Below are positions 1 to 64,000 of a stretch of 64,000 bases of DNA, one piece after another; the first letter of the stretch is position 1; each line of letters opens with the position of its first letter. Position numbers and translations under genes: made by a program. The notes below the pieces were generated by a model. That model had not been told where the DNA came from. It did no database searches and saw only the letters and a program-made list of their open reading frames with translations. Source of the stretch: Jatrophihabitans telluris (GTDB taxonomy: Bacteria > Actinomycetota > Actinomycetes > Mycobacteriales > Jatrophihabitantaceae); assembly GCF_023516435.1 (NCBI RefSeq), contig NZ_CP097332.1, forward strand, positions 3,286,001-3,350,000, in the 5' to 3' direction.

Positions 1-1
1 C

Positions 2-256
2 AGAGGCAACGGATTCGTGACTGAGGCACTGCGGATCGTGACGAGATGGTTCCTCATCGAGCGGCGAGGGGCCCGCGTCGAACTCGTCGTCGAGCCGGCC
101 AACGGGGCATCCACCCGCGTCGCCGAACGCGCTGGATTCACGTTCGAAGGAATTCTCCGACAGTGGATGGACCTTCGGGGGCGCCGCATCGACGTGGCGA
201 TGTATTCGTTCATCCCAACTGACATCGGCGGAGCACTGAGGGACTCACACTCCTGA
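2..256 (+). CDS. GNAT family N-acetyltransferase, C-terminal part (5' end outside window)
   Basis: The frame is open to the left edge and reads RGNGFVTEAL at once. This is the R/Q-x-x-G-x-G/A acetyl-CoA pyrophosphate-binding motif of GNAT enzymes. It is followed by the family segment VEPANGASTRVAERAGF, which resembles RimJ/RimL-type N-acetyltransferases (asparagine/serine strand followed by an AERAGF helix). Only about 84 residues are present, so the true start lies upstream; GTG at 17 falls inside the motif and is not the start. The last residues (GALRDSHS) and the stop codon lie in a decayed tRNA-Ala fragment, so this C-terminus was probably remodelled when the island inserted. The substrate cannot be told. 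Confidence 0.8.
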   Translation, partial: RGNGFVTEALRIVTRWFLIERRGARVELVVEPANGASTRVAERAGFTFEGILRQWMDLRGRRIDVAMYSFIPTDIGGALRDSHS

Positions 257-272
257 CCCCCACACTGCCAGT
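230..272 (-). pseudogene. decayed 3' half of tRNA-Ala (attL side of island)
   Basis: Positions 252-272 are identical to 30948-30968 inside the intact tRNA-Ala gene. Leftward to about 230 the similarity continues imperfectly: the blocks GGAGC, TGAGGG, ACTC and CCTGAC match the tRNA acceptor and T-arm in the same order with small indels. This is the pattern expected when an element integrates in the anticodon-loop/variable region, supplies a new 3' half to the functional tRNA and pushes the old 3' half to the far end, where it decays. The remnant also supplies the last codons of the acetyltransferase gene. Confidence 0.7.
252..272. repeat. attL, 21-bp direct repeat of the tRNA-Ala att core
   Basis: This 21-bp stretch begins CCTGACCCCC and ends CTGCCAGT. 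It recurs exactly at 30948-30968 in the same orientation. A direct repeat within a tRNA gene at the far end of a foreign gene block is a classical attachment-site signature. Confidence 0.8.
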
Positions 273-427
273 CCGTTTTGTCTATATTCACGGACGTGCG
301 CTGATGAGCGAAGGCTTATCGCATAGGGGTTTCCTCAAAACGGCGAACGTTGGCGAACGACCTCGAACCCGAACGCAGGCTGCCCTGGCCGGACCCCGAG
401 AACTGATCTACTCGTTTTGAGAGTCGT

Positions 428-1273
428 TCATCGGTCGGTGCAAGCGGCAGCGTAGACCGCTGGCGCTTGGTAGCCGAGCGAGCTGTGTCGTCGGCGATGG
501 TTGTAGTCGTCCTTCCAGTCGGTGATCACGACCCGGGCTTGGGCCAGTGACCAGAAGCTGTTGATGTTGAGGCACTCGTCTCGGACCCGGGAGTTGAATG
601 ATTCGACGTAACCGTTACGCCAGGGCTCGCCGGGCGGGATGAAGGACAGCCCGACACGTTCGCCGGCCCAGTCGGCCATCGCGTCGCAGGCCAGCTCGGG
701 GCCGTTGTCGCAGCGCAGCACCGTCGGGTAGCCGCGGGCGGTGGCGAGGCGGTCGAGTTCGTCGATGGGCCGGTCGCCGGTGATCGAGCGTTGTACGAGT
801 CCGCCGAGGCATTCGCGGGTGTGCTCGTCGATGATCGACACCAGCTTGATCGGCCGGCCATCGGTGGTGGCATCGAACTGGAAGTCCACCGCCCACACCC
901 GGTTCGGGGCATCGGCAGTGGGTCGGTCCGCAGCCGTGCTGGTGCCCAATCGCTTGCGTCGTCGACGTTGCGGCACCCGCAGCCCTTCATCGCGCCAGAG
1001 TCGCTGGATCTTCTTGTGGTTGACGTTCCAGCCCTCACCGCGAGCGTCGGCACAGGCGTTGCGGAACCCGCGCCGCGGATGGTCCTTGGCCCACTCACGC
1101 AGCCAAGCCCGCAGCGCTGCGTCCGGGTCACCCGGTGTGGTGCTCGCCGGGTCGCGTCGCTGCGTCGCGCGGTGATGACCGACGACGCGGCAGGCGAACC
1201 GCTCGGACACGTTCAGGACCTTCATCAGGTGGTGCACGGCAGCCCGGCGTCGCTCCGGGCTCAGAAGTTTCCC
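428..1273 (-). CDS. IS3-family transposase OrfB (DDE integrase domain)
   Basis: This is the catalytic half of the transposase. It reads from the -1 frame of orfA as LLSPERRRAAV, then through the HTH_21-like region and an rve-type integrase core. The DDE acidic residues are visible in VWAVDFQFD, LRCDNGPEL and GYVESFNSRVRDE. It ends with the family segment YNHRRRHSSLGY. No good independent start was found, so it is probably made as an OrfAB fusion by -1 frameshifting at the G GGA AAC heptamer (1273-1267, minus strand). The start coordinate marks the frameshift site, not a start codon. The reading frame is intact and the copy could be active. Confidence 0.85.
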   Translation of the reverse strand, partial: GKLLSPERRRAAVHHLMKVLNVSERFACRVVGHHRATQRRDPASTTPGDPDAALRAWLREWAKDHPRRGFRNACADARGEGWNVNHKKIQRLWRDEGLRVPQRRRRKRLGTSTAADRPTADAPNRVWAVDFQFDATTDGRPIKLVSIIDEHTRECLGGLVQRSITGDRPIDELDRLATARGYPTVLRCDNGPELACDAMADWAGERVGLSFIPPGEPWRNGYVESFNSRVRDECLNINSFWSLAQARVVITDWKDDYNHRRRHSSLGYQAPAVYAAACTDR

Positions 1274-1548
1274 TTGGCGATCTCCTTCAACGCCGCCTCC
1301 TCCAACTCTGCATCGGCCAGCAGCCGCTTGAGCGTGGAGTTCTCCCGCTCGACATCCTTGAGCCGCTTCGCGTCGTCGGCCTTCAACCCACCGAACTGGT
1401 TGCGCCACCGGTGATAGGTCGCCTCGGACACCCCGAGCTCGCGGCACACCGCGGCCAGATCCTTGCCCTCGGCCAACAGCCGATCCGCCGTCGCCAACTT
1501 CCGCACGACCTGCTCCGGTGAATGCCGCTTCCTCGTCGCCATGATCAT
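1261..1548 (-). CDS. IS3-family transposase OrfA (helix-turn-helix)
   Basis: A protein of about 95 residues that binds the IS ends. It contains KRHSPEQVVRKL and the HTH AAVCRELGVSEATYHRWRNQFGG, followed by a leucine-zipper-like segment (LKDVERENSTLKRLLADAELE) and the family terminus LKEIAKGNF. The start at 1548 is chosen because AGGAAGG lies a few bases upstream; ATG 1542 is an alternative. The frame overlaps orfB at the slippery heptamer near its end. Confidence 0.85.
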   Translation of the reverse strand: MIMATRKRHSPEQVVRKLATADRLLAEGKDLAAVCRELGVSEATYHRWRNQFGGLKADDAKRLKDVERENSTLKRLLADAELEEAALKEIAKGNF

Positions 1549-1856
1549 CAAGCCTTCCTGTCCGCATCGGGGCATTCAGACTCTCACTCGAACTGGACCT
1601 ACGAATCGGGGTCAGGCCACCACCAGATCAGCCATCTCATGAAGATAGTCGATCGCCATGAGTCGCCCTGGCCTGACAGTGGTGCTTGATCACGCCTCGC
1701 GACGGTGTCCCGACTGAGTCAACAGCTAAAAGCCCGTCAATTTCCGTCGCAGGCGTCGATGGCAATCGTGCTTCAATCAGCAGTGCGATGGCTCAGTCTG
1801 CCGGCCCGAGAGAGCCACGAAGTTGGTCCCACCCCTCGGGAAGCGACTGCGCTGGG

Positions 1857-3962
1857 TTAGGTCGCCCACTCGGCAATCGCAGACTCGACTACCCGGAGCA
1901 TTGATCCTGAACCGGAGCCGTCTGGATAGACGATCCTTGCATCAGCCCTGGCGTTGTCGGAGATGAAACCCGTTGCTGCATGAGCGGCGCGCCGAGTGGC
2001 GATGACGATGATGTCCGCCCCGCGGCTCTGCCCCTTCAGCGACTGATTGCCCACCTTGACCGCGGACAAAGCGACACGCGCCCCCGGCCATTGGGTCTTG
2101 ATGGCCGATTGGACCCGGGCCAGCGTCCCAATGTCGAGGCTGTACAGGAGGATCTGTGGATCCAGGCTCGAAACGTGTTCGGCTGCAGCATCAGCGTCTG
2201 GTTCGACCTCCTGGACGGTCCAGTCTAAGTCCAGCTCAACGTCGTGGCAGATAAGCCCCGCGAGGTTGCGGAGCGAGACGGGCAGTCGCCGCTTCTGCGC
2301 GTTAAGGGGTGCAAGCAAGGTGGTCACGAAGCCGCTGCGGCCAGCGGCGTCGACAGCCGGTCCACAAACGAAGGCGTCCGCGATGTCCAGAACCCTCGTC
2401 GCCGTGGTGACGGCCACCCATTGCGGAGCGTAACTGCGGAGGTCGTCCAGCAGTTCGCGATAAGTGTCTCGCCCCGGTCCGCCGCGCAGGAAGATCTGGA
2501 TCAGTGAACAAAGGGCGCCCAGGTCACTCGGGGCAAACCGCTCAGAAAGCAGGTAACGACGGATGAGGGCCATCGCCGTTGCCGAAGCCGGGTTTTCTGG
2601 ATCATCTGTTTCCAGGAACCAGGTGACTCCGGCGAGGAGATCATCAACGGCCAATTCGGAGAGTCCGTCGACGGCGGCGGCTAGTTGGTCATCAATCGAC
2701 GACGCTGGCGCCCATTGGTCGGCCGTCCCCGCGTCGATATTGACCTGGCCCGAAGTTCCCAGATGCTCCACCCAAGCCAGCCACGAGTCCTGAGCGACAG
2801 GTTGGGGAACCTGGTCCATGTGCGGCGCCTGGTCGACCGACTCCTGCAGGGTTCCGACCAAATCGTCCTCGGACTCATCTACGGAATCTTCGGCCGTCGC
2901 TTGGTCGATCACCTCGTTCGCAGGTGCCGCTGGACGCGTCTCATTCGAGACCACCGGCAGGAATATCTGCGGTGCGTCGACCACACTCGACGCTGCAGCC
3001 AGAGCGCGCGCCAGCGCGAGAACGTCGGGAGCCACGCCCGAGTTCTCCTTGAATGCAACTGCCATGGCGATGTCCTGCCGAAGCAGCGCGACCAGCGCAC
3101 AGACGGTGGCGACACCAGCGTCCTTGGTGCCGAACAACGTGGAGTCCGCCAGCATGGCGATGTCTGGGTCAGAATCTCGGATCAACGCGATGGCCGCGTC
3201 GAGTCCGTCGGCACCCAGCACCGGGATCACTCGGGCTCGCGCCCAGGCGCCGAGGACGGCCTCCCTAACGAGTCGCGGGGGGTCTGTGTAGACCAAAGTT
3301 GGCAACGATCCGTGCGTCAGCAGGTCCTGGTCATGGCCGAGTTGCGCAAGGCGGCGAATCTGGAGGAAGGCAACATTCTCGTGCGAGATGCCGCCGAATC
3401 CTTCGATCTCCTTCAGCAAAGTCAGCGACGTCTGAACAGCACCGGACGCAAGCGCTAGATCGAACTCACGCAGCATTCGACCAACCGGACGGGCTGCGGT
3501 CGGCGTCCGCAACGATGTCTCGGCGAGCGAGCTGACCAAACGCTGCAGCGCGCGAAAGGTCGGTCCGGCCGATTCCTGAGTCGGGCGCAGTTTGAACGTG
3601 GTGGCCGGACCCACAAGATCCAGAATCGCCCGTTCCACAGGGTCGGACAGGGCGAGGGGCGTCACTCGGCCGTCGAAGGAACACCAACTATGGGCAACAG
3701 CTGCTTCGAGGAGCGGACGCACCCGCCCGGCATGAGCACTGTCCCAGCAGACTACGTAGAGGATGGCGGGAAGCGCCGCGAGATCGCGACGCGGCAGGAT
3801 CAGGGGACACTCGCCGCGCCTTGAGAGTGCGGCCAGGAACAAGCCGATTGTGTTGACGATCTGATCGTTCGGGTCCGTGTTGGGCCAGATGCTGTTGGGG
3901 GGACCAAAGAATTTGGAAATGAACTCATCGGATGTACGGGTCACTATGCGTCGCCGATCCAT
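1857..3962 (-). CDS. dpdD: DpdD-like protein of the Dpd restriction arm
   Basis: A 701-residue protein without a catalytic motif I recognise. It is the last gene of the leftward operon. It has an acidic Asp/Glu-rich linker near residues 350-390 (EDSVDESEDDLVGT) and a C-terminal alpha/beta segment ending in GADIIVIATRRAAHAATGFI. DpdD is assigned from its place next to DpdK in an otherwise complete dpdE-K set and from its length; the sequence itself does not prove it. ATG 3962 overlaps dpdK by 19 nt; GTG 3944, which overlaps the dpdK stop by one base (TAGTG), is an equally plausible start. In characterised Dpd clusters this group is linked to restriction of DNA lacking the modification. Confidence 0.65.
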   Translation of the reverse strand: MDRRRIVTRTSDEFISKFFGPPNSIWPNTDPNDQIVNTIGLFLAALSRRGECPLILPRRDLAALPAILYVVCWDSAHAGRVRPLLEAAVAHSWCSFDGRVTPLALSDPVERAILDLVGPATTFKLRPTQESAGPTFRALQRLVSSLAETSLRTPTAARPVGRMLREFDLALASGAVQTSLTLLKEIEGFGGISHENVAFLQIRRLAQLGHDQDLLTHGSLPTLVYTDPPRLVREAVLGAWARARVIPVLGADGLDAAIALIRDSDPDIAMLADSTLFGTKDAGVATVCALVALLRQDIAMAVAFKENSGVAPDVLALARALAAASSVVDAPQIFLPVVSNETRPAAPANEVIDQATAEDSVDESEDDLVGTLQESVDQAPHMDQVPQPVAQDSWLAWVEHLGTSGQVNIDAGTADQWAPASSIDDQLAAAVDGLSELAVDDLLAGVTWFLETDDPENPASATAMALIRRYLLSERFAPSDLGALCSLIQIFLRGGPGRDTYRELLDDLRSYAPQWVAVTTATRVLDIADAFVCGPAVDAAGRSGFVTTLLAPLNAQKRRLPVSLRNLAGLICHDVELDLDWTVQEVEPDADAAAEHVSSLDPQILLYSLDIGTLARVQSAIKTQWPGARVALSAVKVGNQSLKGQSRGADIIVIATRRAAHAATGFISDNARADARIVYPDGSGSGSMLRVVESAIAEWAT

Positions 3963-4459
3963 CGGGTCCGCAACTCGAGGCGCTGTCTTGCAGCCTCCCC
4001 GGGATCGACTTGGAAGTCGATGCTCTCCTCATTGACCTGGACACCGTTCCAGGTGAAGTTCATCGAGCCCTTCATCAGCCAGGTCCAGCCCACCAGAAAC
4101 TTCTCGTGTAGGTCCGGACTCGAGTAGATCGAAAGCAAACCGGGGTCGCAGACGCTCTCGACGCGTTCGACGAAGCGTCGGTTGTGCTGTTCCTCGCGTA
4201 GGGCGACGTGGATGTGCGTTTCGCGACGGCTCAGCGCGGCGAGCACCTCCGTCAACGTCAGGGTGGTGCGCGCGTCAGCGCCAAGGACGGCGTCGAACTG
4301 TCTATAGGCGTTATCGACCACCGGAAGATCCGTGACCCAACCGCTGACCAACCAGAGTTCCCGGCTCGGCGAGCAGAACTCAGAAAGTAGCGCCGCCGTA
4401 AGCACGTCACCAATGGCGAGTCCGTTACGCGGTCGGGTGCGCACCGTTCGTGACCTCAC
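3944..4459 (-). CDS. dpdK: DpdK, phospholipase-D-like protein
   Basis: A 171-residue protein with one HxK-type motif (LHEKFLVG, His about 117, Lys about 119) followed by the family pattern K-G-S-x-N-F-T (about 129-136). This is the active-site arrangement of phospholipase D/Nuc-type phosphodiesterases. A protein with a single HKD motif would need to dimerise to form an active site. It is the most nuclease-like gene in the leftward arm. Start is GTG 4459, overlapping the dpdJ stop as GTGA. A DNA-cutting role is inferred from the fold and the operon. Confidence 0.8.
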   Translation of the reverse strand: MRSRTVRTRPRNGLAIGDVLTAALLSEFCSPSRELWLVSGWVTDLPVVDNAYRQFDAVLGADARTTLTLTEVLAALSRRETHIHVALREEQHNRRFVERVESVCDPGLLSIYSSPDLHEKFLVGWTWLMKGSMNFTWNGVQVNEESIDFQVDPGEAARQRLELRTRWIGDA

Positions 4460-7400
4460 TGCAGGTCCTCTGCCAGCGACAGATGCACTCGGACAAGGCC
4501 ATACCGCCAGTTGATCGCCGTCACCCGCGCGTAGACCCGCAGTCCGTTGCGTTCAACCGGAGTCACCGTTGCGTCACGCAGCGCCCCGGCCATCGTCGTG
4601 CGCTTCGGATACGGTGCTGTGAGTACGACGCGCCCTTTGCGCTCGACGGCCTCGACGTAGCGCGAGAGCCACCTGGGGTCGGTAACGTCGACCTGTTCTG
4701 CGCCGTCCCTCAACGCCCGGTCGAAGATCCGCCGTTCTACTACTACGTCGCTCCGATAAGGGTGCCAGTGTTCAAGGCGCTGCGAGCGTGCAGACGGACC
4801 GCGTAGCCATAACATCGAGAAGGCCATGTCACCAGTCAGCGGGAGGATCGAAAAGCCGAACTTGCCCTGGCTGGCGTGGAACACGACGGCACGAGCGTCC
4901 AACTCCACACCGAGTCGCGTCTCCTCGGTCACCCACGCGTGTGCCAGGTTCGCGACAACTTGGTCGATGGTCGGCTTCGAGCCGGGCCGTAGCATTCGGG
5001 CGGCGAAGGTCGAGACGAGTAAGTGACTGGGAGGTCCGTCGTGCTCGGTCCAAGTCTGGAGGAGGGTTTGCAATGCGGCATCCATCGCGCGGATGCCCTC
5101 GGCTGACCGAAAGTCTCTGACTGCGGGCGCAAACAGCGAATTTGGGTCGACCAGGTCGTTTACGAGACGGCTCATCGAATCGTCGACGTCCTCCGCTTCT
5201 GTCGGCGAGCAAGCGCGGGCGACGGCGTCCCAGAAGTGACTCGGATTGAGGGCATAGTCGCGATGCAGCGACTCAAGGAGACCCAATCCCCCGATAGAGG
5301 TTTCCGAGATGATCACCCGGAACCGACGGTCATCGTCGATTTGAATATCGACCATCAGGTCGGCGTCCTGAGCGTCGGGACTGCACTCTTGGACTGCCGT
5401 TAGGACGGCACAACCGAGGGTGTCGGCCAGGGCACGATCGAGCAGGTCAGAGGTCTGCGCGCTCAGGTCGTCGGTGGCACACAGAAGACCGTGTTCCTCG
5501 ATAACGGAACACACCAACGGCGTTGTGATCAGGTCCCGGAGTCCCGCCAGAACGCGACTGTCAAGAATCAAGCTCTCATCGGTCCGGTACAGGACCGCGA
5601 AGAACTGCGTCAGATTGTCGGCCCATCGACCGCTAGCAAGCGCCGCCGTTGCGTCGGCAGAAGAGCCACCGTTGAGTCGGAATGACACGTAAGCATGCAG
5701 GTAGACCTCGATGAGCCAGCCGAGTTGGAACCCGTTGGCTACTTGCACGAGTCGGGGGTCCTCAAGCACGCGTCGACGAAACGCCAACGTTCGCCACGCC
5801 GAGGACGACGGGAAGTCACCGAGCCACTCCGGAGCGTTTCCAGGTAGTCGACCGGAAAGGATCATGCCATCGACATCGATCTCGAATCCGAGTGCGGCCG
5901 CCTGGCCGTCATGGATGTACCGCACCGAGAACGGAGTCCGGCCGGAGACTGATCCGCGACGCTCCTGCAGTTCTCCATCAGATCCGATGGTCATGCGTCG
6001 CACGCGCAGCGGACCTCCGGTTACGTGCAGCGCGAACGCACACCGATCGACAAGACTAGACCAGGCCGACGGCGTCGGAATGTCGACGTCATGTAGGGCG
6101 CCTTCGTCGTACTCAAACGCCGATCGCCACAGCGGTTGGGCTGACGAACTGTCGGCAACCTCCGGTGGGGGCTTCTCGAGCCTGAGCACCAGGGGCCTTA
6201 CTACGGTGAACTCCTCACCGCGCGCTGTCTTCCAGACTCCCAAGGCGTGGCCCTTTTCAATGACGTCAGTTAGGGCGAGGTCCGTGCCCAGCGCTGGCAG
6301 TTGCAGCCACGTGCGGTGGCTGGCGTGGCTGTACCCAAAACGCCGTCGAACCCGACCTGGGACGGCTTCGCGCAGCGCCGCGTCAATCGGCATCGCCGTT
6401 TCGTCTTCGCCGTCTACCCGAAAAGGGAGCACGAACTCAACGTCGGGTGTGTTGAGCGAATCGAACAACGTGTTCGTCATGAACTCGGGAAGCGGTTCCC
6501 GTCCCTGAGCGCCGGGATCGACCTCCCCGGCCAGCGGCGTCCAGCCTGACTCCAGCCGACGTAAGGCCGTGGGGAGGACGGAGAGCAGCAGGGAACGTGG
6601 CTCTTCGCGGAGCGCGGCCTCGGCCTCGTCAGCCGAGATAGACAGGCTCCGCCGCAGATGCTCGGCAAGTTCGCTCTGGAGGTCGACGCTAGCGAGGAGG
6701 CTCCGCAGCAATGTGACCACTTCGGGAGCGCGGTCGTATGCGACCCCCCTGTATGGCGGCCGCAGCGCCCACCGTCCGTCGACGTTTATCCGGCGCGTGA
6801 TCCAGTCGATGAGCGCGTGCGTGGCCTGGATCTTGATAACGAAGCGATTACCTATGGGGAGTGACCGCGCGCCGATCTCGGGATCGAGCAACTTCTCGTA
6901 GGTCTGGTAGGCGATCCGATCGCGGCCATAGTCAGAGAGCACCACCGCCGTGATCGGACGCATTGCCAATCGACGACCCGCTCGGCCCCGTCGCTGCAGA
7001 AAGGACGCCATGTCGCGGGGGGCCTTGTGCTGGATGACTGCCCCGACCCTTGGGTCATTGAAGCCGACTTCCAGCGACGACGTGGCAACGATGATGTCAG
7101 CCGTATTGTCAACTCCGGCATCCTGCGACGAAGTCCGCGCGACTCGAAGTCTGCGGCTCATCCGGTTCAGATGTGCGGGCAGATCCCAGGACTGACCATC
7201 CCGATAGCGAGCGCCGGCCTGGGACGCCGAGGGCGAGCGCAGGTCGGCAAGGATCTGACCGCCCGCCAACCCCCGCGGGTCTTCGCCCTCCGCGTCACGC
7301 AGATTGTCGTGCAGACGATTTATGACATCGAGGTCGTCGGTGAAGGCGAAGGCCACCGATCCATAGATGCCGGGTTGAGTGTCTAAGACCCGCCCGAGCA

Positions 7401-8850
7401 GCATCAATGTCTGAATGGTGGTTGACAGCAAAGACGCACCAGAGACCGGATCGCCGCGAAGCACAATTCCGTACTCGCGACTCGTCGGGAGCAAGTCAGT
7501 GTTCGCGGGGCTGATCTCCCCGACGTTGCCACGCTCCACGCCGGTCAAGTCCGCAAAGAAATCTGCGGCATTGCGCAGTGTCGCTGAGAGCCCGACCATC
7601 ACCGGACTCGGCGTACCGTGCTGCCGATTGGCGTAGCGCCATCGACGGAGCATTAGCGCCACCTGGGCGCCGTGGACACCTGTGTAGGTGTGCACCTCAT
7701 CAAGAAGGACCAGGCGGGTGCCGTTCGAACCCTTCCAGCCGAGGACACCTGCGAGGTTGGAATCCGTCGACTGCTTGCTCAACATCTCCGTGGAACTGAA
7801 CAGGATGTCCGGAGGGTAATCCTTGAGTGATGCCCGGGTCAGGGCGAGCGTGCCCTCCATAGTCTGCTTTCCGCATCTGGGGCAGACCAGTCTCTCCACG
7901 CCTTGCAATCGGTCGGCATCGGTCCACACCAGATGGCTGCCGCAGTCGTCGTCCAGGCATGGAAAGTACGGAGCGATCCAACTTTCGCCCTGACGTCGCC
8001 ATCCCGTGGGGCCCGCCGACCGAGCGAAGTCCTTGGTACTGAACGGAGTGTTGCCGTAAAGCAGTCCAACCCGGCCGGGCCTGCTGCCCGCACCGCGAAG
8101 TGGTCCGAGGTCCGTGATAACCCGAAGTGTCTCCCTTGCTTGGTCGCGTAAGAGTTCGTTGCGCGGGTATAGCGCTAACGTGTGCGGGCCCTTCCTAGCT
8201 ACGTCGATCGTTGCGGCGATGTCCAGCAGCGCAGGTAGATAGAACGCGCGGGTCTTGCCGGAACCGGTGCCTGCCGTGACGATTCGGCCCACCGGATGCG
8301 GTTCTCGTAGGGCGGACAGGATCGACCGCGTTGCCTGCACCTGGAATTTGGCCGAGTGGTCGCTGCCAACGACACTGCGTACGACGTGGGTTTGCGCCGT
8401 CGTCCAGCCGTCGAGCTGCTCCAGCTCCCCGACCAGATCCGTCACCGTCACAGAACGGGCGGGGTACCTACGTGGAGAGACCCTGAGACGAAAGTCCGCC
8501 ACCAACGGGCTTGATTGCCGCCACCAATCGACCTTCGTCTGATCCTTGGGGAGCAGTTGCCGAAGGCTCCGCAACAACCGAAGCGTCTCGGCAAGCCGAG
8601 TGCGATACCGCGGTTTGATCTCAGGCAATTGGTGCAGCAGGCCGACGTCAAGGAGGTGCTCAAGGTACTGGTCGTTGGACAGCAGGACAGCGCCTCGGGC
8701 GGCGTCGAGGTCCAACTGCGCCTCAATGGCCTCACCGACCTCGGAGGCACTGAGGAATCCGTCAACCACGCCCCAGGACAGCAACCCCAGTTCGAGGTCC
8801 TCAAGCCGAGTCAGGAGGTCGGGTACACCCGCCCAACGGTCTTCGGTCAC
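4456..8850 (-). CDS. dpdJ: DpdJ, large DEAD/DEAH-box helicase with zinc cluster
   Basis: A 1464-residue superfamily 2 helicase. Walker A TAGTGSGKT lies near residues 192-200, a DEVH box (LLDEVHTYTG) near 384 and the SAT motif (GLSATLRNA) just after. The C-terminal helicase domain has IIVATSSLEVGFN and QRRGRAGR (motif VI) near 590-630. Four cysteines at about 298-326 (CLDDDC ... CPRC) between motifs I and II look like a zinc-binding insertion. The remaining 800 residues are a long accessory domain. GTG 8850 overlaps the dpdI stop as GTGA. The zinc insertion and large C-terminal part resemble DrmA/DpdJ-type defence helicases. Confidence 0.8.
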   Translation of the reverse strand: MTEDRWAGVPDLLTRLEDLELGLLSWGVVDGFLSASEVGEAIEAQLDLDAARGAVLLSNDQYLEHLLDVGLLHQLPEIKPRYRTRLAETLRLLRSLRQLLPKDQTKVDWWRQSSPLVADFRLRVSPRRYPARSVTVTDLVGELEQLDGWTTAQTHVVRSVVGSDHSAKFQVQATRSILSALREPHPVGRIVTAGTGSGKTRAFYLPALLDIAATIDVARKGPHTLALYPRNELLRDQARETLRVITDLGPLRGAGSRPGRVGLLYGNTPFSTKDFARSAGPTGWRRQGESWIAPYFPCLDDDCGSHLVWTDADRLQGVERLVCPRCGKQTMEGTLALTRASLKDYPPDILFSSTEMLSKQSTDSNLAGVLGWKGSNGTRLVLLDEVHTYTGVHGAQVALMLRRWRYANRQHGTPSPVMVGLSATLRNAADFFADLTGVERGNVGEISPANTDLLPTSREYGIVLRGDPVSGASLLSTTIQTLMLLGRVLDTQPGIYGSVAFAFTDDLDVINRLHDNLRDAEGEDPRGLAGGQILADLRSPSASQAGARYRDGQSWDLPAHLNRMSRRLRVARTSSQDAGVDNTADIIVATSSLEVGFNDPRVGAVIQHKAPRDMASFLQRRGRAGRRLAMRPITAVVLSDYGRDRIAYQTYEKLLDPEIGARSLPIGNRFVIKIQATHALIDWITRRINVDGRWALRPPYRGVAYDRAPEVVTLLRSLLASVDLQSELAEHLRRSLSISADEAEAALREEPRSLLLSVLPTALRRLESGWTPLAGEVDPGAQGREPLPEFMTNTLFDSLNTPDVEFVLPFRVDGEDETAMPIDAALREAVPGRVRRRFGYSHASHRTWLQLPALGTDLALTDVIEKGHALGVWKTARGEEFTVVRPLVLRLEKPPPEVADSSSAQPLWRSAFEYDEGALHDVDIPTPSAWSSLVDRCAFALHVTGGPLRVRRMTIGSDGELQERRGSVSGRTPFSVRYIHDGQAAALGFEIDVDGMILSGRLPGNAPEWLGDFPSSSAWRTLAFRRRVLEDPRLVQVANGFQLGWLIEVYLHAYVSFRLNGGSSADATAALASGRWADNLTQFFAVLYRTDESLILDSRVLAGLRDLITTPLVCSVIEEHGLLCATDDLSAQTSDLLDRALADTLGCAVLTAVQECSPDAQDADLMVDIQIDDDRRFRVIISETSIGGLGLLESLHRDYALNPSHFWDAVARACSPTEAEDVDDSMSRLVNDLVDPNSLFAPAVRDFRSAEGIRAMDAALQTLLQTWTEHDGPPSHLLVSTFAARMLRPGSKPTIDQVVANLAHAWVTEETRLGVELDARAVVFHASQGKFGFSILPLTGDMAFSMLWLRGPSARSQRLEHWHPYRSDVVVERRIFDRALRDGAEQVDVTDPRWLSRYVEAVERKGRVVLTAPYPKRTTMAGALRDATVTPVERNGLRVYARVTAINWRYGLVRVHLSLAEDLQ

Positions 8851-9536
8851 GAGGTGCTCAGGAAGATCTGTTCAGCGAGGGACGGTTCGTTGCGGATCAA
8901 CGCTACCTCCTCGTCTGTGACGTCCGAAAGCGGTAGTCGCCCCCGGTGGGCACTGAAGCGTGCGAGCAGGGCGTTGAGGTCACCAGACTCCTCAATATCC
9001 GCGAGAATGTCCTGCACGTGGTCCAGGTTCAATCTGAAGAGCGCGATGTCTGACTTCGTAGGTGCGGCGGCCGCGGACAACTGCAACTTCCGTATCCGCT
9101 CCTTGACTTGGGCCTGATTGGGGCCAAGGCGAGGAAGCAGTGCTAGGGGGAGCGCTCTGAGTTGAGTCTCGGCCCATTCGCGCCACGCAGCTTGATCGCT
9201 CTGAGCAATTTGGGCGCGTATCCCGGCGACTTCTCGGACTCGTGCATTAAGATACTGGGCCGTCGGACGGCCCTGAGACGCGACCCGATCCCGGAGCGCC
9301 TTTGCGGGCTTCTCCAACTCCGTGGGCGTTGCGACGGGCACGTGCGCAGCCGTCAACGCACGGTGCACGACCAGAGCGCTCGCGAAGCCAGTGAGTTCTG
9401 CGTCGAGCTTGTTGAGGGCGGTTTGAGTCTGGCTCTGATCTTGCGACGCGCCTTCGTCATCCCGCTTAGCACGCGCCAACGATGCGAGTCGCTTAGCTCG
9501 CAGCATCAGCGTCTCGGTTGCTATGACGTCATTCAT
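8847..9536 (-). CDS. dpdI: DpdI-like small helical protein
   Basis: A 229-residue, mostly helical, Ala/Leu/Arg-rich protein with no known catalytic motif. Charged heptad-like stretches (AKRLASLARAKRDDEG; REWAETQLRALPLALLPRL) suggest coiled-coil or bundle structure. It sits between the ATPase DpdH and helicase DpdJ, overlapping each by a few bases, which fits a subunit or adaptor of the restriction complex. The name is given by operon position and size. ATG 9536 overlaps the dpdH stop by 8 nt. Confidence 0.65.
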   Translation of the reverse strand: MNDVIATETLMLRAKRLASLARAKRDDEGASQDQSQTQTALNKLDAELTGFASALVVHRALTAAHVPVATPTELEKPAKALRDRVASQGRPTAQYLNARVREVAGIRAQIAQSDQAAWREWAETQLRALPLALLPRLGPNQAQVKERIRKLQLSAAAAPTKSDIALFRLNLDHVQDILADIEESGDLNALLARFSAHRGRLPLSDVTDEEVALIRNEPSLAEQIFLSTS

Positions 9537-12500
9537 GTGACTTCCCTTCTTCGCTCGAGGTTGGACCGGCGTTGGGCTCAGTCAGAATTTCGAACCATCG
9601 CTCGATAACGCGCTCGATCTCGGCGTCGAGGTCAGCAATCGATCCGCCGTCCGCGGTCGCGTCACGCAGACCCGCATTGATCCATTGAGTGCTCGTTTCC
9701 AGATAGTCCACGATCGCGGCCAGGTTTCCCTGGATTTGGGCTCCTACCAGCCCCAACAGGGCGAAGCCGGTCTCCCCATTGGCGGACTCCAACAACTTTT
9801 CCAGTTGGGCGATCCCGGCCGCGTTCCAACTGCGCGCTGAGGCGTTGAGGTCGGTCAGTGCAGCAAGATTAGCGACCTTGACCAGACCGTAGGCCTGCCC
9901 GGTCGTGGTGGCTTCAATGATGGCGTCCACGGTGTCGGGATAACTGAGACCCTGCGGTAGTTGGCCGCGGATTCTCCCGACGAGGGCAGCCCAGTGGTCG
10001 ATCTGGTTCTGGCTCGCTCGAATTAGCCCCCTTAGTTCCTTGTCGGCGTCTTCGCACCACTGGGGCACCACTAGCTTGGCGTCCGAGGCCGCTGCCGCCT
10101 TGGCCCTACGCACAATCGCAGTCATTCGGTGTACGTCGATCGCATGCACTGCACCACTGCCTTGGGCCGCGCCGACGCCGGTAAGTAGCCGATCGATCGC
10201 ATCACCCCGCGCCGCAACGTACTTCGTATAGGCGTCCATCCACTCGGGGGAGCGAGCCGATGCGTCGATCCGACCTTTGCCGTCGTCACGCCAGAGCACC
10301 GCGTTGATCAGATCGATATCGCTCGGCTTCGCTGGGAGTTGTCCGCAGGCCGCCGCACCCCGCAGCAGTGAGCCGGCGGCATCCGTGAGCGAGTCGTCGT
10401 CAATCTCGAGCACCGCCACTATCCGCGCTCGGGCGTGGTCGATGCAGCCGTCCACAAGAGCATCGAGACGAGGCAGCGCCTCGCCGGCTAACTGCGGCAA
10501 GCCGGCGCCGATGAAGACCAGGCCGCGCAGCATCATCGCCATCCGAGCGGAGCGCTTCACCGTCACCATTGGAGTCACGTTGAGATGTTCGTCTGAACCT
10601 TCTATTGAAACGGTCCGGGTGCCCGCTGGGATCGCCTTAGACACCGTCGGGGCGTCTGGATCCTTGATGACCCGCTCGAACCAGTCCACTCGTGCGATCA
10701 ACGCTTCCCGAACGACGATGCGGAGTTCACTGGCGAGCGTTGGGGGCATCTTCTTGCCGTTCGCCCAATCATCGATTGCTTCGATCTTCCTTTTGACCGA
10801 CCGTGGGATCTCGCCCGAGGCATCGTAGTTGCGCGGCCGATCGCCGTCGGTCCGGGCGCGCTCGGTCGTGTCAGTGGGGTGGTCAAACAGGGTCTCGGGG
10901 ATCGGTTCGTGACCGAACGCGGTTAAAATTCCCTGATCTATCTCCGTGCGACCGCGGTCGCCCCAGAAGTTCAAGACCGTCTCGAGGCGCCCAGCCTCTC
11001 CTTCGGAGTAATCAGCCTGGATCTTCTCCTGGACATGTAGCGGCAGGCGCGGCAGCGCCATCCTCGTCGATTCCTCGGCGAGGAAGGAGGGCAGGGGGAA
11101 CTCGCCAGCTTCAATCACATCGACGTTGTCGTTGAGGACGTCGCGGATCGCTCGGGAGAGGACCTTCCGTGGGTTGAAGTTGGAGCGGCCCTTGCCGTCT
11201 GGAGACTTCTCCGCACAGGCATTCACGGCGCGCACAATCGCGAGTTCGTTGTAGGGGTAGAGACCGTAGCCTGTACTCGACACTCCGAATGAACCGTGAC
11301 ACGACGGCTGATAAACGCATTTAGCGCAGGCATTAGGGACGCCCGGGAATTCAGTCTCGAGGGCGTCCTTGCCAACCCGGGCTGCATTCAGATAACGACC
11401 AACGAAATCGACCAGCTCCTGCGCGTCGGCCCCCGCAAGGTCCACGTCGACCTCGTATAGCGGCGACGTCGCCTCCGAGCGTCTACGAAAGGTCTCGGGT
11501 AGCGACTCGTGGTAATAGCCCGGCGTCACTGCCATCATTGTCCGCAACGTTGCATAGCGCTCAACGCCCTGGACGACTCCGACCTCGACGATCGCGTCGA
11601 GCAGGTCGCGGCGCACGCCCTGGATCAGCGCGACGTCCTCGATCAGCAAGACGATCTCTTGACCGACCAACTTCTCGCGAATCTTCTTGAAGGCCTCGCT
11701 TACATCACCGACACCGAGGCTGGCAGCTTTGGTAACCGCTACGTCGAGCAGTCCATTGAGCAGGCGCACAGCCTCAGCCTGCATTGGGCCATTGTTGGAA
11801 AGCCGGGTGAATAGCTTACGAGTCGCTGCCGCAGCGTCCTTGAGGTTGGCGTAGTCCACGATGTCGAGTGGAAGTTCATCGACGGTGAATTCAAGTGGGA
11901 TGTCGGGTTCGTCGGGGTCGCGACCATGCAGTGCATGATGGGCACGTCGTTTGATGAACGATCCGGGCCGAAGGAGGTGGCTACGAAACAGAGGATCGAG
12001 GAAGAACAGACTCAGTCCGTTCTCCCCGACGAGTGCCTTGCCATGAGGAGTCTGAGACTCGTGGGTGCGGAGTGCCTCAGCCAACTCTGCGAGGATCTTC
12101 TGTTCCATCTCCTCGACCGTGACGCCGCTACCAAGGCTTCCGATTTTCCGACGAATATCGTCGAAATCGGGGTCGGCGTGGTCGAGGAGCAGCCTTTCGA
12201 CAACATCCTTCAGGCTGGTCTCGGTCTTCTGCAGATAGATCACGTGACGTTTCTGCTTCTTAGCGATTTTCGCGTGGGTCCAGCGGACCAGATGAGATTT
12301 TCCGGCTCCCGACTCGCCAAGGACTGTCGCTACGAGGACGCCGTTATTCGGCGCGCCTTCAAGGAACTCCCGAAGGACCGTGTCCTCGCTCACCGTTTCG
12401 ATCCCGTCGCGGCCGCCTCTTCCTCCGCGCCGACTGATCCGCAATGGCGAGTGTGTAGCAAGTAGGACCGCGTCCGAGGGCGTAGCCGCTTCGGTGGGTA

Positions 12501-12555
12501 TCGTGGCGGTGACGACCTCGGAGGACCAGCAAACGACGTTGACCTGTGTATTCAT
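9529..12555 (-). CDS. dpdH: DpdH, large P-loop ATPase
   Basis: A 1008-residue protein with Walker A GESGAGKS at residues 80-87 in an AAA-like N-terminal domain. A Walker-B-like stretch (EIVLLIEDVALIQG) lies around 300. A cysteine cluster of the form C-x2-C-x5-C (CAKCVYQPSC, about 415) could bind zinc or an Fe-S cluster. The C-terminal half is helical without a recognised fold. It is translationally coupled to dpdG (ATGA) and dpdI. In Dpd clusters DpdH is the ATPase of the restriction arm; its exact biochemistry is not known to me. Confidence 0.8.
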   Translation of the reverse strand: MNTQVNVVCWSSEVVTATIPTEAATPSDAVLLATHSPLRISRRGGRGGRDGIETVSEDTVLREFLEGAPNNGVLVATVLGESGAGKSHLVRWTHAKIAKKQKRHVIYLQKTETSLKDVVERLLLDHADPDFDDIRRKIGSLGSGVTVEEMEQKILAELAEALRTHESQTPHGKALVGENGLSLFFLDPLFRSHLLRPGSFIKRRAHHALHGRDPDEPDIPLEFTVDELPLDIVDYANLKDAAAATRKLFTRLSNNGPMQAEAVRLLNGLLDVAVTKAASLGVGDVSEAFKKIREKLVGQEIVLLIEDVALIQGVRRDLLDAIVEVGVVQGVERYATLRTMMAVTPGYYHESLPETFRRRSEATSPLYEVDVDLAGADAQELVDFVGRYLNAARVGKDALETEFPGVPNACAKCVYQPSCHGSFGVSSTGYGLYPYNELAIVRAVNACAEKSPDGKGRSNFNPRKVLSRAIRDVLNDNVDVIEAGEFPLPSFLAEESTRMALPRLPLHVQEKIQADYSEGEAGRLETVLNFWGDRGRTEIDQGILTAFGHEPIPETLFDHPTDTTERARTDGDRPRNYDASGEIPRSVKRKIEAIDDWANGKKMPPTLASELRIVVREALIARVDWFERVIKDPDAPTVSKAIPAGTRTVSIEGSDEHLNVTPMVTVKRSARMAMMLRGLVFIGAGLPQLAGEALPRLDALVDGCIDHARARIVAVLEIDDDSLTDAAGSLLRGAAACGQLPAKPSDIDLINAVLWRDDGKGRIDASARSPEWMDAYTKYVAARGDAIDRLLTGVGAAQGSGAVHAIDVHRMTAIVRRAKAAAASDAKLVVPQWCEDADKELRGLIRASQNQIDHWAALVGRIRGQLPQGLSYPDTVDAIIEATTTGQAYGLVKVANLAALTDLNASARSWNAAGIAQLEKLLESANGETGFALLGLVGAQIQGNLAAIVDYLETSTQWINAGLRDATADGGSIADLDAEIERVIERWFEILTEPNAGPTSSEEGKSHE

Positions 12556-13436
12556 CGGGTGTCTTTCGTGATTGTCACGGCCGAGACGTATCGCGGCTTC
12601 CCGTGCTCTTGGGCGTCCGGCAGCGCCATCACACCCGACGGGTCAGACTGGTACGTCATAGTCAGAAGGTGACGTTCCTCTGCGCTCGCCAGCGCGAGTC
12701 CGAGCGCGCGCACACCTCCATCCGAATCGTCGCCGAGGCCCGGATAGGTCGCACTCGGATGGCCAGGCAGAACCGGCAACTCATTGCGGAGAAACTCAAG
12801 CAGACTGCCGATCGGGATTTGCGCTCCCTTCGCTAGCGGCTCACCGAATGGATACCGGATGGCATCAATGACCGCGACGGTAGGGTCGGGGACGACCTTC
12901 GCCCCGGTCACTTTTTGACCGGAACCGGTCACCATTGACGTCAACGCCGGCCGGCCAAATCCGAGCGCCTCGCACCAGGAACGGAAGGTGTTCCAGTGAG
13001 CACCGTTCGTGAACAGTTTCGTGGGCATTACTGGCGCTACGTTGACCGAATAGTCCAGTGGTTCCGTCGGCGACTGGCGCAGCAACCAGATCAGCCCCGC
13101 GCGGACATCGGGCGCGCCCTCGAAGCCGTCCCCCAACTCGTCCGGCGGCCTGACAAGGCGGTTGCGCAAAAGGCGCAGAAACGCGTGCGGGCTGTCGACC
13201 TTCGCGCAACTGTGCAGGCCCTCGCCAGAGCGCTCAACAAGCCTGAATTCGACCAGGCCAGCGAGCGCGCGTTTGACGTGTGCGCCATCGCCGGGGGTAT
13301 GGGCTCGCATAGCTTCGGGGACGACCAGGGCGAGGATCTCGTCTCTATTCAGATCCGGGTAATCCATGATGGCCCAATAGGTCAGCCAGAGGGCTTGCGG
13401 AAACCCTGCCGCCGGGTTCGGGTTCAGAATGTCCAC
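12552..13436 (-). CDS. dpdG: DpdG-like protein
   Basis: A 294-residue protein starting at GTG 13436 (VDILNPNPAAGFPQALWLTYW), 1 base after the dpdF stop, with AAGGGA as ribosome site. The longer open frame upstream lies inside dpdF and is not coding. The N-terminal third (NRDEILALVVPEAM ... HVKRALAGLVEFRLVE) looks like a winged-helix fold; no catalytic residues stand out. It ends by overlapping dpdH (ATGA). The name is given by its place between the RecQ-like helicase and the ATPase. Confidence 0.7.
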   Translation of the reverse strand: MDILNPNPAAGFPQALWLTYWAIMDYPDLNRDEILALVVPEAMRAHTPGDGAHVKRALAGLVEFRLVERSGEGLHSCAKVDSPHAFLRLLRNRLVRPPDELGDGFEGAPDVRAGLIWLLRQSPTEPLDYSVNVAPVMPTKLFTNGAHWNTFRSWCEALGFGRPALTSMVTGSGQKVTGAKVVPDPTVAVIDAIRYPFGEPLAKGAQIPIGSLLEFLRNELPVLPGHPSATYPGLGDDSDGGVRALGLALASAEERHLLTMTYQSDPSGVMALPDAQEHGKPRYVSAVTITKDTR

Positions 13437-13437
13437 A

Positions 13438-16005
13438 TTAAAGTCCCTTGAGGAGTGAGGCGGCCGAAATTGCTGAATCTGCGGTGTCACGAAGCATCCA
13501 TCCGGGCTTGCCCGGATCAGGCGTGTCCTTCGGACCGACGATGTATGTGGGGAGGCCCAGTCTGACCCGCTCTCGGATATCCTCGTCCAGTTCGGGCTTC
13601 GAAAGGACCGCGGCAATCGGCCCTGGGTATGTATGGATCAGGGGCGTAGCGGAGTCCGGATCGTCGCGAATGATCGGTGACTGAGTCACCGCTCGCTGCA
13701 GCTTGGCTGTCAACTTCTTGGAGGCACCCCAGAAGACATGTATTTGCCGCTGGGCGAGTCGGACAAGAAGTTGTTCAATGTCGTCGCCGTCGTCGTACCA
13801 CGCGAACAGGGAGGCATTTCCCGACCGCCACGGCTCCATGGCATCCCCGCCCGCCCGCGGGCTCGGAAGCGGCGGACAGGGCTCGGGAGGGTGGATTCCC
13901 GGCGACGCCTGTGGCGCGCGACGGCACGCCGGACACCCCCGGCACGCCGGACTGGTGCCGAACGATCCGCCGTCGATCCTGACCCGATAGTGGCGGGCAA
14001 CGGTCCGGCCGACGCACGCGCCACCATCGACAAGGGTCAGCAAGGAAGCCAGGGCAGCGCCCTGGGCGGTCCGAACCTCATCCCGTACGCGTCCTAGCGC
14101 TTCACGCCAACCATGCTCGCTCTGGTATACCCCGTTGACCAACTCAAACTCGATGAAGTCCTCGATCTGTTCGTTGAACGTCGTGCGAGCTTCCTGCTGC
14201 GCCTCTAGGGACTGGTCCTCGTCCGCAATGAACATCGGTACCCGCAGCCTTATAATCCCGGCCTGTGCCATCAAGACGAGCGTCTGAACATTCCATTGGG
14301 CGCTCCGACCGAAGCCCTCGAGCATGTAGGAGGGAAGGGTGCTCTTTCGTACTCGATAACGCAGATCTGTGAGCCGTACCCCCGATTGCAAAAGGCGGCG
14401 CCAGCGTTCCCAGCCCAACTTATCTCCGATCATGGAGACATCGTTGAGACTCGCCGCGATCCGGCCGTCACGGGGACCGCTGCACAGATAGGCGACCGAT
14501 GGTCGTCCATCACGGCCGCTGCGGCCGACCTCCTGGTAGTACCGGTCGATGGTCTCCGGCAGGCAGGCGTGCACCACACTCCGAACGTTCGCCATGTCTA
14601 GACCCAGTCCGAACGCCGAAGTTCCCACCACGACATCAAGTGAGGTCGGAGAATCTTCGCCGTCTGTCTGGTAGCCGCGCCAGCGCTCCAACACCGTACG
14701 TCGTTTGTCGTCCTTCGACCGACCAGTCACACTCTCGACGCGAGCCAAGCCCGCCCCACGCAGACGAATGACCCATTCCTCGGCGTCAGCGACGGTCGTG
14801 GTGTACAGGATCAGCGGCCGCGGTAGGCAGCTGAGTGCCTCGAGGACATCGGCCTGTCGCGCCCGCTCATCGAGATGATTCGTCAGGAAGTAAGCCGGCT
14901 CGGTACGGATCTCCGAGCCCCACACCACCGAGACCGGGTCTTCGCCCATGGCAAACAGGCGGGTTAGCAGCTCTACCGGACGCTGCGCCAAGGTCGCGCT
15001 GAGCATCAGCACCGACGGCTTCTTACTCGCAGGAGCGCGCGCGTGCGCCTCCCTGATAAGTCCAGGCATGATTTGGAACTCTGGTCGGAAGTCAGTCCCC
15101 CACTGGTCGACTAGGTGTGCCTCGTCAATCACGATCTGCTGCAGGATCCCAGCATCCGCGCAGGCTAGGAGCGCGGGAGCGAGACCGGTCACGAACGCCT
15201 CCGGAGAGGTGTACAGGAGTCGCTGGCTGCCGTTGCGCACCGCGTCCCGCAACTGCCGCTTCAATTCTGGCGCGAGACTTCCGACGTAGGCGAACCTTCC
15301 GTGAGGGCTCAATTCCCGCCCACGCAGTTGCGCTTCCTCGCTGGTGCGACGCTCCATATCGAGCGCTAAGACCACAGTCGGGACGACCACGATCGTGACC
15401 CCTCGGTCTGACAACAGCGCCTTGGACCAGGCGACGGCGGTCTTGCCTCGCCCAGTGGGGAGCGCGACGACGAGAGAGCCGCCGTCGTTGAGCACCGCTG
15501 CCCGGGCAGCCTGACGTTGGGGTTCGCCTCGATAGTGCTCATAGCGGTGCGCAGTAGTCCAGAACGGGTCCGCCTCAACAAGATTGGTGAGGTCCGGATC
15601 GGCGTCGACGTACGCAGCAAGGACCTGCGAGATCGCAAGTTCCGCCGCGGGCGCCTGGTCGTCGGCAGAGCTAGGCGCCCAGTCGAGCGCGCGTACGGCA
15701 CGAAGTCCGCCGACGATCTGGCCGGCGGCGCACTGCACGGCCTCCCACTGAGCACTCGTCGGCCAGGGAGGTCCTGCGGGCACCGTCAGCGCGGGATTGC
15801 CCGCATAGGTCACCTTTGCCGTGATCAGCACTTGTCTGATCAGGCATGCCAGATCGCGCCAACCCGCTTCAACCGTCCCAAGGTGGGGCAGCGCGTCGAG
15901 GGTGCGTCGGCAGGCATCGCTGACAACCAACCCGGACCCGCGCGCGTATGGCTCCGGCCACCGGTTCAAGGCGTCCTGAAGCACGGACAGATCGTCTCTA
16001 GACAT
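13438..16005 (-). CDS. dpdF: DpdF, RecQ-like DEAD/DEAH helicase
   Basis: An 855-residue superfamily 2 helicase of RecQ type. Walker A is LPTGRGKT (about 182-189); the RecQ signature DEAHLVDQWGTDFRPEF starts near 294. The second helicase domain has VVVGTSAFGLGLDMANVRSVVHA and motif VI YYQEVGRSGRDGR. A cysteine group (CRGCPACRR) after the helicase core replaces the usual RecQ zinc site. ATG 16005 is preferred over the longer frame because it overlaps the dpdE stop by only 8 nt, as elsewhere in this operon. It should remodel or unwind DNA in the restriction process. Confidence 0.85.
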   Translation of the reverse strand: MSRDDLSVLQDALNRWPEPYARGSGLVVSDACRRTLDALPHLGTVEAGWRDLACLIRQVLITAKVTYAGNPALTVPAGPPWPTSAQWEAVQCAAGQIVGGLRAVRALDWAPSSADDQAPAAELAISQVLAAYVDADPDLTNLVEADPFWTTAHRYEHYRGEPQRQAARAAVLNDGGSLVVALPTGRGKTAVAWSKALLSDRGVTIVVVPTVVLALDMERRTSEEAQLRGRELSPHGRFAYVGSLAPELKRQLRDAVRNGSQRLLYTSPEAFVTGLAPALLACADAGILQQIVIDEAHLVDQWGTDFRPEFQIMPGLIREAHARAPASKKPSVLMLSATLAQRPVELLTRLFAMGEDPVSVVWGSEIRTEPAYFLTNHLDERARQADVLEALSCLPRPLILYTTTVADAEEWVIRLRGAGLARVESVTGRSKDDKRRTVLERWRGYQTDGEDSPTSLDVVVGTSAFGLGLDMANVRSVVHACLPETIDRYYQEVGRSGRDGRPSVAYLCSGPRDGRIAASLNDVSMIGDKLGWERWRRLLQSGVRLTDLRYRVRKSTLPSYMLEGFGRSAQWNVQTLVLMAQAGIIRLRVPMFIADEDQSLEAQQEARTTFNEQIEDFIEFELVNGVYQSEHGWREALGRVRDEVRTAQGAALASLLTLVDGGACVGRTVARHYRVRIDGGSFGTSPACRGCPACRRAPQASPGIHPPEPCPPLPSPRAGGDAMEPWRSGNASLFAWYDDGDDIEQLLVRLAQRQIHVFWGASKKLTAKLQRAVTQSPIIRDDPDSATPLIHTYPGPIAAVLSKPELDEDIRERVRLGLPTYIVGPKDTPDPGKPGWMLRDTADSAISAASLLKGL

Positions 16006-19000
16006 AGTCCGTCCAGGACTGTGCGGAAACCACGACACAGCTGACGCTGCTCAGACGTAGCACCGGAGATGACACCGCGGTCGCGATGGCACGACTGGTA
16101 GCGATCTCCGCCTCTAACAAAGCCGAGTCCATGACGAAGCCGGCCGCGCGTGACCGGGCTCTGCTTTGTGCGATCAACATGTCGGCGTCCCCGTTAACCT
16201 TTTCCGCCGCTCGACGTGATGCTTCGACGACGTCGGAAATATGTTCAACGTGGTGTCGTGCGACGGAAAAACAACCCTCCGCTACCGCAGCCAGGTTGGC
16301 CTCGCCACCGAGCAGGGTGTGCAGCGCCGCGATACGATCCGGGTTCAGATTGACGTCGCCTTTGTCCTTCCTTAGCGGTTGGCTGAGGTACTCAGCGAAG
16401 GTAGGGTCAAGAACCGGGGAGCTCGTGTCCGACGGAATCCATACCTGCTGATATTGGGGCGGGAACGCCGTGTCAGCACGCCTCCTCGCGACTGGCTCAA
16501 CTTCGCCGAGCCCGACCATCGCACTGACAATCGGGTCCAACGCGGCTTCGACGACGAAGTCGAATCCGAACACTGGGAGTGGCTCGAGTGGCCAGCGCGG
16601 ATTGAGGCGCCACATGGCAACCGCCTGGCCCCGATCGTCTAGGTTGAGCAGCAGTTCGATCCCATCCATGAATGGATTCCCGCGGCGAAAGAGACGCCGG
16701 TCGCCGGCCGTCCAGCGATCGAAGACCCCGGTGCGCGAGCCTTCGACACGAAGCAGCCTGCTTAGTAGACGCTCACTCAGCAGTGGCTTGTTCTGATAGT
16801 CGCGTTCGAACGTCGTGCTGCCGTCGCGATTTGTGCGACCGACGAACCGAAAGCCTTCGTTACCTTCGATCAGGCTGCGGTAGGCGGCTTCGATGCCGGC
16901 GGAGTCCTCTTCGTAGCGGGCGATCGCGCTTGCCACCGCCTCGCCGTCGATCTGCGAGCCATAGCTGGACTCGAGCGCGTCGAGTTCGTTGACGCGGCGC
17001 TTCTCACGCTTGAGAGCCTCTCGAATTGGCTCGGCCCGTTCGACGAATTCGTCTAGGCCCTCCGTCAGCAAGACAGTCCAGAGTTCACCAACGAGGTCCT
17101 CCACGGCTTCGTGGAAGGCGGAGATGGAGCCACTGAAGATCTCGAACCCTCGGACAAGCACCTTCAGCCAGGATGCGGGGATCCCCGTGTGATCGTCGTC
17201 GGCGACAACGAACTGCGTGGTAGCACGCTGGTGCCCGTAGCGGTCGAGTCGGCCGATCCGCTGTTCCAACAGGTTCGGGTTTGACGGCAGTCGAACGTGG
17301 AAGGCTAGGTCCGCGTCTTGGAAATTTCGCCCGATCTCGCCGGAGTCGTCAACGACGAGCACTCCACCCGACTTCAGCCATGCTGCCGTCGCTTGTTCCC
17401 TCTCAGTTTCTGTCTGGCTGCGAACGTGGGCGTGGACATGATTCACGACGCCTTGGTTGACTGGGATGCGAGCAACCAGATCCCCTGCTAGCTCGCCACG
17501 CCCGCAGAAGGCGATCGCCTTCGCCGGCGCCTGGCAACGCTGCGCGATCGCAGTCGCCAACGCTTCCAGGCCATCGATGGGCATCTGGGCCCGGAGTATG
17601 TCTAGAAGGTCAGTCTCGAACTCAAGAACTGGGGCCGCGACGAGAGCTTCAGATTCGATCGCAGAAAACGACCCTGGGGTCTCACGGCCGTTGATCCGAA
17701 AATCCAAGACATTGCAGAGATCGGTCACCGGCCCACCGACCCGGGACAGCAGCACCGCCAGGACCGGACCAAACGGAACGGGGTCCATCTCGTTATCCAG
17801 AATCGCTTCCGCACAGCGATTGACCCAGGTGGCGATCGCAGCGGCCCCAGCTGATGCCTCCAGCGCCTCGAGTCGGATGACCTTTGGCCGGAGACGTCCC
17901 GTAAATTCGAATGGAGTTAACAGGCCTTCGTCGTCGAGAGTCTGCATTGCGACGACGTGCCGCCTGTTACGAATTACTCGATGGTGGAGTCGGTAAGTTT
18001 CGGACACATGTGTTCGGACCGCGGCAACTGCACGCCGGAGTTGCTCGAGGTCGACGTGTTTGGGGTCGGTGCCCGCGGGTCCATACACCTTCATCGCGCG
18101 TTGCATCACAGCTTGAACAGCCTCGTCGGCGGGGATCTGTCGCCGAATCTGATCGAATTGGATCTCCAGCAACTCCGGGTTGTCCGCATCCGGTTCCTCA
18201 TCGAGTCCGAAAACGGCGGCCGCGAGCTCGTGTCGTGACTCAAGCAACCGCTCGAATGAGTCACGGTCTTCCCACCGAAACATTTGCGGGTCGAGCAGGT
18301 GAAGTAGGGCCAGATGGGTTGTCACGCCCCGGGAGAAAGGGGTGGCCGAGAGCATCAGGATCCGAGGTGCCCGGTGAGCCACCGCAGCCAACTCGCGATA
18401 GGGCGAGGCTGACGGACTTGCGGTACGCGCCAGCAAGTGGGCTTCGTCGATTACGAGCAGGTCTACGTTCACCAGAGCCGCCCATCCGCCGACGTCCCCG
18501 TGACCGACGATTCGGACCGGGCTCGATCCGTCGGCCGTCGGGAAATCGTCCAGGTGGAACTTGGTGTGTAGCTCCGCTTTCCACTGAGGTACCAGAGCGT
18601 CGGGAACAATAACGCCGATCTCTCGGCGGCCGGCCCCGTCGATCAACAGTTGCCGCATCACCATGCCAGCTTGGATGGTCTTGCCCATCCCGACTTCGTC
18701 AGCCAGCAGGTACCGCTGAACTGGATCGTGGATGATGCGTAGCGCGGCACTGATCTGGTGCGGGTGGATGCGCACAGAGGAGGACGTGATCCCCGTGGCA
18801 GAACCCGTGGCCGAACGCTCGGCTAGCAGCAGGCGTCGTACTGGTTGGCGGACGTCACGGTATCGAGGGGTCTCATTTGCACCCGCGAGCAGGACCTGCA
18901 GTGGATCGCGCGGAACCTTCTCCCATCGAACGAAGATCTGATCTTCGGGGATGTCGGTGTCCATCGAGGAGTTAGGCAAGCGCACGAAGTAGCCCCCCGG

Positions 19001-19282
19001 TCCGCCCCCCACGACACGCCCGGCACGCCAACGTCCTCCACCGTCCACGAAGAACACCCTCGTCTGCTCCCCCAGCAAGACTCGTCGTACATCGGGTAAT
19101 GGAAGCCACCGTGACCCGACGACGGGTTCGGCGGCCGACTCGAAAAAGTCGACCCGCACCCGGCCGTCGCTGAGGTCACCAACCCTGCCAATCCCGGGCG
19201 CTCCGGTGAACGTGACAACGCAGCCAACGGACAGCTCCGACGGCGTCGGCGGTCCGTCACGTTGCATCCGCCCGTCTGACAT
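15998..19282 (-). CDS. dpdE: DpdE, SNF2-type helicase
   Basis: A 1094-residue SNF2-family ATPase and first gene of the leftward arm. An N-terminal Tudor/SH3-like strand region (residues about 18-125) precedes Walker A DEVGMGKT (195-202), DEAH (279-282) and SAT (313-315). The C-terminal domain has GEIGRNFQDADLAFHVRLP and RIGRLDRYGH, the SNF2 arginine-finger motif, with a long helical tail. It resembles DISARM DrmD and Dpd DpdE helicases. ATG 19282 is taken as start; ATG 19267 is possible. No strong ribosome site is visible for either. Confidence 0.85.
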   Translation of the reverse strand: MSDGRMQRDGPPTPSELSVGCVVTFTGAPGIGRVGDLSDGRVRVDFFESAAEPVVGSRWLPLPDVRRVLLGEQTRVFFVDGGGRWRAGRVVGGGPGGYFVRLPNSSMDTDIPEDQIFVRWEKVPRDPLQVLLAGANETPRYRDVRQPVRRLLLAERSATGSATGITSSSVRIHPHQISAALRIIHDPVQRYLLADEVGMGKTIQAGMVMRQLLIDGAGRREIGVIVPDALVPQWKAELHTKFHLDDFPTADGSSPVRIVGHGDVGGWAALVNVDLLVIDEAHLLARTASPSASPYRELAAVAHRAPRILMLSATPFSRGVTTHLALLHLLDPQMFRWEDRDSFERLLESRHELAAAVFGLDEEPDADNPELLEIQFDQIRRQIPADEAVQAVMQRAMKVYGPAGTDPKHVDLEQLRRAVAAVRTHVSETYRLHHRVIRNRRHVVAMQTLDDEGLLTPFEFTGRLRPKVIRLEALEASAGAAAIATWVNRCAEAILDNEMDPVPFGPVLAVLLSRVGGPVTDLCNVLDFRINGRETPGSFSAIESEALVAAPVLEFETDLLDILRAQMPIDGLEALATAIAQRCQAPAKAIAFCGRGELAGDLVARIPVNQGVVNHVHAHVRSQTETEREQATAAWLKSGGVLVVDDSGEIGRNFQDADLAFHVRLPSNPNLLEQRIGRLDRYGHQRATTQFVVADDDHTGIPASWLKVLVRGFEIFSGSISAFHEAVEDLVGELWTVLLTEGLDEFVERAEPIREALKREKRRVNELDALESSYGSQIDGEAVASAIARYEEDSAGIEAAYRSLIEGNEGFRFVGRTNRDGSTTFERDYQNKPLLSERLLSRLLRVEGSRTGVFDRWTAGDRRLFRRGNPFMDGIELLLNLDDRGQAVAMWRLNPRWPLEPLPVFGFDFVVEAALDPIVSAMVGLGEVEPVARRRADTAFPPQYQQVWIPSDTSSPVLDPTFAEYLSQPLRKDKGDVNLNPDRIAALHTLLGGEANLAAVAEGCFSVARHHVEHISDVVEASRRAAEKVNGDADMLIAQSRARSRAAGFVMDSALLEAEIATSRAIATAVSSPVLRLSSVSCVVVSAQSWTDYV

Positions 19283-19644
19283 TCCCAGACTCTAGCCTTG
19301 AGGTTCCGAGATCAAGAGCCGTGGCTCGTCAAGATCGACCCGGCGGTGCGTTGGCCATCACAAGGATCGTCCCGTCCCGCTTCCCTCGGGGGCAGAACGA
19401 CGAGGGCGATCCTCGGACCGGCTAGCAGGTTGGCCCACCCGACGGGCCAGAGTCGGGCTTCTCGGCGTCCCAGCCACTCGCGCCGAACTGCCGTCTGACC
19501 AGTATCCGTGTCAGACCCCTGTGGTCGAATGACAGTAAGGTAGTTTGTGGCATAGCGGCACGGTCCGAAACTGCACTATCGAGGTCTCATCGAGGGTTGC
19601 AGTTTCAGGGTCAGGTCGAACGCAACCGCTTCGAGGAGGAACTT
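19283..19644. promoter_or_regulatory. divergent control region between restriction and modification arms
   Basis: A 362-bp gene-free region between the divergent starts of dpdE and queC, so it must hold promoters for both arms. An inverted repeat GTCTGAC (19493-19499) / GTCAGAC (19510-19516) with a 10-bp spacer is a candidate operator. A weak rightward promoter could be ATGACA (19529-19534) and CATAGC (19551-19556), 16 bp apart. Only the location is certain; the promoter elements are tentative. No regulator gene lies next to it. Confidence 0.5.
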
Positions 19645-20352
19645 GTGACGACCAAGCCAGCGGTGATCCTGTTGAGTGGGGGGCTAGACTCGGCGACAGT
19701 CCTGGCGATCGCGAAGGACAAAGGTTTCGAGCCCCACGCGATCAGTTTCCGATACGGCCAACGTCACGACGTCGAACTTGACGCGGCCAGACGCGTCGCA
19801 GCCGCCAACAACGTGGACCGGCACGTGATCGCTGAGATCGACCTGCGTGTGTTTGGAGGATCAGCGCTGACGGCTGACCTTGACGTTCCGCATCACGCGA
19901 GCGTCGATGATCTTGACGATGGCGGCATCCCGATCACCTACGTCCCCGCGCGTAACACAATCTTCTTGTCGTTCGCGCTGGCCTGGGCCGAGACTCTGGG
20001 GGCCAGCGACGTATTCATCGGAGTCAACGCTCTGGACTACTCGGGCTACCCGGACTGCCGGCCGGAGTACATCGCCGCTTATGAGCAGATGGCGAACCTG
20101 GCAACCAAAGCGGGCGTCGAAGGCACTCAGCGACTGAAGATCCATACGCCTCTGATCAATCTCACGAAAGCCGAGACGATCGCCAAGGGCCTGGCTTTAG
20201 GAGTGGACTACTCGCTCACTCACAGTTGCTACGACCCTACAGTCAGCGGTCAGGCCTGCCGTACATGTGACTCGTGCCTACTACGGCGACGGGGCTTCGC
20301 AGAACTGGGGATGACCGATCCGGCGCTCGGTGTCGCGAGCCGCAGGCCGTGA
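19645..20352 (+). CDS. queC: QueC, 7-cyano-7-deazaguanine (preQ0) synthase
   Basis: This enzyme converts 7-carboxy-7-deazaguanine (CDG) to preQ0 using ATP and ammonia, the last step of preQ0 synthesis. The PP-loop SGGLDS is at residues 11-16, the substrate region [11 protein letters not shown] follows, and the C-terminus has the zinc cysteines (SCYDP ... [14 protein letters not shown]). GTG 19645 is chosen because GAGGAGGA stands 4 bases upstream and the protein (235 aa) then has the family length. It is first in the rightward operon and overlaps queE as GTGA. No QueF nitrile reductase is present, so preQ0 and not preQ1 is the expected product. Confidence 0.95.
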
Positions 20353-20990
20353 CCTACCGACTAAAGGAAATCTTCTACACATTGCAGGGCGAGGGTGCCC
20401 ATGCTGGACGCCCTGCGGTGTTCGCGAGGTTCGCCAGTTGCAACTTGTGGACGGGCCAGGAGAAGGACCGGCTCCGGGCAGTCTGCCGGTTCTGCGACAC
20501 CGACTTCGTAGGTATTGACGGACCCGGCGGTGGCCGCTTCGCGACCGCGGACGCGCTTGCCGACGCAATCGACTCCACCTGGGCGGGGCAGCCCAATCCT
20601 TCTGTAGAGCGGTATGTGGTCTGCACCGGCGGTGAACCGCTCCTACAACTGGACGCCCCAGCGATCGACGCCCTTCATACGCGGGGCTTCACTGTGGCTG
20701 TCGAGACGAACGGCACCCAACCGGCGCCGGTCGGGCTGGATTGGATCTGCGTCAGCCCGAAGGCCGACGCGCCGCTCGTGCTGGTCACCGGTGACGAACT
20801 CAAACTCGTCTACCCCCAAGAGACCGCCCAGCCCGAGAGGTTTGAGCACCTGTCTTTCGAGCGGTTCCTCTTGCAGCCCATGGACGGGCCTGACCAGGAC
20901 AAGAACACCCGTCTTGCCGTCGAGTACTGCCTCGCCCACCCGCAGTGGCGTCTGAGCCTGCAGACCCACAAGTACCTAGGGATCGCATAG
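20349..20990 (+). CDS. queE: QueE, 7-carboxy-7-deazaguanine synthase (radical SAM)
   Basis: A 213-residue radical-SAM enzyme that contracts carboxy-tetrahydropterin (CPH4) to CDG. The start of the protein reads [12 protein letters not shown], typical of QueE. The cluster cysteines are C31, C46 and C49 (C-x14-C-x2-C), the expanded spacing known in some QueE branches in place of C-x3-C-x2-C. TGGEPLLQ is the SAM-binding GGE motif. GTG 20349 overlaps the queC stop. Confidence 0.93.
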
Positions 20991-21349
20991 TGGATATCTT
21001 TCGCGAGTTCAGCTTCGAAGCCGCACACCGACTTCCGCACGTCCCGGAGGGACACAAGTGCGGGCGACTGCACGGACACTCCTACCGCATCGAGGTCCAC
21101 GTGCGCGGCGATGTCGATCCGGTCACCGGCATGGTGATGGATTTCGCCGAGATCAAAGCCGCGTTCCGACCGCTTGAGGACATGCTTGATCATCACTATC
21201 TCAACGAGGTCGAGGGACTGGAGAACCCCACGAGCGAGAATCTCGCCCAATGGGTTTGGAAGCGCATCGAGGGAACCCTCCCGCTCTCGGGAATCGTGGT
21301 CCGCGAGACATGTACCTCCGGAGTCGCGTACCACGGGGATCAATCATGA
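20990..21349 (+). CDS. queD: QueD, 6-carboxytetrahydropterin synthase
   Basis: A 119-residue enzyme that converts dihydroneopterin triphosphate to CPH4. Zinc ligands are His13 (EAAHRL), His28 and His30 (RLHGHSY); Cys24 is the likely catalytic cysteine. The C-terminal glutamate (VRETCTSG) completes the family pattern. GTG 20990 shares one base with the queE stop (TAGTG). It overlaps folE2 as ATGA, so all pathway genes are coupled. Confidence 0.93.
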
Positions 21350-22164
21350 CCCTCGAGGACGTGCAGAACCGGCCCGACAGCCGCGGCATCGCGATCGACG
21401 CAGTCGGCGTCAACGGTCTGCGCTACCCGATCTCCGTTCTCGACCAGGCACTCGCCAAACAGGACACGATCGGCGAGATCTCCATGTCCGTAGCGCTGCC
21501 CGCAGAGGTCAAAGGCACCCATCTGAGCCGATTTCTTGAAATCCTCACCGAACACTGCGGCGAACTGACCCAGCGCACCATTCCGACCGTGCTCACCGAG
21601 ATGCAGGATCGGCTCGGCACGACAGATGCTCAACTCACGGTGGCATTTCCCTACTTCCTGCCCCGGTCTGCACCGGTCAGCGGCGCCACGGCCCTGATGG
21701 ACTATGCATGCCGCTTCCGCGCTCGACTCTCAGCGGTAGTGTCTGAGTTCGCCCTCCAGGTCGCGGTCCCGGTCACAAGCGTGTGCCCCTGTTCCAAGGC
21801 GATCAGCGACTACGGAGCACACAACCAGCGCGGCCTCATCACGATCGAGGTCTGGCCCCGTCAAGCCGACGGAGAGTTCGATCTCATCTGGATCGAGGAT
21901 CTGATCTCGATCGCCGAAGCCTCCGCGTCGAGCCCGGTTTATCCGATCCTCAAACGCACCGACGAACGCCACGTCACCATGGCCGGCTACGACAAGCCGG
22001 TCTTCGTCGAAGACATGGTTCGCGAAGCCGCCCGCGAGTTGGAAGCCGACGATCGCATCGCCGCGTTCACCGTCGAAGCAGTCAACGACGAGAGCATCCA
22101 CAACCACGGCGCATTCGCGCGCATCCACCACCCCGCAACCGCGCGAGCCTCCGAAACCGCGTGA
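21346..22164 (+). CDS. folE2: GTP cyclohydrolase FolE2 (type IB)
   Basis: A 272-residue enzyme opening GTP to dihydroneopterin triphosphate, the first step feeding QueD. The motif [21 protein letters not shown] carries the catalytic Cys and the conserved SK/AHNQRG of the FolE2 (COG1469) family, unrelated in sequence to FolE type IA. ATG 21346 overlaps the queD stop (ATGA). A dedicated copy within the modification operon makes the island independent of host folate flux; using the metal-flexible type IB enzyme may matter under zinc limitation. Confidence 0.93.
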
Positions 22165-23105
22165 CTGCGATGAGTCCGCAACGCCCTCGCATCCACATCG
22201 TGGTGACGTGCACCAACCGCAAACGCCAGCCCGTGCCCGCAAAGTTGCATCTACGGGAAGTCACCGGCGTCCGAACTGAAACGCGCATCAACCACTGGAC
22301 GCAGCGACTGACTTCGAGCGATGTTGGCACGGTTAGCGCTGAGGACCTCTACGCCGGCGAGCATTGGGACATCGCCCGTAATCTACCCAGCTCCGCGACT
22401 GGCTTCGCTAAGGCCACACTCTGGGTGGCGTCCGCTGGCTGGGGACTCATCGCAGCAGACGCCCAGATTCGCCCGTACTCGGCTACGTTCGCCGCAGGCC
22501 ACGCGGACTCAGTTCCACCCGGCCGCGACGGCACACGAGCGTGGTGGAACGCAGTAGCCGCATGGTCCGGCCCGAACACGGCAGGTCCCCGCTCACTTAC
22601 TGCGTTGGTTGCCGAGCACCCTCGCGACCGCATTCTGTTCGTACTCTCGCAGCCCTACTTCAGCGCTTGCACTGATGATCTCGAACGCGCCCTGGCCACC
22701 GCACGCGACGCCCAGGTCAGCATCGTAGCCGCCGGCGTCGCAGCGAACCCGCGCCTCGCCGGATGGCAACTACCCGCCAACGCCCGACTACAAGACCGCC
22801 TCGGTGGCACTCGCGGGGCACTCAACGTTCGTATAGCCAGCGCATTGCTCAATGCCGGCCTGACTGACCACGCCGCAATGCATCGCTACCTCACCCGATC
22901 GCTGGCGAAGGCTCCGTCGCTGACGGTGTACGCGAGAAGCCGACTCAGTGATGCAGCAGTCAGCGCGTTCATTCGAACCCACCACGCACAGGACTCGACC
23001 GTCAGTCGGACCGGACTGCTTCGTCAACTCCGCGACGCGGGCATGGCCTGCGAACAAAATCGATTTGCCGCGATACACGCCGCCACCGTGGGAGGCACTT
23101 CATGA
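22161..23105 (+). CDS. dpdC: candidate DpdC, DNA preQ0-to-ADG converting protein
   Basis: A protein of about 314 residues. It opens with a beta strand and Cys/Lys motif (IHIVVTCTNRKR), then AEDLYAGEHW and a central Rossmann-like stretch (RILFVLSQPYFSACTDDL). This resembles the DUF6884-like family, though I cannot confirm the family here. In characterised systems DpdC is needed to turn 2'-deoxy-preQ0 in DNA into 2'-deoxy-7-amido-7-deazaguanine (dADG). Identity is inferred from position between folE2 and dpdB/dpdA and from being the only unassigned gene in this arm. GTG 22161 overlaps the folE2 stop; ATG 22170 is an alternative. Confidence 0.65.
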   Translation: MTAMSPQRPRIHIVVTCTNRKRQPVPAKLHLREVTGVRTETRINHWTQRLTSSDVGTVSAEDLYAGEHWDIARNLPSSATGFAKATLWVASAGWGLIAADAQIRPYSATFAAGHADSVPPGRDGTRAWWNAVAAWSGPNTAGPRSLTALVAEHPRDRILFVLSQPYFSACTDDLERALATARDAQVSIVAAGVAANPRLAGWQLPANARLQDRLGGTRGALNVRIASALLNAGLTDHAAMHRYLTRSLAKAPSLTVYARSRLSDAAVSAFIRTHHAQDSTVSRTGLLRQLRDAGMACEQNRFAAIHAATVGGTS

Positions 23106-24250
23106 CCACACGGACCAAACGTCCCACCCTGGACCGGCGAGCGCTACGACTAGAACAGACGAACGGTACCTACCTGTATGTATTCAGCCTGACCGCGCCG
23201 GAGATATTGCAACTCGCTGGAATCTCCCGGGTCAGCCGCGACGAGGCCGGCGAACTCATCGGCTACCAACGACCCGAAGTTCGCAACCACGTCAACGAGA
23301 TCGTCGAATACCTCGACAGCGACAATGTCGTGTTCCCGAACCCCATCATCATCGCGCTGCCCTCCACGGTCCGGTTCGTCTCCAGTCGCGGCACCAAACC
23401 GAACACGACGGATGAGGCTGCGTGCAACGGCACTCTCGAAATCCCGTTGCCGGTTGGCAACGAACCACAGCCTGGATGGATCGTCGACGGCCAGCAGCGC
23501 ACCCTCGCCCTCGCCAAGGCTCGACGCCAAGACCTACCGGTGCTGGTGACTGCCTTCATCACCGACGATGTTGATGTACAGCGCGACCAATTCATGCGCA
23601 TCAACAACACCAAGCCGCTACCACGCGGACTTGTCACTGAACTCCTTCCGAGCATCACCAGCCCACTGCCACCGCGACTAGCCGCGAGCCAAATTCCCTC
23701 TGCGCTGTGCGACATTCTCAACCGCGACGAATCGTCTCCCTTCGCTGGCCTCATCCGACGTTCGTCCACCAACAAGACCGAGCGGTCTCAGGCTGTCATC
23801 ACCGATACCAGCATCGTGAAGATGGTGAAAGATAGTCTCAATTCCTCCGGAGGCTGTCTCTACCCGTATCGAAATTTCACGACCGGCGAGACGGACTCCC
23901 TGAGCGTCCTCCGGACAGTGACAATCTACTGGGCCTGCGTCCGCGAAACCTTCCCTGACGCTTGGGGGCTCCCGCCCGAGAAGAGTCGGCTCATGCATGG
24001 GGCAGGGATACGCGCGATGGGCCGCCTCATGGACAAGATCATGTCACCGCTAAACCTGGATGATGTGCTCACGTCGAAAGTCGTCATGGCCGAACTGGAA
24101 CTCGTCGCGCCCTGCTGCCGATGGACCGCCGGGAGTTGGGACGAACTTGGCAGGTCGTGGGATGCGGTCGAGAACACCACGCGGCACATCAACGAACTTT
24201 CCAACTACCTGATCCGAGTCCACACCCAGGCCAAGATGGCCCGCCGATGA
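23102..24250 (+). CDS. dpdB: DpdB-like DGQHR-domain protein, copy 1
   Basis: A 382-residue protein with the DGQHR-type motif WIVDGQQRTLAL at about 127-137, shared by DndB and DpdB (ParB-like fold). Other shared blocks are GYQRPEV, the PN-x-I-I-IAL strand, FMRINNTKPLP, LYPYRNF and LPPEKSRLMHG. In known systems DpdB is required with DpdA for preQ0 insertion into DNA. ATG 23102 overlaps the previous stop (ATGA) and the 3' end overlaps dpdA (ATGA). A second, clearly homologous copy lies after dpdA. Which of the two is the functional DpdB cannot be decided by eye. Confidence 0.8.
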   Translation: MTTRTKRPTLDRRALRLEQTNGTYLYVFSLTAPEILQLAGISRVSRDEAGELIGYQRPEVRNHVNEIVEYLDSDNVVFPNPIIIALPSTVRFVSSRGTKPNTTDEAACNGTLEIPLPVGNEPQPGWIVDGQQRTLALAKARRQDLPVLVTAFITDDVDVQRDQFMRINNTKPLPRGLVTELLPSITSPLPPRLAASQIPSALCDILNRDESSPFAGLIRRSSTNKTERSQAVITDTSIVKMVKDSLNSSGGCLYPYRNFTTGETDSLSVLRTVTIYWACVRETFPDAWGLPPEKSRLMHGAGIRAMGRLMDKIMSPLNLDDVLTSKVVMAELELVAPCCRWTAGSWDELGRSWDAVENTTRHINELSNYLIRVHTQAKMARR

Positions 24251-25491
24251 AATTCTTCTTCCCCGACAGCCAGGATCAAATCGACCCATCGTTTGACTTC
24301 ATCAGCGAGGAACGATCGATCTATCGCGTCCGGCAACGCGATGACCACTATGCCCACGAAGCACTTCGCGCCTCGCCCTTCGACGGCTTGCTCGTCTCGA
24401 AGGCGATCGTCGACGGACTGCCCGGGGCGGCTGGCAAGTACACAGCCCCACAACGTCAGCGGCTCTATCGCGTTGGAGTCCGCGACTTCTTTCGCCTCGA
24501 CGAGCGTCACGATCGTCGACTCGAGACGATGGGTGACTGCGGCGCGTTCACCTACGTGCGCGACGACGTGCCGCCGTACACCGCCGATGAGGTGGTCGAC
24601 TTCTACGAAGGCTGCGGATTCGACCTGGGCATCTCAATCGATCACGTGATACTCGGCTACGACAAGACTGCAGACACCGACGCCAGTCACCCTCATCGGG
24701 ATGGCTGGCAGCAGCGTCAACAGATCACCCTCGAACTCGCTGCAGAATTCCGCTCACGAGCCCGGGCTCGAAAGGCGCGGTTCACACCCGTCGGGGTCGC
24801 GCAAGGCTGGAGCCCAACGTCTTACGCTGCCTCGGTCTCGGCCCTGCAGAAGATCGGCTATAGCCGGGTCGCGATGGGCGGCATGGTGCCGCTGAAGACT
24901 CCAGACATCCTGGCGTGCCTTGAGGCAGTCAACGTCGTGCGCAAGTCATCCACTCAACTGCACCTTCTGGGCATTTCCCGATGCGAGAACGTCGAAGCCT
25001 TCGCCGCCAACGGCGTCACCAGCTTCGACTCCACCTCGGCGTTTCGGCAGTCGTTCAAGGATGACCACGACAACTACTACGCGCTCGACCGAAACTACTC
25101 GGCGCTGCGTGTCCCTCAGGTTGACGGCAATCCGAAGCTCAAGGCCCGCATCCGTGCAGGGCAAGTCTCCCAGGCGCAAGCGATCAAACTCGAGCGTCAG
25201 TGCCTGCAGGCAGTGCGCCGCTACGACACCGGCACCGTTACGATCGAGACCGTCCTCGAGTTGCTGAGGGAGTACGACCAACTATGCGACGGCCGCAAAG
25301 ACCGCACGGCCTCGTACCAGCAGACACTCGAAGCCCAGCTATGGCGTGACTGCCAATGCGGCTTGTGCGAATCAGCGGGCATCGAGATCGCGCTTTTTCG
25401 TGGTTCGGAACGCAACAAGCGTCGCGGGTTCCACAACCTGCACGTATTTCGCCAGCGGCTCGCCCGCGAACTGGAAGGCACGGCAGCATGA
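24247..25491 (+). CDS. dpdA: DpdA, TGT-like DNA deazaguanine transglycosylase
   Basis: A 414-residue paralogue of tRNA-guanine transglycosylase, expected to exchange guanine in DNA for preQ0. Catalytic positions are kept: Asp97 in GDCGAF corresponds to the DSGGFQ aspartate, and Asp261 in GVTSFDSTSAF corresponds to the nucleophile in GVD-x-FDC. The zinc site is Cys369, Cys371, Cys374 (CQCGLC) and His396. Long basic segments (RSRARARKARF; RGSERNKRRGF) could contact DNA. It lies between two DpdB-like genes with ATGA overlaps on both sides, so DpdA and both DpdB proteins are probably made in similar amounts. Confidence 0.92.
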   Translation: MKFFFPDSQDQIDPSFDFISEERSIYRVRQRDDHYAHEALRASPFDGLLVSKAIVDGLPGAAGKYTAPQRQRLYRVGVRDFFRLDERHDRRLETMGDCGAFTYVRDDVPPYTADEVVDFYEGCGFDLGISIDHVILGYDKTADTDASHPHRDGWQQRQQITLELAAEFRSRARARKARFTPVGVAQGWSPTSYAASVSALQKIGYSRVAMGGMVPLKTPDILACLEAVNVVRKSSTQLHLLGISRCENVEAFAANGVTSFDSTSAFRQSFKDDHDNYYALDRNYSALRVPQVDGNPKLKARIRAGQVSQAQAIKLERQCLQAVRRYDTGTVTIETVLELLREYDQLCDGRKDRTASYQQTLEAQLWRDCQCGLCESAGIEIALFRGSERNKRRGFHNLHVFRQRLARELEGTAA

Positions 25492-26663
25492 CGACCTCTC
25501 GGCGACGCGGCGACCTGACCTCGCCCCCGATCGAACAGGAACTTCGACTCCCCGCTCTGCAGGTACGGCAGGGACCCAATCGGATTCTGTACAGCTTTGC
25601 GGTCGACGGCAAAGAACTACCGCGCTTCGCGACGGTCTCCCGCATACGCCGCGACACCGATGCTGGTATCCAGGGGTACCAGCGACCCGAGGTGCTTTCG
25701 CACATCACCTCAATCCGCAAATACCTTGAGTCCGAGGATCCGATGATCCCGAACGCGATCGTCATCGCGTTCGACAAGCGCGTCCTGTTCGAACCGAGCG
25801 GGCCCGCCGACGCCTACGCATGCCCGGGCACCCTCGTCATCCCCATCGACGACCAGGGCGCCGACGCAGACAAGCCGGGTTGGGTCGTCGATGGCCAGCA
25901 ACGCTGCGCCGCAATCCGAGAAGCGCGAGTCGAATCGTTCCCAATCTGCGTAACCGCCTTCATCACCGAGTCAGACGCCGAGCAGCGCTCCCAGTTCATC
26001 CTCGTCAACTCGACTAAGCCGCTGCCTAAGGGTCTCATCTACGAACTCCTGCCATCGACGGTCGGCGCACTGCCCGTTGCGCTCCAGGTCCGACGCTTCC
26101 CCGCAACCCTGCTGGAGCACCTCAACTACGACTCCGACTCGCCGCTACAGTCGCTGATTCAAACCCCGACGACGCCCGAGGGTGTCATCAAAGACAACTC
26201 CATTCTTCGGATGCTCGAGAACAGCCTCAGCGACGGTGCCCTCTACCCCTACAGATACGCCGGCACCGGCGAGGGCGATGTCGACTCCATGCTGGCGATG
26301 ATCAAGGACTTCTGGACGGCCGTCCGCGATACATTCCCAAGCGCTTGGGCACTACCCCCCCGCCGGTCGCGTCTAATGCACGGGGTGGGAATCATCGGCA
26401 TGGGCTACCTCATGGATGCCATCGGCGATCGGTATGCACACATCCGAACGCCCACAGTCGACGACTTCCGTTACGAACTAGATGAGATCGCCGATGTATG
26501 TGAATGGACCAGCGGAACATGGAGGTTCGCACCGGATCATCACCGCAAATGGAACGACCTTCAGAACACTCCCGGTGACATTCGACTGTTGTCGAACTAC
26601 ATCCTTGGGGAGTACCGCGTGCAAACAATGGGTCGGCGCGTGCGGAGGCAACAGCGCGCCTGA
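25488..26663 (+). CDS. DpdB-like DGQHR-domain protein, copy 2
   Basis: A 391-residue homologue of the gene before dpdA. Shared blocks are GYQRPEV, IPNAIVIAF, WVVDGQQRCAAI (about 133-143), FILVNSTKPLPKG, ALYPYR, ALPPRRSRLMHGVGI and a C-terminal LSNYI. Divergence across the rest suggests an old duplication. It is coupled to dpdA by ATGA. It may act as the second subunit of a hetero-oligomeric DpdB, or the two copies may give sequence or strand specificity; this is inference. Just downstream (26669-26696) GC-rich inverted segments could form a terminator hairpin, but they lack a U-tract. Confidence 0.8.
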   Translation: MTTSRRRGDLTSPPIEQELRLPALQVRQGPNRILYSFAVDGKELPRFATVSRIRRDTDAGIQGYQRPEVLSHITSIRKYLESEDPMIPNAIVIAFDKRVLFEPSGPADAYACPGTLVIPIDDQGADADKPGWVVDGQQRCAAIREARVESFPICVTAFITESDAEQRSQFILVNSTKPLPKGLIYELLPSTVGALPVALQVRRFPATLLEHLNYDSDSPLQSLIQTPTTPEGVIKDNSILRMLENSLSDGALYPYRYAGTGEGDVDSMLAMIKDFWTAVRDTFPSAWALPPRRSRLMHGVGIIGMGYLMDAIGDRYAHIRTPTVDDFRYELDEIADVCEWTSGTWRFAPDHHRKWNDLQNTPGDIRLLSNYILGEYRVQTMGRRVRRQQRA

Positions 26664-26792
26664 CCAAATCAGGCGCCGGGCCGGGCCCTGACGCCTCCTC
26701 GACAGCAGCGACGACGAGGCACAGCGGGTCTACATCGTGAGCGTCGACCACAGAGCAGACATCTACCGCCAGCGCTGAACCGAGTCCCCCAG

Positions 26793-27182
26793 CTAGGAGG
26801 CCGAGCCATGCATGGCGAGACCTGCAGCACGCGCACCATCGAAACAGGCGGCCGCTCGCTCCTCGTCGAGTCCCCTGCGCCCGGGCCGCTGCACGACTTG
26901 TGCGCCCAGTGCCTCGATGCGCCGGCTCACCTGGGGGTGGCGGCTCAACAGCCGAGCGACCAGGCCCACTCGCCGCGGCTGTTGACCGGCGAGGACCTGC
27001 AGCGCGCCCGCCAGTTGCGGACCCACCCCGACATCGGCGGCATACCGATCGGCTGCGTACTCGCTGCGACGACTCACCGCGGCATCGGCCAGCGGACACA
27101 CCACCGCGCACACCGCGACCGCACTGAGCACGATCGCGACGGCCCAATGTCGTTGCTGCACTGACGTGGACCCTGTCGCCGT
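26793..27182 (-). pseudogene. M48-family metalloprotease, C-terminal remnant
   Basis: The frame reads a membrane helix (WAVAIVLSAVAVCAVVCPL) followed by AAVSRRSEYAADRYAADVGVG, the segment with the third zinc ligand of HtpX-like M48 proteases, and a helix LLSRHPQVSRRIEALG seen near the end of that family. The HExxH part is missing: the open frame runs into the IS3-family element at 27183 and nothing M48-like is seen beyond it. It is therefore a gene fragment cut by the insertion or by a later deletion. Confidence 0.7.
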
Positions 27183-27189
27183 TGTCGGT

Positions 27190-28062
27190 TCAGGTCGCCA
27201 GGGTTTGTAGGTTCTCAGGTTCGGGGTTCGGCCGCCAGGTGGCGGCGACCTCGGTCGGGGTGCGGTAGCCGATCCCGGAGTGGGGTCGGTGGTGGTAGTG
27301 CTGGATGTAGTCGGTGATCTCGGTCCTGGCCTGGTGGATGGTTTCCCATTCGGCGCGCCACGCGCAGCGTTTCTTGAACTGGCCGAACCAGGACTCGATG
27401 AAGGCCTGGGATTCGGGGTCGCGGTAGCCGCCACGGCGGTGGGTCACACCGCGCGCCGAGAGATGCTTGCGGAAGTCTCGGCTGGTGAACTGCGAGCCGT
27501 TGTCGCTGCCCAGCGTGAGCCGACCCGGTGGGACCTGCCGGTCGCGGATGCCCTGTTCGATGCAGGCGATGGCCTCCTGGGATCGGGTTCTGAGGTCGAG
27601 GCGCCAGCAGGCGACCTCACGGGTGCAGCAGTCCACGGCGACGTGCAGATAGACCCAGCCGTGGGCGGCGGTCCAGACCAAGGTCGCAGTCCAGATGCCA
27701 GAGCTCATCCGGTCGGGTGACACGGAAGTAGCCCGGCCGGCGCCGCCGGTCGGTGTTGCGGCTGCGCTGCAGCAGCCGGTGCTGGCGCATCACCCGCTGC
27801 ACCCGCTTGCGGTTGACCGGCTCGCCCAGCTCGCGGGAGGCCAGGGCGGCGACCATGCGGGTGCCGTCGGTCGGGTTCGCCTTCGCGACCTCCACGATGG
27901 CCTCGTCATCGGCCCTGCCGCGGCCGGGGCCGGCTCCGGCCGGGCGTCGGCTGATCGGGCGATAGACCGACTGCCGGCTGACCTGCAGCACGCGCGTCAC
28001 GACCGCCGGGCGGTGGCCCTGGGCGATCAGGGCGCGGGACGCAGGTGACGCGCTCGTTCACT
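27190..28062 (-). pseudogene. IS3-family transposase OrfB, frameshifted
   Basis: Three frames must be joined to give a normal OrfB. GTG at 28062 starts VNERVT; an extra base near 28043 shifts to the frame reading ASRALIAQGHRPAVVTRVLQVSRQSVY through to RPDELWHLD. An extra base near 27685 then shifts to VWTAAHGWVYLHVAVDC, LGSDNGSQFTS and ESWFGQFKKR up to the stop at 27190. The second shift lies right after the first catalytic Asp of the DDE triad. All DDE motifs are otherwise present (HLD; GSDNGSQF; QAFIESWF). Two separate +1 changes point to decay. Confidence 0.75.
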
Positions 28063-28372
28063 CCCAGCCCCGCAATGCTTCCCCCGCGATGTCGAGCTCG
28101 TAGGTCTTGCGGCCCAGCGCCCGCTCCAGCTGCGCGATCTTCTTCCGGGCCTCGGCCAGCTCGGCCGCCTCGGGCGGCTTCTTGTCCCGCGGCGTGCCCA
28201 GCGCGGTCTTACCGCCCTCCAGCAGCCGCTCCCGCCACTGATAGAACAACGCCTCGCTGATCTCGTACTCGCGACAGACATCGCGCACCCCGCGATCACC
28301 GCGCAGGCCCGCCAGGACGATCTCGATCTTCTGCTCCGGAGTGAACATCCGGTACTTCCGGGTCTCGCTCAT
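28058..28372 (-). CDS. IS3-family transposase OrfA
   Basis: A protein of about 104 residues with the HTH RKYRMFTPEQKIEIVLAGLRG ... VCREYEISEALFYQWRERLLEGG and a coiled segment AELAEARKKIAQLERALGRK, ending LDIAGEALRGWE. ATG 28372 is preceded by GGGAGGG at good spacing. It ends overlapping the likely orfB start. This half is intact, although its partner orfB is broken. Confidence 0.8.
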   Translation of the reverse strand: MSETRKYRMFTPEQKIEIVLAGLRGDRGVRDVCREYEISEALFYQWRERLLEGGKTALGTPRDKKPPEAAELAEARKKIAQLERALGRKTYELDIAGEALRGWE

Positions 28373-28690
28373 CAGCCCTCCCATGGGCGATCAGAGCGAC
28401 CATCCTCCCAAAGAACAATCAGGAAGGAACCGTCAACGACCCACCGGGGTCCGCGTCACCGGGGTCACAAGGGTGTGCACCTTCCGACCGCCCCGAACGA
28501 CCAAGGCGTCTCGACGGCAGTTCCGCGTTGACTCGTTGCAGCCGAGTGGCGGTGCACACCGAATTAAACTGGTTTCGGGCTCAAGTCCGGGCGGACGCCG
28601 CTCTTTCCGAGTCGACATCTTTAGCTACTGCCGCGCTCGCCACGGTCCCATCCACCGAGTGCCGATCCTTGGCGCTGATACATTCCCGAG

Positions 28691-29299
28691 TCACAGAAGC
28701 ACTGCGCTGATGGCGTGGCCAAGTCTATCTATGAATTCGAGTGCAGTCGAGGCAGTCGCCTGGTTGATCGGATATCTGTGAAGTCTCGGAGGCGTCGGAT
28801 CCAAGTCGGCCTCGTGGGCAATGAGATTGCGTCTGTCGATTATCAACTTCAGCTGATTTTTCACAACTTGATCTGGGTCTAGTCTTCCAACGCGAACGAC
28901 ACCGAGTTCACGCGCGACCTCCTCCCAGAGCTTAACGTCGCTAACTAGACGTACAGCATCCGCAACTTTGTCGGGGTGTTGGAACGATTGGGTCTTTTGT
29001 TGTTCTCGTATTTCGTTCTCAAGCCAAGCGCCCGAACTGAACCGAGATCGATCTGCCTCAAGAGCTTTGTGTACCGAATCAAGACTGACGCGGAAACGAC
29101 TAAAGGCAGCGGGCCATGAGGCACGGGGGGAGGTTCGCAGGGATATCATGCGACTCCGAACTTCGTCGTGAATAAAGTAGTCAAACGCACTTACACCCTG
29201 AACAATTGACGCGCGATACATATCCGACACGTCAACTGCAGAACTAACAAGCGCAGAGATCGAAGCGGCTGAAGCGGCAATGTCAGCTGCGTAATGCAT
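28691..29299 (-). CDS. HEPN-domain protein (RiboL-PSP-HEPN-like)
   Basis: A helical protein of about 202 residues. Its C-terminal part carries DRRNLIAHEADLDP, the R-x4-6-H active-site motif of HEPN ribonucleases, in the context R-N-x-I-A-H-E typical of RiboL-PSP-HEPN proteins found in phage-defence and toxin modules. ATG 29299 has AGAGG just upstream; TTG 29335, which overlaps the ParA stop, is the alternative start and would add 12 residues. It follows the ParA-like gene in one operon. Base composition is AT-richer than the rest of the island. RNase/toxin activity is inferred from the motif. Confidence 0.75.
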   Translation of the reverse strand: MHYAADIAASAASISALVSSAVDVSDMYRASIVQGVSAFDYFIHDEVRSRMISLRTSPRASWPAAFSRFRVSLDSVHKALEADRSRFSSGAWLENEIREQQKTQSFQHPDKVADAVRLVSDVKLWEEVARELGVVRVGRLDPDQVVKNQLKLIIDRRNLIAHEADLDPTPPRLHRYPINQATASTALEFIDRLGHAISAVLL

Positions 29300-29324
29300 G
29301 TTCCTCTCGAAAGTTTGGAGCTCA

Positions 29325-30416
29325 TCAACTGGCAACGTCGGCCGACCCAGAGGCGGTTACTACATTCATGACTCGCGTAGCAAGACTTTCGAACTGTTGG
29401 TTGAAAGCGTCGCGGGAAGTCTCCCAGTTCTCTTGCACCGAACCAACCGCACCAAGCTGTGCGGCCGACAAAGCAAAGACTGGCGTTAGGAATTCCTGCG
29501 ACTTAGCGATTAGACTATTAAACTCTGCGATTTGCGCTAAGCAGAAGTCATCAGATATCCCGTTAGAGGCGTAAAGCTCCTCCGGCAAGAGCAAACCTGC
29601 CCCACCGAGGGCCGGTGCGAGTTTTGTTCGCACCGCTTCACCCACTTCGTCAATCCAGCGCTGAAACGCTGCAGCAGGTTGTCCTGCACGCGGGCGAAAC
29701 TTTTGAATAATTGTGCCAATTAACTTTAGCCGTGGTTCGGGAAAGGGGTACGCGGCATCGCGCAGCACAGGCAGTGCCGACGCCTGCTGTGCCCATGTGT
29801 TCCACCTCGGCAACACGCGCGAGAGGGAGTCCATCGCCATGACCGAAAAGAAATCCGGAGCCGAGGGGATAATTACATAGTCGGAGGTAGAGACTAGATT
29901 CTGGTTAATTGGTCCGAGTCCTGGACTCATGTCGATCAGCACGACATCGGCTTCAATTGCCTCAGCACTACGGTCGATCATGAAGCTGAGGCTTCCCGGA
30001 AGATTCTTTAAGGCCTGAATTGCACCGCTTAGCTCTTGGGCGATACCCAGCGTCGTCTCGTACTCCGAGATTCGCAGGTCTCCCGCAAGTAGATATAGTC
30101 CCTCCCTTTGAGGGACTGCAGTCAGCGGAACCGGCTCTATCGGGCGGGGTTGAGCCTCGAAGGCGGGTACGACGCCGGATCGAATTGTTCCCCCTGTACC
30201 GTTGCTTAGGTTATAAAAGTCTTCAATTTCATTTGCCCCTGTGTAGCCGAGTACCATGCCCGTAAGGTTGCACTGCGGGTCAGCGTCGACTAGCACCACT
30301 CGGTGGCCCTGCGCGGCCAGCTTCCATCCGAGGTTGAAGGTAGTAGTTGTCTTGCTCACCCCGCCCTTGTGGTTGAACAGAGCAATCTTTACAACTGGTT
30401 TCGCATCGACGGGCAT
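29325..30416 (-). CDS. ParA/MinD-type ATPase partnered with HEPN protein
   Basis: A 363-residue P-loop ATPase. The deviant Walker A is FNHKGGVSKTTTTFN (about 14-28), followed by VVLVDADPQCNLTG and Walker B DVVLIDMSPGLGP. The C-terminal helical region ends in a long predicted coil (ENWETSRDAFNQQFESLATRVMN). ATG 30416 is taken because the KGGVSKT motif then lies near the N-terminus; the 62 residues before it in the open frame come from an IS481 relic. There is no ParB gene or parS-like repeat, so a partition role is unlikely. It may control or target the HEPN protein. Confidence 0.8.
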   Translation of the reverse strand: MPVDAKPVVKIALFNHKGGVSKTTTTFNLGWKLAAQGHRVVLVDADPQCNLTGMVLGYTGANEIEDFYNLSNGTGGTIRSGVVPAFEAQPRPIEPVPLTAVPQREGLYLLAGDLRISEYETTLGIAQELSGAIQALKNLPGSLSFMIDRSAEAIEADVVLIDMSPGLGPINQNLVSTSDYVIIPSAPDFFSVMAMDSLSRVLPRWNTWAQQASALPVLRDAAYPFPEPRLKLIGTIIQKFRPRAGQPAAAFQRWIDEVGEAVRTKLAPALGGAGLLLPEELYASNGISDDFCLAQIAEFNSLIAKSQEFLTPVFALSAAQLGAVGSVQENWETSRDAFNQQFESLATRVMNVVTASGSADVAS

Positions 30417-30544
30417 GCTCGAACTATTCCACGACAGTGGAACCATCGGCTGGCAACTCACCGTTGGGATCGGAGGGGATCTCGTCACGAGCTGTAGCCA
30501 GCCGAAGGCGCATGACCTGAGCGGCCGGTCGAGCACGATGACGA

Positions 30545-30690
30545 CGACGCTCTGGCGCCGCATGCGCTCCGGCACCCCATACCGGCGCGCCACCGCGGTC
30601 ACCGACGAGCCGTCAACACCTCACGGACCGCCTGATATCGCTGCTCCACCAACCCCGGCTCCACCAGCACGACGAACTCCCCTCGCTGCG
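30545..30690 (-). pseudogene. IS481-family transposase N-terminal relic
   Basis: On the minus strand one frame reads VLVEPGLVEQRYQAVREVL and, after a shift, another reads DGSSVTAVARRYGV. Together they make the N-terminal HTH of IS481-type transposases. The rest is gone or scrambled. The upstream sequence (CGGTAGGTGCGTGACAC on the minus strand) resembles leader DNA of such elements. The remainder of 30417-30925 holds no other recognisable gene. Confidence 0.45.
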
Positions 30691-30925
30691 AAGACCGCAA
30701 CGCAGAGCCCGCCGCGGAGAGCTGGAGAGTGTCACGCACCTACCGGGACCACTGTCGCCCACCTACCGGAACCGCGTCCAGAAACTGTCGCCAAGGAGCC
30801 GAACACGACCTGTCCAGCATCAACCGGAGACGCACAACCGGGACAGCACAGAGCCCTCTGGCAACCAATGGCAACCAGGATTTTTTGGAGCTAGGGCCAA
30901 GTGCTTCTAGCCCTTTAGAAATGGG

Positions 30926-30998
30926 TGGAGCTGAGGGGACTCGAACCCCTGACCCCCACACTGCCAGTGTGGTGCGCTACCAGCTGCGCCACAGCCCC
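30926..30998 (-). tRNA. tRNA-Ala (anticodon GGC)
   Basis: The minus strand folds as a full cloverleaf. The acceptor GGGGCTG pairs with CAGCTCC (one G-U), the D-arm is GCGC ... GCGC, the anticodon stem CCACA/TGTGG encloses loop CTGGCAG (anticodon GGC), and the T-arm AGGGG-TTCGAGT-CCCCT follows. The 3' CCA is not encoded. This gene is the integration target of the island; the shared 21 bp cover tRNA nucleotides 31-51. Confidence 0.95.
30948..30968. repeat. attR, 21-bp direct repeat inside tRNA-Ala
   Basis: Identical to 252-272. It spans the anticodon loop to variable loop of the tRNA, the region used by integrases of the anticodon-loop class. The island lies on the 3' side of the tRNA, so the functional gene now carries an island-derived 3' half. 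Confidence 0.8.
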
Positions 30999-31000
30999 TT

Positions 31001-31233
31001 ACCAATTCGCCCATCTGGTAACGGCGGGCGAACCGAAAGGAGAGTCTACACAGACGAAACCCTATCTCCGAACCACCCCTGTGTAGCCCCCGCATCCAGC
31101 CGCACGACCTCCCCGGTCACACCCGCCGGCCACGCACCGCACGCCACACATCACCCCAGGAACCACCCCAGAAACCACACCGAGGGCAAACCACACCTGA
31201 GAGATTCCGCCACGCCGACACCCCCCGGATTCG
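31001..31233. other. non-coding spacer between tRNA-Ala and hup promoter
   Basis: C-rich on the plus strand with no convincing gene, RNA or repeat. It belongs to the ancestral chromosome side of the integration site. Confidence 0.5.
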
Positions 31234-31262
31234 TTGACTTGCGTGCCTCTCAGCCATACTTG
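31234..31262 (+). promoter_or_regulatory. candidate sigma-70 promoter of the HU gene
   Basis: TTGACT (31234-31239) and TACTTG (31257-31262) are separated by exactly 17 bp and lie about 80 bp before the HU start, in the right orientation. The -35 box matches five of six consensus bases; the -10 box is weaker. Confidence 0.55.
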
Positions 31263-31339
31263 ATGCGAGCCGCAACCGGCCGCCTGCCGCCGACGGGTCC
31301 CACCCCGGCGCGGCGAGGGACAACCATAAGGAGACATTC

Positions 31340-31615
31340 GTGAACCGCAAGGAACTGGTGACTGCGGTCGCCGAGCACGCAGACCTCGAGCAGAAGACGG
31401 TCGACGCGGTCCTGCGCAGCCTGCAGGCCACCCTGGAAGGCGCAGTCGCCAAGGGCGACAAGGTCAGCGTCCCGGGCTTCTTCGCTCTCGCTGTTGGCGA
31501 CCGTGCTGCCCGTGAGGGCCGCAACCCCGCCACGGGCGAGACCATCAAGATCCCGGCCGCCAAGACGGTCAAGTTCTCGGCCGGCAGCTCCCTCAAGGAC
31601 GCCGCCAACAAGTAA
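31340..31615 (+). CDS. hup: HU-family DNA-binding protein
   Basis: A 91-residue nucleoid protein, MNRKELVTAVAEHADL ... VPGFFALAVGDRAAREGRNPATGETIKIPA. The beta-arm motif GRNPATGE and phenylalanine core are typical of HU, which bends DNA as a dimer. It lacks the long Lys/Ala tail of mycobacterial HupB. GTG 31340 has AAGGAGA 6 bases upstream. It is monocistronic, with its own promoter and terminator. Confidence 0.95.
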   Translation: MNRKELVTAVAEHADLEQKTVDAVLRSLQATLEGAVAKGDKVSVPGFFALAVGDRAAREGRNPATGETIKIPAAKTVKFSAGSSLKDAANK

Positions 31616-31667
31616 GCCGCGAACGGCCACGCGCACGGCTGAAACCCAAGCGCGATAAGCCAAACTG

Positions 31668-31703
31668 ATCAGGGCCGGTACCCCACGGGGTACCGGCCCT
31701 GAT
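31668..31703. terminator. strong hairpin terminator after hup
   Basis: A perfect 16-bp stem, ATCAGGGCCGGTACCC paired with its complement (31688-31703), around a 4-base loop. It lies between the 3' ends of the convergent hup gene and the copper operon, so it can serve both. No long U-tract follows, as is common in high-GC actinobacteria. Confidence 0.8.
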
Positions 31704-31755
31704 TGCGTTCAGCCCGCCACGCCGACGACGGCCACGCCGCAGCCGCAGCCGCCCG

Positions 31756-33183
31756 CTACTTGGACGACGACGCTGAAGCGGAGGACGAAGCCGACGCCGA
31801 CTTGGACGACGACACCGACTTCGACGAAGACACCGAAGGCGACGAAGACACCGATGGCGACACAGACCCCGACGTGGTCGCCGCCGGCGTCGGCGACGGA
31901 GCGGCGGTCGACTTGGCCGAGGCCAGCGCCTTCGTGATCGCCGCGTCGATCTGGGCCACCGTCGGCACCGCGTTCACCGCACCGATGCGCTTGCCCGCCA
32001 CGAACACCGTCGGCGTCCCGGACACGCCCGCCTTCGACGCCTCCTCCGTCACCGCCGTGACCAGGCCCTTGTGCTGCTGCCCGCTGACACACGTCGAGAA
32101 CGTGGCCGACGACACCCCGGCCTGCTTGCCCCACGCGATCAGCGTCGAGTCCGGCACGCCCTTGGTGCCCTCGGCGGGCTGGTTGTCCTTGCCGCTCGTC
32201 TTGCCGTACATGATGTCGTGCAGCTTCACGAAGACCGCTGCCGACGTGTCCGAGGCGCAGTAGAGCGCGTTCGCCGCCCGCGATGAGTACTTGTTGCCGT
32301 TCGAGGACGAGTCCAGGAACGACATCAGGTGATAGTTGACCTTGATGTTGGTGGCCTTGGTCTTGGCCTCCAGGTCCGTCCCCAGTCCGCTCTGCTCCAG
32401 CTGCTTGCAGATCGGGCACTGCGGGTCCTCGTACAAGTCCACCGTCACCGGCGACTGCACGTTGCCGACCCGCACACCCGTCGTCGCGGAGGCATTGGTC
32501 GAGGCCACCGCCGACGTGTCGATCTTGGCCCGGCCGCCCTGGACTCCGACCGCGATCAGGCTCACCAGCACCACCACGGCCGCCGTACCCAGCGCCAGGT
32601 ACCGCTGCTTGTGCCTGAGCTCGACCTCGGCCGCCGCCCGCGCCGCCCGGTACCGGCGGACGTTCTTCTCCGACTTGGCCTGCTTCGCGGTGAGGCCGGG
32701 CACCATCTCCGACTTGATCAGGGCCTCGTCGACCGAGAACTTCGTCAGCGCGAAGACGACCAGGTAGACCGACAGCACGATCAGGCCCAGATCGCGCAGG
32801 ATGTCCAGCGTGTACGCCGTCGAGGTGGTCACTCCCCCACCACCGAAACACCCGCATTCGATCTTGATGTTGCGCGCCGCCGCCTGCACGATGCCCACCA
32901 GGAACACCAGCAGCAGGACGACCGACACCGCCGCCGCGTACCGGGTGATCAGGCCCACCAGCAGCAGGATCGCGATCGACAGCTCCAGCACCGGCAGCCC
33001 GTACCCGATCGCCTTGGACAGCCACTCCGGCGTCGCGTCGTAGGCGCGCACGGCCTGCACGAACGTCAGCGGGTGCGCGATCTTCGACAGCGACGCCCAC
33101 CCCCAGACGAGGGCGAGCACGATCCGCACCGCCAGTCCGACCCAGCCCAACCGGTCCCGGACCGCGGTAGGTACAGCCTTCAC
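31756..33183 (-). CDS. MauE/DoxX membrane domain fused to DsbA-like thioredoxin
   Basis: A 475-residue two-part protein. Residues about 10-150 form a four-helix MauE/DoxX-type membrane domain with a Cys-rich loop (IECGCFGGGG). A helix near 200-220 is followed by an extracytoplasmic DsbA-like thioredoxin domain with active site CPIC (EDPQCPICKQLE) and the cis-Pro loop GVSGTPTVFVAG. The last 60 residues are a Ser/Lys/Ala repeat tail. It should move electrons or make/reduce disulfides outside the membrane, perhaps keeping Cys ligands of copper proteins ready. It is the last gene of the copper operon, 14 bp after sco. Confidence 0.85.
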   Translation of the reverse strand: MKAVPTAVRDRLGWVGLAVRIVLALVWGWASLSKIAHPLTFVQAVRAYDATPEWLSKAIGYGLPVLELSIAILLLVGLITRYAAAVSVVLLLVFLVGIVQAAARNIKIECGCFGGGGVTTSTAYTLDILRDLGLIVLSVYLVVFALTKFSVDEALIKSEMVPGLTAKQAKSEKNVRRYRAARAAAEVELRHKQRYLALGTAAVVVLVSLIAVGVQGGRAKIDTSAVASTNASATTGVRVGNVQSPVTVDLYEDPQCPICKQLEQSGLGTDLEAKTKATNIKVNYHLMSFLDSSSNGNKYSSRAANALYCASDTSAAVFVKLHDIMYGKTSGKDNQPAEGTKGVPDSTLIAWGKQAGVSSATFSTCVSGQQHKGLVTAVTEEASKAGVSGTPTVFVAGKRIGAVNAVPTVAQIDAAITKALASAKSTAAPSPTPAATTSGSVSPSVSSSPSVSSSKSVSSSKSASASSSASASSSK

Positions 33184-33197
33184 CGAAACGTGCTCCC

Positions 33198-33845
33198 TTA
33201 CTTCTGCGCGGCTACGACCTGCAGGTCGTGCGCGATCTGGCCGGACTGGTTGTTGCTTTGCAGAAATGCCACGCGTGCGTAGTCGTCAGAACCGTAGAGC
33301 AAAACCTGCGCCGAGTGCTGCTTTCCGTCCCCTTCGGCCAAAGTCACGTGTGCCGCGACCTGGGCGGTGTCGATCTGGGTCTGGGTCCCGTACAGGCCGA
33401 TGAACCGGTTCGGCACGTCGGAATCGAAGTGGTCCAGCCACTTGCGGATCGCCGGTCCGGTGTCGTTCTTGACGTCGGTCGTCACGAACACCACCTGCGT
33501 CCGGTTGCGGATCGGGGTGGGTACCTGCGCCAGCGCACCGGCGATATCGGCCATCGTGGTCGGGCAGATATCCGGGCAATGGGTGTAACCGAAATACAGC
33601 AGTGTCGGTTTGCCCGCGGTCTGCTGGCCGAACTTGAACTGCTTGCCCGCGGTGTCGGTCAGGGTGAACTGCGGTCGGGGCTGCGCCGGGTCCAGCCCCA
33701 CTCCCTGATACGTGGGGTTGGTGTGGTCGTTGAGTTCCGAGGCCACCGTCGAAGCCGGTTTGCCGCCGGAGGAGGACGAGCACCCGGCCACCAGCAGCAA
33801 CGCGCCGGCTCCGATCGCCGCCGCCAGCAGCCGTCCGACCCTCAT
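33198..33845 (-). CDS. SCO1/SenC-family copper chaperone lipoprotein
   Basis: A 215-residue lipoprotein: the signal ends in LLLVAGC, a clear lipobox. The thioredoxin fold carries the copper-binding CxxxC in HCPDICPTTM, and a downstream His (VAAHVTLAEG) fits the third copper ligand. SCO proteins load the CuA centre of cytochrome c oxidase. ATG overlap with the preceding PCuAC gene indicates coupled translation. Confidence 0.92.
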   Translation of the reverse strand: MRVGRLLAAAIGAGALLLVAGCSSSSGGKPASTVASELNDHTNPTYQGVGLDPAQPRPQFTLTDTAGKQFKFGQQTAGKPTLLYFGYTHCPDICPTTMADIAGALAQVPTPIRNRTQVVFVTTDVKNDTGPAIRKWLDHFDSDVPNRFIGLYGTQTQIDTAQVAAHVTLAEGDGKQHSAQVLLYGSDDYARVAFLQSNNQSGQIAHDLQVVAAQK

Positions 33846-34396
33846 GAGGCGCTCGCGGACGGGCTGGGCGAGCCAGTGCCGCCGGCTGCGGTCGGCGCGG
33901 GCGCCGTGAGCGCGATCACCGGAGCCGTCACCAGCACATCACCGGCATCGGCGAAGCTCAATTGCAGATTGACCGTCTGACCGACCTTGATCGGGCCGTA
34001 CAACTTCTCGATCATCACGTGCACTTTCCCGGGAGTGAGGACAACCGAACCGTGGGCGGGGATTTCCAGCCCGTTGGCCAGGCCGATCATGCCGCCGCTG
34101 GCTGAGTAGTCGTGCAGGGACGCCACTGCCCCCGCACCGGAGGTGATGGACATCAGCCTGTCAGGTGTTCCTGTGGTGTTGTACACGGTGAAGTAGGCCG
34201 CCGCGTTGACGTCGTTGGCCGGCTCCCGCACATACGCCCCGCCCACCACGATCGGCGACGCGGACGCCGTGGTTGGCGCGGCCCCACCGGTGGACGCGCT
34301 CGACTGGGGGATGGAGCCCCGGACCAGGCCCGCCATCCCGAGCAGGATGGCCAGCGCGGCGACGAAGAACGTCCAGGGTGGGCGGGTCGTGCTCAT
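33842..34396 (-). CDS. PCu(A)C-type periplasmic copper chaperone
   Basis: A 184-residue exported protein with an N-terminal membrane anchor (WTFFVAALAILLGMAGLV). The copper site follows the family pattern H-M-x10-M-x21-H-x-M in modified form: LHDYSASGGM ... PAHGSVVL ... KVHVM. It works with SCO1 in assembling CuA of cytochrome oxidase. It overlaps the YcnI gene before it and sco after it by ATGA. Confidence 0.9.
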   Translation of the reverse strand: MSTTRPPWTFFVAALAILLGMAGLVRGSIPQSSASTGGAAPTTASASPIVVGGAYVREPANDVNAAAYFTVYNTTGTPDRLMSITSGAGAVASLHDYSASGGMIGLANGLEIPAHGSVVLTPGKVHVMIEKLYGPIKVGQTVNLQLSFADAGDVLVTAPVIALTAPAPTAAGGTGSPSPSASAS

Positions 34397-35169
34397 CGAC
34401 TCGATGCCCCCGCCCGGACCGAACGCCGGATCGACACCAGCAACGCCAGCGCACCGGCCGCCGCCAGCAGGGCGATGATCCCGATCAACAGCGCGACCTC
34501 GGCGACCGTGTTCGAGCTGTCCGCCCCGGATTCAGCGCTGGCCGACTCGGAACCCCCGCCCGAACCCGAAGCCGACACAGAGGGCGACGAACCGGAACCG
34601 GCCGTCCCCGAGGTCGCCGCCGCGGGAGCGAGTGACACGGCCGGAGCCGGGTGGTCGGGCTCCGTGGTCGAGCCGGGCGCCGGGAGCTCGATCCAGCTCA
34701 CCGTGGAGCCGTCGGAGTACTTCTGCACCACCTTGAACGTCAGCGTCGAGGTCTCGGGCAACGGCCCGGCGCTGATCACGAACGTGTCGAACTGGCCCGG
34801 CGCGATGCCGCGGGCGCCGGCCGCGACCTTCCAGTCGATCTCGGTGACGATCGAGGTGACCGCCCCGCCGTCACTGGACAGCGGGGTGCTCGGCTTGGCG
34901 GTCTTCTCCGTGTACGTCCAGCCGGGCTTGGGTTGCACCGACACCGACGCGATCGGGGTGTCCAGCGGCAGCTGGACCGCCACCGCGACCGTGTTCGCCG
35001 CCGCGCTCTCGGTCGGCACCTGGAACGTGATGGTGCTGTAGCCGCCCTGCACCGCGTTCGCAGCCGACACGGTGACGTGAGCGAGCGCGGGGGCGGCCGT
35101 CAGCAGTCCGAGCCCCAGCACCGCGGCGGAGGCGAGACCGACGGCGCCGGCGCGACGAGTGAGCTTCAC
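34393..35169 (-). CDS. YcnI-family (DUF1775) copper-associated membrane protein
   Basis: A protein of about 258 residues. The signal peptide ends ALA|HVTV, leaving an N-terminal histidine, which in YcnI proteins is part of the monohistidine copper site. The DUF1775 beta-sandwich (TITFQVPTESAAANTVAVAVQLP ... PGWTYTEKT) follows. A Ser/Gly/Ala linker and one C-terminal helix (VALLIGIIALLAAAGALALLV) anchor it. GTG 35169 is preferred over GTG 35190 because GAAAGG lies upstream. Confidence 0.85.
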   Translation of the reverse strand: MKLTRRAGAVGLASAAVLGLGLLTAAPALAHVTVSAANAVQGGYSTITFQVPTESAAANTVAVAVQLPLDTPIASVSVQPKPGWTYTEKTAKPSTPLSSDGGAVTSIVTEIDWKVAAGARGIAPGQFDTFVISAGPLPETSTLTFKVVQKYSDGSTVSWIELPAPGSTTEPDHPAPAVSLAPAAATSGTAGSGSSPSVSASGSGGGSESASAESGADSSNTVAEVALLIGIIALLAAAGALALLVSIRRSVRAGASSR

Positions 35170-35216
35170 GGAAATGCCTTTCAGTTGCACGGTTGCAGGA
35201 CGGGTGGAGCGGTGGA

Positions 35217-36974
35217 TCAGGACAGGTGCACTTGGGCCACCGCGGTGATGGCATCGAATTCGGACGTCTGGACGGTGAGGGTGAGCTGCCAGGTCCCGGC
35301 CGAAGGCAGGATCAGCCCGCTCGCGCTGTAGCTGCGCGCCCCGGACGACACCAGCTTCAACGGGTAGGGCCCCAGCTGCTTTCCCGGCAGCGCGGCGGTC
35401 GCGCTGACCGCCGTCGGGGTCGATCCCCCGGTGATGGTGATCTGCACGTCCACGGCCCCGTGCCGCCCCGGATTGACCGCCACGGTCGCCGCGCTCGCAC
35501 CGCCCCGAACCAGCACCACGGTGGCGCTTACCGGCTTGCTGCGCTCGGCCGCCAGCGCGACCTTGCCCGGCGGCTGGGCGATCAGCACGCCGGTCACGCC
35601 GAGCACCGCGGCGCCCACGATCACCTCGACCAGCAGAGCCCGGCGCATCCGGGTCAGCGGACCGTTCGAGCGCGCCTGCGTCCAGTCGCGCCGCTGCACG
35701 ATCCGGCGCGCGAAGTATCCGAGCACCACCAGGCCGATGAACAGCGCCACCTTGGCCACCACGAGCCGGCCGTACATGGTGGTCGTGATCGCGTCGACGG
35801 TACCGACTTCCCGCCAGGCCTGGACGGTCCCGGTCACGGCCAGGGTCACGACCGCCCCCAGCGCCACCCGGGAGAAGATCGGCAGACCCGCGGCGAGTTC
35901 CGCCGCATCAGCATCCGCGTCATCCGCCTCGGCATCCGCATCGTCATCGGCATCCGCATCCGCATAGGCATCGGGATCGGCCGGCGCCGGACGCGAGCGC
36001 GCGAAGGCGGCCACCACCAGGATGGCCAGTCCGCCGAGCCAGACGATCATCGCGCTCAGGTGCAGCGAATCGACCAGCACCGCCAGCCAGCGCGGGTTCG
36101 CCGACTGGCTGTGGCCGGTGGCGGCGTAGGTCACCACGATCCCGACCCCGACCATCGCGGCCGCCTCCGGGCCCCAGCTCGGGCGCCGGCGCAGGTCGTC
36201 GGTGAACAGCGCCGTCAGCACCAGCCCGAGCACGCCGATCAGGACCAGCCGCAGCGACAGCAACTGGCCCGAATTCACGTGCAGGGTCGCGTCGAGCAGC
36301 TCCGTCCGGCCGATCGTGGCCAGCCCGGTCCCGGCCGCGTAGGGGCCCTGCAGCAGGAACTCCCCCACCGCACCGGCCACGGCCGCGATCCAGCCCGCCC
36401 ACACCGCCCGGCGGACGGCCAGCTGGCGCTGGCCGGATGGCCAGATCGAGAACACCAGCCAGCAACCGCCGACCAGGCCCACACCGGCGAAACTCAGCCA
36501 GTGGACCACCGCCAGCGCCACCGTCACCGAGCGCTGCGTCGTCGTTCCGGACGCCGGCGTTCCGGACAGACTCAAGGGTCCGTTGCCGATCACGAACCGC
36601 AGGGATCCGATGACCGGATGCGAGTCGGCTGACACGACCCGGAAGCTGGCCAGGTACGTCCCGTCCGGTAGCGAGGGCTTGAGTGCGACCGAGATGCTCG
36701 ACCCGACCCCGCCCGGATGCGTGACCGTGCCCGCATCCACCCGACGTCCGGCCGCGTCCACCACCCGCAGGTAGCCCAGCGACAAGCCGACGGCCTCGTC
36801 GAACCGGATGGTGACCTTCGCGGGCGGGCTCGCCAGCCGCTGCCCGTCGGTCGGGTCCGAGCCGACCACGACGGCATGGGCCGAGGCGGCGGGAGCCAGT
36901 ACCAGCAGCGCGAGGAGGGCAGCCGCCAGCACCGCCAGGCCGGCGAGAATCCGGCCGCGGAGCCGAACGATCAC
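35217..36974 (-). CDS. CopC-CopD fusion copper protein
   Basis: A 585-residue protein. A signal peptide precedes a CopC domain whose mature N-terminus starts AHAVVVGSDP (His1 copper ligand) and contains SADSHPVIG. It is fused to a CopD membrane domain of about eight helices. A final exported beta domain of about 100 residues ends the protein. An Asp/Ala repeat loop sits between CopD helices (35893-35972). GTG 36974 overlaps the anti-sigma stop as GTGA; the much longer open frame upstream is a shadow. Its role is copper import or periplasmic copper handling. Confidence 0.88.
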   Translation of the reverse strand: MIVRLRGRILAGLAVLAAALLALLVLAPAASAHAVVVGSDPTDGQRLASPPAKVTIRFDEAVGLSLGYLRVVDAAGRRVDAGTVTHPGGVGSSISVALKPSLPDGTYLASFRVVSADSHPVIGSLRFVIGNGPLSLSGTPASGTTTQRSVTVALAVVHWLSFAGVGLVGGCWLVFSIWPSGQRQLAVRRAVWAGWIAAVAGAVGEFLLQGPYAAGTGLATIGRTELLDATLHVNSGQLLSLRLVLIGVLGLVLTALFTDDLRRRPSWGPEAAAMVGVGIVVTYAATGHSQSANPRWLAVLVDSLHLSAMIVWLGGLAILVVAAFARSRPAPADPDAYADADADDDADAEADDADADAAELAAGLPIFSRVALGAVVTLAVTGTVQAWREVGTVDAITTTMYGRLVVAKVALFIGLVVLGYFARRIVQRRDWTQARSNGPLTRMRRALLVEVIVGAAVLGVTGVLIAQPPGKVALAAERSKPVSATVVLVRGGASAATVAVNPGRHGAVDVQITITGGSTPTAVSATAALPGKQLGPYPLKLVSSGARSYSASGLILPSAGTWQLTLTVQTSEFDAITAVAQVHLS

Positions 36975-37636
36975 GCGGCACCCCGGTGTCGGCGGCGGAA
37001 CAGCTCGTCCTCGACGGCGGGCACCGATCCCGGCGCGGCGGCACGCGAGCGCGGCCGCGACCACTCCGAGCGGGCGACCAGGCCCACCAGCAGCAGGCCG
37101 AGGACGACGCCGATATGGCTGGCCAGCCTTGCCGGGTCGACCGCGTGGGTGGCGACATCGGAGATCGACAGCGCGGACAGCACCACCACGAACGTGGCGA
37201 GGATCGGCAGGGTGCCACTGGCCCGGGACGGTTTCACCGCGACCGCCAGGAAGGAGGCGCCGAGGGCCAGGTTCCAGGCCGCCGACTCGTGCGAGGTGTG
37301 GACCCCCATGCTCATGCCCACGCTGTTGCCGAACAGCGCCGGCACCGCCAGCGCCCACTGGACGAACCCGAGCGCGATCAGGCCCAGTCGAAGCCGGCGC
37401 CGGTAGCGCCCCAGGCGGCGGGCCGGCAGCACCACGTCGTTCAGGATCGCCGCCGAGAGGTCCGGAGCGGTCTGCCCGCTGATCCGCAGCGCGCGACCGA
37501 GGCGCTCGGCCTCGGCCAGCCATGCGGCACACTGGGAGCACGTCGCGAGATGGTGGTCGAGCGCGGAGGCAGGCAGCTGCAACGGCTCACCGTCCATCCG
37601 GGCCGATGCCGCCTCGCGGTAGCGCTCACAAGTCAC
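36971..37636 (-). CDS. zinc-finger anti-sigma factor with membrane helices
   Basis: A protein of about 221 residues. The N-terminus has the ZAS pattern C ... H-x3-C-x2-C (TCERYREAASARMDG ... HHLATCSQCAAWL). Five or so membrane helices follow, with Met/His-rich loops (GNSVGMSMGVHTSHES) that could sense metal. GTG 37636 (V-TCERYREA) is chosen because it opens the zinc-finger domain; the upstream open frame runs into the sigma gene. It is divergent from an ECF sigma factor and leads the copper operon, so it is probably the antagonist of that sigma factor. Confidence 0.8.
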   Translation of the reverse strand: MTCERYREAASARMDGEPLQLPASALDHHLATCSQCAAWLAEAERLGRALRISGQTAPDLSAAILNDVVLPARRLGRYRRRLRLGLIALGFVQWALAVPALFGNSVGMSMGVHTSHESAAWNLALGASFLAVAVKPSRASGTLPILATFVVVLSALSISDVATHAVDPARLASHIGVVLGLLLVGLVARSEWSRPRSRAAAPGSVPAVEDELFRRRHRGAA

Positions 37637-37816
37637 GCCCAGACAAGTCGGGTTGACTACCGGGTCGGTTCCACGAGACCGCCAGATGTGGCCCAGCTCA
37701 CGCGGCGTGCGGGGGCCAGGCTGGGTCAGCGGCGTCCAGCGTGCCGCCCCGTGCGCAGTCGGGTCTGGTGGGCCAGTGGAATCTGTGGGGTCAGTCGGTG
37801 ATCGGAGAGGAGCGCG

Positions 37817-38359
37817 GTGGACACGCCGGAGTTCGATCCGACCACGCTCGCTGCGCTGCGCGCCCGTGCCGGTGACCGGGCAGCGGCCGCCGAGTTCGTC
37901 CGGCTGACCCAGACCGACGTGTGGCGCCTGTGCGCGAACCTCGGTTCGGCCGCCGACGCCGACGACCTCACGCAGGAAACCTTTGCGCGCGCCTTCGCCT
38001 CCCTGCATCGCTTCGCCGGACGGTCCACGGCCCGGACGTGGCTGCTGTCGATCGCGCGGCGGGTGTGTGCCGACGCCATCCGCCACCGGCGTCCGGTCGT
38101 GCCGATGGCCTCGGTCGAACCACTTCAGCGCGGCGGTGACCCCGCCGACACCGTCGGGCTGCGGATGCTGCTGGACGCTCTGGAGCCGGCCTATCGCGAG
38201 GCGTTCGTGCTCACCCAGTTGCTCGGGCTGACCTACCCCGAGGCGGCTGACGTGGTGGGCTGCCCGACCGGGACGATCCGCTCACGGGTCGCCCGGGCCC
38301 GCGACGGGCTGGTGCGGGGTCTGGGATCGTCGCGGCGGGCCGACGGGACCGCCGGCTGA
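37817..38359 (+). CDS. ECF RNA polymerase sigma factor
   Basis: A 180-residue sigma-70 family protein with region 2 (DADDLTQETFARAFASLHRF ... ARTWLLSIARRVCADAIR) and region 4 (ALEPAYREAFVLTQLLGLTYPEAADVVGCPTGTIRSRVARAR). GTG 37817 follows GGAGAGGAG. It is divergent from the anti-sigma/copper operon and probably controls it. It resembles the SigC-like ECF group of actinobacteria, but the group is only a guess. Confidence 0.92.
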   Translation: MDTPEFDPTTLAALRARAGDRAAAAEFVRLTQTDVWRLCANLGSAADADDLTQETFARAFASLHRFAGRSTARTWLLSIARRVCADAIRHRRPVVPMASVEPLQRGGDPADTVGLRMLLDALEPAYREAFVLTQLLGLTYPEAADVVGCPTGTIRSRVARARDGLVRGLGSSRRADGTAG

Positions 38360-38361
38360 GG

Positions 38362-38733
38362 TCAGCGGTTGTCCGACGGGGTGCGCTGCTCGTCGGCGGC
38401 CACCAGCTCGGCGACCTCCTTCGAGGCCCGGTGCTCGACGATGAACGCCGCCAGCGGAACCGTCCCGGCGAGCATCCGCAGCGCGAGCCGCGTCCAGGAC
38501 CACCGCATGCGGATCCCCAGATCGAGCGCCAGGATCAGGTAGATGGGGAACAGGAATCCGTGCAGGACCCCGATGAAGGCGAGCACCCCGGCGCCGGTTC
38601 CCTTGTAGTGCCAGATGTAGTGCGCCGGCAGCGAGACGACGAACAGCGGAATGATCAGGACGCCGGTGGCGAAGGCCAGCACCCGGTACCGCTTGAAGGA
38701 CCCTACGATCCCCCGCACACGCTTGCTGGCCAA
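38362..38733 (-). CDS. DUF3817-family membrane protein
   Basis: A 123-residue protein with three predicted helices and the DUF3817 core GVLAFIGVLHGFLFPIYLILALDLG. The function is unknown. It converges with the sigma-factor gene with 2 bp between the stops. Confidence 0.85.
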   Translation of the reverse strand: MASKRVRGIVGSFKRYRVLAFATGVLIIPLFVVSLPAHYIWHYKGTGAGVLAFIGVLHGFLFPIYLILALDLGIRMRWSWTRLALRMLAGTVPLAAFIVEHRASKEVAELVAADEQRTPSDNR

Positions 38734-38811
38734 GACCGATCCTCTCCGACGACACTCCGTGCTCGCCGAATCCCGGCGACGTCAAAACGGTACGTCGTGC
38801 CCGTTGAGAGG

Positions 38812-41800
38812 TCAGAGGCCGGTGTGCCGAGCACTCAGGTCGGCGATTCGCGCCAGCACCGGAGCATTGGTCGCGGCGCTGGACAGATACGCGGTGAAGC
38901 CGAACCCGCCCGCGACCTGCAGCGCCGACGTCGTGTCCGTGGTCGAAGCCGCCCAGGCGGTCGGTTCGGTGGTGCCGCCCGGCCAGACCTTCGCCCGGAC
39001 CGTGGTCGGCGTCGTACCGAACACCTGCACCCGAACCCGCAACAGCGCGCCGGGCGTGAACGTCGTCCCGGTCAGGGCCCGCTCGGTGGTCAGCGCGGTC
39101 TCGGTGCCGTTCACGACCTTGGTCAGGTAGAGGAACACCGCCCCGGTTCCGGACAGCCGGATCCTGGCCCGGTACTCCGTCGTCGCGGACACCCGGCGTC
39201 CGGAAACCCAGGTGTACAAGCCGTTTCCGACCTGAGCCTTGTCGGAGGTGAGACCCAGTGTGATGTCGGCGTCGGTGGTGCTGGCCGCGGCCGAGGCCAG
39301 TGAGGCACCGATCTGCTGCCCCGCGTTGAGCCGGATCGAGGCGAGCCCACCGGCGACCGAGTAGTACGTCGAACCTGCGCTCAGACTCCACGGGCCGCCC
39401 TGGTCAGCCGTTCCGAAGCCGTTGGTCACGCTGCGATTGAAGGCATCGGAGGCATAGACGGACGACGGCGCCGTGACCGTCACCGATCGAGAGGTCGCGT
39501 TCGTCGCGCCCTGGTTGTCGGTCACGGTCAGGGTCACCGTGAACGTCCCGCCCGCAGCGTAGGTGTGGGCGGGCGAGGACCCGGACCCGGTCGGCGACCC
39601 ATCCCCGAAAACCCAGCTGTAGGAGGCGATCGTCCCGTCCGAATCGGCGGAACCGGTGCCGTCGAAGGAACACGCCAGCCCCGAACAGGCCGAGACGAAC
39701 GCCGCCGTCGGTGGATTGTTCGGCGGTGGCGGAGCGGTCACCGTCACGTCATGGGATACCGTGTTCGTCGCGCCCTGGTTGTCGGTCACGGTCAAGGTCA
39801 CGGTGAACGTCCCGCCCGCAGCGTAGGTGTGGGCGGGCGAGGACCCGGACCCGGCCGGCGACCCATCGCCGAAAACCCAGCTGTAAGAGGCGATCGTCCC
39901 GTCGGAATCGGCAGAACCGGTGCCGTCGAAGGAACACGCCAGCCCCGAACACGACGAGACGAACGCCGCGGTCGGTGGACTGTTCGGCGGAGGCGGAGCC
40001 GTCACCGTCACGTCATGGGACACGGCATTCGTCGCGCCCTGGTTGTCGGTCACCGTCAGCGTCACCGTGAACGTCCCACCCACGGCGTAGGTGTAGGACG
40101 GCGACGAACCCGACCCGGCCGGCGACCCATCGCCGAAAACCCAGCTGTAAGAGGAGATCGTCCCGTCGGAATCGGCAGAACCGGTGCCGTCGAAGGAACA
40201 CGCCAGCCCCGAACACGACGAGACGAACGCCGCCGTCGGTGGACTGTTCGGCGGAGGCGGAGCCGTCACCGTCACGTCATGGGACACGGCATTCGTCGCG
40301 CCCTGGTTGTCGGTCACCGTCAGCGTCACCGTGAACGTCCCACCCACCGCGTAGGTGTAGGACGGCGACGAACCCGACCCGGCCGGCGACCCATCCCCGA
40401 AAACCCAGCTGTAGGAGGCGATCGTCCCATCGGAATCGGCAGAACCGGTGCCGTCGAAGGAACACGCCAGCCCCGAACACGACGAGACGAACGCCGCCGT
40501 CGGCGGACTGTTGACCGGCGGCGCGACCGGCTGCGCGGTATGGCTGATCGTCGCCGCGCTGCCCGCGTTGTCGGTCACCACCAGGCTGACCGTCTCCGGT
40601 CCGGCCTGCTGGTAGGTATGCGTCGGACTCGCCCCGGAACCGGTCGTACCATCGCCGAAGGTCCAGGCGTAGGAGGTGATCGTCCCGTCCGGATCGGAGG
40701 AATTGCCGGCGTCGAAACTGCAGGTCAACGTCGGGCAACTCGCCGTGAAAGCCGCCGTCGGAGGCTGGTTGGCCACCGCGGTGCGGACCGCGGTCAGCCC
40801 GCTGAACCGCGCGGTGACCGGTGCGCTCGTCGACGTCGAGGACAGGTAACTGATCAACTCCGGCCCACCAGGCGCCTGCAGTGCGGCCGTGGTGTCGCTG
40901 CCCGTCACCGTCCAGGTCGAGGGCTCGGACCCACCCGCAAGCCACGCCTTCGCCTTGAGGACGGTGGGCGAGGTCCCGACGGCCTGCACGCGAACCGACA
41001 CCGTCGCATTCGGCGTGGCGGTCAGACCGCTGACGGTGACCGTCGTCCCGATCACCGTCTCGGCGCCGGCCACCACGCGTGACAGGTACATGCTCACCGC
41101 TCCGGTCGAGAGCAACCGCAACCGCGCCCGGTACTCGTTGTTCGCGCTCACCCGGCGCGGAACGACGGACAGGTAGAGGCCGTTGTTGTCGGCGATCTTG
41201 TCGACCGCGACGCCCACCCGCAGATCCGTGTCCGTCGATGCGACGCTGCCCAGATAGGCCGACGGTTGCGAACCGGCCACGGCGATGCGCATGGCCGCCG
41301 AACCGCCACCGACCGTGTAGTTGGACGCGGTACCGGCCACCGTCCAGGCGCCTCCGGTGTCCGCCGAACCCCAGCCGGACGCGCTCGTACGGTTGAAGGA
41401 GTCGGTGGCCAGCACGCTCGGCCCGCCGCCACCGGCAGAAGCCGTCACCGAATGGGTCACGCTGCCCGTGGCGCCCTGGTTGTCCGTCACGGTCAGCCTG
41501 GCGGAGAACGTGCCGGCCGCGGCGTAGCTGTGGCTGACCGTGGCTCCCGATCCCGAGGTCCCGTCGCCGAAATCCCAGCTGTAGGAGGCGATCGTGCCGT
41601 CCGGGTCCGAGGAGGCCCGTCCGTCGAAGGAACAACTCAGGCCGGTGCACGAGGAGGAGAAGGCCGACGTCGGCGCGACATCGACACCCGGCGGGCTCCA
41701 GACGTCCAGGATCGGCGCCGCGGTCGCGCTGTTGCCGAGCGTGCCCAGCCCGTAGGCATCCTCGATCGTCCGCAGCACGTTGTAGTGATTGATCGTCTCG

Positions 41801-42582
41801 CTGTAGCTTCCCGGCGTGACGCGAGCCCCCGCCATGACGGTCGCGATCTGGTTCGAGGCGTGGTTGTCGTCCTCGTCCCACGTCAGGACGAACAGACTGT
41901 TGTGGGTCTTGGCCCAATCGACGTAGCCGCCCATGTTCGACTGCAACCACGCGTCACCGGTCGCGACCGTGCCGTCATGCATGTCGTTGTTGAGGTTCGG
42001 CACCACGTAGGAGACCTCGGGCAACGTCGAATAGTCCGTCGGGAACGCGGTGAACGGCACGTGGGTGCTGGCCGGCAACGACGGGTAGTTGACCCACGGG
42101 GCGTGCTTGCGCGCGTACTTGCCCGAGGAGCAACCGGTGAAGCCGACCGACGGCAGGTCCTCCGAATACGCCCGGAACCCGAGCCCGGCGTTCAGCAGCT
42201 GGTCACCCAAGCTCGGGGTCGCGTAGGAATGCGGGCAGCTGTCGTCGGTCAGGCCCTGGGTCGATCCGGAGAACATGGCCAGGTAGTTCGGCTCGCTGGG
42301 GTGCGATTCGGCGAACGACTGGGTGAAGTTGGCGTTCTGAGCGGCCAGCTGGTTGATGTACGGCGCGGCCGGATTGCCGAGGATGTTCAGCGACGAGTGG
42401 TTCTCCTCGATCACCACGACGATGTGATCGGGCCGGGGAACGGTGCTCGTCGCCGCCCGGGCCGGCCCGCTGCGCGCCACGCCCACCGCGAACAAACCGC
42501 TCAGCAGCAGGCACATCACACCGAACGCACACCACGTTCGAGCGAGCGGTGTCCGCGAATCCGCCGTACCTGATACCCACAT
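38812..42582 (-). CDS. secreted phosphoesterase with PKD and lectin-like domains
   Basis: A 1256-residue exported protein (signal helix about 18-43). Residues 50-300 are a phosphoesterase-family domain (acid-phosphatase/phospholipase-C type): RPDHIVVVIEENHS, NYLAMFSGST, VVPNLNNDMHDG and TWDEDDNHASNQIATVMAG carry the metal and catalytic residues. A PKD domain, a concanavalin-like beta sandwich (SFNRTSASGWGSADTGG), five more PKD domains (four nearly identical) and a second beta sandwich (AFNRSVTNGFGTADQGG) follow. It probably hydrolyses phosphate esters at the cell surface, with the repeats as spacers or polysaccharide binders. No sorting signal is visible. Confidence 0.88.
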   Translation of the reverse strand: MWVSGTADSRTPLARTWCAFGVMCLLLSGLFAVGVARSGPARAATSTVPRPDHIVVVIEENHSSLNILGNPAAPYINQLAAQNANFTQSFAESHPSEPNYLAMFSGSTQGLTDDSCPHSYATPSLGDQLLNAGLGFRAYSEDLPSVGFTGCSSGKYARKHAPWVNYPSLPASTHVPFTAFPTDYSTLPEVSYVVPNLNNDMHDGTVATGDAWLQSNMGGYVDWAKTHNSLFVLTWDEDDNHASNQIATVMAGARVTPGSYSETINHYNVLRTIEDAYGLGTLGNSATAAPILDVWSPPGVDVAPTSAFSSSCTGLSCSFDGRASSDPDGTIASYSWDFGDGTSGSGATVSHSYAAAGTFSARLTVTDNQGATGSVTHSVTASAGGGGPSVLATDSFNRTSASGWGSADTGGAWTVAGTASNYTVGGGSAAMRIAVAGSQPSAYLGSVASTDTDLRVGVAVDKIADNNGLYLSVVPRRVSANNEYRARLRLLSTGAVSMYLSRVVAGAETVIGTTVTVSGLTATPNATVSVRVQAVGTSPTVLKAKAWLAGGSEPSTWTVTGSDTTAALQAPGGPELISYLSSTSTSAPVTARFSGLTAVRTAVANQPPTAAFTASCPTLTCSFDAGNSSDPDGTITSYAWTFGDGTTGSGASPTHTYQQAGPETVSLVVTDNAGSAATISHTAQPVAPPVNSPPTAAFVSSCSGLACSFDGTGSADSDGTIASYSWVFGDGSPAGSGSSPSYTYAVGGTFTVTLTVTDNQGATNAVSHDVTVTAPPPPNSPPTAAFVSSCSGLACSFDGTGSADSDGTISSYSWVFGDGSPAGSGSSPSYTYAVGGTFTVTLTVTDNQGATNAVSHDVTVTAPPPPNSPPTAAFVSSCSGLACSFDGTGSADSDGTIASYSWVFGDGSPAGSGSSPAHTYAAGGTFTVTLTVTDNQGATNTVSHDVTVTAPPPPNNPPTAAFVSACSGLACSFDGTGSADSDGTIASYSWVFGDGSPTGSGSSPAHTYAAGGTFTVTLTVTDNQGATNATSRSVTVTAPSSVYASDAFNRSVTNGFGTADQGGPWSLSAGSTYYSVAGGLASIRLNAGQQIGASLASAAASTTDADITLGLTSDKAQVGNGLYTWVSGRRVSATTEYRARIRLSGTGAVFLYLTKVVNGTETALTTERALTGTTFTPGALLRVRVQVFGTTPTTVRAKVWPGGTTEPTAWAASTTDTTSALQVAGGFGFTAYLSSAATNAPVLARIADLSARHTGL
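39460..40515 (-). repeat. four tandem 264-bp PKD-domain repeats
   Basis: An anchor sequence (CGCCCTGGTTGTCGGTCAC) recurs at 39507, 39771, 40035 and 40299, exactly 264 bp apart (88 codons), with very few differences between units. Such near identity at the DNA level points to recent duplication or gene conversion and makes the copy number likely to vary between strains. Confidence 0.9.
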
Positions 42583-42653
42583 TTCATCCCCCGATGACCT
42601 CGCTCGCGCCCTGACCGTAGACCTCAGGTAGTCCGAAGGAAATGCTCAGGCAG

Positions 42654-43508
42654 CTATTGGAGGAAATCGAGCAGCAGCTCGGTGGTGCGCTCCGGGGCCT
42701 CGACCGGGATCCAATGCCCGCAATCGACACTCTCGAAGCGCCACGGGGCGTCGACGAACTCCGCCGAGCCGGACAGTTGCGCCTCGGTCAGGAACGGGTC
42801 CTGGCGGGAGTGCACCCCCATCGTCGGGCAGCGGACGATCGGCCCGGTCAGCGGAGCCGTGGCGACGTAGCGCGGCGGGCTGATGTTGGCCCGGTACCAG
42901 TTCAGGGCCGCGGTGAGCGCGCCGGGACGGGACAGGTCGGCGATCTGCTCGGCGCAGTAGGGATGATCCGGGGCCTGCGCCCAGGCCCAGGAGCGAAAGA
43001 AGGCCCAGTCCTCGGCCGGCAGCACCGACTCGGCCACGCCCGGGAAGAGGAACCAGAGCATGTACCAGGACCACTGCTTCTGTTGCATGCCCGCCGCGAC
43101 GGAGGCACCGCCGTGGCCGACGGAGAACACCGCGAGCCGGTTCACCCGACCCGGGTGCCGGAAGGTGGTCTGCCAGGCCAGGCCGGCACCCCAGTCATGG
43201 CCGACGAGGGCGAACTCCGGCAGGCCGAAATGGGTCGCGACGTCGGCCACGTCTGCCACCAGTGAGGACATCCGGTAGGACTCGACGTCCGTCGGCCGGT
43301 CGGATGCTCCGAACCCGCGTAGGTCGGGGGCGATGACCCGGAAGCCCGCCTCGGCCAGCACCGGGATCTGCGCGGACCAGAGCGCGTGCGAATCGGGGAA
43401 GCCGTGCAGCAACACCACGCCCGGTCCGTCCTCGGGACCGGCCGACGCCACGTTGAGCCGAACGTCGGCGAGTTGTACGAACTCCTGCCGGACAACGGCG
43501 TCGCTCAT
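42654..43508 (-). CDS. alpha/beta hydrolase, epoxide-hydrolase-like
   Basis: A 284-residue hydrolase. HGFPDSHALW is the oxyanion segment, GHDWGA carries the nucleophilic Asp typical of epoxide hydrolases and haloalkane dehalogenases, SRQDPFL has a candidate acid and DCGHWIPVE the catalytic His. Without a detailed cap comparison the substrate stays open. ATG 43508 is chosen; the longer frame overlaps the divergent DUF1345 gene. Confidence 0.85.
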   Translation of the reverse strand: MSDAVVRQEFVQLADVRLNVASAGPEDGPGVVLLHGFPDSHALWSAQIPVLAEAGFRVIAPDLRGFGASDRPTDVESYRMSSLVADVADVATHFGLPEFALVGHDWGAGLAWQTTFRHPGRVNRLAVFSVGHGGASVAAGMQQKQWSWYMLWFLFPGVAESVLPAEDWAFFRSWAWAQAPDHPYCAEQIADLSRPGALTAALNWYRANISPPRYVATAPLTGPIVRCPTMGVHSRQDPFLTEAQLSGSAEFVDAPWRFESVDCGHWIPVEAPERTTELLLDFLQ

Positions 43509-43523
43509 GGAGACAATGCTGCC

Positions 43524-44204
43524 ATGACCGCGACCGAACCGACCCCTCGACCAGCGTGGCGACGACCGACGCCGGGAGAGCCGCGCTGGATCGTCGCCGG
43601 GTCCCTGCTCGTCGCGATCGCGCTGCAGACGGTCATGCCGAGCCGGTTCGCGCTGCACCCCAAGTACCTGGTTTCGGCGATCACCTGGGTGCTGCTAGCC
43701 GGCCTCGTCATCACCCACCCGGATCGGATGTCGCGACGGTCCCCGCGGCTGCGCACCGCATCGATCACCCTGCTGGTCGTCATCGCCGCAGCCAACGCCG
43801 TCTCGGTGGTGCTGCTCATCCGGGCGATCGTGTCCGGCCATTCGCTCGCCGCGCGCCAACTGCTGCTGGGCGGCGGGGCGATCTGGCTGATCAACGTGAT
43901 CATCTTCGCCCAGGTCTACTGGGAATACGACCGGGGTGGGCCGGCCGCACGCGCCGCCGGCTCGGACGACGTCCCGGACCTGCTGTTTCCGCAGATGGGC
44001 GACGACACCCTCGACCCCGAGTGGGAACCCCGTTTCTTCGACTACCTGTTCGTCTCCTACACCAACGCGACGGCCTTCTCACCGACCGACACAATGCCGC
44101 TGTCCCGCTGGTGCAAAGTGCTGTTCATGGCCCAGTCGTCGATCTCCCTCGTGACGGTCGGGCTGATCGCCGCCCGGGCCGTGAACATCCTCCCCAACAC
44201 CTGA
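43524..44204 (+). CDS. DUF1345-like membrane protein
   Basis: A 226-residue protein with about five membrane helices. Near the end YLFVSYTNATAFSPTDTMPLSRW followed by a helix ending AARAVNIL resembles the DUF1345 signature. The function is unknown. It is divergent from the hydrolase, with only 15 bp between the starts. Confidence 0.65.
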   Translation: MTATEPTPRPAWRRPTPGEPRWIVAGSLLVAIALQTVMPSRFALHPKYLVSAITWVLLAGLVITHPDRMSRRSPRLRTASITLLVVIAAANAVSVVLLIRAIVSGHSLAARQLLLGGGAIWLINVIIFAQVYWEYDRGGPAARAAGSDDVPDLLFPQMGDDTLDPEWEPRFFDYLFVSYTNATAFSPTDTMPLSRWCKVLFMAQSSISLVTVGLIAARAVNILPNT

Positions 44205-44425
44205 CCGTTGAGGTTGCCCTCGTTGCGCGCCTACCTCCGTTGAGGTTGCCCTCGTTGCGGGCCTACCTCCGTTGAGGTTGCCCTCGTTGCGCGCCTACCT
44301 CCGTTGAGGTTGCCCTCGTTGCGGGCCTACCTCCGTTGAGGTTGCCCTCGTTGCGGGCCCACCTCCGTTGACGTTGCCCTCGTTGCGGGCCTACCTCCGT
44401 TGAGGTTGCCCTCGTTGCGCGTCAC
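44205..44425. repeat. 32-bp intergenic repeat cluster 1 (7 direct copies)
   Basis: Seven head-to-tail copies of a 32-bp unit with core GTTGAGGTTGCCCTCGTTGC and a variable end (GCGCGCCTACCT or GCGGGCCTACCT). It fills the space between two convergent genes. In one orientation each copy reads GAGG-GCAA-CCTC, a short stem with a GNRA tetraloop. There are no unique spacers, so it is not a CRISPR array. The same unit recurs at 45842, 48779 and 51234. Confidence 0.9.
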
Positions 44426-44769
44426 GGTTGAAGCAGTCCGATCACGTTGCCGTCGACGTCCGTGAGCGTCGCGATGAGCTTGCCCCCGCCGACGTCGGCC
44501 GGCTCGGCTACGACCGTCGCACCCGCAGCGACGAGTTCGTCCAATCGGGCCTTCACATCGTCGACCTGCCAGTAACCGACCGGCCCGGTCATTCCCTTCG
44601 CGTGCCCGTGCGGATCGAGTCCGACATCCTGTCCGGCCACCCGCCAGCCGACGTAGTAAGGCGCATCCATCGCAGGCTCGCCGAACAGCGCCCGAAAAGT
44701 GGCCTTCGCGGCGTCCAGATCCTTGACCGGGTAAACGATCGTCTGCAGGCCCGTGGTCAGTTCAGTCAT
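44422..44769 (-). CDS. VOC-family (glyoxalase/bleomycin-resistance fold) protein
   Basis: A 115-residue single-domain VOC protein: QTIVYPVKDLDAAKATFRALFG opens the first module and LTDVDGNVIGLLQP closes the second with the usual Glu/Gly end region. ATG 44769 follows GGAGG. Metal ligands are not clear, so the enzymatic role is unknown. It is divergent from a SigJ-type sigma factor and may be its target. Confidence 0.85.
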   Translation of the reverse strand: MTELTTGLQTIVYPVKDLDAAKATFRALFGEPAMDAPYYVGWRVAGQDVGLDPHGHAKGMTGPVGYWQVDDVKARLDELVAAGATVVAEPADVGGGKLIATLTDVDGNVIGLLQP

Positions 44770-44871
44770 CTCAGTTCCTCCGTTGTCCGAGACGCGAGAA
44801 TGCCTCGCCGTCACATCGGGCGTCCGTCGCCCGTCACACCTGTGACGGATCGATCGAGGAGAATGTGACCG

Positions 44872-45825
44872 ATGAACGATGAAGACCTGCTCGCCCAACA
44901 GTTCGAAGCGAACCGGCCCCGGCTGAGGGCGGTCGCATATCGAGTGCTGGGGTCGCTGGCCGAGGCCGACGACGCAGTGCAAGAGGCGTGGCTGCGGTTG
45001 GCGCGCTCGGACGCGGGCGAGATCGACAACCTCGCCGGCTGGCTGACCACGGTCGTGTCGCGGGTCTCGCTCGACCTACTGCGTTCCCGCGCCAGTCGCC
45101 GCGAGGATTCCCTTGACCACGATCAACCCGACTGGGCGAGCGGAGCCGCCGACGGCTTGACCCGGATGGCATCCGCCTCTGCTCCCGCCTCCGCCTCCGC
45201 CTGCGCCTCCCCGTCCGCGTACCCGTACCCGGCACCGCCCGAGCCGGAAGCCGAGGTCCTGCTGGCCGATTCGGTGGGACCGGCCCTGCAGATCGTGCTC
45301 GACTCGCTGAACCCCTCCGAACGGCTGGCCTTCGTGCTGCATGACGTGTTCGGACTGTCCTTCGAGGAGATCGGGCCGATCGTCGACCGTTCCCCCGCCG
45401 CGGCGCGGCAACTGGCCAGCCGCGCGCGACGCCGGGTGCGAGGCGGCCCCGCGGAACCCGACGTCCCGGCGCACCGCCAGCGCGAGGTGGTCGCCGCATT
45501 CCTGGACGCAGCCCGCAACGGTCGCTTCGACACGTTGCTGTCGCTACTGGACCCGTCGGTGATGCTGCGCGCAGACGCCGTCACCGCCGCGATGGGCGCT
45601 CAGGCCGAGGTGTTCGGAGCGCGCCAGGTCGCCGAGACATTCTCCGGACGGGCCAAAGCCGCCCGCCTCGCGATCGTGGACGGCCTGGCGGGCGCCGTGT
45701 GGGGCAAGGCCGGTGCGGTCAAGGTCGTGTTCGCGTTCTCGTTGAACGATGGCGGGGCGATCGCCGGCATCGAGATGCTGGCCGACCCCGCGGTGCTGGC
45801 GGAGCTGGACATCGAATTCCTCTGA
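44872..45825 (+). CDS. SigJ/ECF41-type sigma factor with SnoaL-like C-terminal domain
   Basis: A 317-residue sigma-70 family protein. Region 2 is AYRVLGSLAEADDAVQEAWLRL and region 4 NPSERLAFVLHDVFGLSFEEIGPIVDRSPAAARQLASRARRRV. A C-terminal SnoaL-like domain (VAAFLDAARNGRFDTLLSLLDPSVMLRAD) acts in this group as a built-in regulator. The linker between regions 2 and 4 is enlarged by an Ala/Ser/Pro-rich repeat (45169-45240). Confidence 0.9.
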   Translation: MNDEDLLAQQFEANRPRLRAVAYRVLGSLAEADDAVQEAWLRLARSDAGEIDNLAGWLTTVVSRVSLDLLRSRASRREDSLDHDQPDWASGAADGLTRMASASAPASASACASPSAYPYPAPPEPEAEVLLADSVGPALQIVLDSLNPSERLAFVLHDVFGLSFEEIGPIVDRSPAAARQLASRARRRVRGGPAEPDVPAHRQREVVAAFLDAARNGRFDTLLSLLDPSVMLRADAVTAAMGAQAEVFGARQVAETFSGRAKAARLAIVDGLAGAVWGKAGAVKVVFAFSLNDGGAIAGIEMLADPAVLAELDIEFL

Positions 45826-45841
45826 CACCGTCGTCAAGATT

Positions 45842-46052
45842 CGTTGAGGTTGCCCTCGTTGCGAACAACAAGGGCAACCTCGACGCGGGCCGACGAGCAA
45901 CAAGGGCAACCTCAACGCAGGCCGACGAACAACAAGGGCAACCTCGACGCAGGCCGGCGAACCACAAGGGCAACCTCAACGCAGGCCGGCGAACCACAAG
46001 GGCAACCTCGACGCAGGCCGACGAACAACAAGGGCAACCTCGACGCAGGCGG
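45842..46052. repeat. 32-bp intergenic repeat cluster 2 (1 forward, 6 inverted copies)
   Basis: The same 32-bp family as at 44205. One forward copy is followed by six copies in opposite orientation (core CAACAAGGGCAACCTCAACG). The forward copy and first inverted copy form a long hairpin of about 20 bp, suited to terminate transcription between the convergent sigma-factor and aminotransferase genes. Confidence 0.9.
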
Positions 46053-46057
46053 GCGGA

Positions 46058-47398
46058 TCAGCCGACGTAGTGGTGAGCCACCGCGGACAGCGCCTTGTCG
46101 ATGGCCGCGAGGCCTTCGCGCGCCTCGTCCGCAGTGATGATGCACGGCGGCACCACGTGCAACCGGTGGTAGTTCGTGAACGGCAGGACGCCGTTTGCCT
46201 TCAGGGCTCCGACCAGTTCCGCCATCGCCGGTGACGACCCACCGTAGGGCGCCAGCGGCTGCCGGCTGGCCCGGTCGCTCACCAGGTCCAGGGCCCAGAA
46301 CACCCCGAGACCCCGGACCTCGCCGATCATCGGGTACCGCTCGGCCAGCTCGGCCAGTCCCGGACCCAGCACGGTCTCACCGATCATGGCGGCGTTGTCG
46401 ACGATGCCCTCTTCTTCCATCGCGGTCAGGGTGGCCACCGCCGCCGCGCAGGCCAGCGGGTGTCCGGAGTACGTCAGGCCGCCCGGGAACACCCGGTCGT
46501 TGAAAGTGGCCAGGATCTGCTCGGACACGACGACCCCGCCGAGCGGGATGTAGCCGGAGTTGACGCCCTTGGCGAACGCGATCAGGTCCGGGACGACGTC
46601 ATAGTGATCGAGGGCGAACCACTTGCCGGTACGCCCGAACCCGGCCATCACCTCGTCCAGGATCATCACGATCCCGTGCTTGTCGGCCAGGGCGCGCACC
46701 CCAGCCAGATATCCCGGCGGTGGCGGCATGATCCCCGCGGTTCCCGGGATGGTCTCCAGGATGATCGCGGCCACGCTGCCGGGGCCCTCGAAACCGATGA
46801 CCTGCTCCAGGTGCTCCAGCGCGCGCTGGCATTCCTCCTCCTGTGTGGTGGAGTGGAACGGCGAGCGGTAGAGGAAGGGGCCGAAGAAGTGGACGTTACC
46901 GGTGGTTCCGAGGTCGTTGGGCCACCGTCGCGGGTCGCCGGTCAGGTTCACCGCCGTGTTCGTCCCGCCGTGGTAGCTGCGGTAGGTGGAGAGCACCTTG
47001 TTGCGTCCGGTGTGCAGCTTGGCCATGCGCACGGCGTACTCGACAGCTTCGGCGCCGCCGTTGGTGAAGAACACCTTGCGCATGTTCTGCGGTGCGCGCT
47101 CGATGATCAGTTTGGCTGCCTGCCCCCGGGCGGCGTTGGCGTGCTGTGGCGCGATGGTGCAGAGCAGGTCGGCCTGTGCCTTGATCGCGGCGACGACCTT
47201 GGGGTGCTGATGCCCGATGTTGGTGTTGACCAGCTGGGAGCTCAGGTCCAGCAGGCGGTTACCGTCCCCGTCGGTGATATAGCTTCCTTGGGCCGATTCG
47301 ATGACCAACGGCGTCAGGGAGCCCTGTGCGCTCCAGGAGTGAAAGACGTACTCGCGGTCGAGCTGGTAGGTCGTGGCGGTGTCCGAGGGCGTGCTCAT
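46058..47398 (-). CDS. class III PLP-dependent aminotransferase
   Basis: A 446-residue enzyme of the omega-amino-acid/pyruvate type. The PLP-phosphate region is FFTNGGAEAVEYAVRMAK, the cofactor Asp lies in MILDEVMAGFGRTGKW and the Schiff-base Lys in LIAFAKGVNSGYIPLGG. ATG 47398 starts the conserved protein; the open frame upstream is unlikely to be coding. The natural amino donor cannot be told. Divergent from the MFS gene. Confidence 0.9.
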   Translation of the reverse strand: MSTPSDTATTYQLDREYVFHSWSAQGSLTPLVIESAQGSYITDGDGNRLLDLSSQLVNTNIGHQHPKVVAAIKAQADLLCTIAPQHANAARGQAAKLIIERAPQNMRKVFFTNGGAEAVEYAVRMAKLHTGRNKVLSTYRSYHGGTNTAVNLTGDPRRWPNDLGTTGNVHFFGPFLYRSPFHSTTQEEECQRALEHLEQVIGFEGPGSVAAIILETIPGTAGIMPPPPGYLAGVRALADKHGIVMILDEVMAGFGRTGKWFALDHYDVVPDLIAFAKGVNSGYIPLGGVVVSEQILATFNDRVFPGGLTYSGHPLACAAAVATLTAMEEEGIVDNAAMIGETVLGPGLAELAERYPMIGEVRGLGVFWALDLVSDRASRQPLAPYGGSSPAMAELVGALKANGVLPFTNYHRLHVVPPCIITADEAREGLAAIDKALSAVAHHYVG

Positions 47399-47588
47399 AT
47401 CGGTTCCTGACTGGCCGTGCGGCCGCGGTGGAAGGAGGCGTACCGACGATGGTAGAGACACCGGCCGGGATTCATTGCTCCAGCGCAAAACCGCACTCGG
47501 GCCGGGGTCCGGCCGCCGGATTCGCGTTTGGACTGGATCGATACAGTAGAGAGTGCACCCGCCCGCGTGAGCTCAGGAAGACCGTCCG

Positions 47589-48773
47589 TTGACTCAGACC
47601 AGCACCGTCGACGCCTCGCCGCGTCCGAGCCGATCGCTGCGCCACGCCCGGCTGGCGACGGCCCTCACCTTCGCCTTCAACGGCTTCCTGTACGCCGCGT
47701 GGGTCCCGCACATCCCGGAGGTCAAGGCGCATCTGGGCCTGTCCGACGCCGCCCTCGGCCTTGCCCTGCTCGGGCCAGGTATCGGCTCGCTGTTGTCCAT
47801 GGGACTGATCGGCAGAGCGACCACCCGATGGGGCAGCGGACCGGTGACCACGGTCATGGCGTTCGCGACCTACCTCGTCATCATCGGTCCGGGTCTCGCG
47901 TTCAACCTGCCCACCCTGTTCCTGGCCCTGGTCGGCTGGGGCGTGGTGACCGGCGGCCTCGATGTCGCCATGAACGCCCAGGCGGTGCAGATCGAGAAGA
48001 GCTACCGGCGTCCGATCATGTCGAGTTTCCACGCCTTCTGGAGCATCGGGACCGTCGTCGGTACCGGCGTCGGCAGCGTCGGCGCGGGCCTGCACGTCAC
48101 GCTGGCCACTCAGCAGGCGACGCTCGCGGTGATCCTCACGGCGGTCACGGTGTGGAGCATGCGGCAGTTCGTGGGCGACCATGTCGCCGAGGAGCAGGCC
48201 GAGGGCAGCCGGGTCTTCGAGTGGCGTCTGGTGCTGCTCGGGCTGGCCGGTGTCTGCGCATTGCTCGCTGAGGGAAGCGCGGCGGACTGGTCACCGGTGT
48301 ACCTGCGCGACGATCTTCACGTCGCGGCTGGTCACACCGGTATCGCCTTCCTCGCGTTCACCATCATGATGACCATCGGCCGCACGATCGGCGACCGGGT
48401 CGTCCTAGCGCTGGGCCGCACCCGCAGCGTCGCCCTGCTGGCCGTCATCGGCTCGATCGGCATGTCGCTGGGGCTGATCGCCGACACCCTGGTGGTGTCC
48501 TCGATCGGGTTCGCCTGCCTGGGCTTCGGGTTGTCGATCATGGTGCCGGTCTTCTTCTCCACAGCGGCGGACGGGCCAGGCGCGGCCGGTCCGAAACTGG
48601 CTGTTGTCTCGAGCTTCTCCTACTGCGGATTCCTACTCGGACCGGCCGCGCTCGGTCCCCTGGCCAGCGCCAGTTCGGTGCACGATGCGCTGTGGGTTCT
48701 GCCGGCGTTCGCGGCCCTGGCCGGAGTCCTCGGCGTGCTGGCGGTCCGGATGACCGCCCGCTTCAAGGCCTAA
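47589..48773 (+). CDS. MFS transporter
   Basis: A 394-residue transporter with about twelve helices, of the YbjJ/fucose-permease-like type (AFNGFLYAAWVPHIPEVKAHLGLSDAALG). The repeat motif between helices 2 and 3 is weak (GRATTRWGSG). TTG 47589 is the start, with AGGAAG 8 bases before it. The substrate is unknown. Confidence 0.88.
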   Translation: MTQTSTVDASPRPSRSLRHARLATALTFAFNGFLYAAWVPHIPEVKAHLGLSDAALGLALLGPGIGSLLSMGLIGRATTRWGSGPVTTVMAFATYLVIIGPGLAFNLPTLFLALVGWGVVTGGLDVAMNAQAVQIEKSYRRPIMSSFHAFWSIGTVVGTGVGSVGAGLHVTLATQQATLAVILTAVTVWSMRQFVGDHVAEEQAEGSRVFEWRLVLLGLAGVCALLAEGSAADWSPVYLRDDLHVAAGHTGIAFLAFTIMMTIGRTIGDRVVLALGRTRSVALLAVIGSIGMSLGLIADTLVVSSIGFACLGFGLSIMVPVFFSTAADGPGAAGPKLAVVSSFSYCGFLLGPAALGPLASASSVHDALWVLPAFAALAGVLGVLAVRMTARFKA

Positions 48774-48778
48774 CCGCT

Positions 48779-48962
48779 GCCGTTGAGGTTGCCCTCGTTG
48801 CTGGCCACCGCCCGTTGAGGTTGCCCTCGTTGCTGGCCACCGCCCGTTGAGGTTGCCCTCGTTGCTGGGCACCGCCCGTTGAGTTTGCCCTCGTTGCGGG
48901 GGAACCAGCGCAACAAGGGCAACCTCAACGCAAGAACCAGCGCAACAAGGGCAACCTCAACG
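48779..48962. repeat. 32-bp intergenic repeat cluster 3 (4 forward, 2 inverted copies)
   Basis: Four forward copies with variable end TGGCCACCGC, then two inverted copies, between the convergent MFS and acyl-CoA dehydrogenase genes. The last forward and first inverted copies can form a long stem, as in cluster 2. Confidence 0.9.
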
Positions 48963-48973
48963 CGAGGGGGTGG

Positions 48974-50176
48974 TCAGGCTTTGTAGTCGCGGAGCAATCC
49001 ACGGCTGATGATGGTCTTCTGGATCTCGGAGGTGCCCTCGCCGATCAGCAGGAACGGTGCCTCACGCATGAGACGCTCGATCTCGTACTCCTTGGAGTAG
49101 CCGTAGCCGCCGTGGATCCGGAACGACTCCTGCGTCACCTCGGCGCAGTATTCCGATGCCAACAGCTTGGCCATGCCCGCCTCGACGTCGTTGCGGGCGC
49201 CGGAGTCCTTCAAACGGGCCGCGTTGACCATCATCAGGTGTGCGGCCTCGACCTTGGTTGCCATCTCCGCCAGCTTGAACGCGATCGCCTGGTGCTCGGC
49301 GATCGCCTTGCCGAAGGTCTTGCGCTGCTGGGCGTAGGCGATGGCCAGTTCGAAGGCCCGGATCGAGATTCCGCAGGCGCGCGCGGCCACATTGACGCGG
49401 CCGACTTCGACCCCGTCCATCATCTGATAAAAACCGCGACCACGCTGGGACGGGCCTCCCAGGACGTCATCGGCCGACACCGCCACGTCGTCCAGGATCA
49501 TCTCGGTGGTCTCGACGCCCTTGTAACCCATCTTCTCCAGCTTGCCGGGGATCGTCAGCCCCGGCCGGGTCTCGCCGAAGCCCGGTTCCTTCTCGATCAG
49601 GAAGGTCGTCATGTTCTTGTAGACCGAGTCCGCACCGAGCTCGTCCTTGACCAGAGTGGCGACGACGCCGGATCGTCCACCGTTGGTCAACCACATCTTT
49701 TGCCCGCTGACGGCGAAGGAATCTCCATCGTCTGAGGTGGTTGCGCGGGTCTTGATGCCGGACACGTCCGACCCGACATCAGGCTCGGACATCGAGAACG
49801 CGCCACGCACCTGGCCGGTGGCCATCTTGGGCAAGAGCCGCCGCTTCTGCTCGTCCGTCCCGTGTTGCATGAGCAGGTACGCCACGATGAAGTGAGTGTT
49901 GATGACGCCGGAAACGCTCATCCACCCCCGGGCGATCTGCTCGACGACGAGCGCGTACGTCAGCAGCGACTCGCCGAGGCCACCGAACTCCTCGGGAATC
50001 GTCAGCCCGAACAGCCCCATCTCCGACATGCCCCTGACGATCTGCTCGGGGTACTCGTCGGCGTGCTCGAGCTCCTGCGCGTTCGGGATGATCTCCTTGT
50101 CGACGAACTGCCGGACCGTGGACAGGATCTCCTTCTGGAAATCGGTCAGGTCGGCGGTCTGGGCGATACGGGCCAT
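48974..50176 (-). CDS. acyl-CoA dehydrogenase
   Basis: A 400-residue flavoenzyme that makes an alpha-beta double bond in acyl-CoA. FAD/substrate motifs SMSEPDVGSDVSGIKTRA and MWLTNGG are present; the catalytic Glu lies in LIGEGTSEIQ, the position used by short/medium-chain enzymes. It is 29 bp after the CoA-lyase gene, suggesting a common carboxylic-acid or branched-chain breakdown path. Confidence 0.92.
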   Translation of the reverse strand: MARIAQTADLTDFQKEILSTVRQFVDKEIIPNAQELEHADEYPEQIVRGMSEMGLFGLTIPEEFGGLGESLLTYALVVEQIARGWMSVSGVINTHFIVAYLLMQHGTDEQKRRLLPKMATGQVRGAFSMSEPDVGSDVSGIKTRATTSDDGDSFAVSGQKMWLTNGGRSGVVATLVKDELGADSVYKNMTTFLIEKEPGFGETRPGLTIPGKLEKMGYKGVETTEMILDDVAVSADDVLGGPSQRGRGFYQMMDGVEVGRVNVAARACGISIRAFELAIAYAQQRKTFGKAIAEHQAIAFKLAEMATKVEAAHLMMVNAARLKDSGARNDVEAGMAKLLASEYCAEVTQESFRIHGGYGYSKEYEIERLMREAPFLLIGEGTSEIQKTIISRGLLRDYKA

Positions 50177-50205
50177 GAGTCGAACTCCTCGCTGCGAGTG
50201 TCAGG

Positions 50206-51165
50206 TCAGGCTTCGGGCGGGGTGAAGCCGGACGAGCGCCGCAGGCCGGCCGCGCGACCCTTGGCCGAGATGACCAGGGCCATCTTGCGGGAGGCCTCAT
50301 CGATCATCTCGTCGCCCAGCATCGCCGAGCCCTTCTTGCCGCCCGCCTCGGAGGTGTAGTAGTCGTAGGCGTCGAGGATCAGTTCGGCGTGCTCGTAATC
50401 GTCCTGGGACGGGGAATAGACCTCGTTGGCCACGTCCACCTGACCGGGATGCAGTACCCACTTGCCGTCGAAGCCCAGAGCCGCCGAGCGTCCGGCCACT
50501 CGTCGGTAACCATCGAGGTCGCGGATCTGCAGATACGGGCCGTCGATCGCTTGCTTGTTGTTGGCGCGGGCCGCCATCAGGATCGACATCAGGATGTGGT
50601 GGTAGGCATCGCCCACGTCGTAACCGGCAGGCTGCTCCCCGACCACGAGGGACTTCATGTTGATCGAGGCCATGAAGTCGGCGGGGCCGAAGATGATCGT
50701 CTCGACGCGGGGGGACGCTTTGGCGATGGCGTCGACCGCGATCAGCCCGGCGGCGTTCTCGATCTGGGCCTCGATTCCGATCTTGCCGAGTTCGAAGCCC
50801 ATGGTCTTCTCGATCTGGGTGAGGAGCAGGTCCAGCCACACGATCTGCTCGGGGTTCTGCACCTTGGGCAGCATGATCGCGTCGAGATTCTGCCCGGCCC
50901 CCTCGACGACCTCGATGACGTCGCGGTACGTCCATTGCGTGGTGAGGTCGTTGACACGGACGGCCCGGATCTTGGTTCCCCAGCCGCCCTCGTTCAGCGC
51001 GGCCACGATGTTCTTTCGGGCATCCGGTTTGGCCAGCGGCGCCACTGCGTCCTCGAGATCGAGAAAGACCTGGTCCGCGGGCAGCCCCTTGGCCTTGTCC
51101 AGGAACCGCGGGTTGGACCCGGGAACGGCCAGATTGGATCGGCGAGGGCGCAGCGATTCAGTCAT
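50206..51165 (-). CDS. CitE/HpcH-family CoA ester lyase
   Basis: A 319-residue TIM-barrel enzyme of the citrate-lyase-beta/malyl-CoA lyase family. FLDLEDAVAP, IGIEAQIENAAGL and IFGPADFMAS carry the Mg-binding acidic residues. It probably cleaves a malyl-CoA-type ester to acyl-CoA and glyoxylate. ATG 51165 is used; the upstream extension would translate the intergenic repeat. Confidence 0.88.
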   Translation of the reverse strand: MTESLRPRRSNLAVPGSNPRFLDKAKGLPADQVFLDLEDAVAPLAKPDARKNIVAALNEGGWGTKIRAVRVNDLTTQWTYRDVIEVVEGAGQNLDAIMLPKVQNPEQIVWLDLLLTQIEKTMGFELGKIGIEAQIENAAGLIAVDAIAKASPRVETIIFGPADFMASINMKSLVVGEQPAGYDVGDAYHHILMSILMAARANNKQAIDGPYLQIRDLDGYRRVAGRSAALGFDGKWVLHPGQVDVANEVYSPSQDDYEHAELILDAYDYYTSEAGGKKGSAMLGDEMIDEASRKMALVISAKGRAAGLRRSSGFTPPEA

Positions 51166-51233
51166 GCGGCGAGGATGCCACCGATTACCCGTCGGTAGCC
51201 GGCCGCTGTTCGACGTCTCACAGCGCCGCCCGG

Positions 51234-51296
51234 CGCGCAACAAGGGCAACGTCAACGCGGGCCGGCGCGCAACAAGGGCAACCTCAACGCGGTTAG
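51234..51296. repeat. 32-bp intergenic repeat cluster 4 (2 copies)
   Basis: Two tandem copies of the inverted-orientation unit (CAACAAGGGCAACCTCAACG; first copy CGTCAACG) between the EamA gene stop and the CoA-lyase start. Unlike the other clusters this one lies between co-directional genes. Confidence 0.85.
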
Positions 51297-52228
51297 TCGA
51301 GGTCGACCGGAGCCGCTTCGGGGCGCCCCTGCTGCGAGCGCACGACCAGCACGAGGCCACCGAACAACAGGGCCAGTCCCGGCAACGCCCAGGCGGTGGG
51401 CCATTGGTGCAACCAGACGCCGGCGATCACGGCGGCACCCGGGGTCTCCAGCAGCAAGGCCAGGCCGACGAAGGTCGGGGTGACCGAGCGGAGCACGACA
51501 TTGAACAGCGTGTGGCCGAACAACTGGGCGCACAGGGTGACCGCTCCGATGAGCACCCAGGAGCGGGTGGGGTAGCCGTGCAGTGGCTGGCCGCCGACCA
51601 GGCACGCGACGAGCAACAACAGCGCGCAGACGGAGTAGCAGACGGTCGTGTAGACCGGCGCCGAGAGGCTGCGCCGCGCCACGGAGCCCGCCGCCATGTA
51701 GGCCGCGGCCGCCAGGCCACCGGCCAGCGCGAGCAGGTCGCCACCGAGGGCTCGCAGCGACACCCCGAAATCGGCTCCGGCGATGAGCGTGGTTCCGACG
51801 ATGGCCAGCGCCATCCCGAACCAGGCCGGTCGCGGCAGCCGTCGTCCACCCACTGCGGCGATGAGGCCGCTGAACACCGACTGGGTCGCCACCAGCGCGG
51901 TGGCCGAGGCCACCGAGGTGTACTTCACCGAAGGCACCCACGTTCCGAAGTGCAGCGCCAGGAACGCCCCGGCCCCGGCCGCGACGAGCAGCGAGCGGGC
52001 ACTCATCACCCGCACCTCGGGCAGGTGACGCAGCGCCGCCAGGATCGCGGTCACGCCCGCGCCGAGGGCGTTGCGCCAGAACGCGATGGCCAGGGCGGGT
52101 GCCACCGTCGCGGCCATCAACGGCCCCGAGGCCGAGACCCCGGCGAGCGCGATCGCCAGCAGCACGCCATCCCGGGGCGGCGGCAGCGCCAGCGATTCTT
52201 CGCGCTCGGCCAGTTCGACGGACGACAT
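51293..52228 (-). CDS. EamA-family (DMT) transporter
   Basis: A 311-residue membrane protein with ten helices in two EamA repeats (AATVAPALAIAFWRNALGAG; PTFVGLALLLETPGAAVIAGVWL). Members export metabolites or drugs; the substrate is unknown. ATG 52228 is the first start of the conserved protein. Its 3' end reaches the repeat cluster. Confidence 0.88.
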   Translation of the reverse strand: MSSVELAEREESLALPPPRDGVLLAIALAGVSASGPLMAATVAPALAIAFWRNALGAGVTAILAALRHLPEVRVMSARSLLVAAGAGAFLALHFGTWVPSVKYTSVASATALVATQSVFSGLIAAVGGRRLPRPAWFGMALAIVGTTLIAGADFGVSLRALGGDLLALAGGLAAAAYMAAGSVARRSLSAPVYTTVCYSVCALLLLVACLVGGQPLHGYPTRSWVLIGAVTLCAQLFGHTLFNVVLRSVTPTFVGLALLLETPGAAVIAGVWLHQWPTAWALPGLALLFGGLVLVVRSQQGRPEAAPVDLD

Positions 52229-52330
52229 TCGTCCATCTTCGCAGGATGTTTCACCGTCGTTCACCGCGCGCCCGACGCCAGGTCGGCAGAGCGTGACGGT
52301 CCGCCTGCGGCGTGCCACTAAGCTGCCACC

Positions 52331-53851
52331 GTGAGTACGGCGACCCGCGTCTTCATCGCCCGCCTGGCCGGGCTTGGCGTATTCGACCCCAACGGCGATC
52401 AGCTGGGTCGGGTGCGCGATGCCGTCGCGACCCTGCGAGTCAATCGACAGCCCCCTCGGGTGCTCGGGCTCGTCGTGGAGGTCCAGCAGCGCCGGCGGAT
52501 CTTCGTGCCCATGGGCCGCGTCACGCGAATCGAGCCCGATCAGGTCGTGCTCACCACGGGCAGCGTCAACATGAAGCGTTTCGAGCAGCGCGGCGATGAG
52601 CTCTTGGTGCTCGGCGAAGTGCTCGACCGGGTCGTCAGCCGGGTGGAGGACGGCCTCCGCGTCACCGTGGTCGACGCCGCGATGGAGGAGAACCGCGCCC
52701 GCGACTGGGTGATCACCCGGCTCGCGGTCCGCAGCAACCACCGGCTGGCGCGCCGCCGGGGCGAGGTCACCCAGCTGGACTGGAACGAGGTCGAGGGTCT
52801 GTCGGCCGTGGAGTCCAGCCAGGGCACCGCATCGTTGATGGCCGTCCTGGGTTCCCTGCGCCCGGCCGATCTGGCCGCGCAACTGCAGGACATGCCGGAG
52901 AAGCGCCAGCACGAGGTGGCCGAGGCGCTGAGCGACAAACGGCTGGCCGACGTCCTGGAGGAGCTACCCGAGGACGATCGGGTGCAGATCCTGACCGGGC
53001 TGCCCGACGAGCGCGCCGCCGACGTCCTGGAGGAGATGAACGACGACGACGCGGCCGACCTGCTGCGCGAACTGTCCGCCGACGAGCAGGAACGCCTGCT
53101 GGAGATCATGGAGCCCGACGAGGCGGCGCCGGTTCGGCGGCTGATGAGCTACGGCGACTACACCGCGGGCGGCATGATGACCTCCGAGCCCGTGGTGCTC
53201 CTTCCCGACGCGACCGTCGCCGAGGCGCTGGCGCTGGTACGCAACCCGGATCTGTCCCCGGCGCTGGCCGCGCAGGTCTTCGTGGTCCGGCCTCCGCAGG
53301 CGACCCCGACCGGACGGTATCTGGGTACGGCGCACATCCAGCGGCTGCTGCGCGAGCCTCCGTCCACCCTCGTCAGCGGGATCGCGGACAAGGACGTTTC
53401 CGCGCTCGCTCCGGATGCGAACATCCAGGCCGTCACCCGGCACCTGGCTACCTACAACCTGGTCGCCGCGCCGGTGGTCGACGACAATGAACGGCTGCTG
53501 GGCGCGGTGTCGGTCGACGATGTCCTCGACCACCTGCTGCCCGAGGATTGGCGCGACGTCGATGCTCCCGACGACGTCGAACCCCGCGAACACGCCGGCC
53601 GGGCCGATACCGCCACCGACCGCCAGACCCGCGAGCAACGCAACGAGCAACGCAGTGAGCAGCGCAGCGAACAGCGCAGCGAACAGCGCAGCGAACAGCG
53701 GGGCGAACGCGAGCCCGCACCGACAGGCACGACCGAACCGGCCGGCGAGCCCGCACCGACAGGCAAGACCGAACCGGCCGGAAAGACCGATCCGGTCGGC
53801 AAGACCGAACCGCAGACCCTGACGACGAGTGACGGAGGCAGCGATGGCTGA
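52331..53851 (+). CDS. MgtE N-terminal/CBS-domain protein without channel
   Basis: A 506-residue soluble protein. It has a PRC-barrel-like start (residues 1-120), MgtE_N superhelix with repeated DVLEELPEDDR/DVLEEMNDDDAADLL motifs (about 180-275) and two CBS domains (about 280-410). The membrane channel of MgtE is absent. The C-terminus is low-complexity: Glu-Gln-Arg-Ser repeats, then Thr/Glu/Pro/Gly/Lys repeats. It overlaps the DUF1003 gene by 8 bp; together they may form a Mg- or nucleotide-sensing unit. GTG start at 52331. Confidence 0.88.
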   Translation: MSTATRVFIARLAGLGVFDPNGDQLGRVRDAVATLRVNRQPPRVLGLVVEVQQRRRIFVPMGRVTRIEPDQVVLTTGSVNMKRFEQRGDELLVLGEVLDRVVSRVEDGLRVTVVDAAMEENRARDWVITRLAVRSNHRLARRRGEVTQLDWNEVEGLSAVESSQGTASLMAVLGSLRPADLAAQLQDMPEKRQHEVAEALSDKRLADVLEELPEDDRVQILTGLPDERAADVLEEMNDDDAADLLRELSADEQERLLEIMEPDEAAPVRRLMSYGDYTAGGMMTSEPVVLLPDATVAEALALVRNPDLSPALAAQVFVVRPPQATPTGRYLGTAHIQRLLREPPSTLVSGIADKDVSALAPDANIQAVTRHLATYNLVAAPVVDDNERLLGAVSVDDVLDHLLPEDWRDVDAPDDVEPREHAGRADTATDRQTREQRNEQRSEQRSEQRSEQRSEQRGEREPAPTGTTEPAGEPAPTGKTEPAGKTDPVGKTEPQTLTTSDGGSDG

Positions 53852-54437
53852 GCGCCGGGCGCGGCTCGACCAGCCGAACCTGCCTCGGCGCGGGCTGCGG
53901 GTCAGCTACGACCCCGAGGCGTTCGGCCGGGTGACCGAGCGCATCGCCCGCTTCCTGGGGACCGGCCGCTACCTCATCGTCCAGACGATCATCGTGCTTC
54001 TCTGGATCGCCTGGAACATCGTCTTCCAGCACGGCCCGTTGCATTTCGACCGCTACCCGTTCATCTTCCTGACCTTGATTCTCTCGTTGCAGGCGGCCTA
54101 TTCGGCGCCGCTGATCCTGCTCGCCCAGAACCGTCAGGACGACCGCGACCGGGTCAACCTGGAGGAGGACCGGTCGCAGGCGCGCCAATCGGGCGCCGAT
54201 GCGGAGTACCTGGCCCGCGAGATCGCCGCCATCCGGATCGCGCTCGGCGATGTCGTCACCCGCGACTACCTGCGCTCGGAACTGCAACGCTTCGATCGTG
54301 ACGACCGGGACCGCGACCGAGATCGCGACCGCGACCGAGACCGCGACCGAGACCGCTCCAGGGAGCGCAAGGACAAGAACCGAGACCGAGACCGAGACAG
54401 GGACAGAGACAGGGACAAGCTCACCGACCCTGCCTGA
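53844..54437 (+). CDS. DUF1003 membrane protein with Asp/Arg repeat tail
   Basis: A 197-residue protein with two helices (LIVQTIIVLLWIAWNIVF; YPFIFLTLILSLQAAYSAPLILL) typical of DUF1003, then a cytoplasmic helix and a tail of alternating Asp and Arg from about 149 onward. ATG 53844 follows GGAGG. It is coupled to the MgtE-like gene; this pairing recurs in actinobacteria. Confidence 0.88.
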   Translation: MAERRARLDQPNLPRRGLRVSYDPEAFGRVTERIARFLGTGRYLIVQTIIVLLWIAWNIVFQHGPLHFDRYPFIFLTLILSLQAAYSAPLILLAQNRQDDRDRVNLEEDRSQARQSGADAEYLAREIAAIRIALGDVVTRDYLRSELQRFDRDDRDRDRDRDRDRDRDRDRSRERKDKNRDRDRDRDRDRDKLTDPA

Positions 54438-54443
54438 GCCGAA

Positions 54444-56684
54444 CTACTCGGCGACCAGGTGGACGATGACGCTGGTCTCCGGACCCCGATACGGGGCAGG
54501 CAGTCCGACCTCGGCGAGGACCGCTCCGGTGAACGACAGGCCCTGGCCACGCCAACCCACCCCGACGTCGCCGTGCCGAAGCGCCTCGGTATCCTCCGGC
54601 ATGATCTGGCGCGCCCGGTAACGACGGGCCGGGTCCAGGCCCGGGACCAGGAACGGACCCGGCTCTGACACCGTCTCGTCCAGCTGGACGTACGCCGCGA
54701 TCGCCTCGTCGGCATCAGCGGAAACCACCCCGTAGACGTAGCGGGACTCCTCCGGCAGATCGCCGCGGAAGCTGCGTCCGCCGTGCAGCAACGCGCGATG
54801 CTGCTTGTAGGACTCGATCCAGGCGGCCAGCCGGGCGCGGTCCTGCGGGCCCGCCGCGGTGACGTCCCACTCGACCCCGAAGCTGCCGAAGAACGCGGTG
54901 GCACAACGGAAATCCAGGCTCAGCTGGCGCCCGGTCTGATGGTTCGTGGGTGCCGAGACGTGTGCGCCCAGGTACTCCGGCGGCACGAGCTGCCCGGTCC
55001 AGCGCTGGATCTGCTGACGCGAGAGCGCATCGGTCATGTCGGAGGTCCAGAACCGCTCGACCCGCTCGATGACTCCCAGGTCGATCCGTCCACCCCCGGA
55101 GGCGCAGCTCTCCCACTCGACCTCGGGGTGAGCGCGACGCAACTCCTCCAGCAGCAGGTAGTAGCCGGCGGTCGCTGAGTGCACACCGGCGGCATCGGCA
55201 CGCGCGCCACTACCGGCGTCGGCGAGCGGGCGGTTGTGGTCCCACTTGACGAACTCGATCGGGTAGGCCGACAACACCGCACTGATCTGGTCGAACAGGT
55301 ACCGGCGCACCTCGGCTCGGCCGAGGTCGAGCACCCACTGATTGCGGGACTCCAGCGGCCGGCGGCCGGTGATCTGCAGGATCCACTCGGGGTGGGCGCG
55401 GTAGAGCTCGCTGTCCGGGTTGACCATCTCGGGCTCGAACCAGAGCCCGAACGACATGCCCAGTCCCCGCACGTGCTCCACGATCGGGCCGAGGCCGTCG
55501 GGCCATACGTCGGGCGAGATCGTCCAGTCGCCGAGACCTGAGGTGTCATCGCGCCGGGAACCGAACCAGCCGTCGTCGAGGACGAACCGTTCGATGCCGA
55601 TCTCCGCGGCGCGATCGGCGAGTTCCTTCAGACGGTCGAGGTTGTGGTCGAAGTAGACGGCTTCCCAGACGTTGCACACCACCGGGCGCGGGGTGCTCGG
55701 GTGGGCCGGCAGCGACCGGACATACCGGTGCAGCTGAGCGGCCAGCCCGTCCAGCCCGCGGTGCGACGCGGTGAGGATCACCCACGGTGTGCGGTAGCTC
55801 TCGCCGTAGCCGAGCACGATCTCGCCCGGCAGCAGCAACTCGCCCCCGCCGAGGGTGACCACACCGCTGGGCTGGCGCTCCAGATAGCTGGTGGTGTTGC
55901 CGCTCCACGCGACCGACAGGCCCCACACGTGGCCGTGGCCGAAGCCGAAACCCGCGGTGCCCGCGACCAGCTGCGTGGGCGATTCGAAGTTCGGACGACC
56001 GGCACGAACGTCGCGCAGCCAGAGCCCGTCGGTGATCCGGTGCCGCTGCGGCGCGCGCTCGCGGCCCCACCGTCCGGTCAGGTCGAGCACCTCGGCGACC
56101 CGCTCGTCCACCGGTACGGCGACATCGAGGTGGTTGACGACGTAGGGCCGGCGATCGAGGTTGGTGAGTTCGTGCCGAATTCGCAGCGCGCCGCCGGGCA
56201 GGCTCTCGATCTCGGTCAGCAACTGCAGGGCGCTTGCCTCGTCCACCGATCGGATCGTGCTGGTCCCATCGGCTTCGACGGCGGACTCCACCGCGGTGAA
56301 CGCGGTCGACCAGTCGTGTCCGGCGGCCGGGTCCTCGCCCAGCCGGTGCCCTTCCAGGCCGGGGCGGCCGAACCAGAACGCCGACACCTCTCCCAGAACG
56401 GGCACGCTGTGCGGCTCGCCGCCCTGGTTGCTCGGACCGCCGGTGCCGTGTTCGCGGACCGCCGCGATATCGGCCGCGTCGAGCCCCTCGGTGGCCACGC
56501 CGAGCCAGGCCAGGCGGGGCAGGCCGGCGGTTGCCGGGATGAGGACGAGACCGGTGCGCTCCGGGGTACGGCCGCCGTCGGCGGCGGCTCCCGACCCGCC
56601 ACCACCGGTGATCAGCGCCGGGAGCACCAGCGGAACGGGCGGCATCGGCTCGGCGGCGGACGGGGTGGAGGCGGGGGAACTCAC
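54444..56684 (-). CDS. alpha-galactosidase, GH36 family
   Basis: A 746-residue glycoside hydrolase with the N-terminal beta domain and (beta/alpha)8 barrel of GH36. FVLDDGWFGSRRDD, FGLWFEPEMV, EFVKWDHNR (nucleophile Asp), ESCASGGGRIDLG and RFWTSDMTDAL (acid/base Asp) are the family motifs. GTG 56684 is chosen because AAGAAGG lies upstream. No signal peptide, so it is intracellular and should act on imported alpha-galactosides. Confidence 0.92.
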   Translation of the reverse strand: MSSPASTPSAAEPMPPVPLVLPALITGGGGSGAAADGGRTPERTGLVLIPATAGLPRLAWLGVATEGLDAADIAAVREHGTGGPSNQGGEPHSVPVLGEVSAFWFGRPGLEGHRLGEDPAAGHDWSTAFTAVESAVEADGTSTIRSVDEASALQLLTEIESLPGGALRIRHELTNLDRRPYVVNHLDVAVPVDERVAEVLDLTGRWGRERAPQRHRITDGLWLRDVRAGRPNFESPTQLVAGTAGFGFGHGHVWGLSVAWSGNTTSYLERQPSGVVTLGGGELLLPGEIVLGYGESYRTPWVILTASHRGLDGLAAQLHRYVRSLPAHPSTPRPVVCNVWEAVYFDHNLDRLKELADRAAEIGIERFVLDDGWFGSRRDDTSGLGDWTISPDVWPDGLGPIVEHVRGLGMSFGLWFEPEMVNPDSELYRAHPEWILQITGRRPLESRNQWVLDLGRAEVRRYLFDQISAVLSAYPIEFVKWDHNRPLADAGSGARADAAGVHSATAGYYLLLEELRRAHPEVEWESCASGGGRIDLGVIERVERFWTSDMTDALSRQQIQRWTGQLVPPEYLGAHVSAPTNHQTGRQLSLDFRCATAFFGSFGVEWDVTAAGPQDRARLAAWIESYKQHRALLHGGRSFRGDLPEESRYVYGVVSADADEAIAAYVQLDETVSEPGPFLVPGLDPARRYRARQIMPEDTEALRHGDVGVGWRGQGLSFTGAVLAEVGLPAPYRGPETSVIVHLVAE

Positions 56685-56842
56685 TGGACGGAGCCTTCTT
56701 CCTGGGATCAGCTGGAGTCGTCGTCGTTCGAGACCCGCAACGCTCGGAGGTGCACGATGCTGTGCGTTCGTGTCTGATTGTGTTGAGGCCTGTTCGAACG
56801 AGAGCGTAGTAGGCGGACGTGAGCCACACCAGCCCCGCCGCC

Positions 56843-59800
56843 TCAGCCGATGACCGAACCCTCGATCGGACGGTCGGAGTAGGAGGCCCACAGTTCGGCG
56901 TAGACCCCGTCGGCGGCGAGCAGCGACTCGTGCGTCCCGGTCTCGGCCACCTGGCCGTCGGCGATGACGTACAACCGGTCGGCGCGGGCGGCCGTGGCGA
57001 GCCGGTGAGCGACGATGATCGTCGTGCGCCGCGCGGTCAGCGCCCGGGTGGCGCGCGCTACCGCGGCTTCCGTGGCCAGGTCCAACGATGCGGTCGCCTC
57101 GTCCAACACCAGAACATCGGGCTCGACGAGCTCGGCGCGAGCCAGCGCCAGGAGCTGCCGCTGCCCGGCGGACAGATTGCGACCCCGTTCGGCCACCGGA
57201 TGGTCGTACCCGTCGGCCAGGGCGCGGATCGCCTGATCGGCACCGACCCGGCGCGCCGCGGCCTCGATCTGGCCGCGGGAAGCGTCCGGGCGCCCGTAGG
57301 CGATCGCCGAGGCGACGGTGCCCGCGGACAGGTACTGCTCCTGGGGAACCAGCCCGATCCGGCGGCGGTAGCCGGTCAGCTCGAGCGTGCGGAGGTCGTG
57401 CCCGTCGACCGAAACAGACCCGGCTGTCGGATCGTAGAAGCGCGTCAGCAGCTTGACGATGGTGGACTTCCCGGCCCCGGTCTCGCCGACGAAGGCGACG
57501 GTCTCCCCTGCTGCGATGGTGAGATCCAGCCCCGACAGCGCCGGGCGCACCGTGCCGGGATAAGCGAATTCGACGCCGGAGAAGGTGATGGTGCCGACCA
57601 GCCCGGTGACGGTCAGCGGCTGCTGCGCTTCCGGCGTGGACGTCGGCGTCTGCAGCAGTTCGCGCAACCGCGCCAGGCCCACGGCGGCCTGCTGGTAGCC
57701 ATCGAACACGGAGGACAGGTCGGCCATCGGCCCGAAGAAGATCTCCAGGTACAGGAAGAAGGCGATCAGCGCCCCGGCGGTCAGGGTGCCGTTGCGCAGC
57801 TCGGCCGCACCGAAGCCCAGCACCAGCGCCTCGCTGACCTGGCTGGCGAAGGTGATGAAGGGGAAGTAGGCCGCCACCGCCCGCCGGCCGCGGTAGCGGG
57901 CCTCAAACGCCGACCGGGCCAGTTCCAGGAACCGCGAGAGGTTGTGCTCCTGGCGGTTGAAGGCCTGCACGGTTCGCAGCCCCGCGACGTTCTCCTGCAG
58001 GTAGGCGTTGAGAGTGGCCAGGCTCTCGCGGGTCCGGGCGTAGGTGGGAATGACCCGCCACCGAAACAGAATCGTCGCGATTACGACAGCGGGGAACATC
58101 GCCAGGAGTACCAGTGTCAGGGAGGCGTTCACGATCACCAGGGCGACGGCCACGCCGACCAACGTCAGGCTGCTCACGAAGAGCACGATCAGCTCGCTCT
58201 GCAGGAACGTCGACAACGCGTCGATGTCCGTGGTCATCCGGGTCATGATCCGGCCGCTGAGCTCGCGTTCGTAGAAGTCCAGGCCCAGCCGCTGCAGGTG
58301 CGCGAACGTCTTGACCCGCAGCAGGTACAGCAGTCGCTCGCCGGTGCGACCGGTCACGAGCTGGGCGGCCCGGCCGAGGGCCCACTGCCCGAGCAGAATC
58401 AGCAACGCCAGCAGGCTCAAAGCAGTCAGGGTCGCCATCGAGGCCCGGGCCACGCCCGAGTCCACGCCGGACCGCACGACCGATGGCAACAGCAGGCCGG
58501 CCACGGTCTCGCCCGCGGTCAGGATCAGGCCGAGGAGCACGACCGAGCGGACCGGTCGCAGCAGTGACCGCAGCCCCAGGGACGGCTCAGGCGCACGAAC
58601 CAGGGCCTCGTCCACATCCGGACTGCCTACGGCCGGGGGCAGCGCCGCCACCAGGGCCAGCAGCCGGTCAGAGCGCGCCGTCACTCCGGCAATGCCGCCG
58701 GTTCGAGTGGCCGCCCCGGCCGCGGCGCCACCGCTGACCAGGGCGGTGGCGCGCAGCGTTTCGGCCGCGCCGTCGGAGGACGTCAGACCGCTGAGGCCGG
58801 CCACCTCGGCCGTCTCCTCGTCGAGGCCCTCGGGGTAGAACAGCCTGCGGAACAACGGGCTCGAGGCCCGCAGCTGGGCGGCGGTCCCCTGCGCCACCAC
58901 CCGTCCCGCGTCGAGGAGTACCACCCGGTCCGCCAGCTCCACGCTCGATCGGCGGTGGGCCACCAGCACGGTGGTGCGCGGGGCGCCGGAGTCTCGCAGG
59001 TGAGACAGGATCCGCGTCTCGATGCGGGGGTCGACCGCGGAGGTCGCATCGTCGAGCAACAGCAGGCGAGGCTCGACCAGCAGCGCGCGGGCCAGGGCCA
59101 GACGCTGCCGCTGACCACCGGACAGACTCTGCCCGCGTTCGCCGATCACGGTGTCGTAACCGGCGGGCAGGCGCTGGATGAACTCATCCGCCTCGGCCAG
59201 CCGGGCGGCGTGCTGCACCTGCGCTGTCGAGGCCCGCGGGTGCCCGAACGCGATGGTGTCGCGCACCGAGTCGGAGAACAGGCTGCTGTCCTCGGCCACG
59301 ACCCCGGTCCTGGCCCGCAGACCGGACCTCGTCAACCGCTCCAGGGGCACGCCGCCCACCCGGATCGTTCCGGCCCCGGGTTCGTAGAACCGGCTCAGCA
59401 GAGCCAGCACGGTCGACTTGCCGGATCCGGACGCGCCGACCAGCGCGACGGTCTCGCCCGCCGCGACGGTGAACGACAACCCGTCGAGAACCGGCCCGGC
59501 GCCGTAGCCGAAACTCACCCGGTCGAACTCGACCGACGGCGGCGCGTCGGGCAGGACGACGGCACCCTCGACGTCGGCCGCGACAACGGGCAGGTCGATC
59601 AGTTCGAGGACCCGGGTGATGCCGGCCCCGGCCTGTGGACCCACCGTCAGCAGTTCGGACAGCACCCGCACGGGCACGATGAGCTTGCCGAGGTAGGCCG
59701 AGAAGGCCAGGAACGTCCCCAGCGTGATGTGGCCGTTGATGGCGAGCCAGCCGCCGAGCAGCAGCACACCGATCTGACCGAGGGAGGGCAGTGCGGTCAG

Positions 59801-60556
59801 TACCGGCGCGTACCGGGCCTGGAGCCGGATCGCCCGCAGCCGGTTGGCGAACAACCAGCTCGACTGGGCCGCGATGAGGTCGAGTTCGCGCTCTTCCTGA
59901 CCGAACCCCTTCACCACTCGAACGCCGGTGACCGCGGCGTCGACGTGCCCGACGAGTTCGCCCGCGACCTGCGACGCCGCCCAGTCGGCGGGGAACAACC
60001 GGGTGCGAGCGGCCCGGGAGACGAGCCAGAACGCGGGAGCGATGGCCAGGGCCACCAGCGTGAGCAGCGGGGAGAGGACGGCCATCGCGAGCAGGGCCAC
60101 GACGAACATGACCAGCGTGCTGAAGACGTCCGGCAGAAAGGTGATCACCCCACTGATCACGCCGAGGTCGGTGACCGAACGGCTGACCACCTGACCGGTG
60201 TCCAGCCGATCCTGTTCGGCGCCGGGAAGGCGGCTCAAGGTGGTGAACAGGTCACGTCGCAGCGCGTACTGGACCTGTAGGCCGAGCTTGGCCGAGGCGA
60301 GCTGCAGCGTGTAGTGCAAGGCGTACTGCAACGCCGCGAGACCGATCAACACGGTCGCGGCCGGCCAGACCGAATGGCGCCGCCCAGTGAGCAGATCATC
60401 GACGGCGTAGCGAATCACCAGCGGCGCCGCGGTGGAGGCGAGCGCCGCGCCGAGCGCCCCGGCCAGCGCGATCCCGAACAGCACGGGGTGCGCACGGCAG
60501 TACCGCAGCAAGGCGCGCAGCCAGCCGCGGCTCGGATCATCGGTCCCACGCGCCAC
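56843..60556 (-). CDS. fused double ABC exporter (TMD-NBD-TMD-NBD)
   Basis: A 1237-residue full transporter. Each half has six membrane helices and an ATPase domain: Walker A GASGSGKST and GETGAGKST, signatures LSGGQRQRLALARAL and LSAGQRQLLALARA, Walker B LLLLDDATSAVD and VLVLDEATASLD. The first half has Asp instead of Glu after Walker B, which usually marks a degenerate site. The linker is Ala/Gly-rich. Probably a drug or lipid exporter. GTG 60556 faces the TetR operator at 60591, suggesting control by that regulator. Confidence 0.9.
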   Translation of the reverse strand: MARGTDDPSRGWLRALLRYCRAHPVLFGIALAGALGAALASTAAPLVIRYAVDDLLTGRRHSVWPAATVLIGLAALQYALHYTLQLASAKLGLQVQYALRRDLFTTLSRLPGAEQDRLDTGQVVSRSVTDLGVISGVITFLPDVFSTLVMFVVALLAMAVLSPLLTLVALAIAPAFWLVSRAARTRLFPADWAASQVAGELVGHVDAAVTGVRVVKGFGQEERELDLIAAQSSWLFANRLRAIRLQARYAPVLTALPSLGQIGVLLLGGWLAINGHITLGTFLAFSAYLGKLIVPVRVLSELLTVGPQAGAGITRVLELIDLPVVAADVEGAVVLPDAPPSVEFDRVSFGYGAGPVLDGLSFTVAAGETVALVGASGSGKSTVLALLSRFYEPGAGTIRVGGVPLERLTRSGLRARTGVVAEDSSLFSDSVRDTIAFGHPRASTAQVQHAARLAEADEFIQRLPAGYDTVIGERGQSLSGGQRQRLALARALLVEPRLLLLDDATSAVDPRIETRILSHLRDSGAPRTTVLVAHRRSSVELADRVVLLDAGRVVAQGTAAQLRASSPLFRRLFYPEGLDEETAEVAGLSGLTSSDGAAETLRATALVSGGAAAGAATRTGGIAGVTARSDRLLALVAALPPAVGSPDVDEALVRAPEPSLGLRSLLRPVRSVVLLGLILTAGETVAGLLLPSVVRSGVDSGVARASMATLTALSLLALLILLGQWALGRAAQLVTGRTGERLLYLLRVKTFAHLQRLGLDFYERELSGRIMTRMTTDIDALSTFLQSELIVLFVSSLTLVGVAVALVIVNASLTLVLLAMFPAVVIATILFRWRVIPTYARTRESLATLNAYLQENVAGLRTVQAFNRQEHNLSRFLELARSAFEARYRGRRAVAAYFPFITFASQVSEALVLGFGAAELRNGTLTAGALIAFFLYLEIFFGPMADLSSVFDGYQQAAVGLARLRELLQTPTSTPEAQQPLTVTGLVGTITFSGVEFAYPGTVRPALSGLDLTIAAGETVAFVGETGAGKSTIVKLLTRFYDPTAGSVSVDGHDLRTLELTGYRRRIGLVPQEQYLSAGTVASAIAYGRPDASRGQIEAAARRVGADQAIRALADGYDHPVAERGRNLSAGQRQLLALARAELVEPDVLVLDEATASLDLATEAAVARATRALTARRTTIIVAHRLATAARADRLYVIADGQVAETGTHESLLAADGVYAELWASYSDRPIEGSVIG

Positions 60557-60590
60557 CCAGGCAACCTAGCAAGGAGGTCGGACACCGCTC

Positions 60591-60606
60591 TTTGAACGTG
60601 TTCAAA
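60591..60606. promoter_or_regulatory. palindromic operator TTTGAACGTGTTCAAA overlapping a promoter
   Basis: A perfect 7-2-7 inverted repeat between the ABC exporter and the membrane-protein/TetR operon. TTGAAC within it (60592-60597) can be a -35 box, with TAGCGT (60614-60619) 16 bp further as -10. This layout fits autorepression by the TetR protein two genes downstream and joint control of the exporter. Confidence 0.7.
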
Positions 60607-60640
60607 ACGGTGCTAGCGTCGGGATCGCGAGGAGGCCGGG

Positions 60641-61069
60641 ATGAGCGTGGACTTCAGAAGACCGACCGGTCCGGACCGGTGGCTGCCGGCCTGGTTCCTG
60701 CTCTGGATGCTCGTCGGCGTCGGCGGCATGCTGAGCCTGCTGACGATCCTGACGATCGGCATCTTCGTGCTGCCGGTGACCGTCGTGATCGTGCTGGCCC
60801 TGGCCCTGCTGGTCTATCGCCGCCCGGCCGTTCTGACCGGCGTGGGCGGCGCTCTCGCGGGCCCGGCCCTACCGCTGTGGCTGGTGGCGTATTTAAATCG
60901 GGACGGGCCGGGCACGGTATGCACCCGGACCGCCGACGGCGGATCGTCGTGCGCCGACGAGTGGTCGCCGTGGCCCTTCTTCTTCGGCGGTCTGGCGTTT
61001 GTCGTCCTCGGCGTCCTGCTCACAGTGTTGCTGGCGGCCCGGGCCCGCGCGAGCCGGGTGAGCGGGTGA
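60641..61069 (+). CDS. hypothetical membrane protein
   Basis: A 142-residue protein with four predicted helices and a loop containing two Cys (TVCTRTADGGSSCADEW), possibly disulfide-linked outside the membrane. ATG 60641 follows GAGGAGG. No family recognised. It overlaps the TetR gene as GTGA. Confidence 0.75.
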   Translation: MSVDFRRPTGPDRWLPAWFLLWMLVGVGGMLSLLTILTIGIFVLPVTVVIVLALALLVYRRPAVLTGVGGALAGPALPLWLVAYLNRDGPGTVCTRTADGGSSCADEWSPWPFFFGGLAFVVLGVLLTVLLAARARASRVSG

Positions 61070-61773
61070 ACGCCAAGAGCGAGGCGACCCGTCAGCGGAT
61101 CGTGGCCGCCGCTATGAGCCTGTTCATCGAACAGGGATACCAGGCCACGACCATGCGCGCGATCGCCGCCGAAGCGGAGGTCTCCCTTGGCAATGCCTAC
61201 TACTACTTCGCCTCCAAACAACACCTGGTGCACGGCTTCTACGACGAACTCCAGCGCAGCCACGAACTCGCCGCCGAGGCCGCGCTCGCTGAGGTGACCG
61301 GATTCGCCGAGCGGCTGCAGGTGAGCCTGTCGGTGTGGTTCGCCGCGGCCGCGCCGTACCGCGAGTTCGCGCTGCAGTTCTTCAAGGAGGCCGCCGACCC
61401 CGAGAGCCCGCTGAGCCCGCTGTCGGCGGAATCGGCGCCGATCCGGGAGCGCGCGGTCGCCCAGTTCGCGCGGGTCGTCGAGGGCTCCGACCTCGCCGTG
61501 GACCCGCGGCTGCGCCCCGTCCTGCCCGAGTTGCTGTGGCTGGTCCACATGGGCCTGGTGCTGTTCTGGATCCACGACCGGTCACCGGACTCCGAACGCA
61601 CCCGGCTGCTGGTCGAACGCGGCGCCGGTGTGCTCGAGCGGATGCTGCGGCTGTCCCGGTTGCGCCTGCTCCGTTCGGCCACCACCGACGTCCTGGACCT
61701 GGTCGAACGGGCCGGCCTCAGAGTTGGCGCAACAACGCCGCGGTCGCCGCGGCGACCACCACCACCACGATGA
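61066..61773 (+). CDS. TetR-family transcriptional regulator
   Basis: A 235-residue repressor with an N-terminal HTH: RIVAAAMSLFIEQGYQATTMRAIAAEAEVSLGNAYYYFASKQHLVHGFYDEL. The C-terminal ligand domain is of unknown specificity. GTG 61066 overlaps the preceding stop. Its 3' end overlaps the convergent azlD gene by 56 bp. The palindrome at 60591 is its likely target. Confidence 0.92.
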   Translation: MNAKSEATRQRIVAAAMSLFIEQGYQATTMRAIAAEAEVSLGNAYYYFASKQHLVHGFYDELQRSHELAAEAALAEVTGFAERLQVSLSVWFAAAAPYREFALQFFKEAADPESPLSPLSAESAPIRERAVAQFARVVEGSDLAVDPRLRPVLPELLWLVHMGLVLFWIHDRSPDSERTRLLVERGAGVLERMLRLSRLRLLRSATTDVLDLVERAGLRVGATTPRSPRRPPPPR

Positions 61774-62032
61774 ACGGTGCCCGCCGCCATACCGCGACGG
61801 CCCCGACGGCGACCCCGGCCAGCCGGGCCGCGTCCCAGTCGTAATGCCGCCCGCCAGCCACCGCCTCGACCACGATCAGGGCGGCCAGCAACGCGACCGG
61901 CATCAGTTCGATCAGCCGCCGCAGCCGGGGATGATCGAACCACCGCTGGGGCATGGCGTAGCCGGCCAGTTTGAGGGCGTAGCAGCCGGCCGCCGAAAGC
62001 AGCACGATCGTCCAGCCGCTCGTGCCCGTCAT
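61718..62032 (-). CDS. azlD: AzlD-family small subunit of branched-chain amino-acid exporter
   Basis: A 104-residue protein with four helices and the AzlD signature (MPVALLAALIVVEAV). It works with AzlC to export branched-chain amino acids. ATG 62032 overlaps the azlC stop (ATGA). Confidence 0.88.
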   Translation of the reverse strand: MTGTSGWTIVLLSAAGCYALKLAGYAMPQRWFDHPRLRRLIELMPVALLAALIVVEAVAGGRHYDWDAARLAGVAVGAVAVWRRAPFIVVVVVAAATAALLRQL

Positions 62033-62790
62033 CGCCGCCGCCCGGGCCGACCGAGCCGCCGGACGGTGCCCACGTCAGCCGCGAACGCCAACCCCGCGCA
62101 CGCCGCCAGGACCGGAATGCCCGGCGGCGTCAGTGGAATCAACGCCAGCGCGATGAGCGCACCGGCCAGCGCCACCCGCCGCGACACCCCCACCGCGCCC
62201 GCGCCGGGCGAATCGGCCGCGGCCCGACGAAGTCGTGGCGCGAGCAGGGCCAGGAACGCCGCCGGGATCGCCGCGTCCAGGCCGAAACGCTCCGGGTTGC
62301 CCAGCGCCTGGGCACCGACCGCACCCAGCACGGTGGCCAGGTTCCAGAACAGGTACACCGAGGCGGCCGTCCACCAGAAGGCGACGCGGGACAGCGACGC
62401 GCGTCGCTGGCCCAGCGCCATGGCCGTCGACTCGTCGATCGTGAACAGGGCGGCCAGCAGCACCCGCCAGCCGCGCACTCCGAGCATCGGCCGCATCCGC
62501 AGGGCGTACAGAGTGTTGCGGGCGCCGAGCAGGTACCCGCCGGACAGGGCCGCCGCTGCCGTGCCGCCACCGGCGATGACGCCGGCGATGGCGAACTGAG
62601 TGCCCCCGGTGAAGGTCAGCAGGCTCGACACCGAGGTCTGCGCCGGCGTGAACCCGGCCGCCACCGAGGCCGCACCGAAGGCCACGCCGTAGGCGCCGAC
62701 GGCGATCCCCACCCCGAGCGAATCCCGCACCACACGACGGCGCTCGGCCGCCGGGGGGCTCGTTCCGCCAGGTTCGGTGAGCTCAGTCAA
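62029..62790 (-). CDS. azlC: AzlC-family branched-chain amino-acid exporter
   Basis: A 253-residue membrane protein with the AzlC core FTGGTQFAIAGVI ... GARNTLYALRM ... FTIDESTAMA. TTG 62790 overlaps the MarR stop by 8 bp, so the regulator, AzlC and AzlD form one operon. Confidence 0.9.
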   Translation of the reverse strand: MTELTEPGGTSPPAAERRRVVRDSLGVGIAVGAYGVAFGAASVAAGFTPAQTSVSSLLTFTGGTQFAIAGVIAGGGTAAAALSGGYLLGARNTLYALRMRPMLGVRGWRVLLAALFTIDESTAMALGQRRASLSRVAFWWTAASVYLFWNLATVLGAVGAQALGNPERFGLDAAIPAAFLALLAPRLRRAAADSPGAGAVGVSRRVALAGALIALALIPLTPPGIPVLAACAGLAFAADVGTVRRLGRPGRRR

Positions 62791-63310
62791 GGTCGGTGGT
62801 GGCCGACGGCGTCGCGGTGGCCGCTGCGACCGGGTCCAGCTTGGCCATCAGGTCCGCGAGCTGACGAAGCTCGTCGTCGTCCAGCTTGTCGATCATCAGT
62901 TCCGACACGCCGGTCAGGTGCACGACGGCGGCATCGCGCAGCGCCGACCGGCCCGCCTCGGTCATGACCGTGAACAGTCCGCGGGCGTCGTCCGGATCGG
63001 GCTGCCGTTCGACGAGCCCCTCCCGCTGCAGCCGATCCACCAGCCGGGTCAGCCCGCTTCGCGACAGCAGGACCGCATCGGCCAGCTCCGACATGCGAAG
63101 CCGCCGCCCGGGCGCCTCGGCCAGCTGGACGAGCACGTCGTAGCTGGCGATCGCGATCTTGTGGTGCGCCTGCAGATCCTGCTCCAGCCGGCGCAGGATG
63201 TGGGTGTGGGTTCGCAGGAAGCTGCGCCACACCGCCAGCCGCCAGTCCGAGGTGCGGATCGGCGGTCGGCGAGGTTCTCCTGCCTCGGCGGGCAGTTCAG
63301 TTGCGGACAT
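62783..63310 (-). CDS. MarR-family transcriptional regulator
   Basis: A 175-residue winged-helix regulator: MSELADAVLLSRSGLTRLVDRLQREGLVERQPDPDDARG is the recognition helix and wing. ATG 63310 starts the protein; the much longer open frame extends into the mrp gene. It probably controls azlCD. An inverted repeat GATCGTA/TACGATC lies between it and mrp. Confidence 0.9.
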   Translation of the reverse strand: MSATELPAEAGEPRRPPIRTSDWRLAVWRSFLRTHTHILRRLEQDLQAHHKIAIASYDVLVQLAEAPGRRLRMSELADAVLLSRSGLTRLVDRLQREGLVERQPDPDDARGLFTVMTEAGRSALRDAAVVHLTGVSELMIDKLDDDELRQLADLMAKLDPVAAATATPSATTDLD

Positions 63311-63317
63311 CACCGCA

Positions 63318-63350
63318 GATCGTAGTGACGGCGCACACGACCGTACGATC
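63318..63350. promoter_or_regulatory. candidate MarR operator
   Basis: GATCGTA (63318-63324) and TACGATC (63344-63350) form a perfect inverted repeat with a 19-bp spacer in the short gap between divergent marR and mrp genes. The spacing is long for a MarR dimer, so this is tentative. Confidence 0.35.
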
Positions 63351-63355
63351 GCCTG

Positions 63356-64000
63356 GTGGCTTTCGATACTTCGCACCCTGATACGTCCTCGCTGACCGCA
63401 TCTGTTGCGGCGGCCCTCGCGACCGTCAACGACCCGGAGATCCGCAAGCCGATCACCGAGCTCGACATGGTCGAATCGGTCTCCGTCGACGAGTCCGGAT
63501 ACGCCCGGGTCAAGGTGCTGCTCACGGTGTCGGGCTGTCCGATGCGGGAGAAGCTGACCACGGACGTGACCGCGGCCGTGGCCGCCGTCCCGGGCGTGTC
63601 TTCGGTGGCCGTCGAGCTGGGCGTCATGAATGACACCCAGCGCACGGAGCTGCGGACCAAGCTGCGCGGGGACAACCCGGTCAACGAGATCCCGTTCGCC
63701 CAGCCCGGCTCGCGGACCCGGGTTTACGCCGTGGCCTCCGGCAAGGGTGGCGTGGGCAAGAGCTCGGTGACCGTGAATCTGGCCGTGGCCCTGGCGCAGC
63801 GCGGACTCAACGTCGGCGTGCTCGATGCCGACATCTACGGCTTCTCGGTGCCGCGCATGCTCGGTGTCGTGGCCAAGCCCACCCAGGTCGAGAAAATGAT
63901 CATGCCGCCCCAGGCCCATGACGTGAAGGTCATCTCGATCGGGATGTTCACGCCCGGCAACACCGCCGTCGTGTGGCGTGGTCCGATGCTGCACCGGGCT
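63356..64000 (+). CDS. mrp: Mrp/NBP35-type Fe-S carrier ATPase (3' end outside window)
   Basis: The first 215 codons are present. An N-terminal MIP18/DUF59 domain (VNDPEIRKPITELDMVESV ... LTVSGCPMREKL) is followed by the P-loop SGKGGVGKSSV and VLDADIYGFSVPRML of the Mrp/ApbC family, which carries Fe-S clusters. GTG 63356 is the only start before the DUF59 domain. Confidence 0.92.
   Translation, partial: MAFDTSHPDTSSLTASVAAALATVNDPEIRKPITELDMVESVSVDESGYARVKVLLTVSGCPMREKLTTDVTAAVAAVPGVSSVAVELGVMNDTQRTELRTKLRGDNPVNEIPFAQPGSRTRVYAVASGKGGVGKSSVTVNLAVALAQRGLNVGVLDADIYGFSVPRMLGVVAKPTQVEKMIMPPQAHDVKVISIGMFTPGNTAVVWRGPMLHRA

Follow-up and report, generated by a model that had tools for sequence, protein, structure and literature searches.

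Two distinct DpdB paralogues flank DpdA in a Dpd island of Jatrophihabitans telluris

INTRODUCTION

DpdB has been assigned an ATPase role in the insertion of preQ0 into DNA, and DpdC the conversion of dPreQ0 to dADG (PMC12839542). E. coli K-12 is among the bacteria that make preQ0 (PMC6884629). Within the wider DGQHR domains, the DGQxR motif, a QR pair, and FxxxN are described as distinguishing marks, and DGQQR has been tied to NTP binding in GmrS (PMC4619093). DndB of the phosphorothioate systems is described as a transcriptional regulator and reported as a homodimer (PMC4507180). The enteric-type Dpd loci that we read, on an Enterobacter plasmid and in E. coli EC13, encode one DpdB, downstream of dpdA. 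Multiple dpdB genes are already in print as a count: a 2025 preprint covering 2,335 unique dpd windows reports 801 additional copies of dpdB, more than for any other dpd gene (PMC11888242). This count is all that we found in the literature on DpdB paralogues or two-DpdB systems, and the main dpd papers could still describe two DpdB proteins.

Here we analyzed a window of 64,000 nucleotides of the J. telluris genome (NZ_CP097332.1, positions 3,286,001 to 3,350,000 of the forward strand), in which an earlier note had placed two DpdB-like proteins on either side of DpdA. What is new here is the division of DpdB into an apparent core type, B2, and a putative accessory type, B1.

RESULTS

A nearly complete Dpd island with two dpdB genes

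Judged by its gene content, the window carries a Dpd restriction-modification island that is nearly complete, has the layout dpdC-B1-dpdA-B2, and includes preQ0 genes (Table 1). By profile, dpdC, dpdD, dpdE, dpdF, dpdH, dpdJ, and dpdK were found and dpdG was weak; dpdI had no match in the window in Pfam, NCBIfam, or PADLOC, and the ORF between dpdH and dpdJ perhaps stands in its place. Profile searches of dpdC against Pfam and NCBIfam gave no match. ORFs similar to the queE-like gene occupy the annotated queE position in plasmid dpd loci. Transposase genes flank the island on both outer sides.

Table 1. Features of the dpd island (positions in the window)
Feature	Position	Strand	Length	Basis and remarks
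dpdD	1857..3962	-		NF041061 509.7 bits (cut-off 300)
dpdK, PLD-like	3944..4459	-		NF041068 166 bits (cut-off 100)
dpdJ	4456..8850	-		NF041067 1485.8 bits (cut-off 800)
ORF between dpdH and dpdJ	8847..9536	-		no Pfam, NCBIfam, or PADLOC match
dpdH	9529..12555	-		NF041065 805.3 bits (cut-off 450)
dpdG-like protein	12552..13616	-		NF041064 39.6 bits, under cut-off 80; no PADLOC match
dpdF, RecQ-like helicase	13438..16038	-		NF041063 728.1 bits (cut-off 550)
dpdE, SNF2-type helicase	15998..19282	-		NF041062 1008.3 bits (cut-off 500)
queC	19645..20352	+		PF06508 245.9 bits
queE-like radical SAM protein	20349..20990	+		PF04055 22.2 bits, under cut-off 29.5
queD	20945..21349	+		PF01242 125.9 bits
folE2, GTP cyclohydrolase for preQ0	21346..22164	+		PF02649 287.5 bits
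dpdC	22170..23105	+		PADLOC DpdC 256.6 bits on 22158-23102; start chosen by eye
dpdB1, upstream DpdB paralogue (B1 clade)	23102..24250	+	382 aa	NF041060 422.8 bits (cut-off 300); PADLOC DpdB; B1 clade 100/100; DGQQR at residues 129-133
dpdA, DNA-guanine transglycosylase (TGT-like)	24247..25491	+	414 aa	NF041059 589.2 bits (cut-off 200)
dpdB2, downstream, canonical-type DpdB	25488..26663	+	391 aa	NF041060 497.7 bits (cut-off 300); groups with single-copy DpdB; DGQQR at residues 135-139

DpdA has a solved homologue, 7ui4 (E value 5.2e-127). Its residues D97 and D261, which we take from TGT biochemistry to be the catalytic aspartates, and C369, C371, C374, and H396, presumably the zinc ligands, were invariant in 97 of 97 aligned DpdA sequences.

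The two DpdB proteins of the window are 42% identical over 377 columns, with an E value of 2e-95, and their likeness is therefore not due to chance. Each exceeds the equivalog cut-off of NF041060, which bears out their earlier identification, and the motifs listed as common to both, GYQRPEV, DGQQR, N[NS]TKPLP, LYPYR, and LPPxxSRLMHG, were found in each. ATGA overlaps join dpdC to dpdB1 (23102-23105), dpdB1 to dpdA (24247-24250), and dpdA to dpdB2 (25488-25491), the latter two being the coupling to dpdA on both sides that had been described.

DpdB genes on both sides of dpdA are common

A DpdA profile scan with one genome per species found 483 relatives. We used the best 80 of these, a set that leans towards the DpdA of the window; overlapping pieces (L001, L007) and low-score loci (L003-L005) were left out of the locus counts. 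Among these best 80 of 483, DpdB lay on both sides of dpdA in 67 genome loci and downstream only in 13, with no upstream-only locus; a single locus (L035) has 208 bases upstream only, making the presence of B1 there undecidable. In 66 of the 67 two-B loci from this set dpdC adjoined B1, and in the remaining one (L081) the contig begins too near. The earlier note had taken Dpd systems to carry one DpdB each, which holds for the enteric-type loci read and fails as a general statement, and the rarity thereby implied for the two-DpdB layout is contradicted by the 67 loci.

In DpdB-anchored surveys, 28 of 41 DpdB-bearing genomes had two copies above the cut-off and 13 had one, three of the 41 (G396, G397, and G398) being search centres picked through DpdA. 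By group, two copies were present in both DpdB-bearing genomes of the window's phylum (396 genomes surveyed; one of the two is the window's own), in 1 of 3 in Pseudomonadota (398 genomes), and in 9 of 20 in Myxococcota (195 genomes), while all 16 of 16 in Streptomycetales (391 genomes) had exactly two. The two-copy genomes of Streptomycetales and Myxococcota were counted by matches above the cut-off, with copy-by-copy classing for L053, L095, L150, and L151. A genome-wide search of nine genomes with a one-DpdB locus revealed no second DpdB above the cut-off. Plasmids show the dpdB-dpdA-dpdB order as well: two DpdB places were present in 9 of 17 records matched by DpdB2, and the NCBI annotation names both genes DpdB in four of those nine, the four that were read. 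In E. coli, enteric dpdA occurred in 159 of 5,426 genomes, and the one region read (EC13) has a single dpdB. Altogether, the dpdB-dpdA-dpdB layout is no oddity and occurs commonly among many bacteria.

Upstream and downstream copies form two DpdB subfamilies

We built a tree of 170 rows, comprising 166 DpdB and four distant DGQHR proteins, in which the 75 upstream copies made up one side of a branch with an SH-aLRT support of 100; in a more careful 67-row tree, the 26 upstream copies grouped together at 100/100. A downstream copy cut by a contig end (L037_B2) was left out of the trees. The phylogeny of the copies across loci, which the earlier note had proposed, thus places the upstream copies in one clade separate from the downstream ones. 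Hosts of the B1 clade include Actinomycetota, Myxococcota, Planctomycetota, Cyanobacteriota, and Pseudomonadota, among others. Profiles of the B1 and B2 groups told their own members apart with a margin of 158 bits or more, a comparison that is favourable by construction. Many conserved columns are group specific, for instance, D40-G41-K42, L172, K181, and D364 in B2 versus T31-A32-P33, R166, R175, and H362 in B1 (window numbering).

Single copies consistently fell on the B2 side: 13 of 13 from the DpdB-anchored surveys were B2-type and outside the B1 clade, as were 14 of 14 single copies in the 170-row tree, and likewise the orphan plasmid copies. A B1-type copy as the sole DpdB was not found in the genomes examined. 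Several Myxococcota single copies with B1-like scores (377 to 402 bits) were considered as lone B1 proteins and rejected, as they proved to be B2-type; four of them have no dpdA in the 15 kb around, and L140, the fifth, has its start 14 bases from the contig end. These groupings identify B2 with the single copy of one-DpdB systems and make it the canonical DpdB. B1 is an ancient and separate paralogue, apparently accessory, that is absent from the enteric-type systems read and has been lost or gained several times.

Both copies are apparently intact and under purifying selection

The DGQQR motif was intact in 75 of 75 B1, 74 of 74 B2, and 14 of 14 single copies and invariant in all 166 DpdB rows. 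Conservation of the QR pair and FxxxN was 95% or higher in each group, and the window copies carry both motifs. A loss of conserved residues in one copy, which the earlier note had suggested looking for by alignment, was absent, the motifs being intact in both groups; at the motif level only, this rejects the idea that one copy is catalytically dead. Median dN/dS values were 0.079 for B1, 0.103 for DpdA, and 0.132 for B2 (176 related, non-independent pairs), and the low dN/dS together with the deep split rejects a recent or decaying duplicate. As far as sequence can tell, both copies are intact DpdB proteins under purifying selection.

Predicted models of both proteins were confident, with a mean pLDDT of 92.2 for B2 and 88.7 for B1. 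Foldseek against the PDB gave nothing under an E value of 0.001 for either model; the best match of the B2 model was at 0.044, and a ParB chain came first for B1 at 0.023. A PDB sequence search with B2 gave chance-level matches only. In a second structure comparison, ParB, Noc, KorB, and sulfiredoxin chains were the top matches of the B2 model at Z scores of 5.2 to 7.5, all below 8, with the first clearly unrelated entry at 4.3, and the ParB/sulfiredoxin likeness lay mostly over residues 24-180.

Gain and loss of B1

B1 is dispensable in some lineages, since it is absent from 13 of the 80 DpdA-anchored loci (best 80 of 483). A quick DpdA tree implies at least nine changes between the one- and two-DpdB states; with its well-supported branches only, the minimum is six when the single state is counted and eight when the double state is. 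Two loci with short upstream DNA, L035 and L048, were left out of this count, the latter having dpdC adjoining dpdA. Repeated gain of B1 seems less probable than its loss, since B1 makes up a single clade with a constant position, and horizontal gain may also have occurred.

When the quick DpdA tree was rooted on B-less DpdA, each of the two branches at the first split in the B-bearing group contained two-B loci, with one B-less row (L014) falling within the ingroup. In the careful DpdB tree, the alphaproteobacterial B1 copies are not at the base. We tentatively raise the possibility, which we would sooner doubt than accept, that DpdB1 is an obligate partner in a two-NTPase DpdA machine that was present in the DpdB-dependent Dpd ancestor, the enteric systems being reduced forms without B1. 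If this were true, the one-DpdB model of dPreQ0 insertion, with its biochemistry from enteric systems, would be incomplete for many lineages.

DISCUSSION

We see an even chance that B1 and B2 make up a heteromeric NTPase of the ParB/Srx type that works with DpdA on DNA, with B2 as the core and B1 as an accessory component. By this mechanism, DpdA would exchange guanine for preQ0 in DNA, aided by NTP hydrolysis by DpdB, as the literature suggests; the two DpdB proteins would act with it as a heteromer, perhaps a heterodimeric clamp. B2 would supply the core activity, and B1 would add a dispensable step, for example, loading, processivity, or the choice or density of target sites. Read most economically, B2 would be the DpdB described in the literature, and B1 may be an accessory NTPase subunit produced in concert with DpdA.

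It is plausible that both copies join DpdA in a complex, because the gene order is fixed, the B1 stop overlaps the dpdA start by a 4-nt ATGA/GTGA in 65 of 74 loci, and B1 was never found alone. At the dpdA-B2 junction, ATGA/GTGA is present in 30 of 86 loci, which is not clearly above the stop-codon expectation. Counting against the heteromer are the dispensability of B1 in some lineages; the partial correlation of B1 with B2 distances given DpdA (r = 0.12), weak beyond shared history; the lack, in the loci examined, of any ORF matching both DpdA and DpdB or carrying two DpdB domains; and the reported homodimeric state of DndB. Distances of B1 correlated less with those of DpdA (r = 0.887) than did those of B2 (r = 0.963), and the five DpdA columns that change with the absence of B1 outline no interface. 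As for a role of such a complex in sequence or strand specificity, as the earlier note had suggested, this analysis found no evidence for or against it.

The main rival to the accessory-subunit reading is that B1 is no catalytic subunit but a DndB-like DNA-binding regulator, which would tune island transcription from a site such as the divergent dpdE/queC region. DndB, also a DGQHR protein, is reported to bind palindromes in its own promoter and to limit modification (PMC4507180), and a regulator could be dispensable, as B1 is. We nevertheless consider this role unlikely: B1 fits the DpdB model (NF041060, 422.8 bits) far better than the DndB model (PF14072, 61.4 bits), and in most loci its gene overlaps dpdA, an arrangement frequent among subunits that are produced together. 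Short inverted repeats are present at 19250-19700, but with a raw count of four pairs in 451 bases, they were set aside as evidence.

It would surprise us just as much if B1 assembled into a homomeric NTPase that serves a step of its own, for example, DpdA-DpdC coupling or a different DNA substrate, with no contact with B2. The position of B1 between dpdC and dpdA in nearly all two-B loci and the low partial correlation would fit such a protein, as would its B1-specific conserved residues, e.g., R12, R13, R166, R220, and H362 (window B1 numbering), but B1 never occurs without B2 in the genomes examined, whereas an independent protein should sometimes be found alone. That the two are redundant duplicates kept for dosage, one family with shared motifs and 42% identity, is harder still to credit, given that the split is ancient and has been maintained in different phyla, that many columns diverged between the groups yet are conserved within each, and that the missing copy in the loci examined is always B1 and never B2. 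For the accessory-subunit reading, the subfamily split predicts a B2 core and an accessory, B2-dependent B1. The two subfamilies differ in gene position and retention, while the annotation in the records read names both alike, and the fuller machine would be best studied in the actinobacterial, myxococcal, and alphaproteobacterial systems.

Compared to known systems, the window shares with the enteric-type Dpd (dpdCAB plus dpdD-K) dpdA, a B2-type dpdB, dpdC, and the logic of modification plus restriction, and as shared content, dpdD, dpdJ, and dpdK homologues adjoin dpdCAB in the enteric-type loci; it differs by an additional DpdB, encoded between dpdC and dpdA, and by having queC/E/D and folE2 in the island. 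With DndB (PF14072), both window copies probably have the DGQHR/ParB-Srx superfamily in common, and both exceed the PF14072 cut-off, but the DpdB model scores them several times higher; against TIGR04172 (Dnd-associated DGQHR protein 1), B1 and B2 score 59.2 and 40.8, neither reaching the cut-off of 450. The two-DpdB loci of Streptomyces, Micromonosporaceae, Myxococcota, Alphaproteobacteria, and others have the C-B1-A-B2 order and both B subfamilies, as the window does, and differ from it only in neighbouring genes and sequence divergence, the nearest DpdA (L020) among the best 80 of 483 being 65% identical.

Transposases and variant DpdB and DpdA loci

The transposase genes in the window are presumably IS3-like. 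The dpdB-dpdA-dpdB order was present in both L100 and L101, contigs filed as viral, and MT835580.1, a phage record without annotation, held two DpdB places. Stand-alone DpdB proteins above the NF041060 cut-off were encoded by Myxococcus phage Mx4 and by four Myxococcota genomes (L136-L139), the latter being B2-type, with dpdA not found near them within the 15 kb fetched for each; an N-terminal extension was seen in those scanned, from Mx4 and L136. These stand-alone proteins may serve a prophage or act in counter-defence. Orphan DpdB genes were also detected on Euzebya, Nonomuraea and Variovorax plasmids (L015, L016 and L019), close to DNA cytosine methyltransferase genes in Euzebya and, in Variovorax, with a type I-E CRISPR operon on one side and a DUF6884 gene on the other.

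Features by locus
Locus	Positions	Feature	Details
Window	428-1567 and 27190-28384	Transposase genes	HTH_Tnp_1 and rve domains; found on either side of the Dpd island
L152 (Mx4)	6068-7474	Stand-alone DpdB	p14
L018 (Allocoleopsis plasmid pMIC7113.07)	753-2849	DpdA	No adjoining DpdB
L044 (acidimicrobial)	6796-7983	Distant DGQHR protein	90 bits
L050 (acidimicrobial)	6740-7858	Distant DGQHR protein	86 bits

By domain scan, the Allocoleopsis DpdA carries a DUF6884 (DpdC-family) stretch at its N-terminus and is thus a natural DpdC-DpdA fusion. The Paenibacillus DpdA (L017) has a likewise long N-terminus. In the two acidimicrobial one-DpdB loci, the distant DGQHR protein is encoded upstream of dpdC and might be a stand-in for B1.
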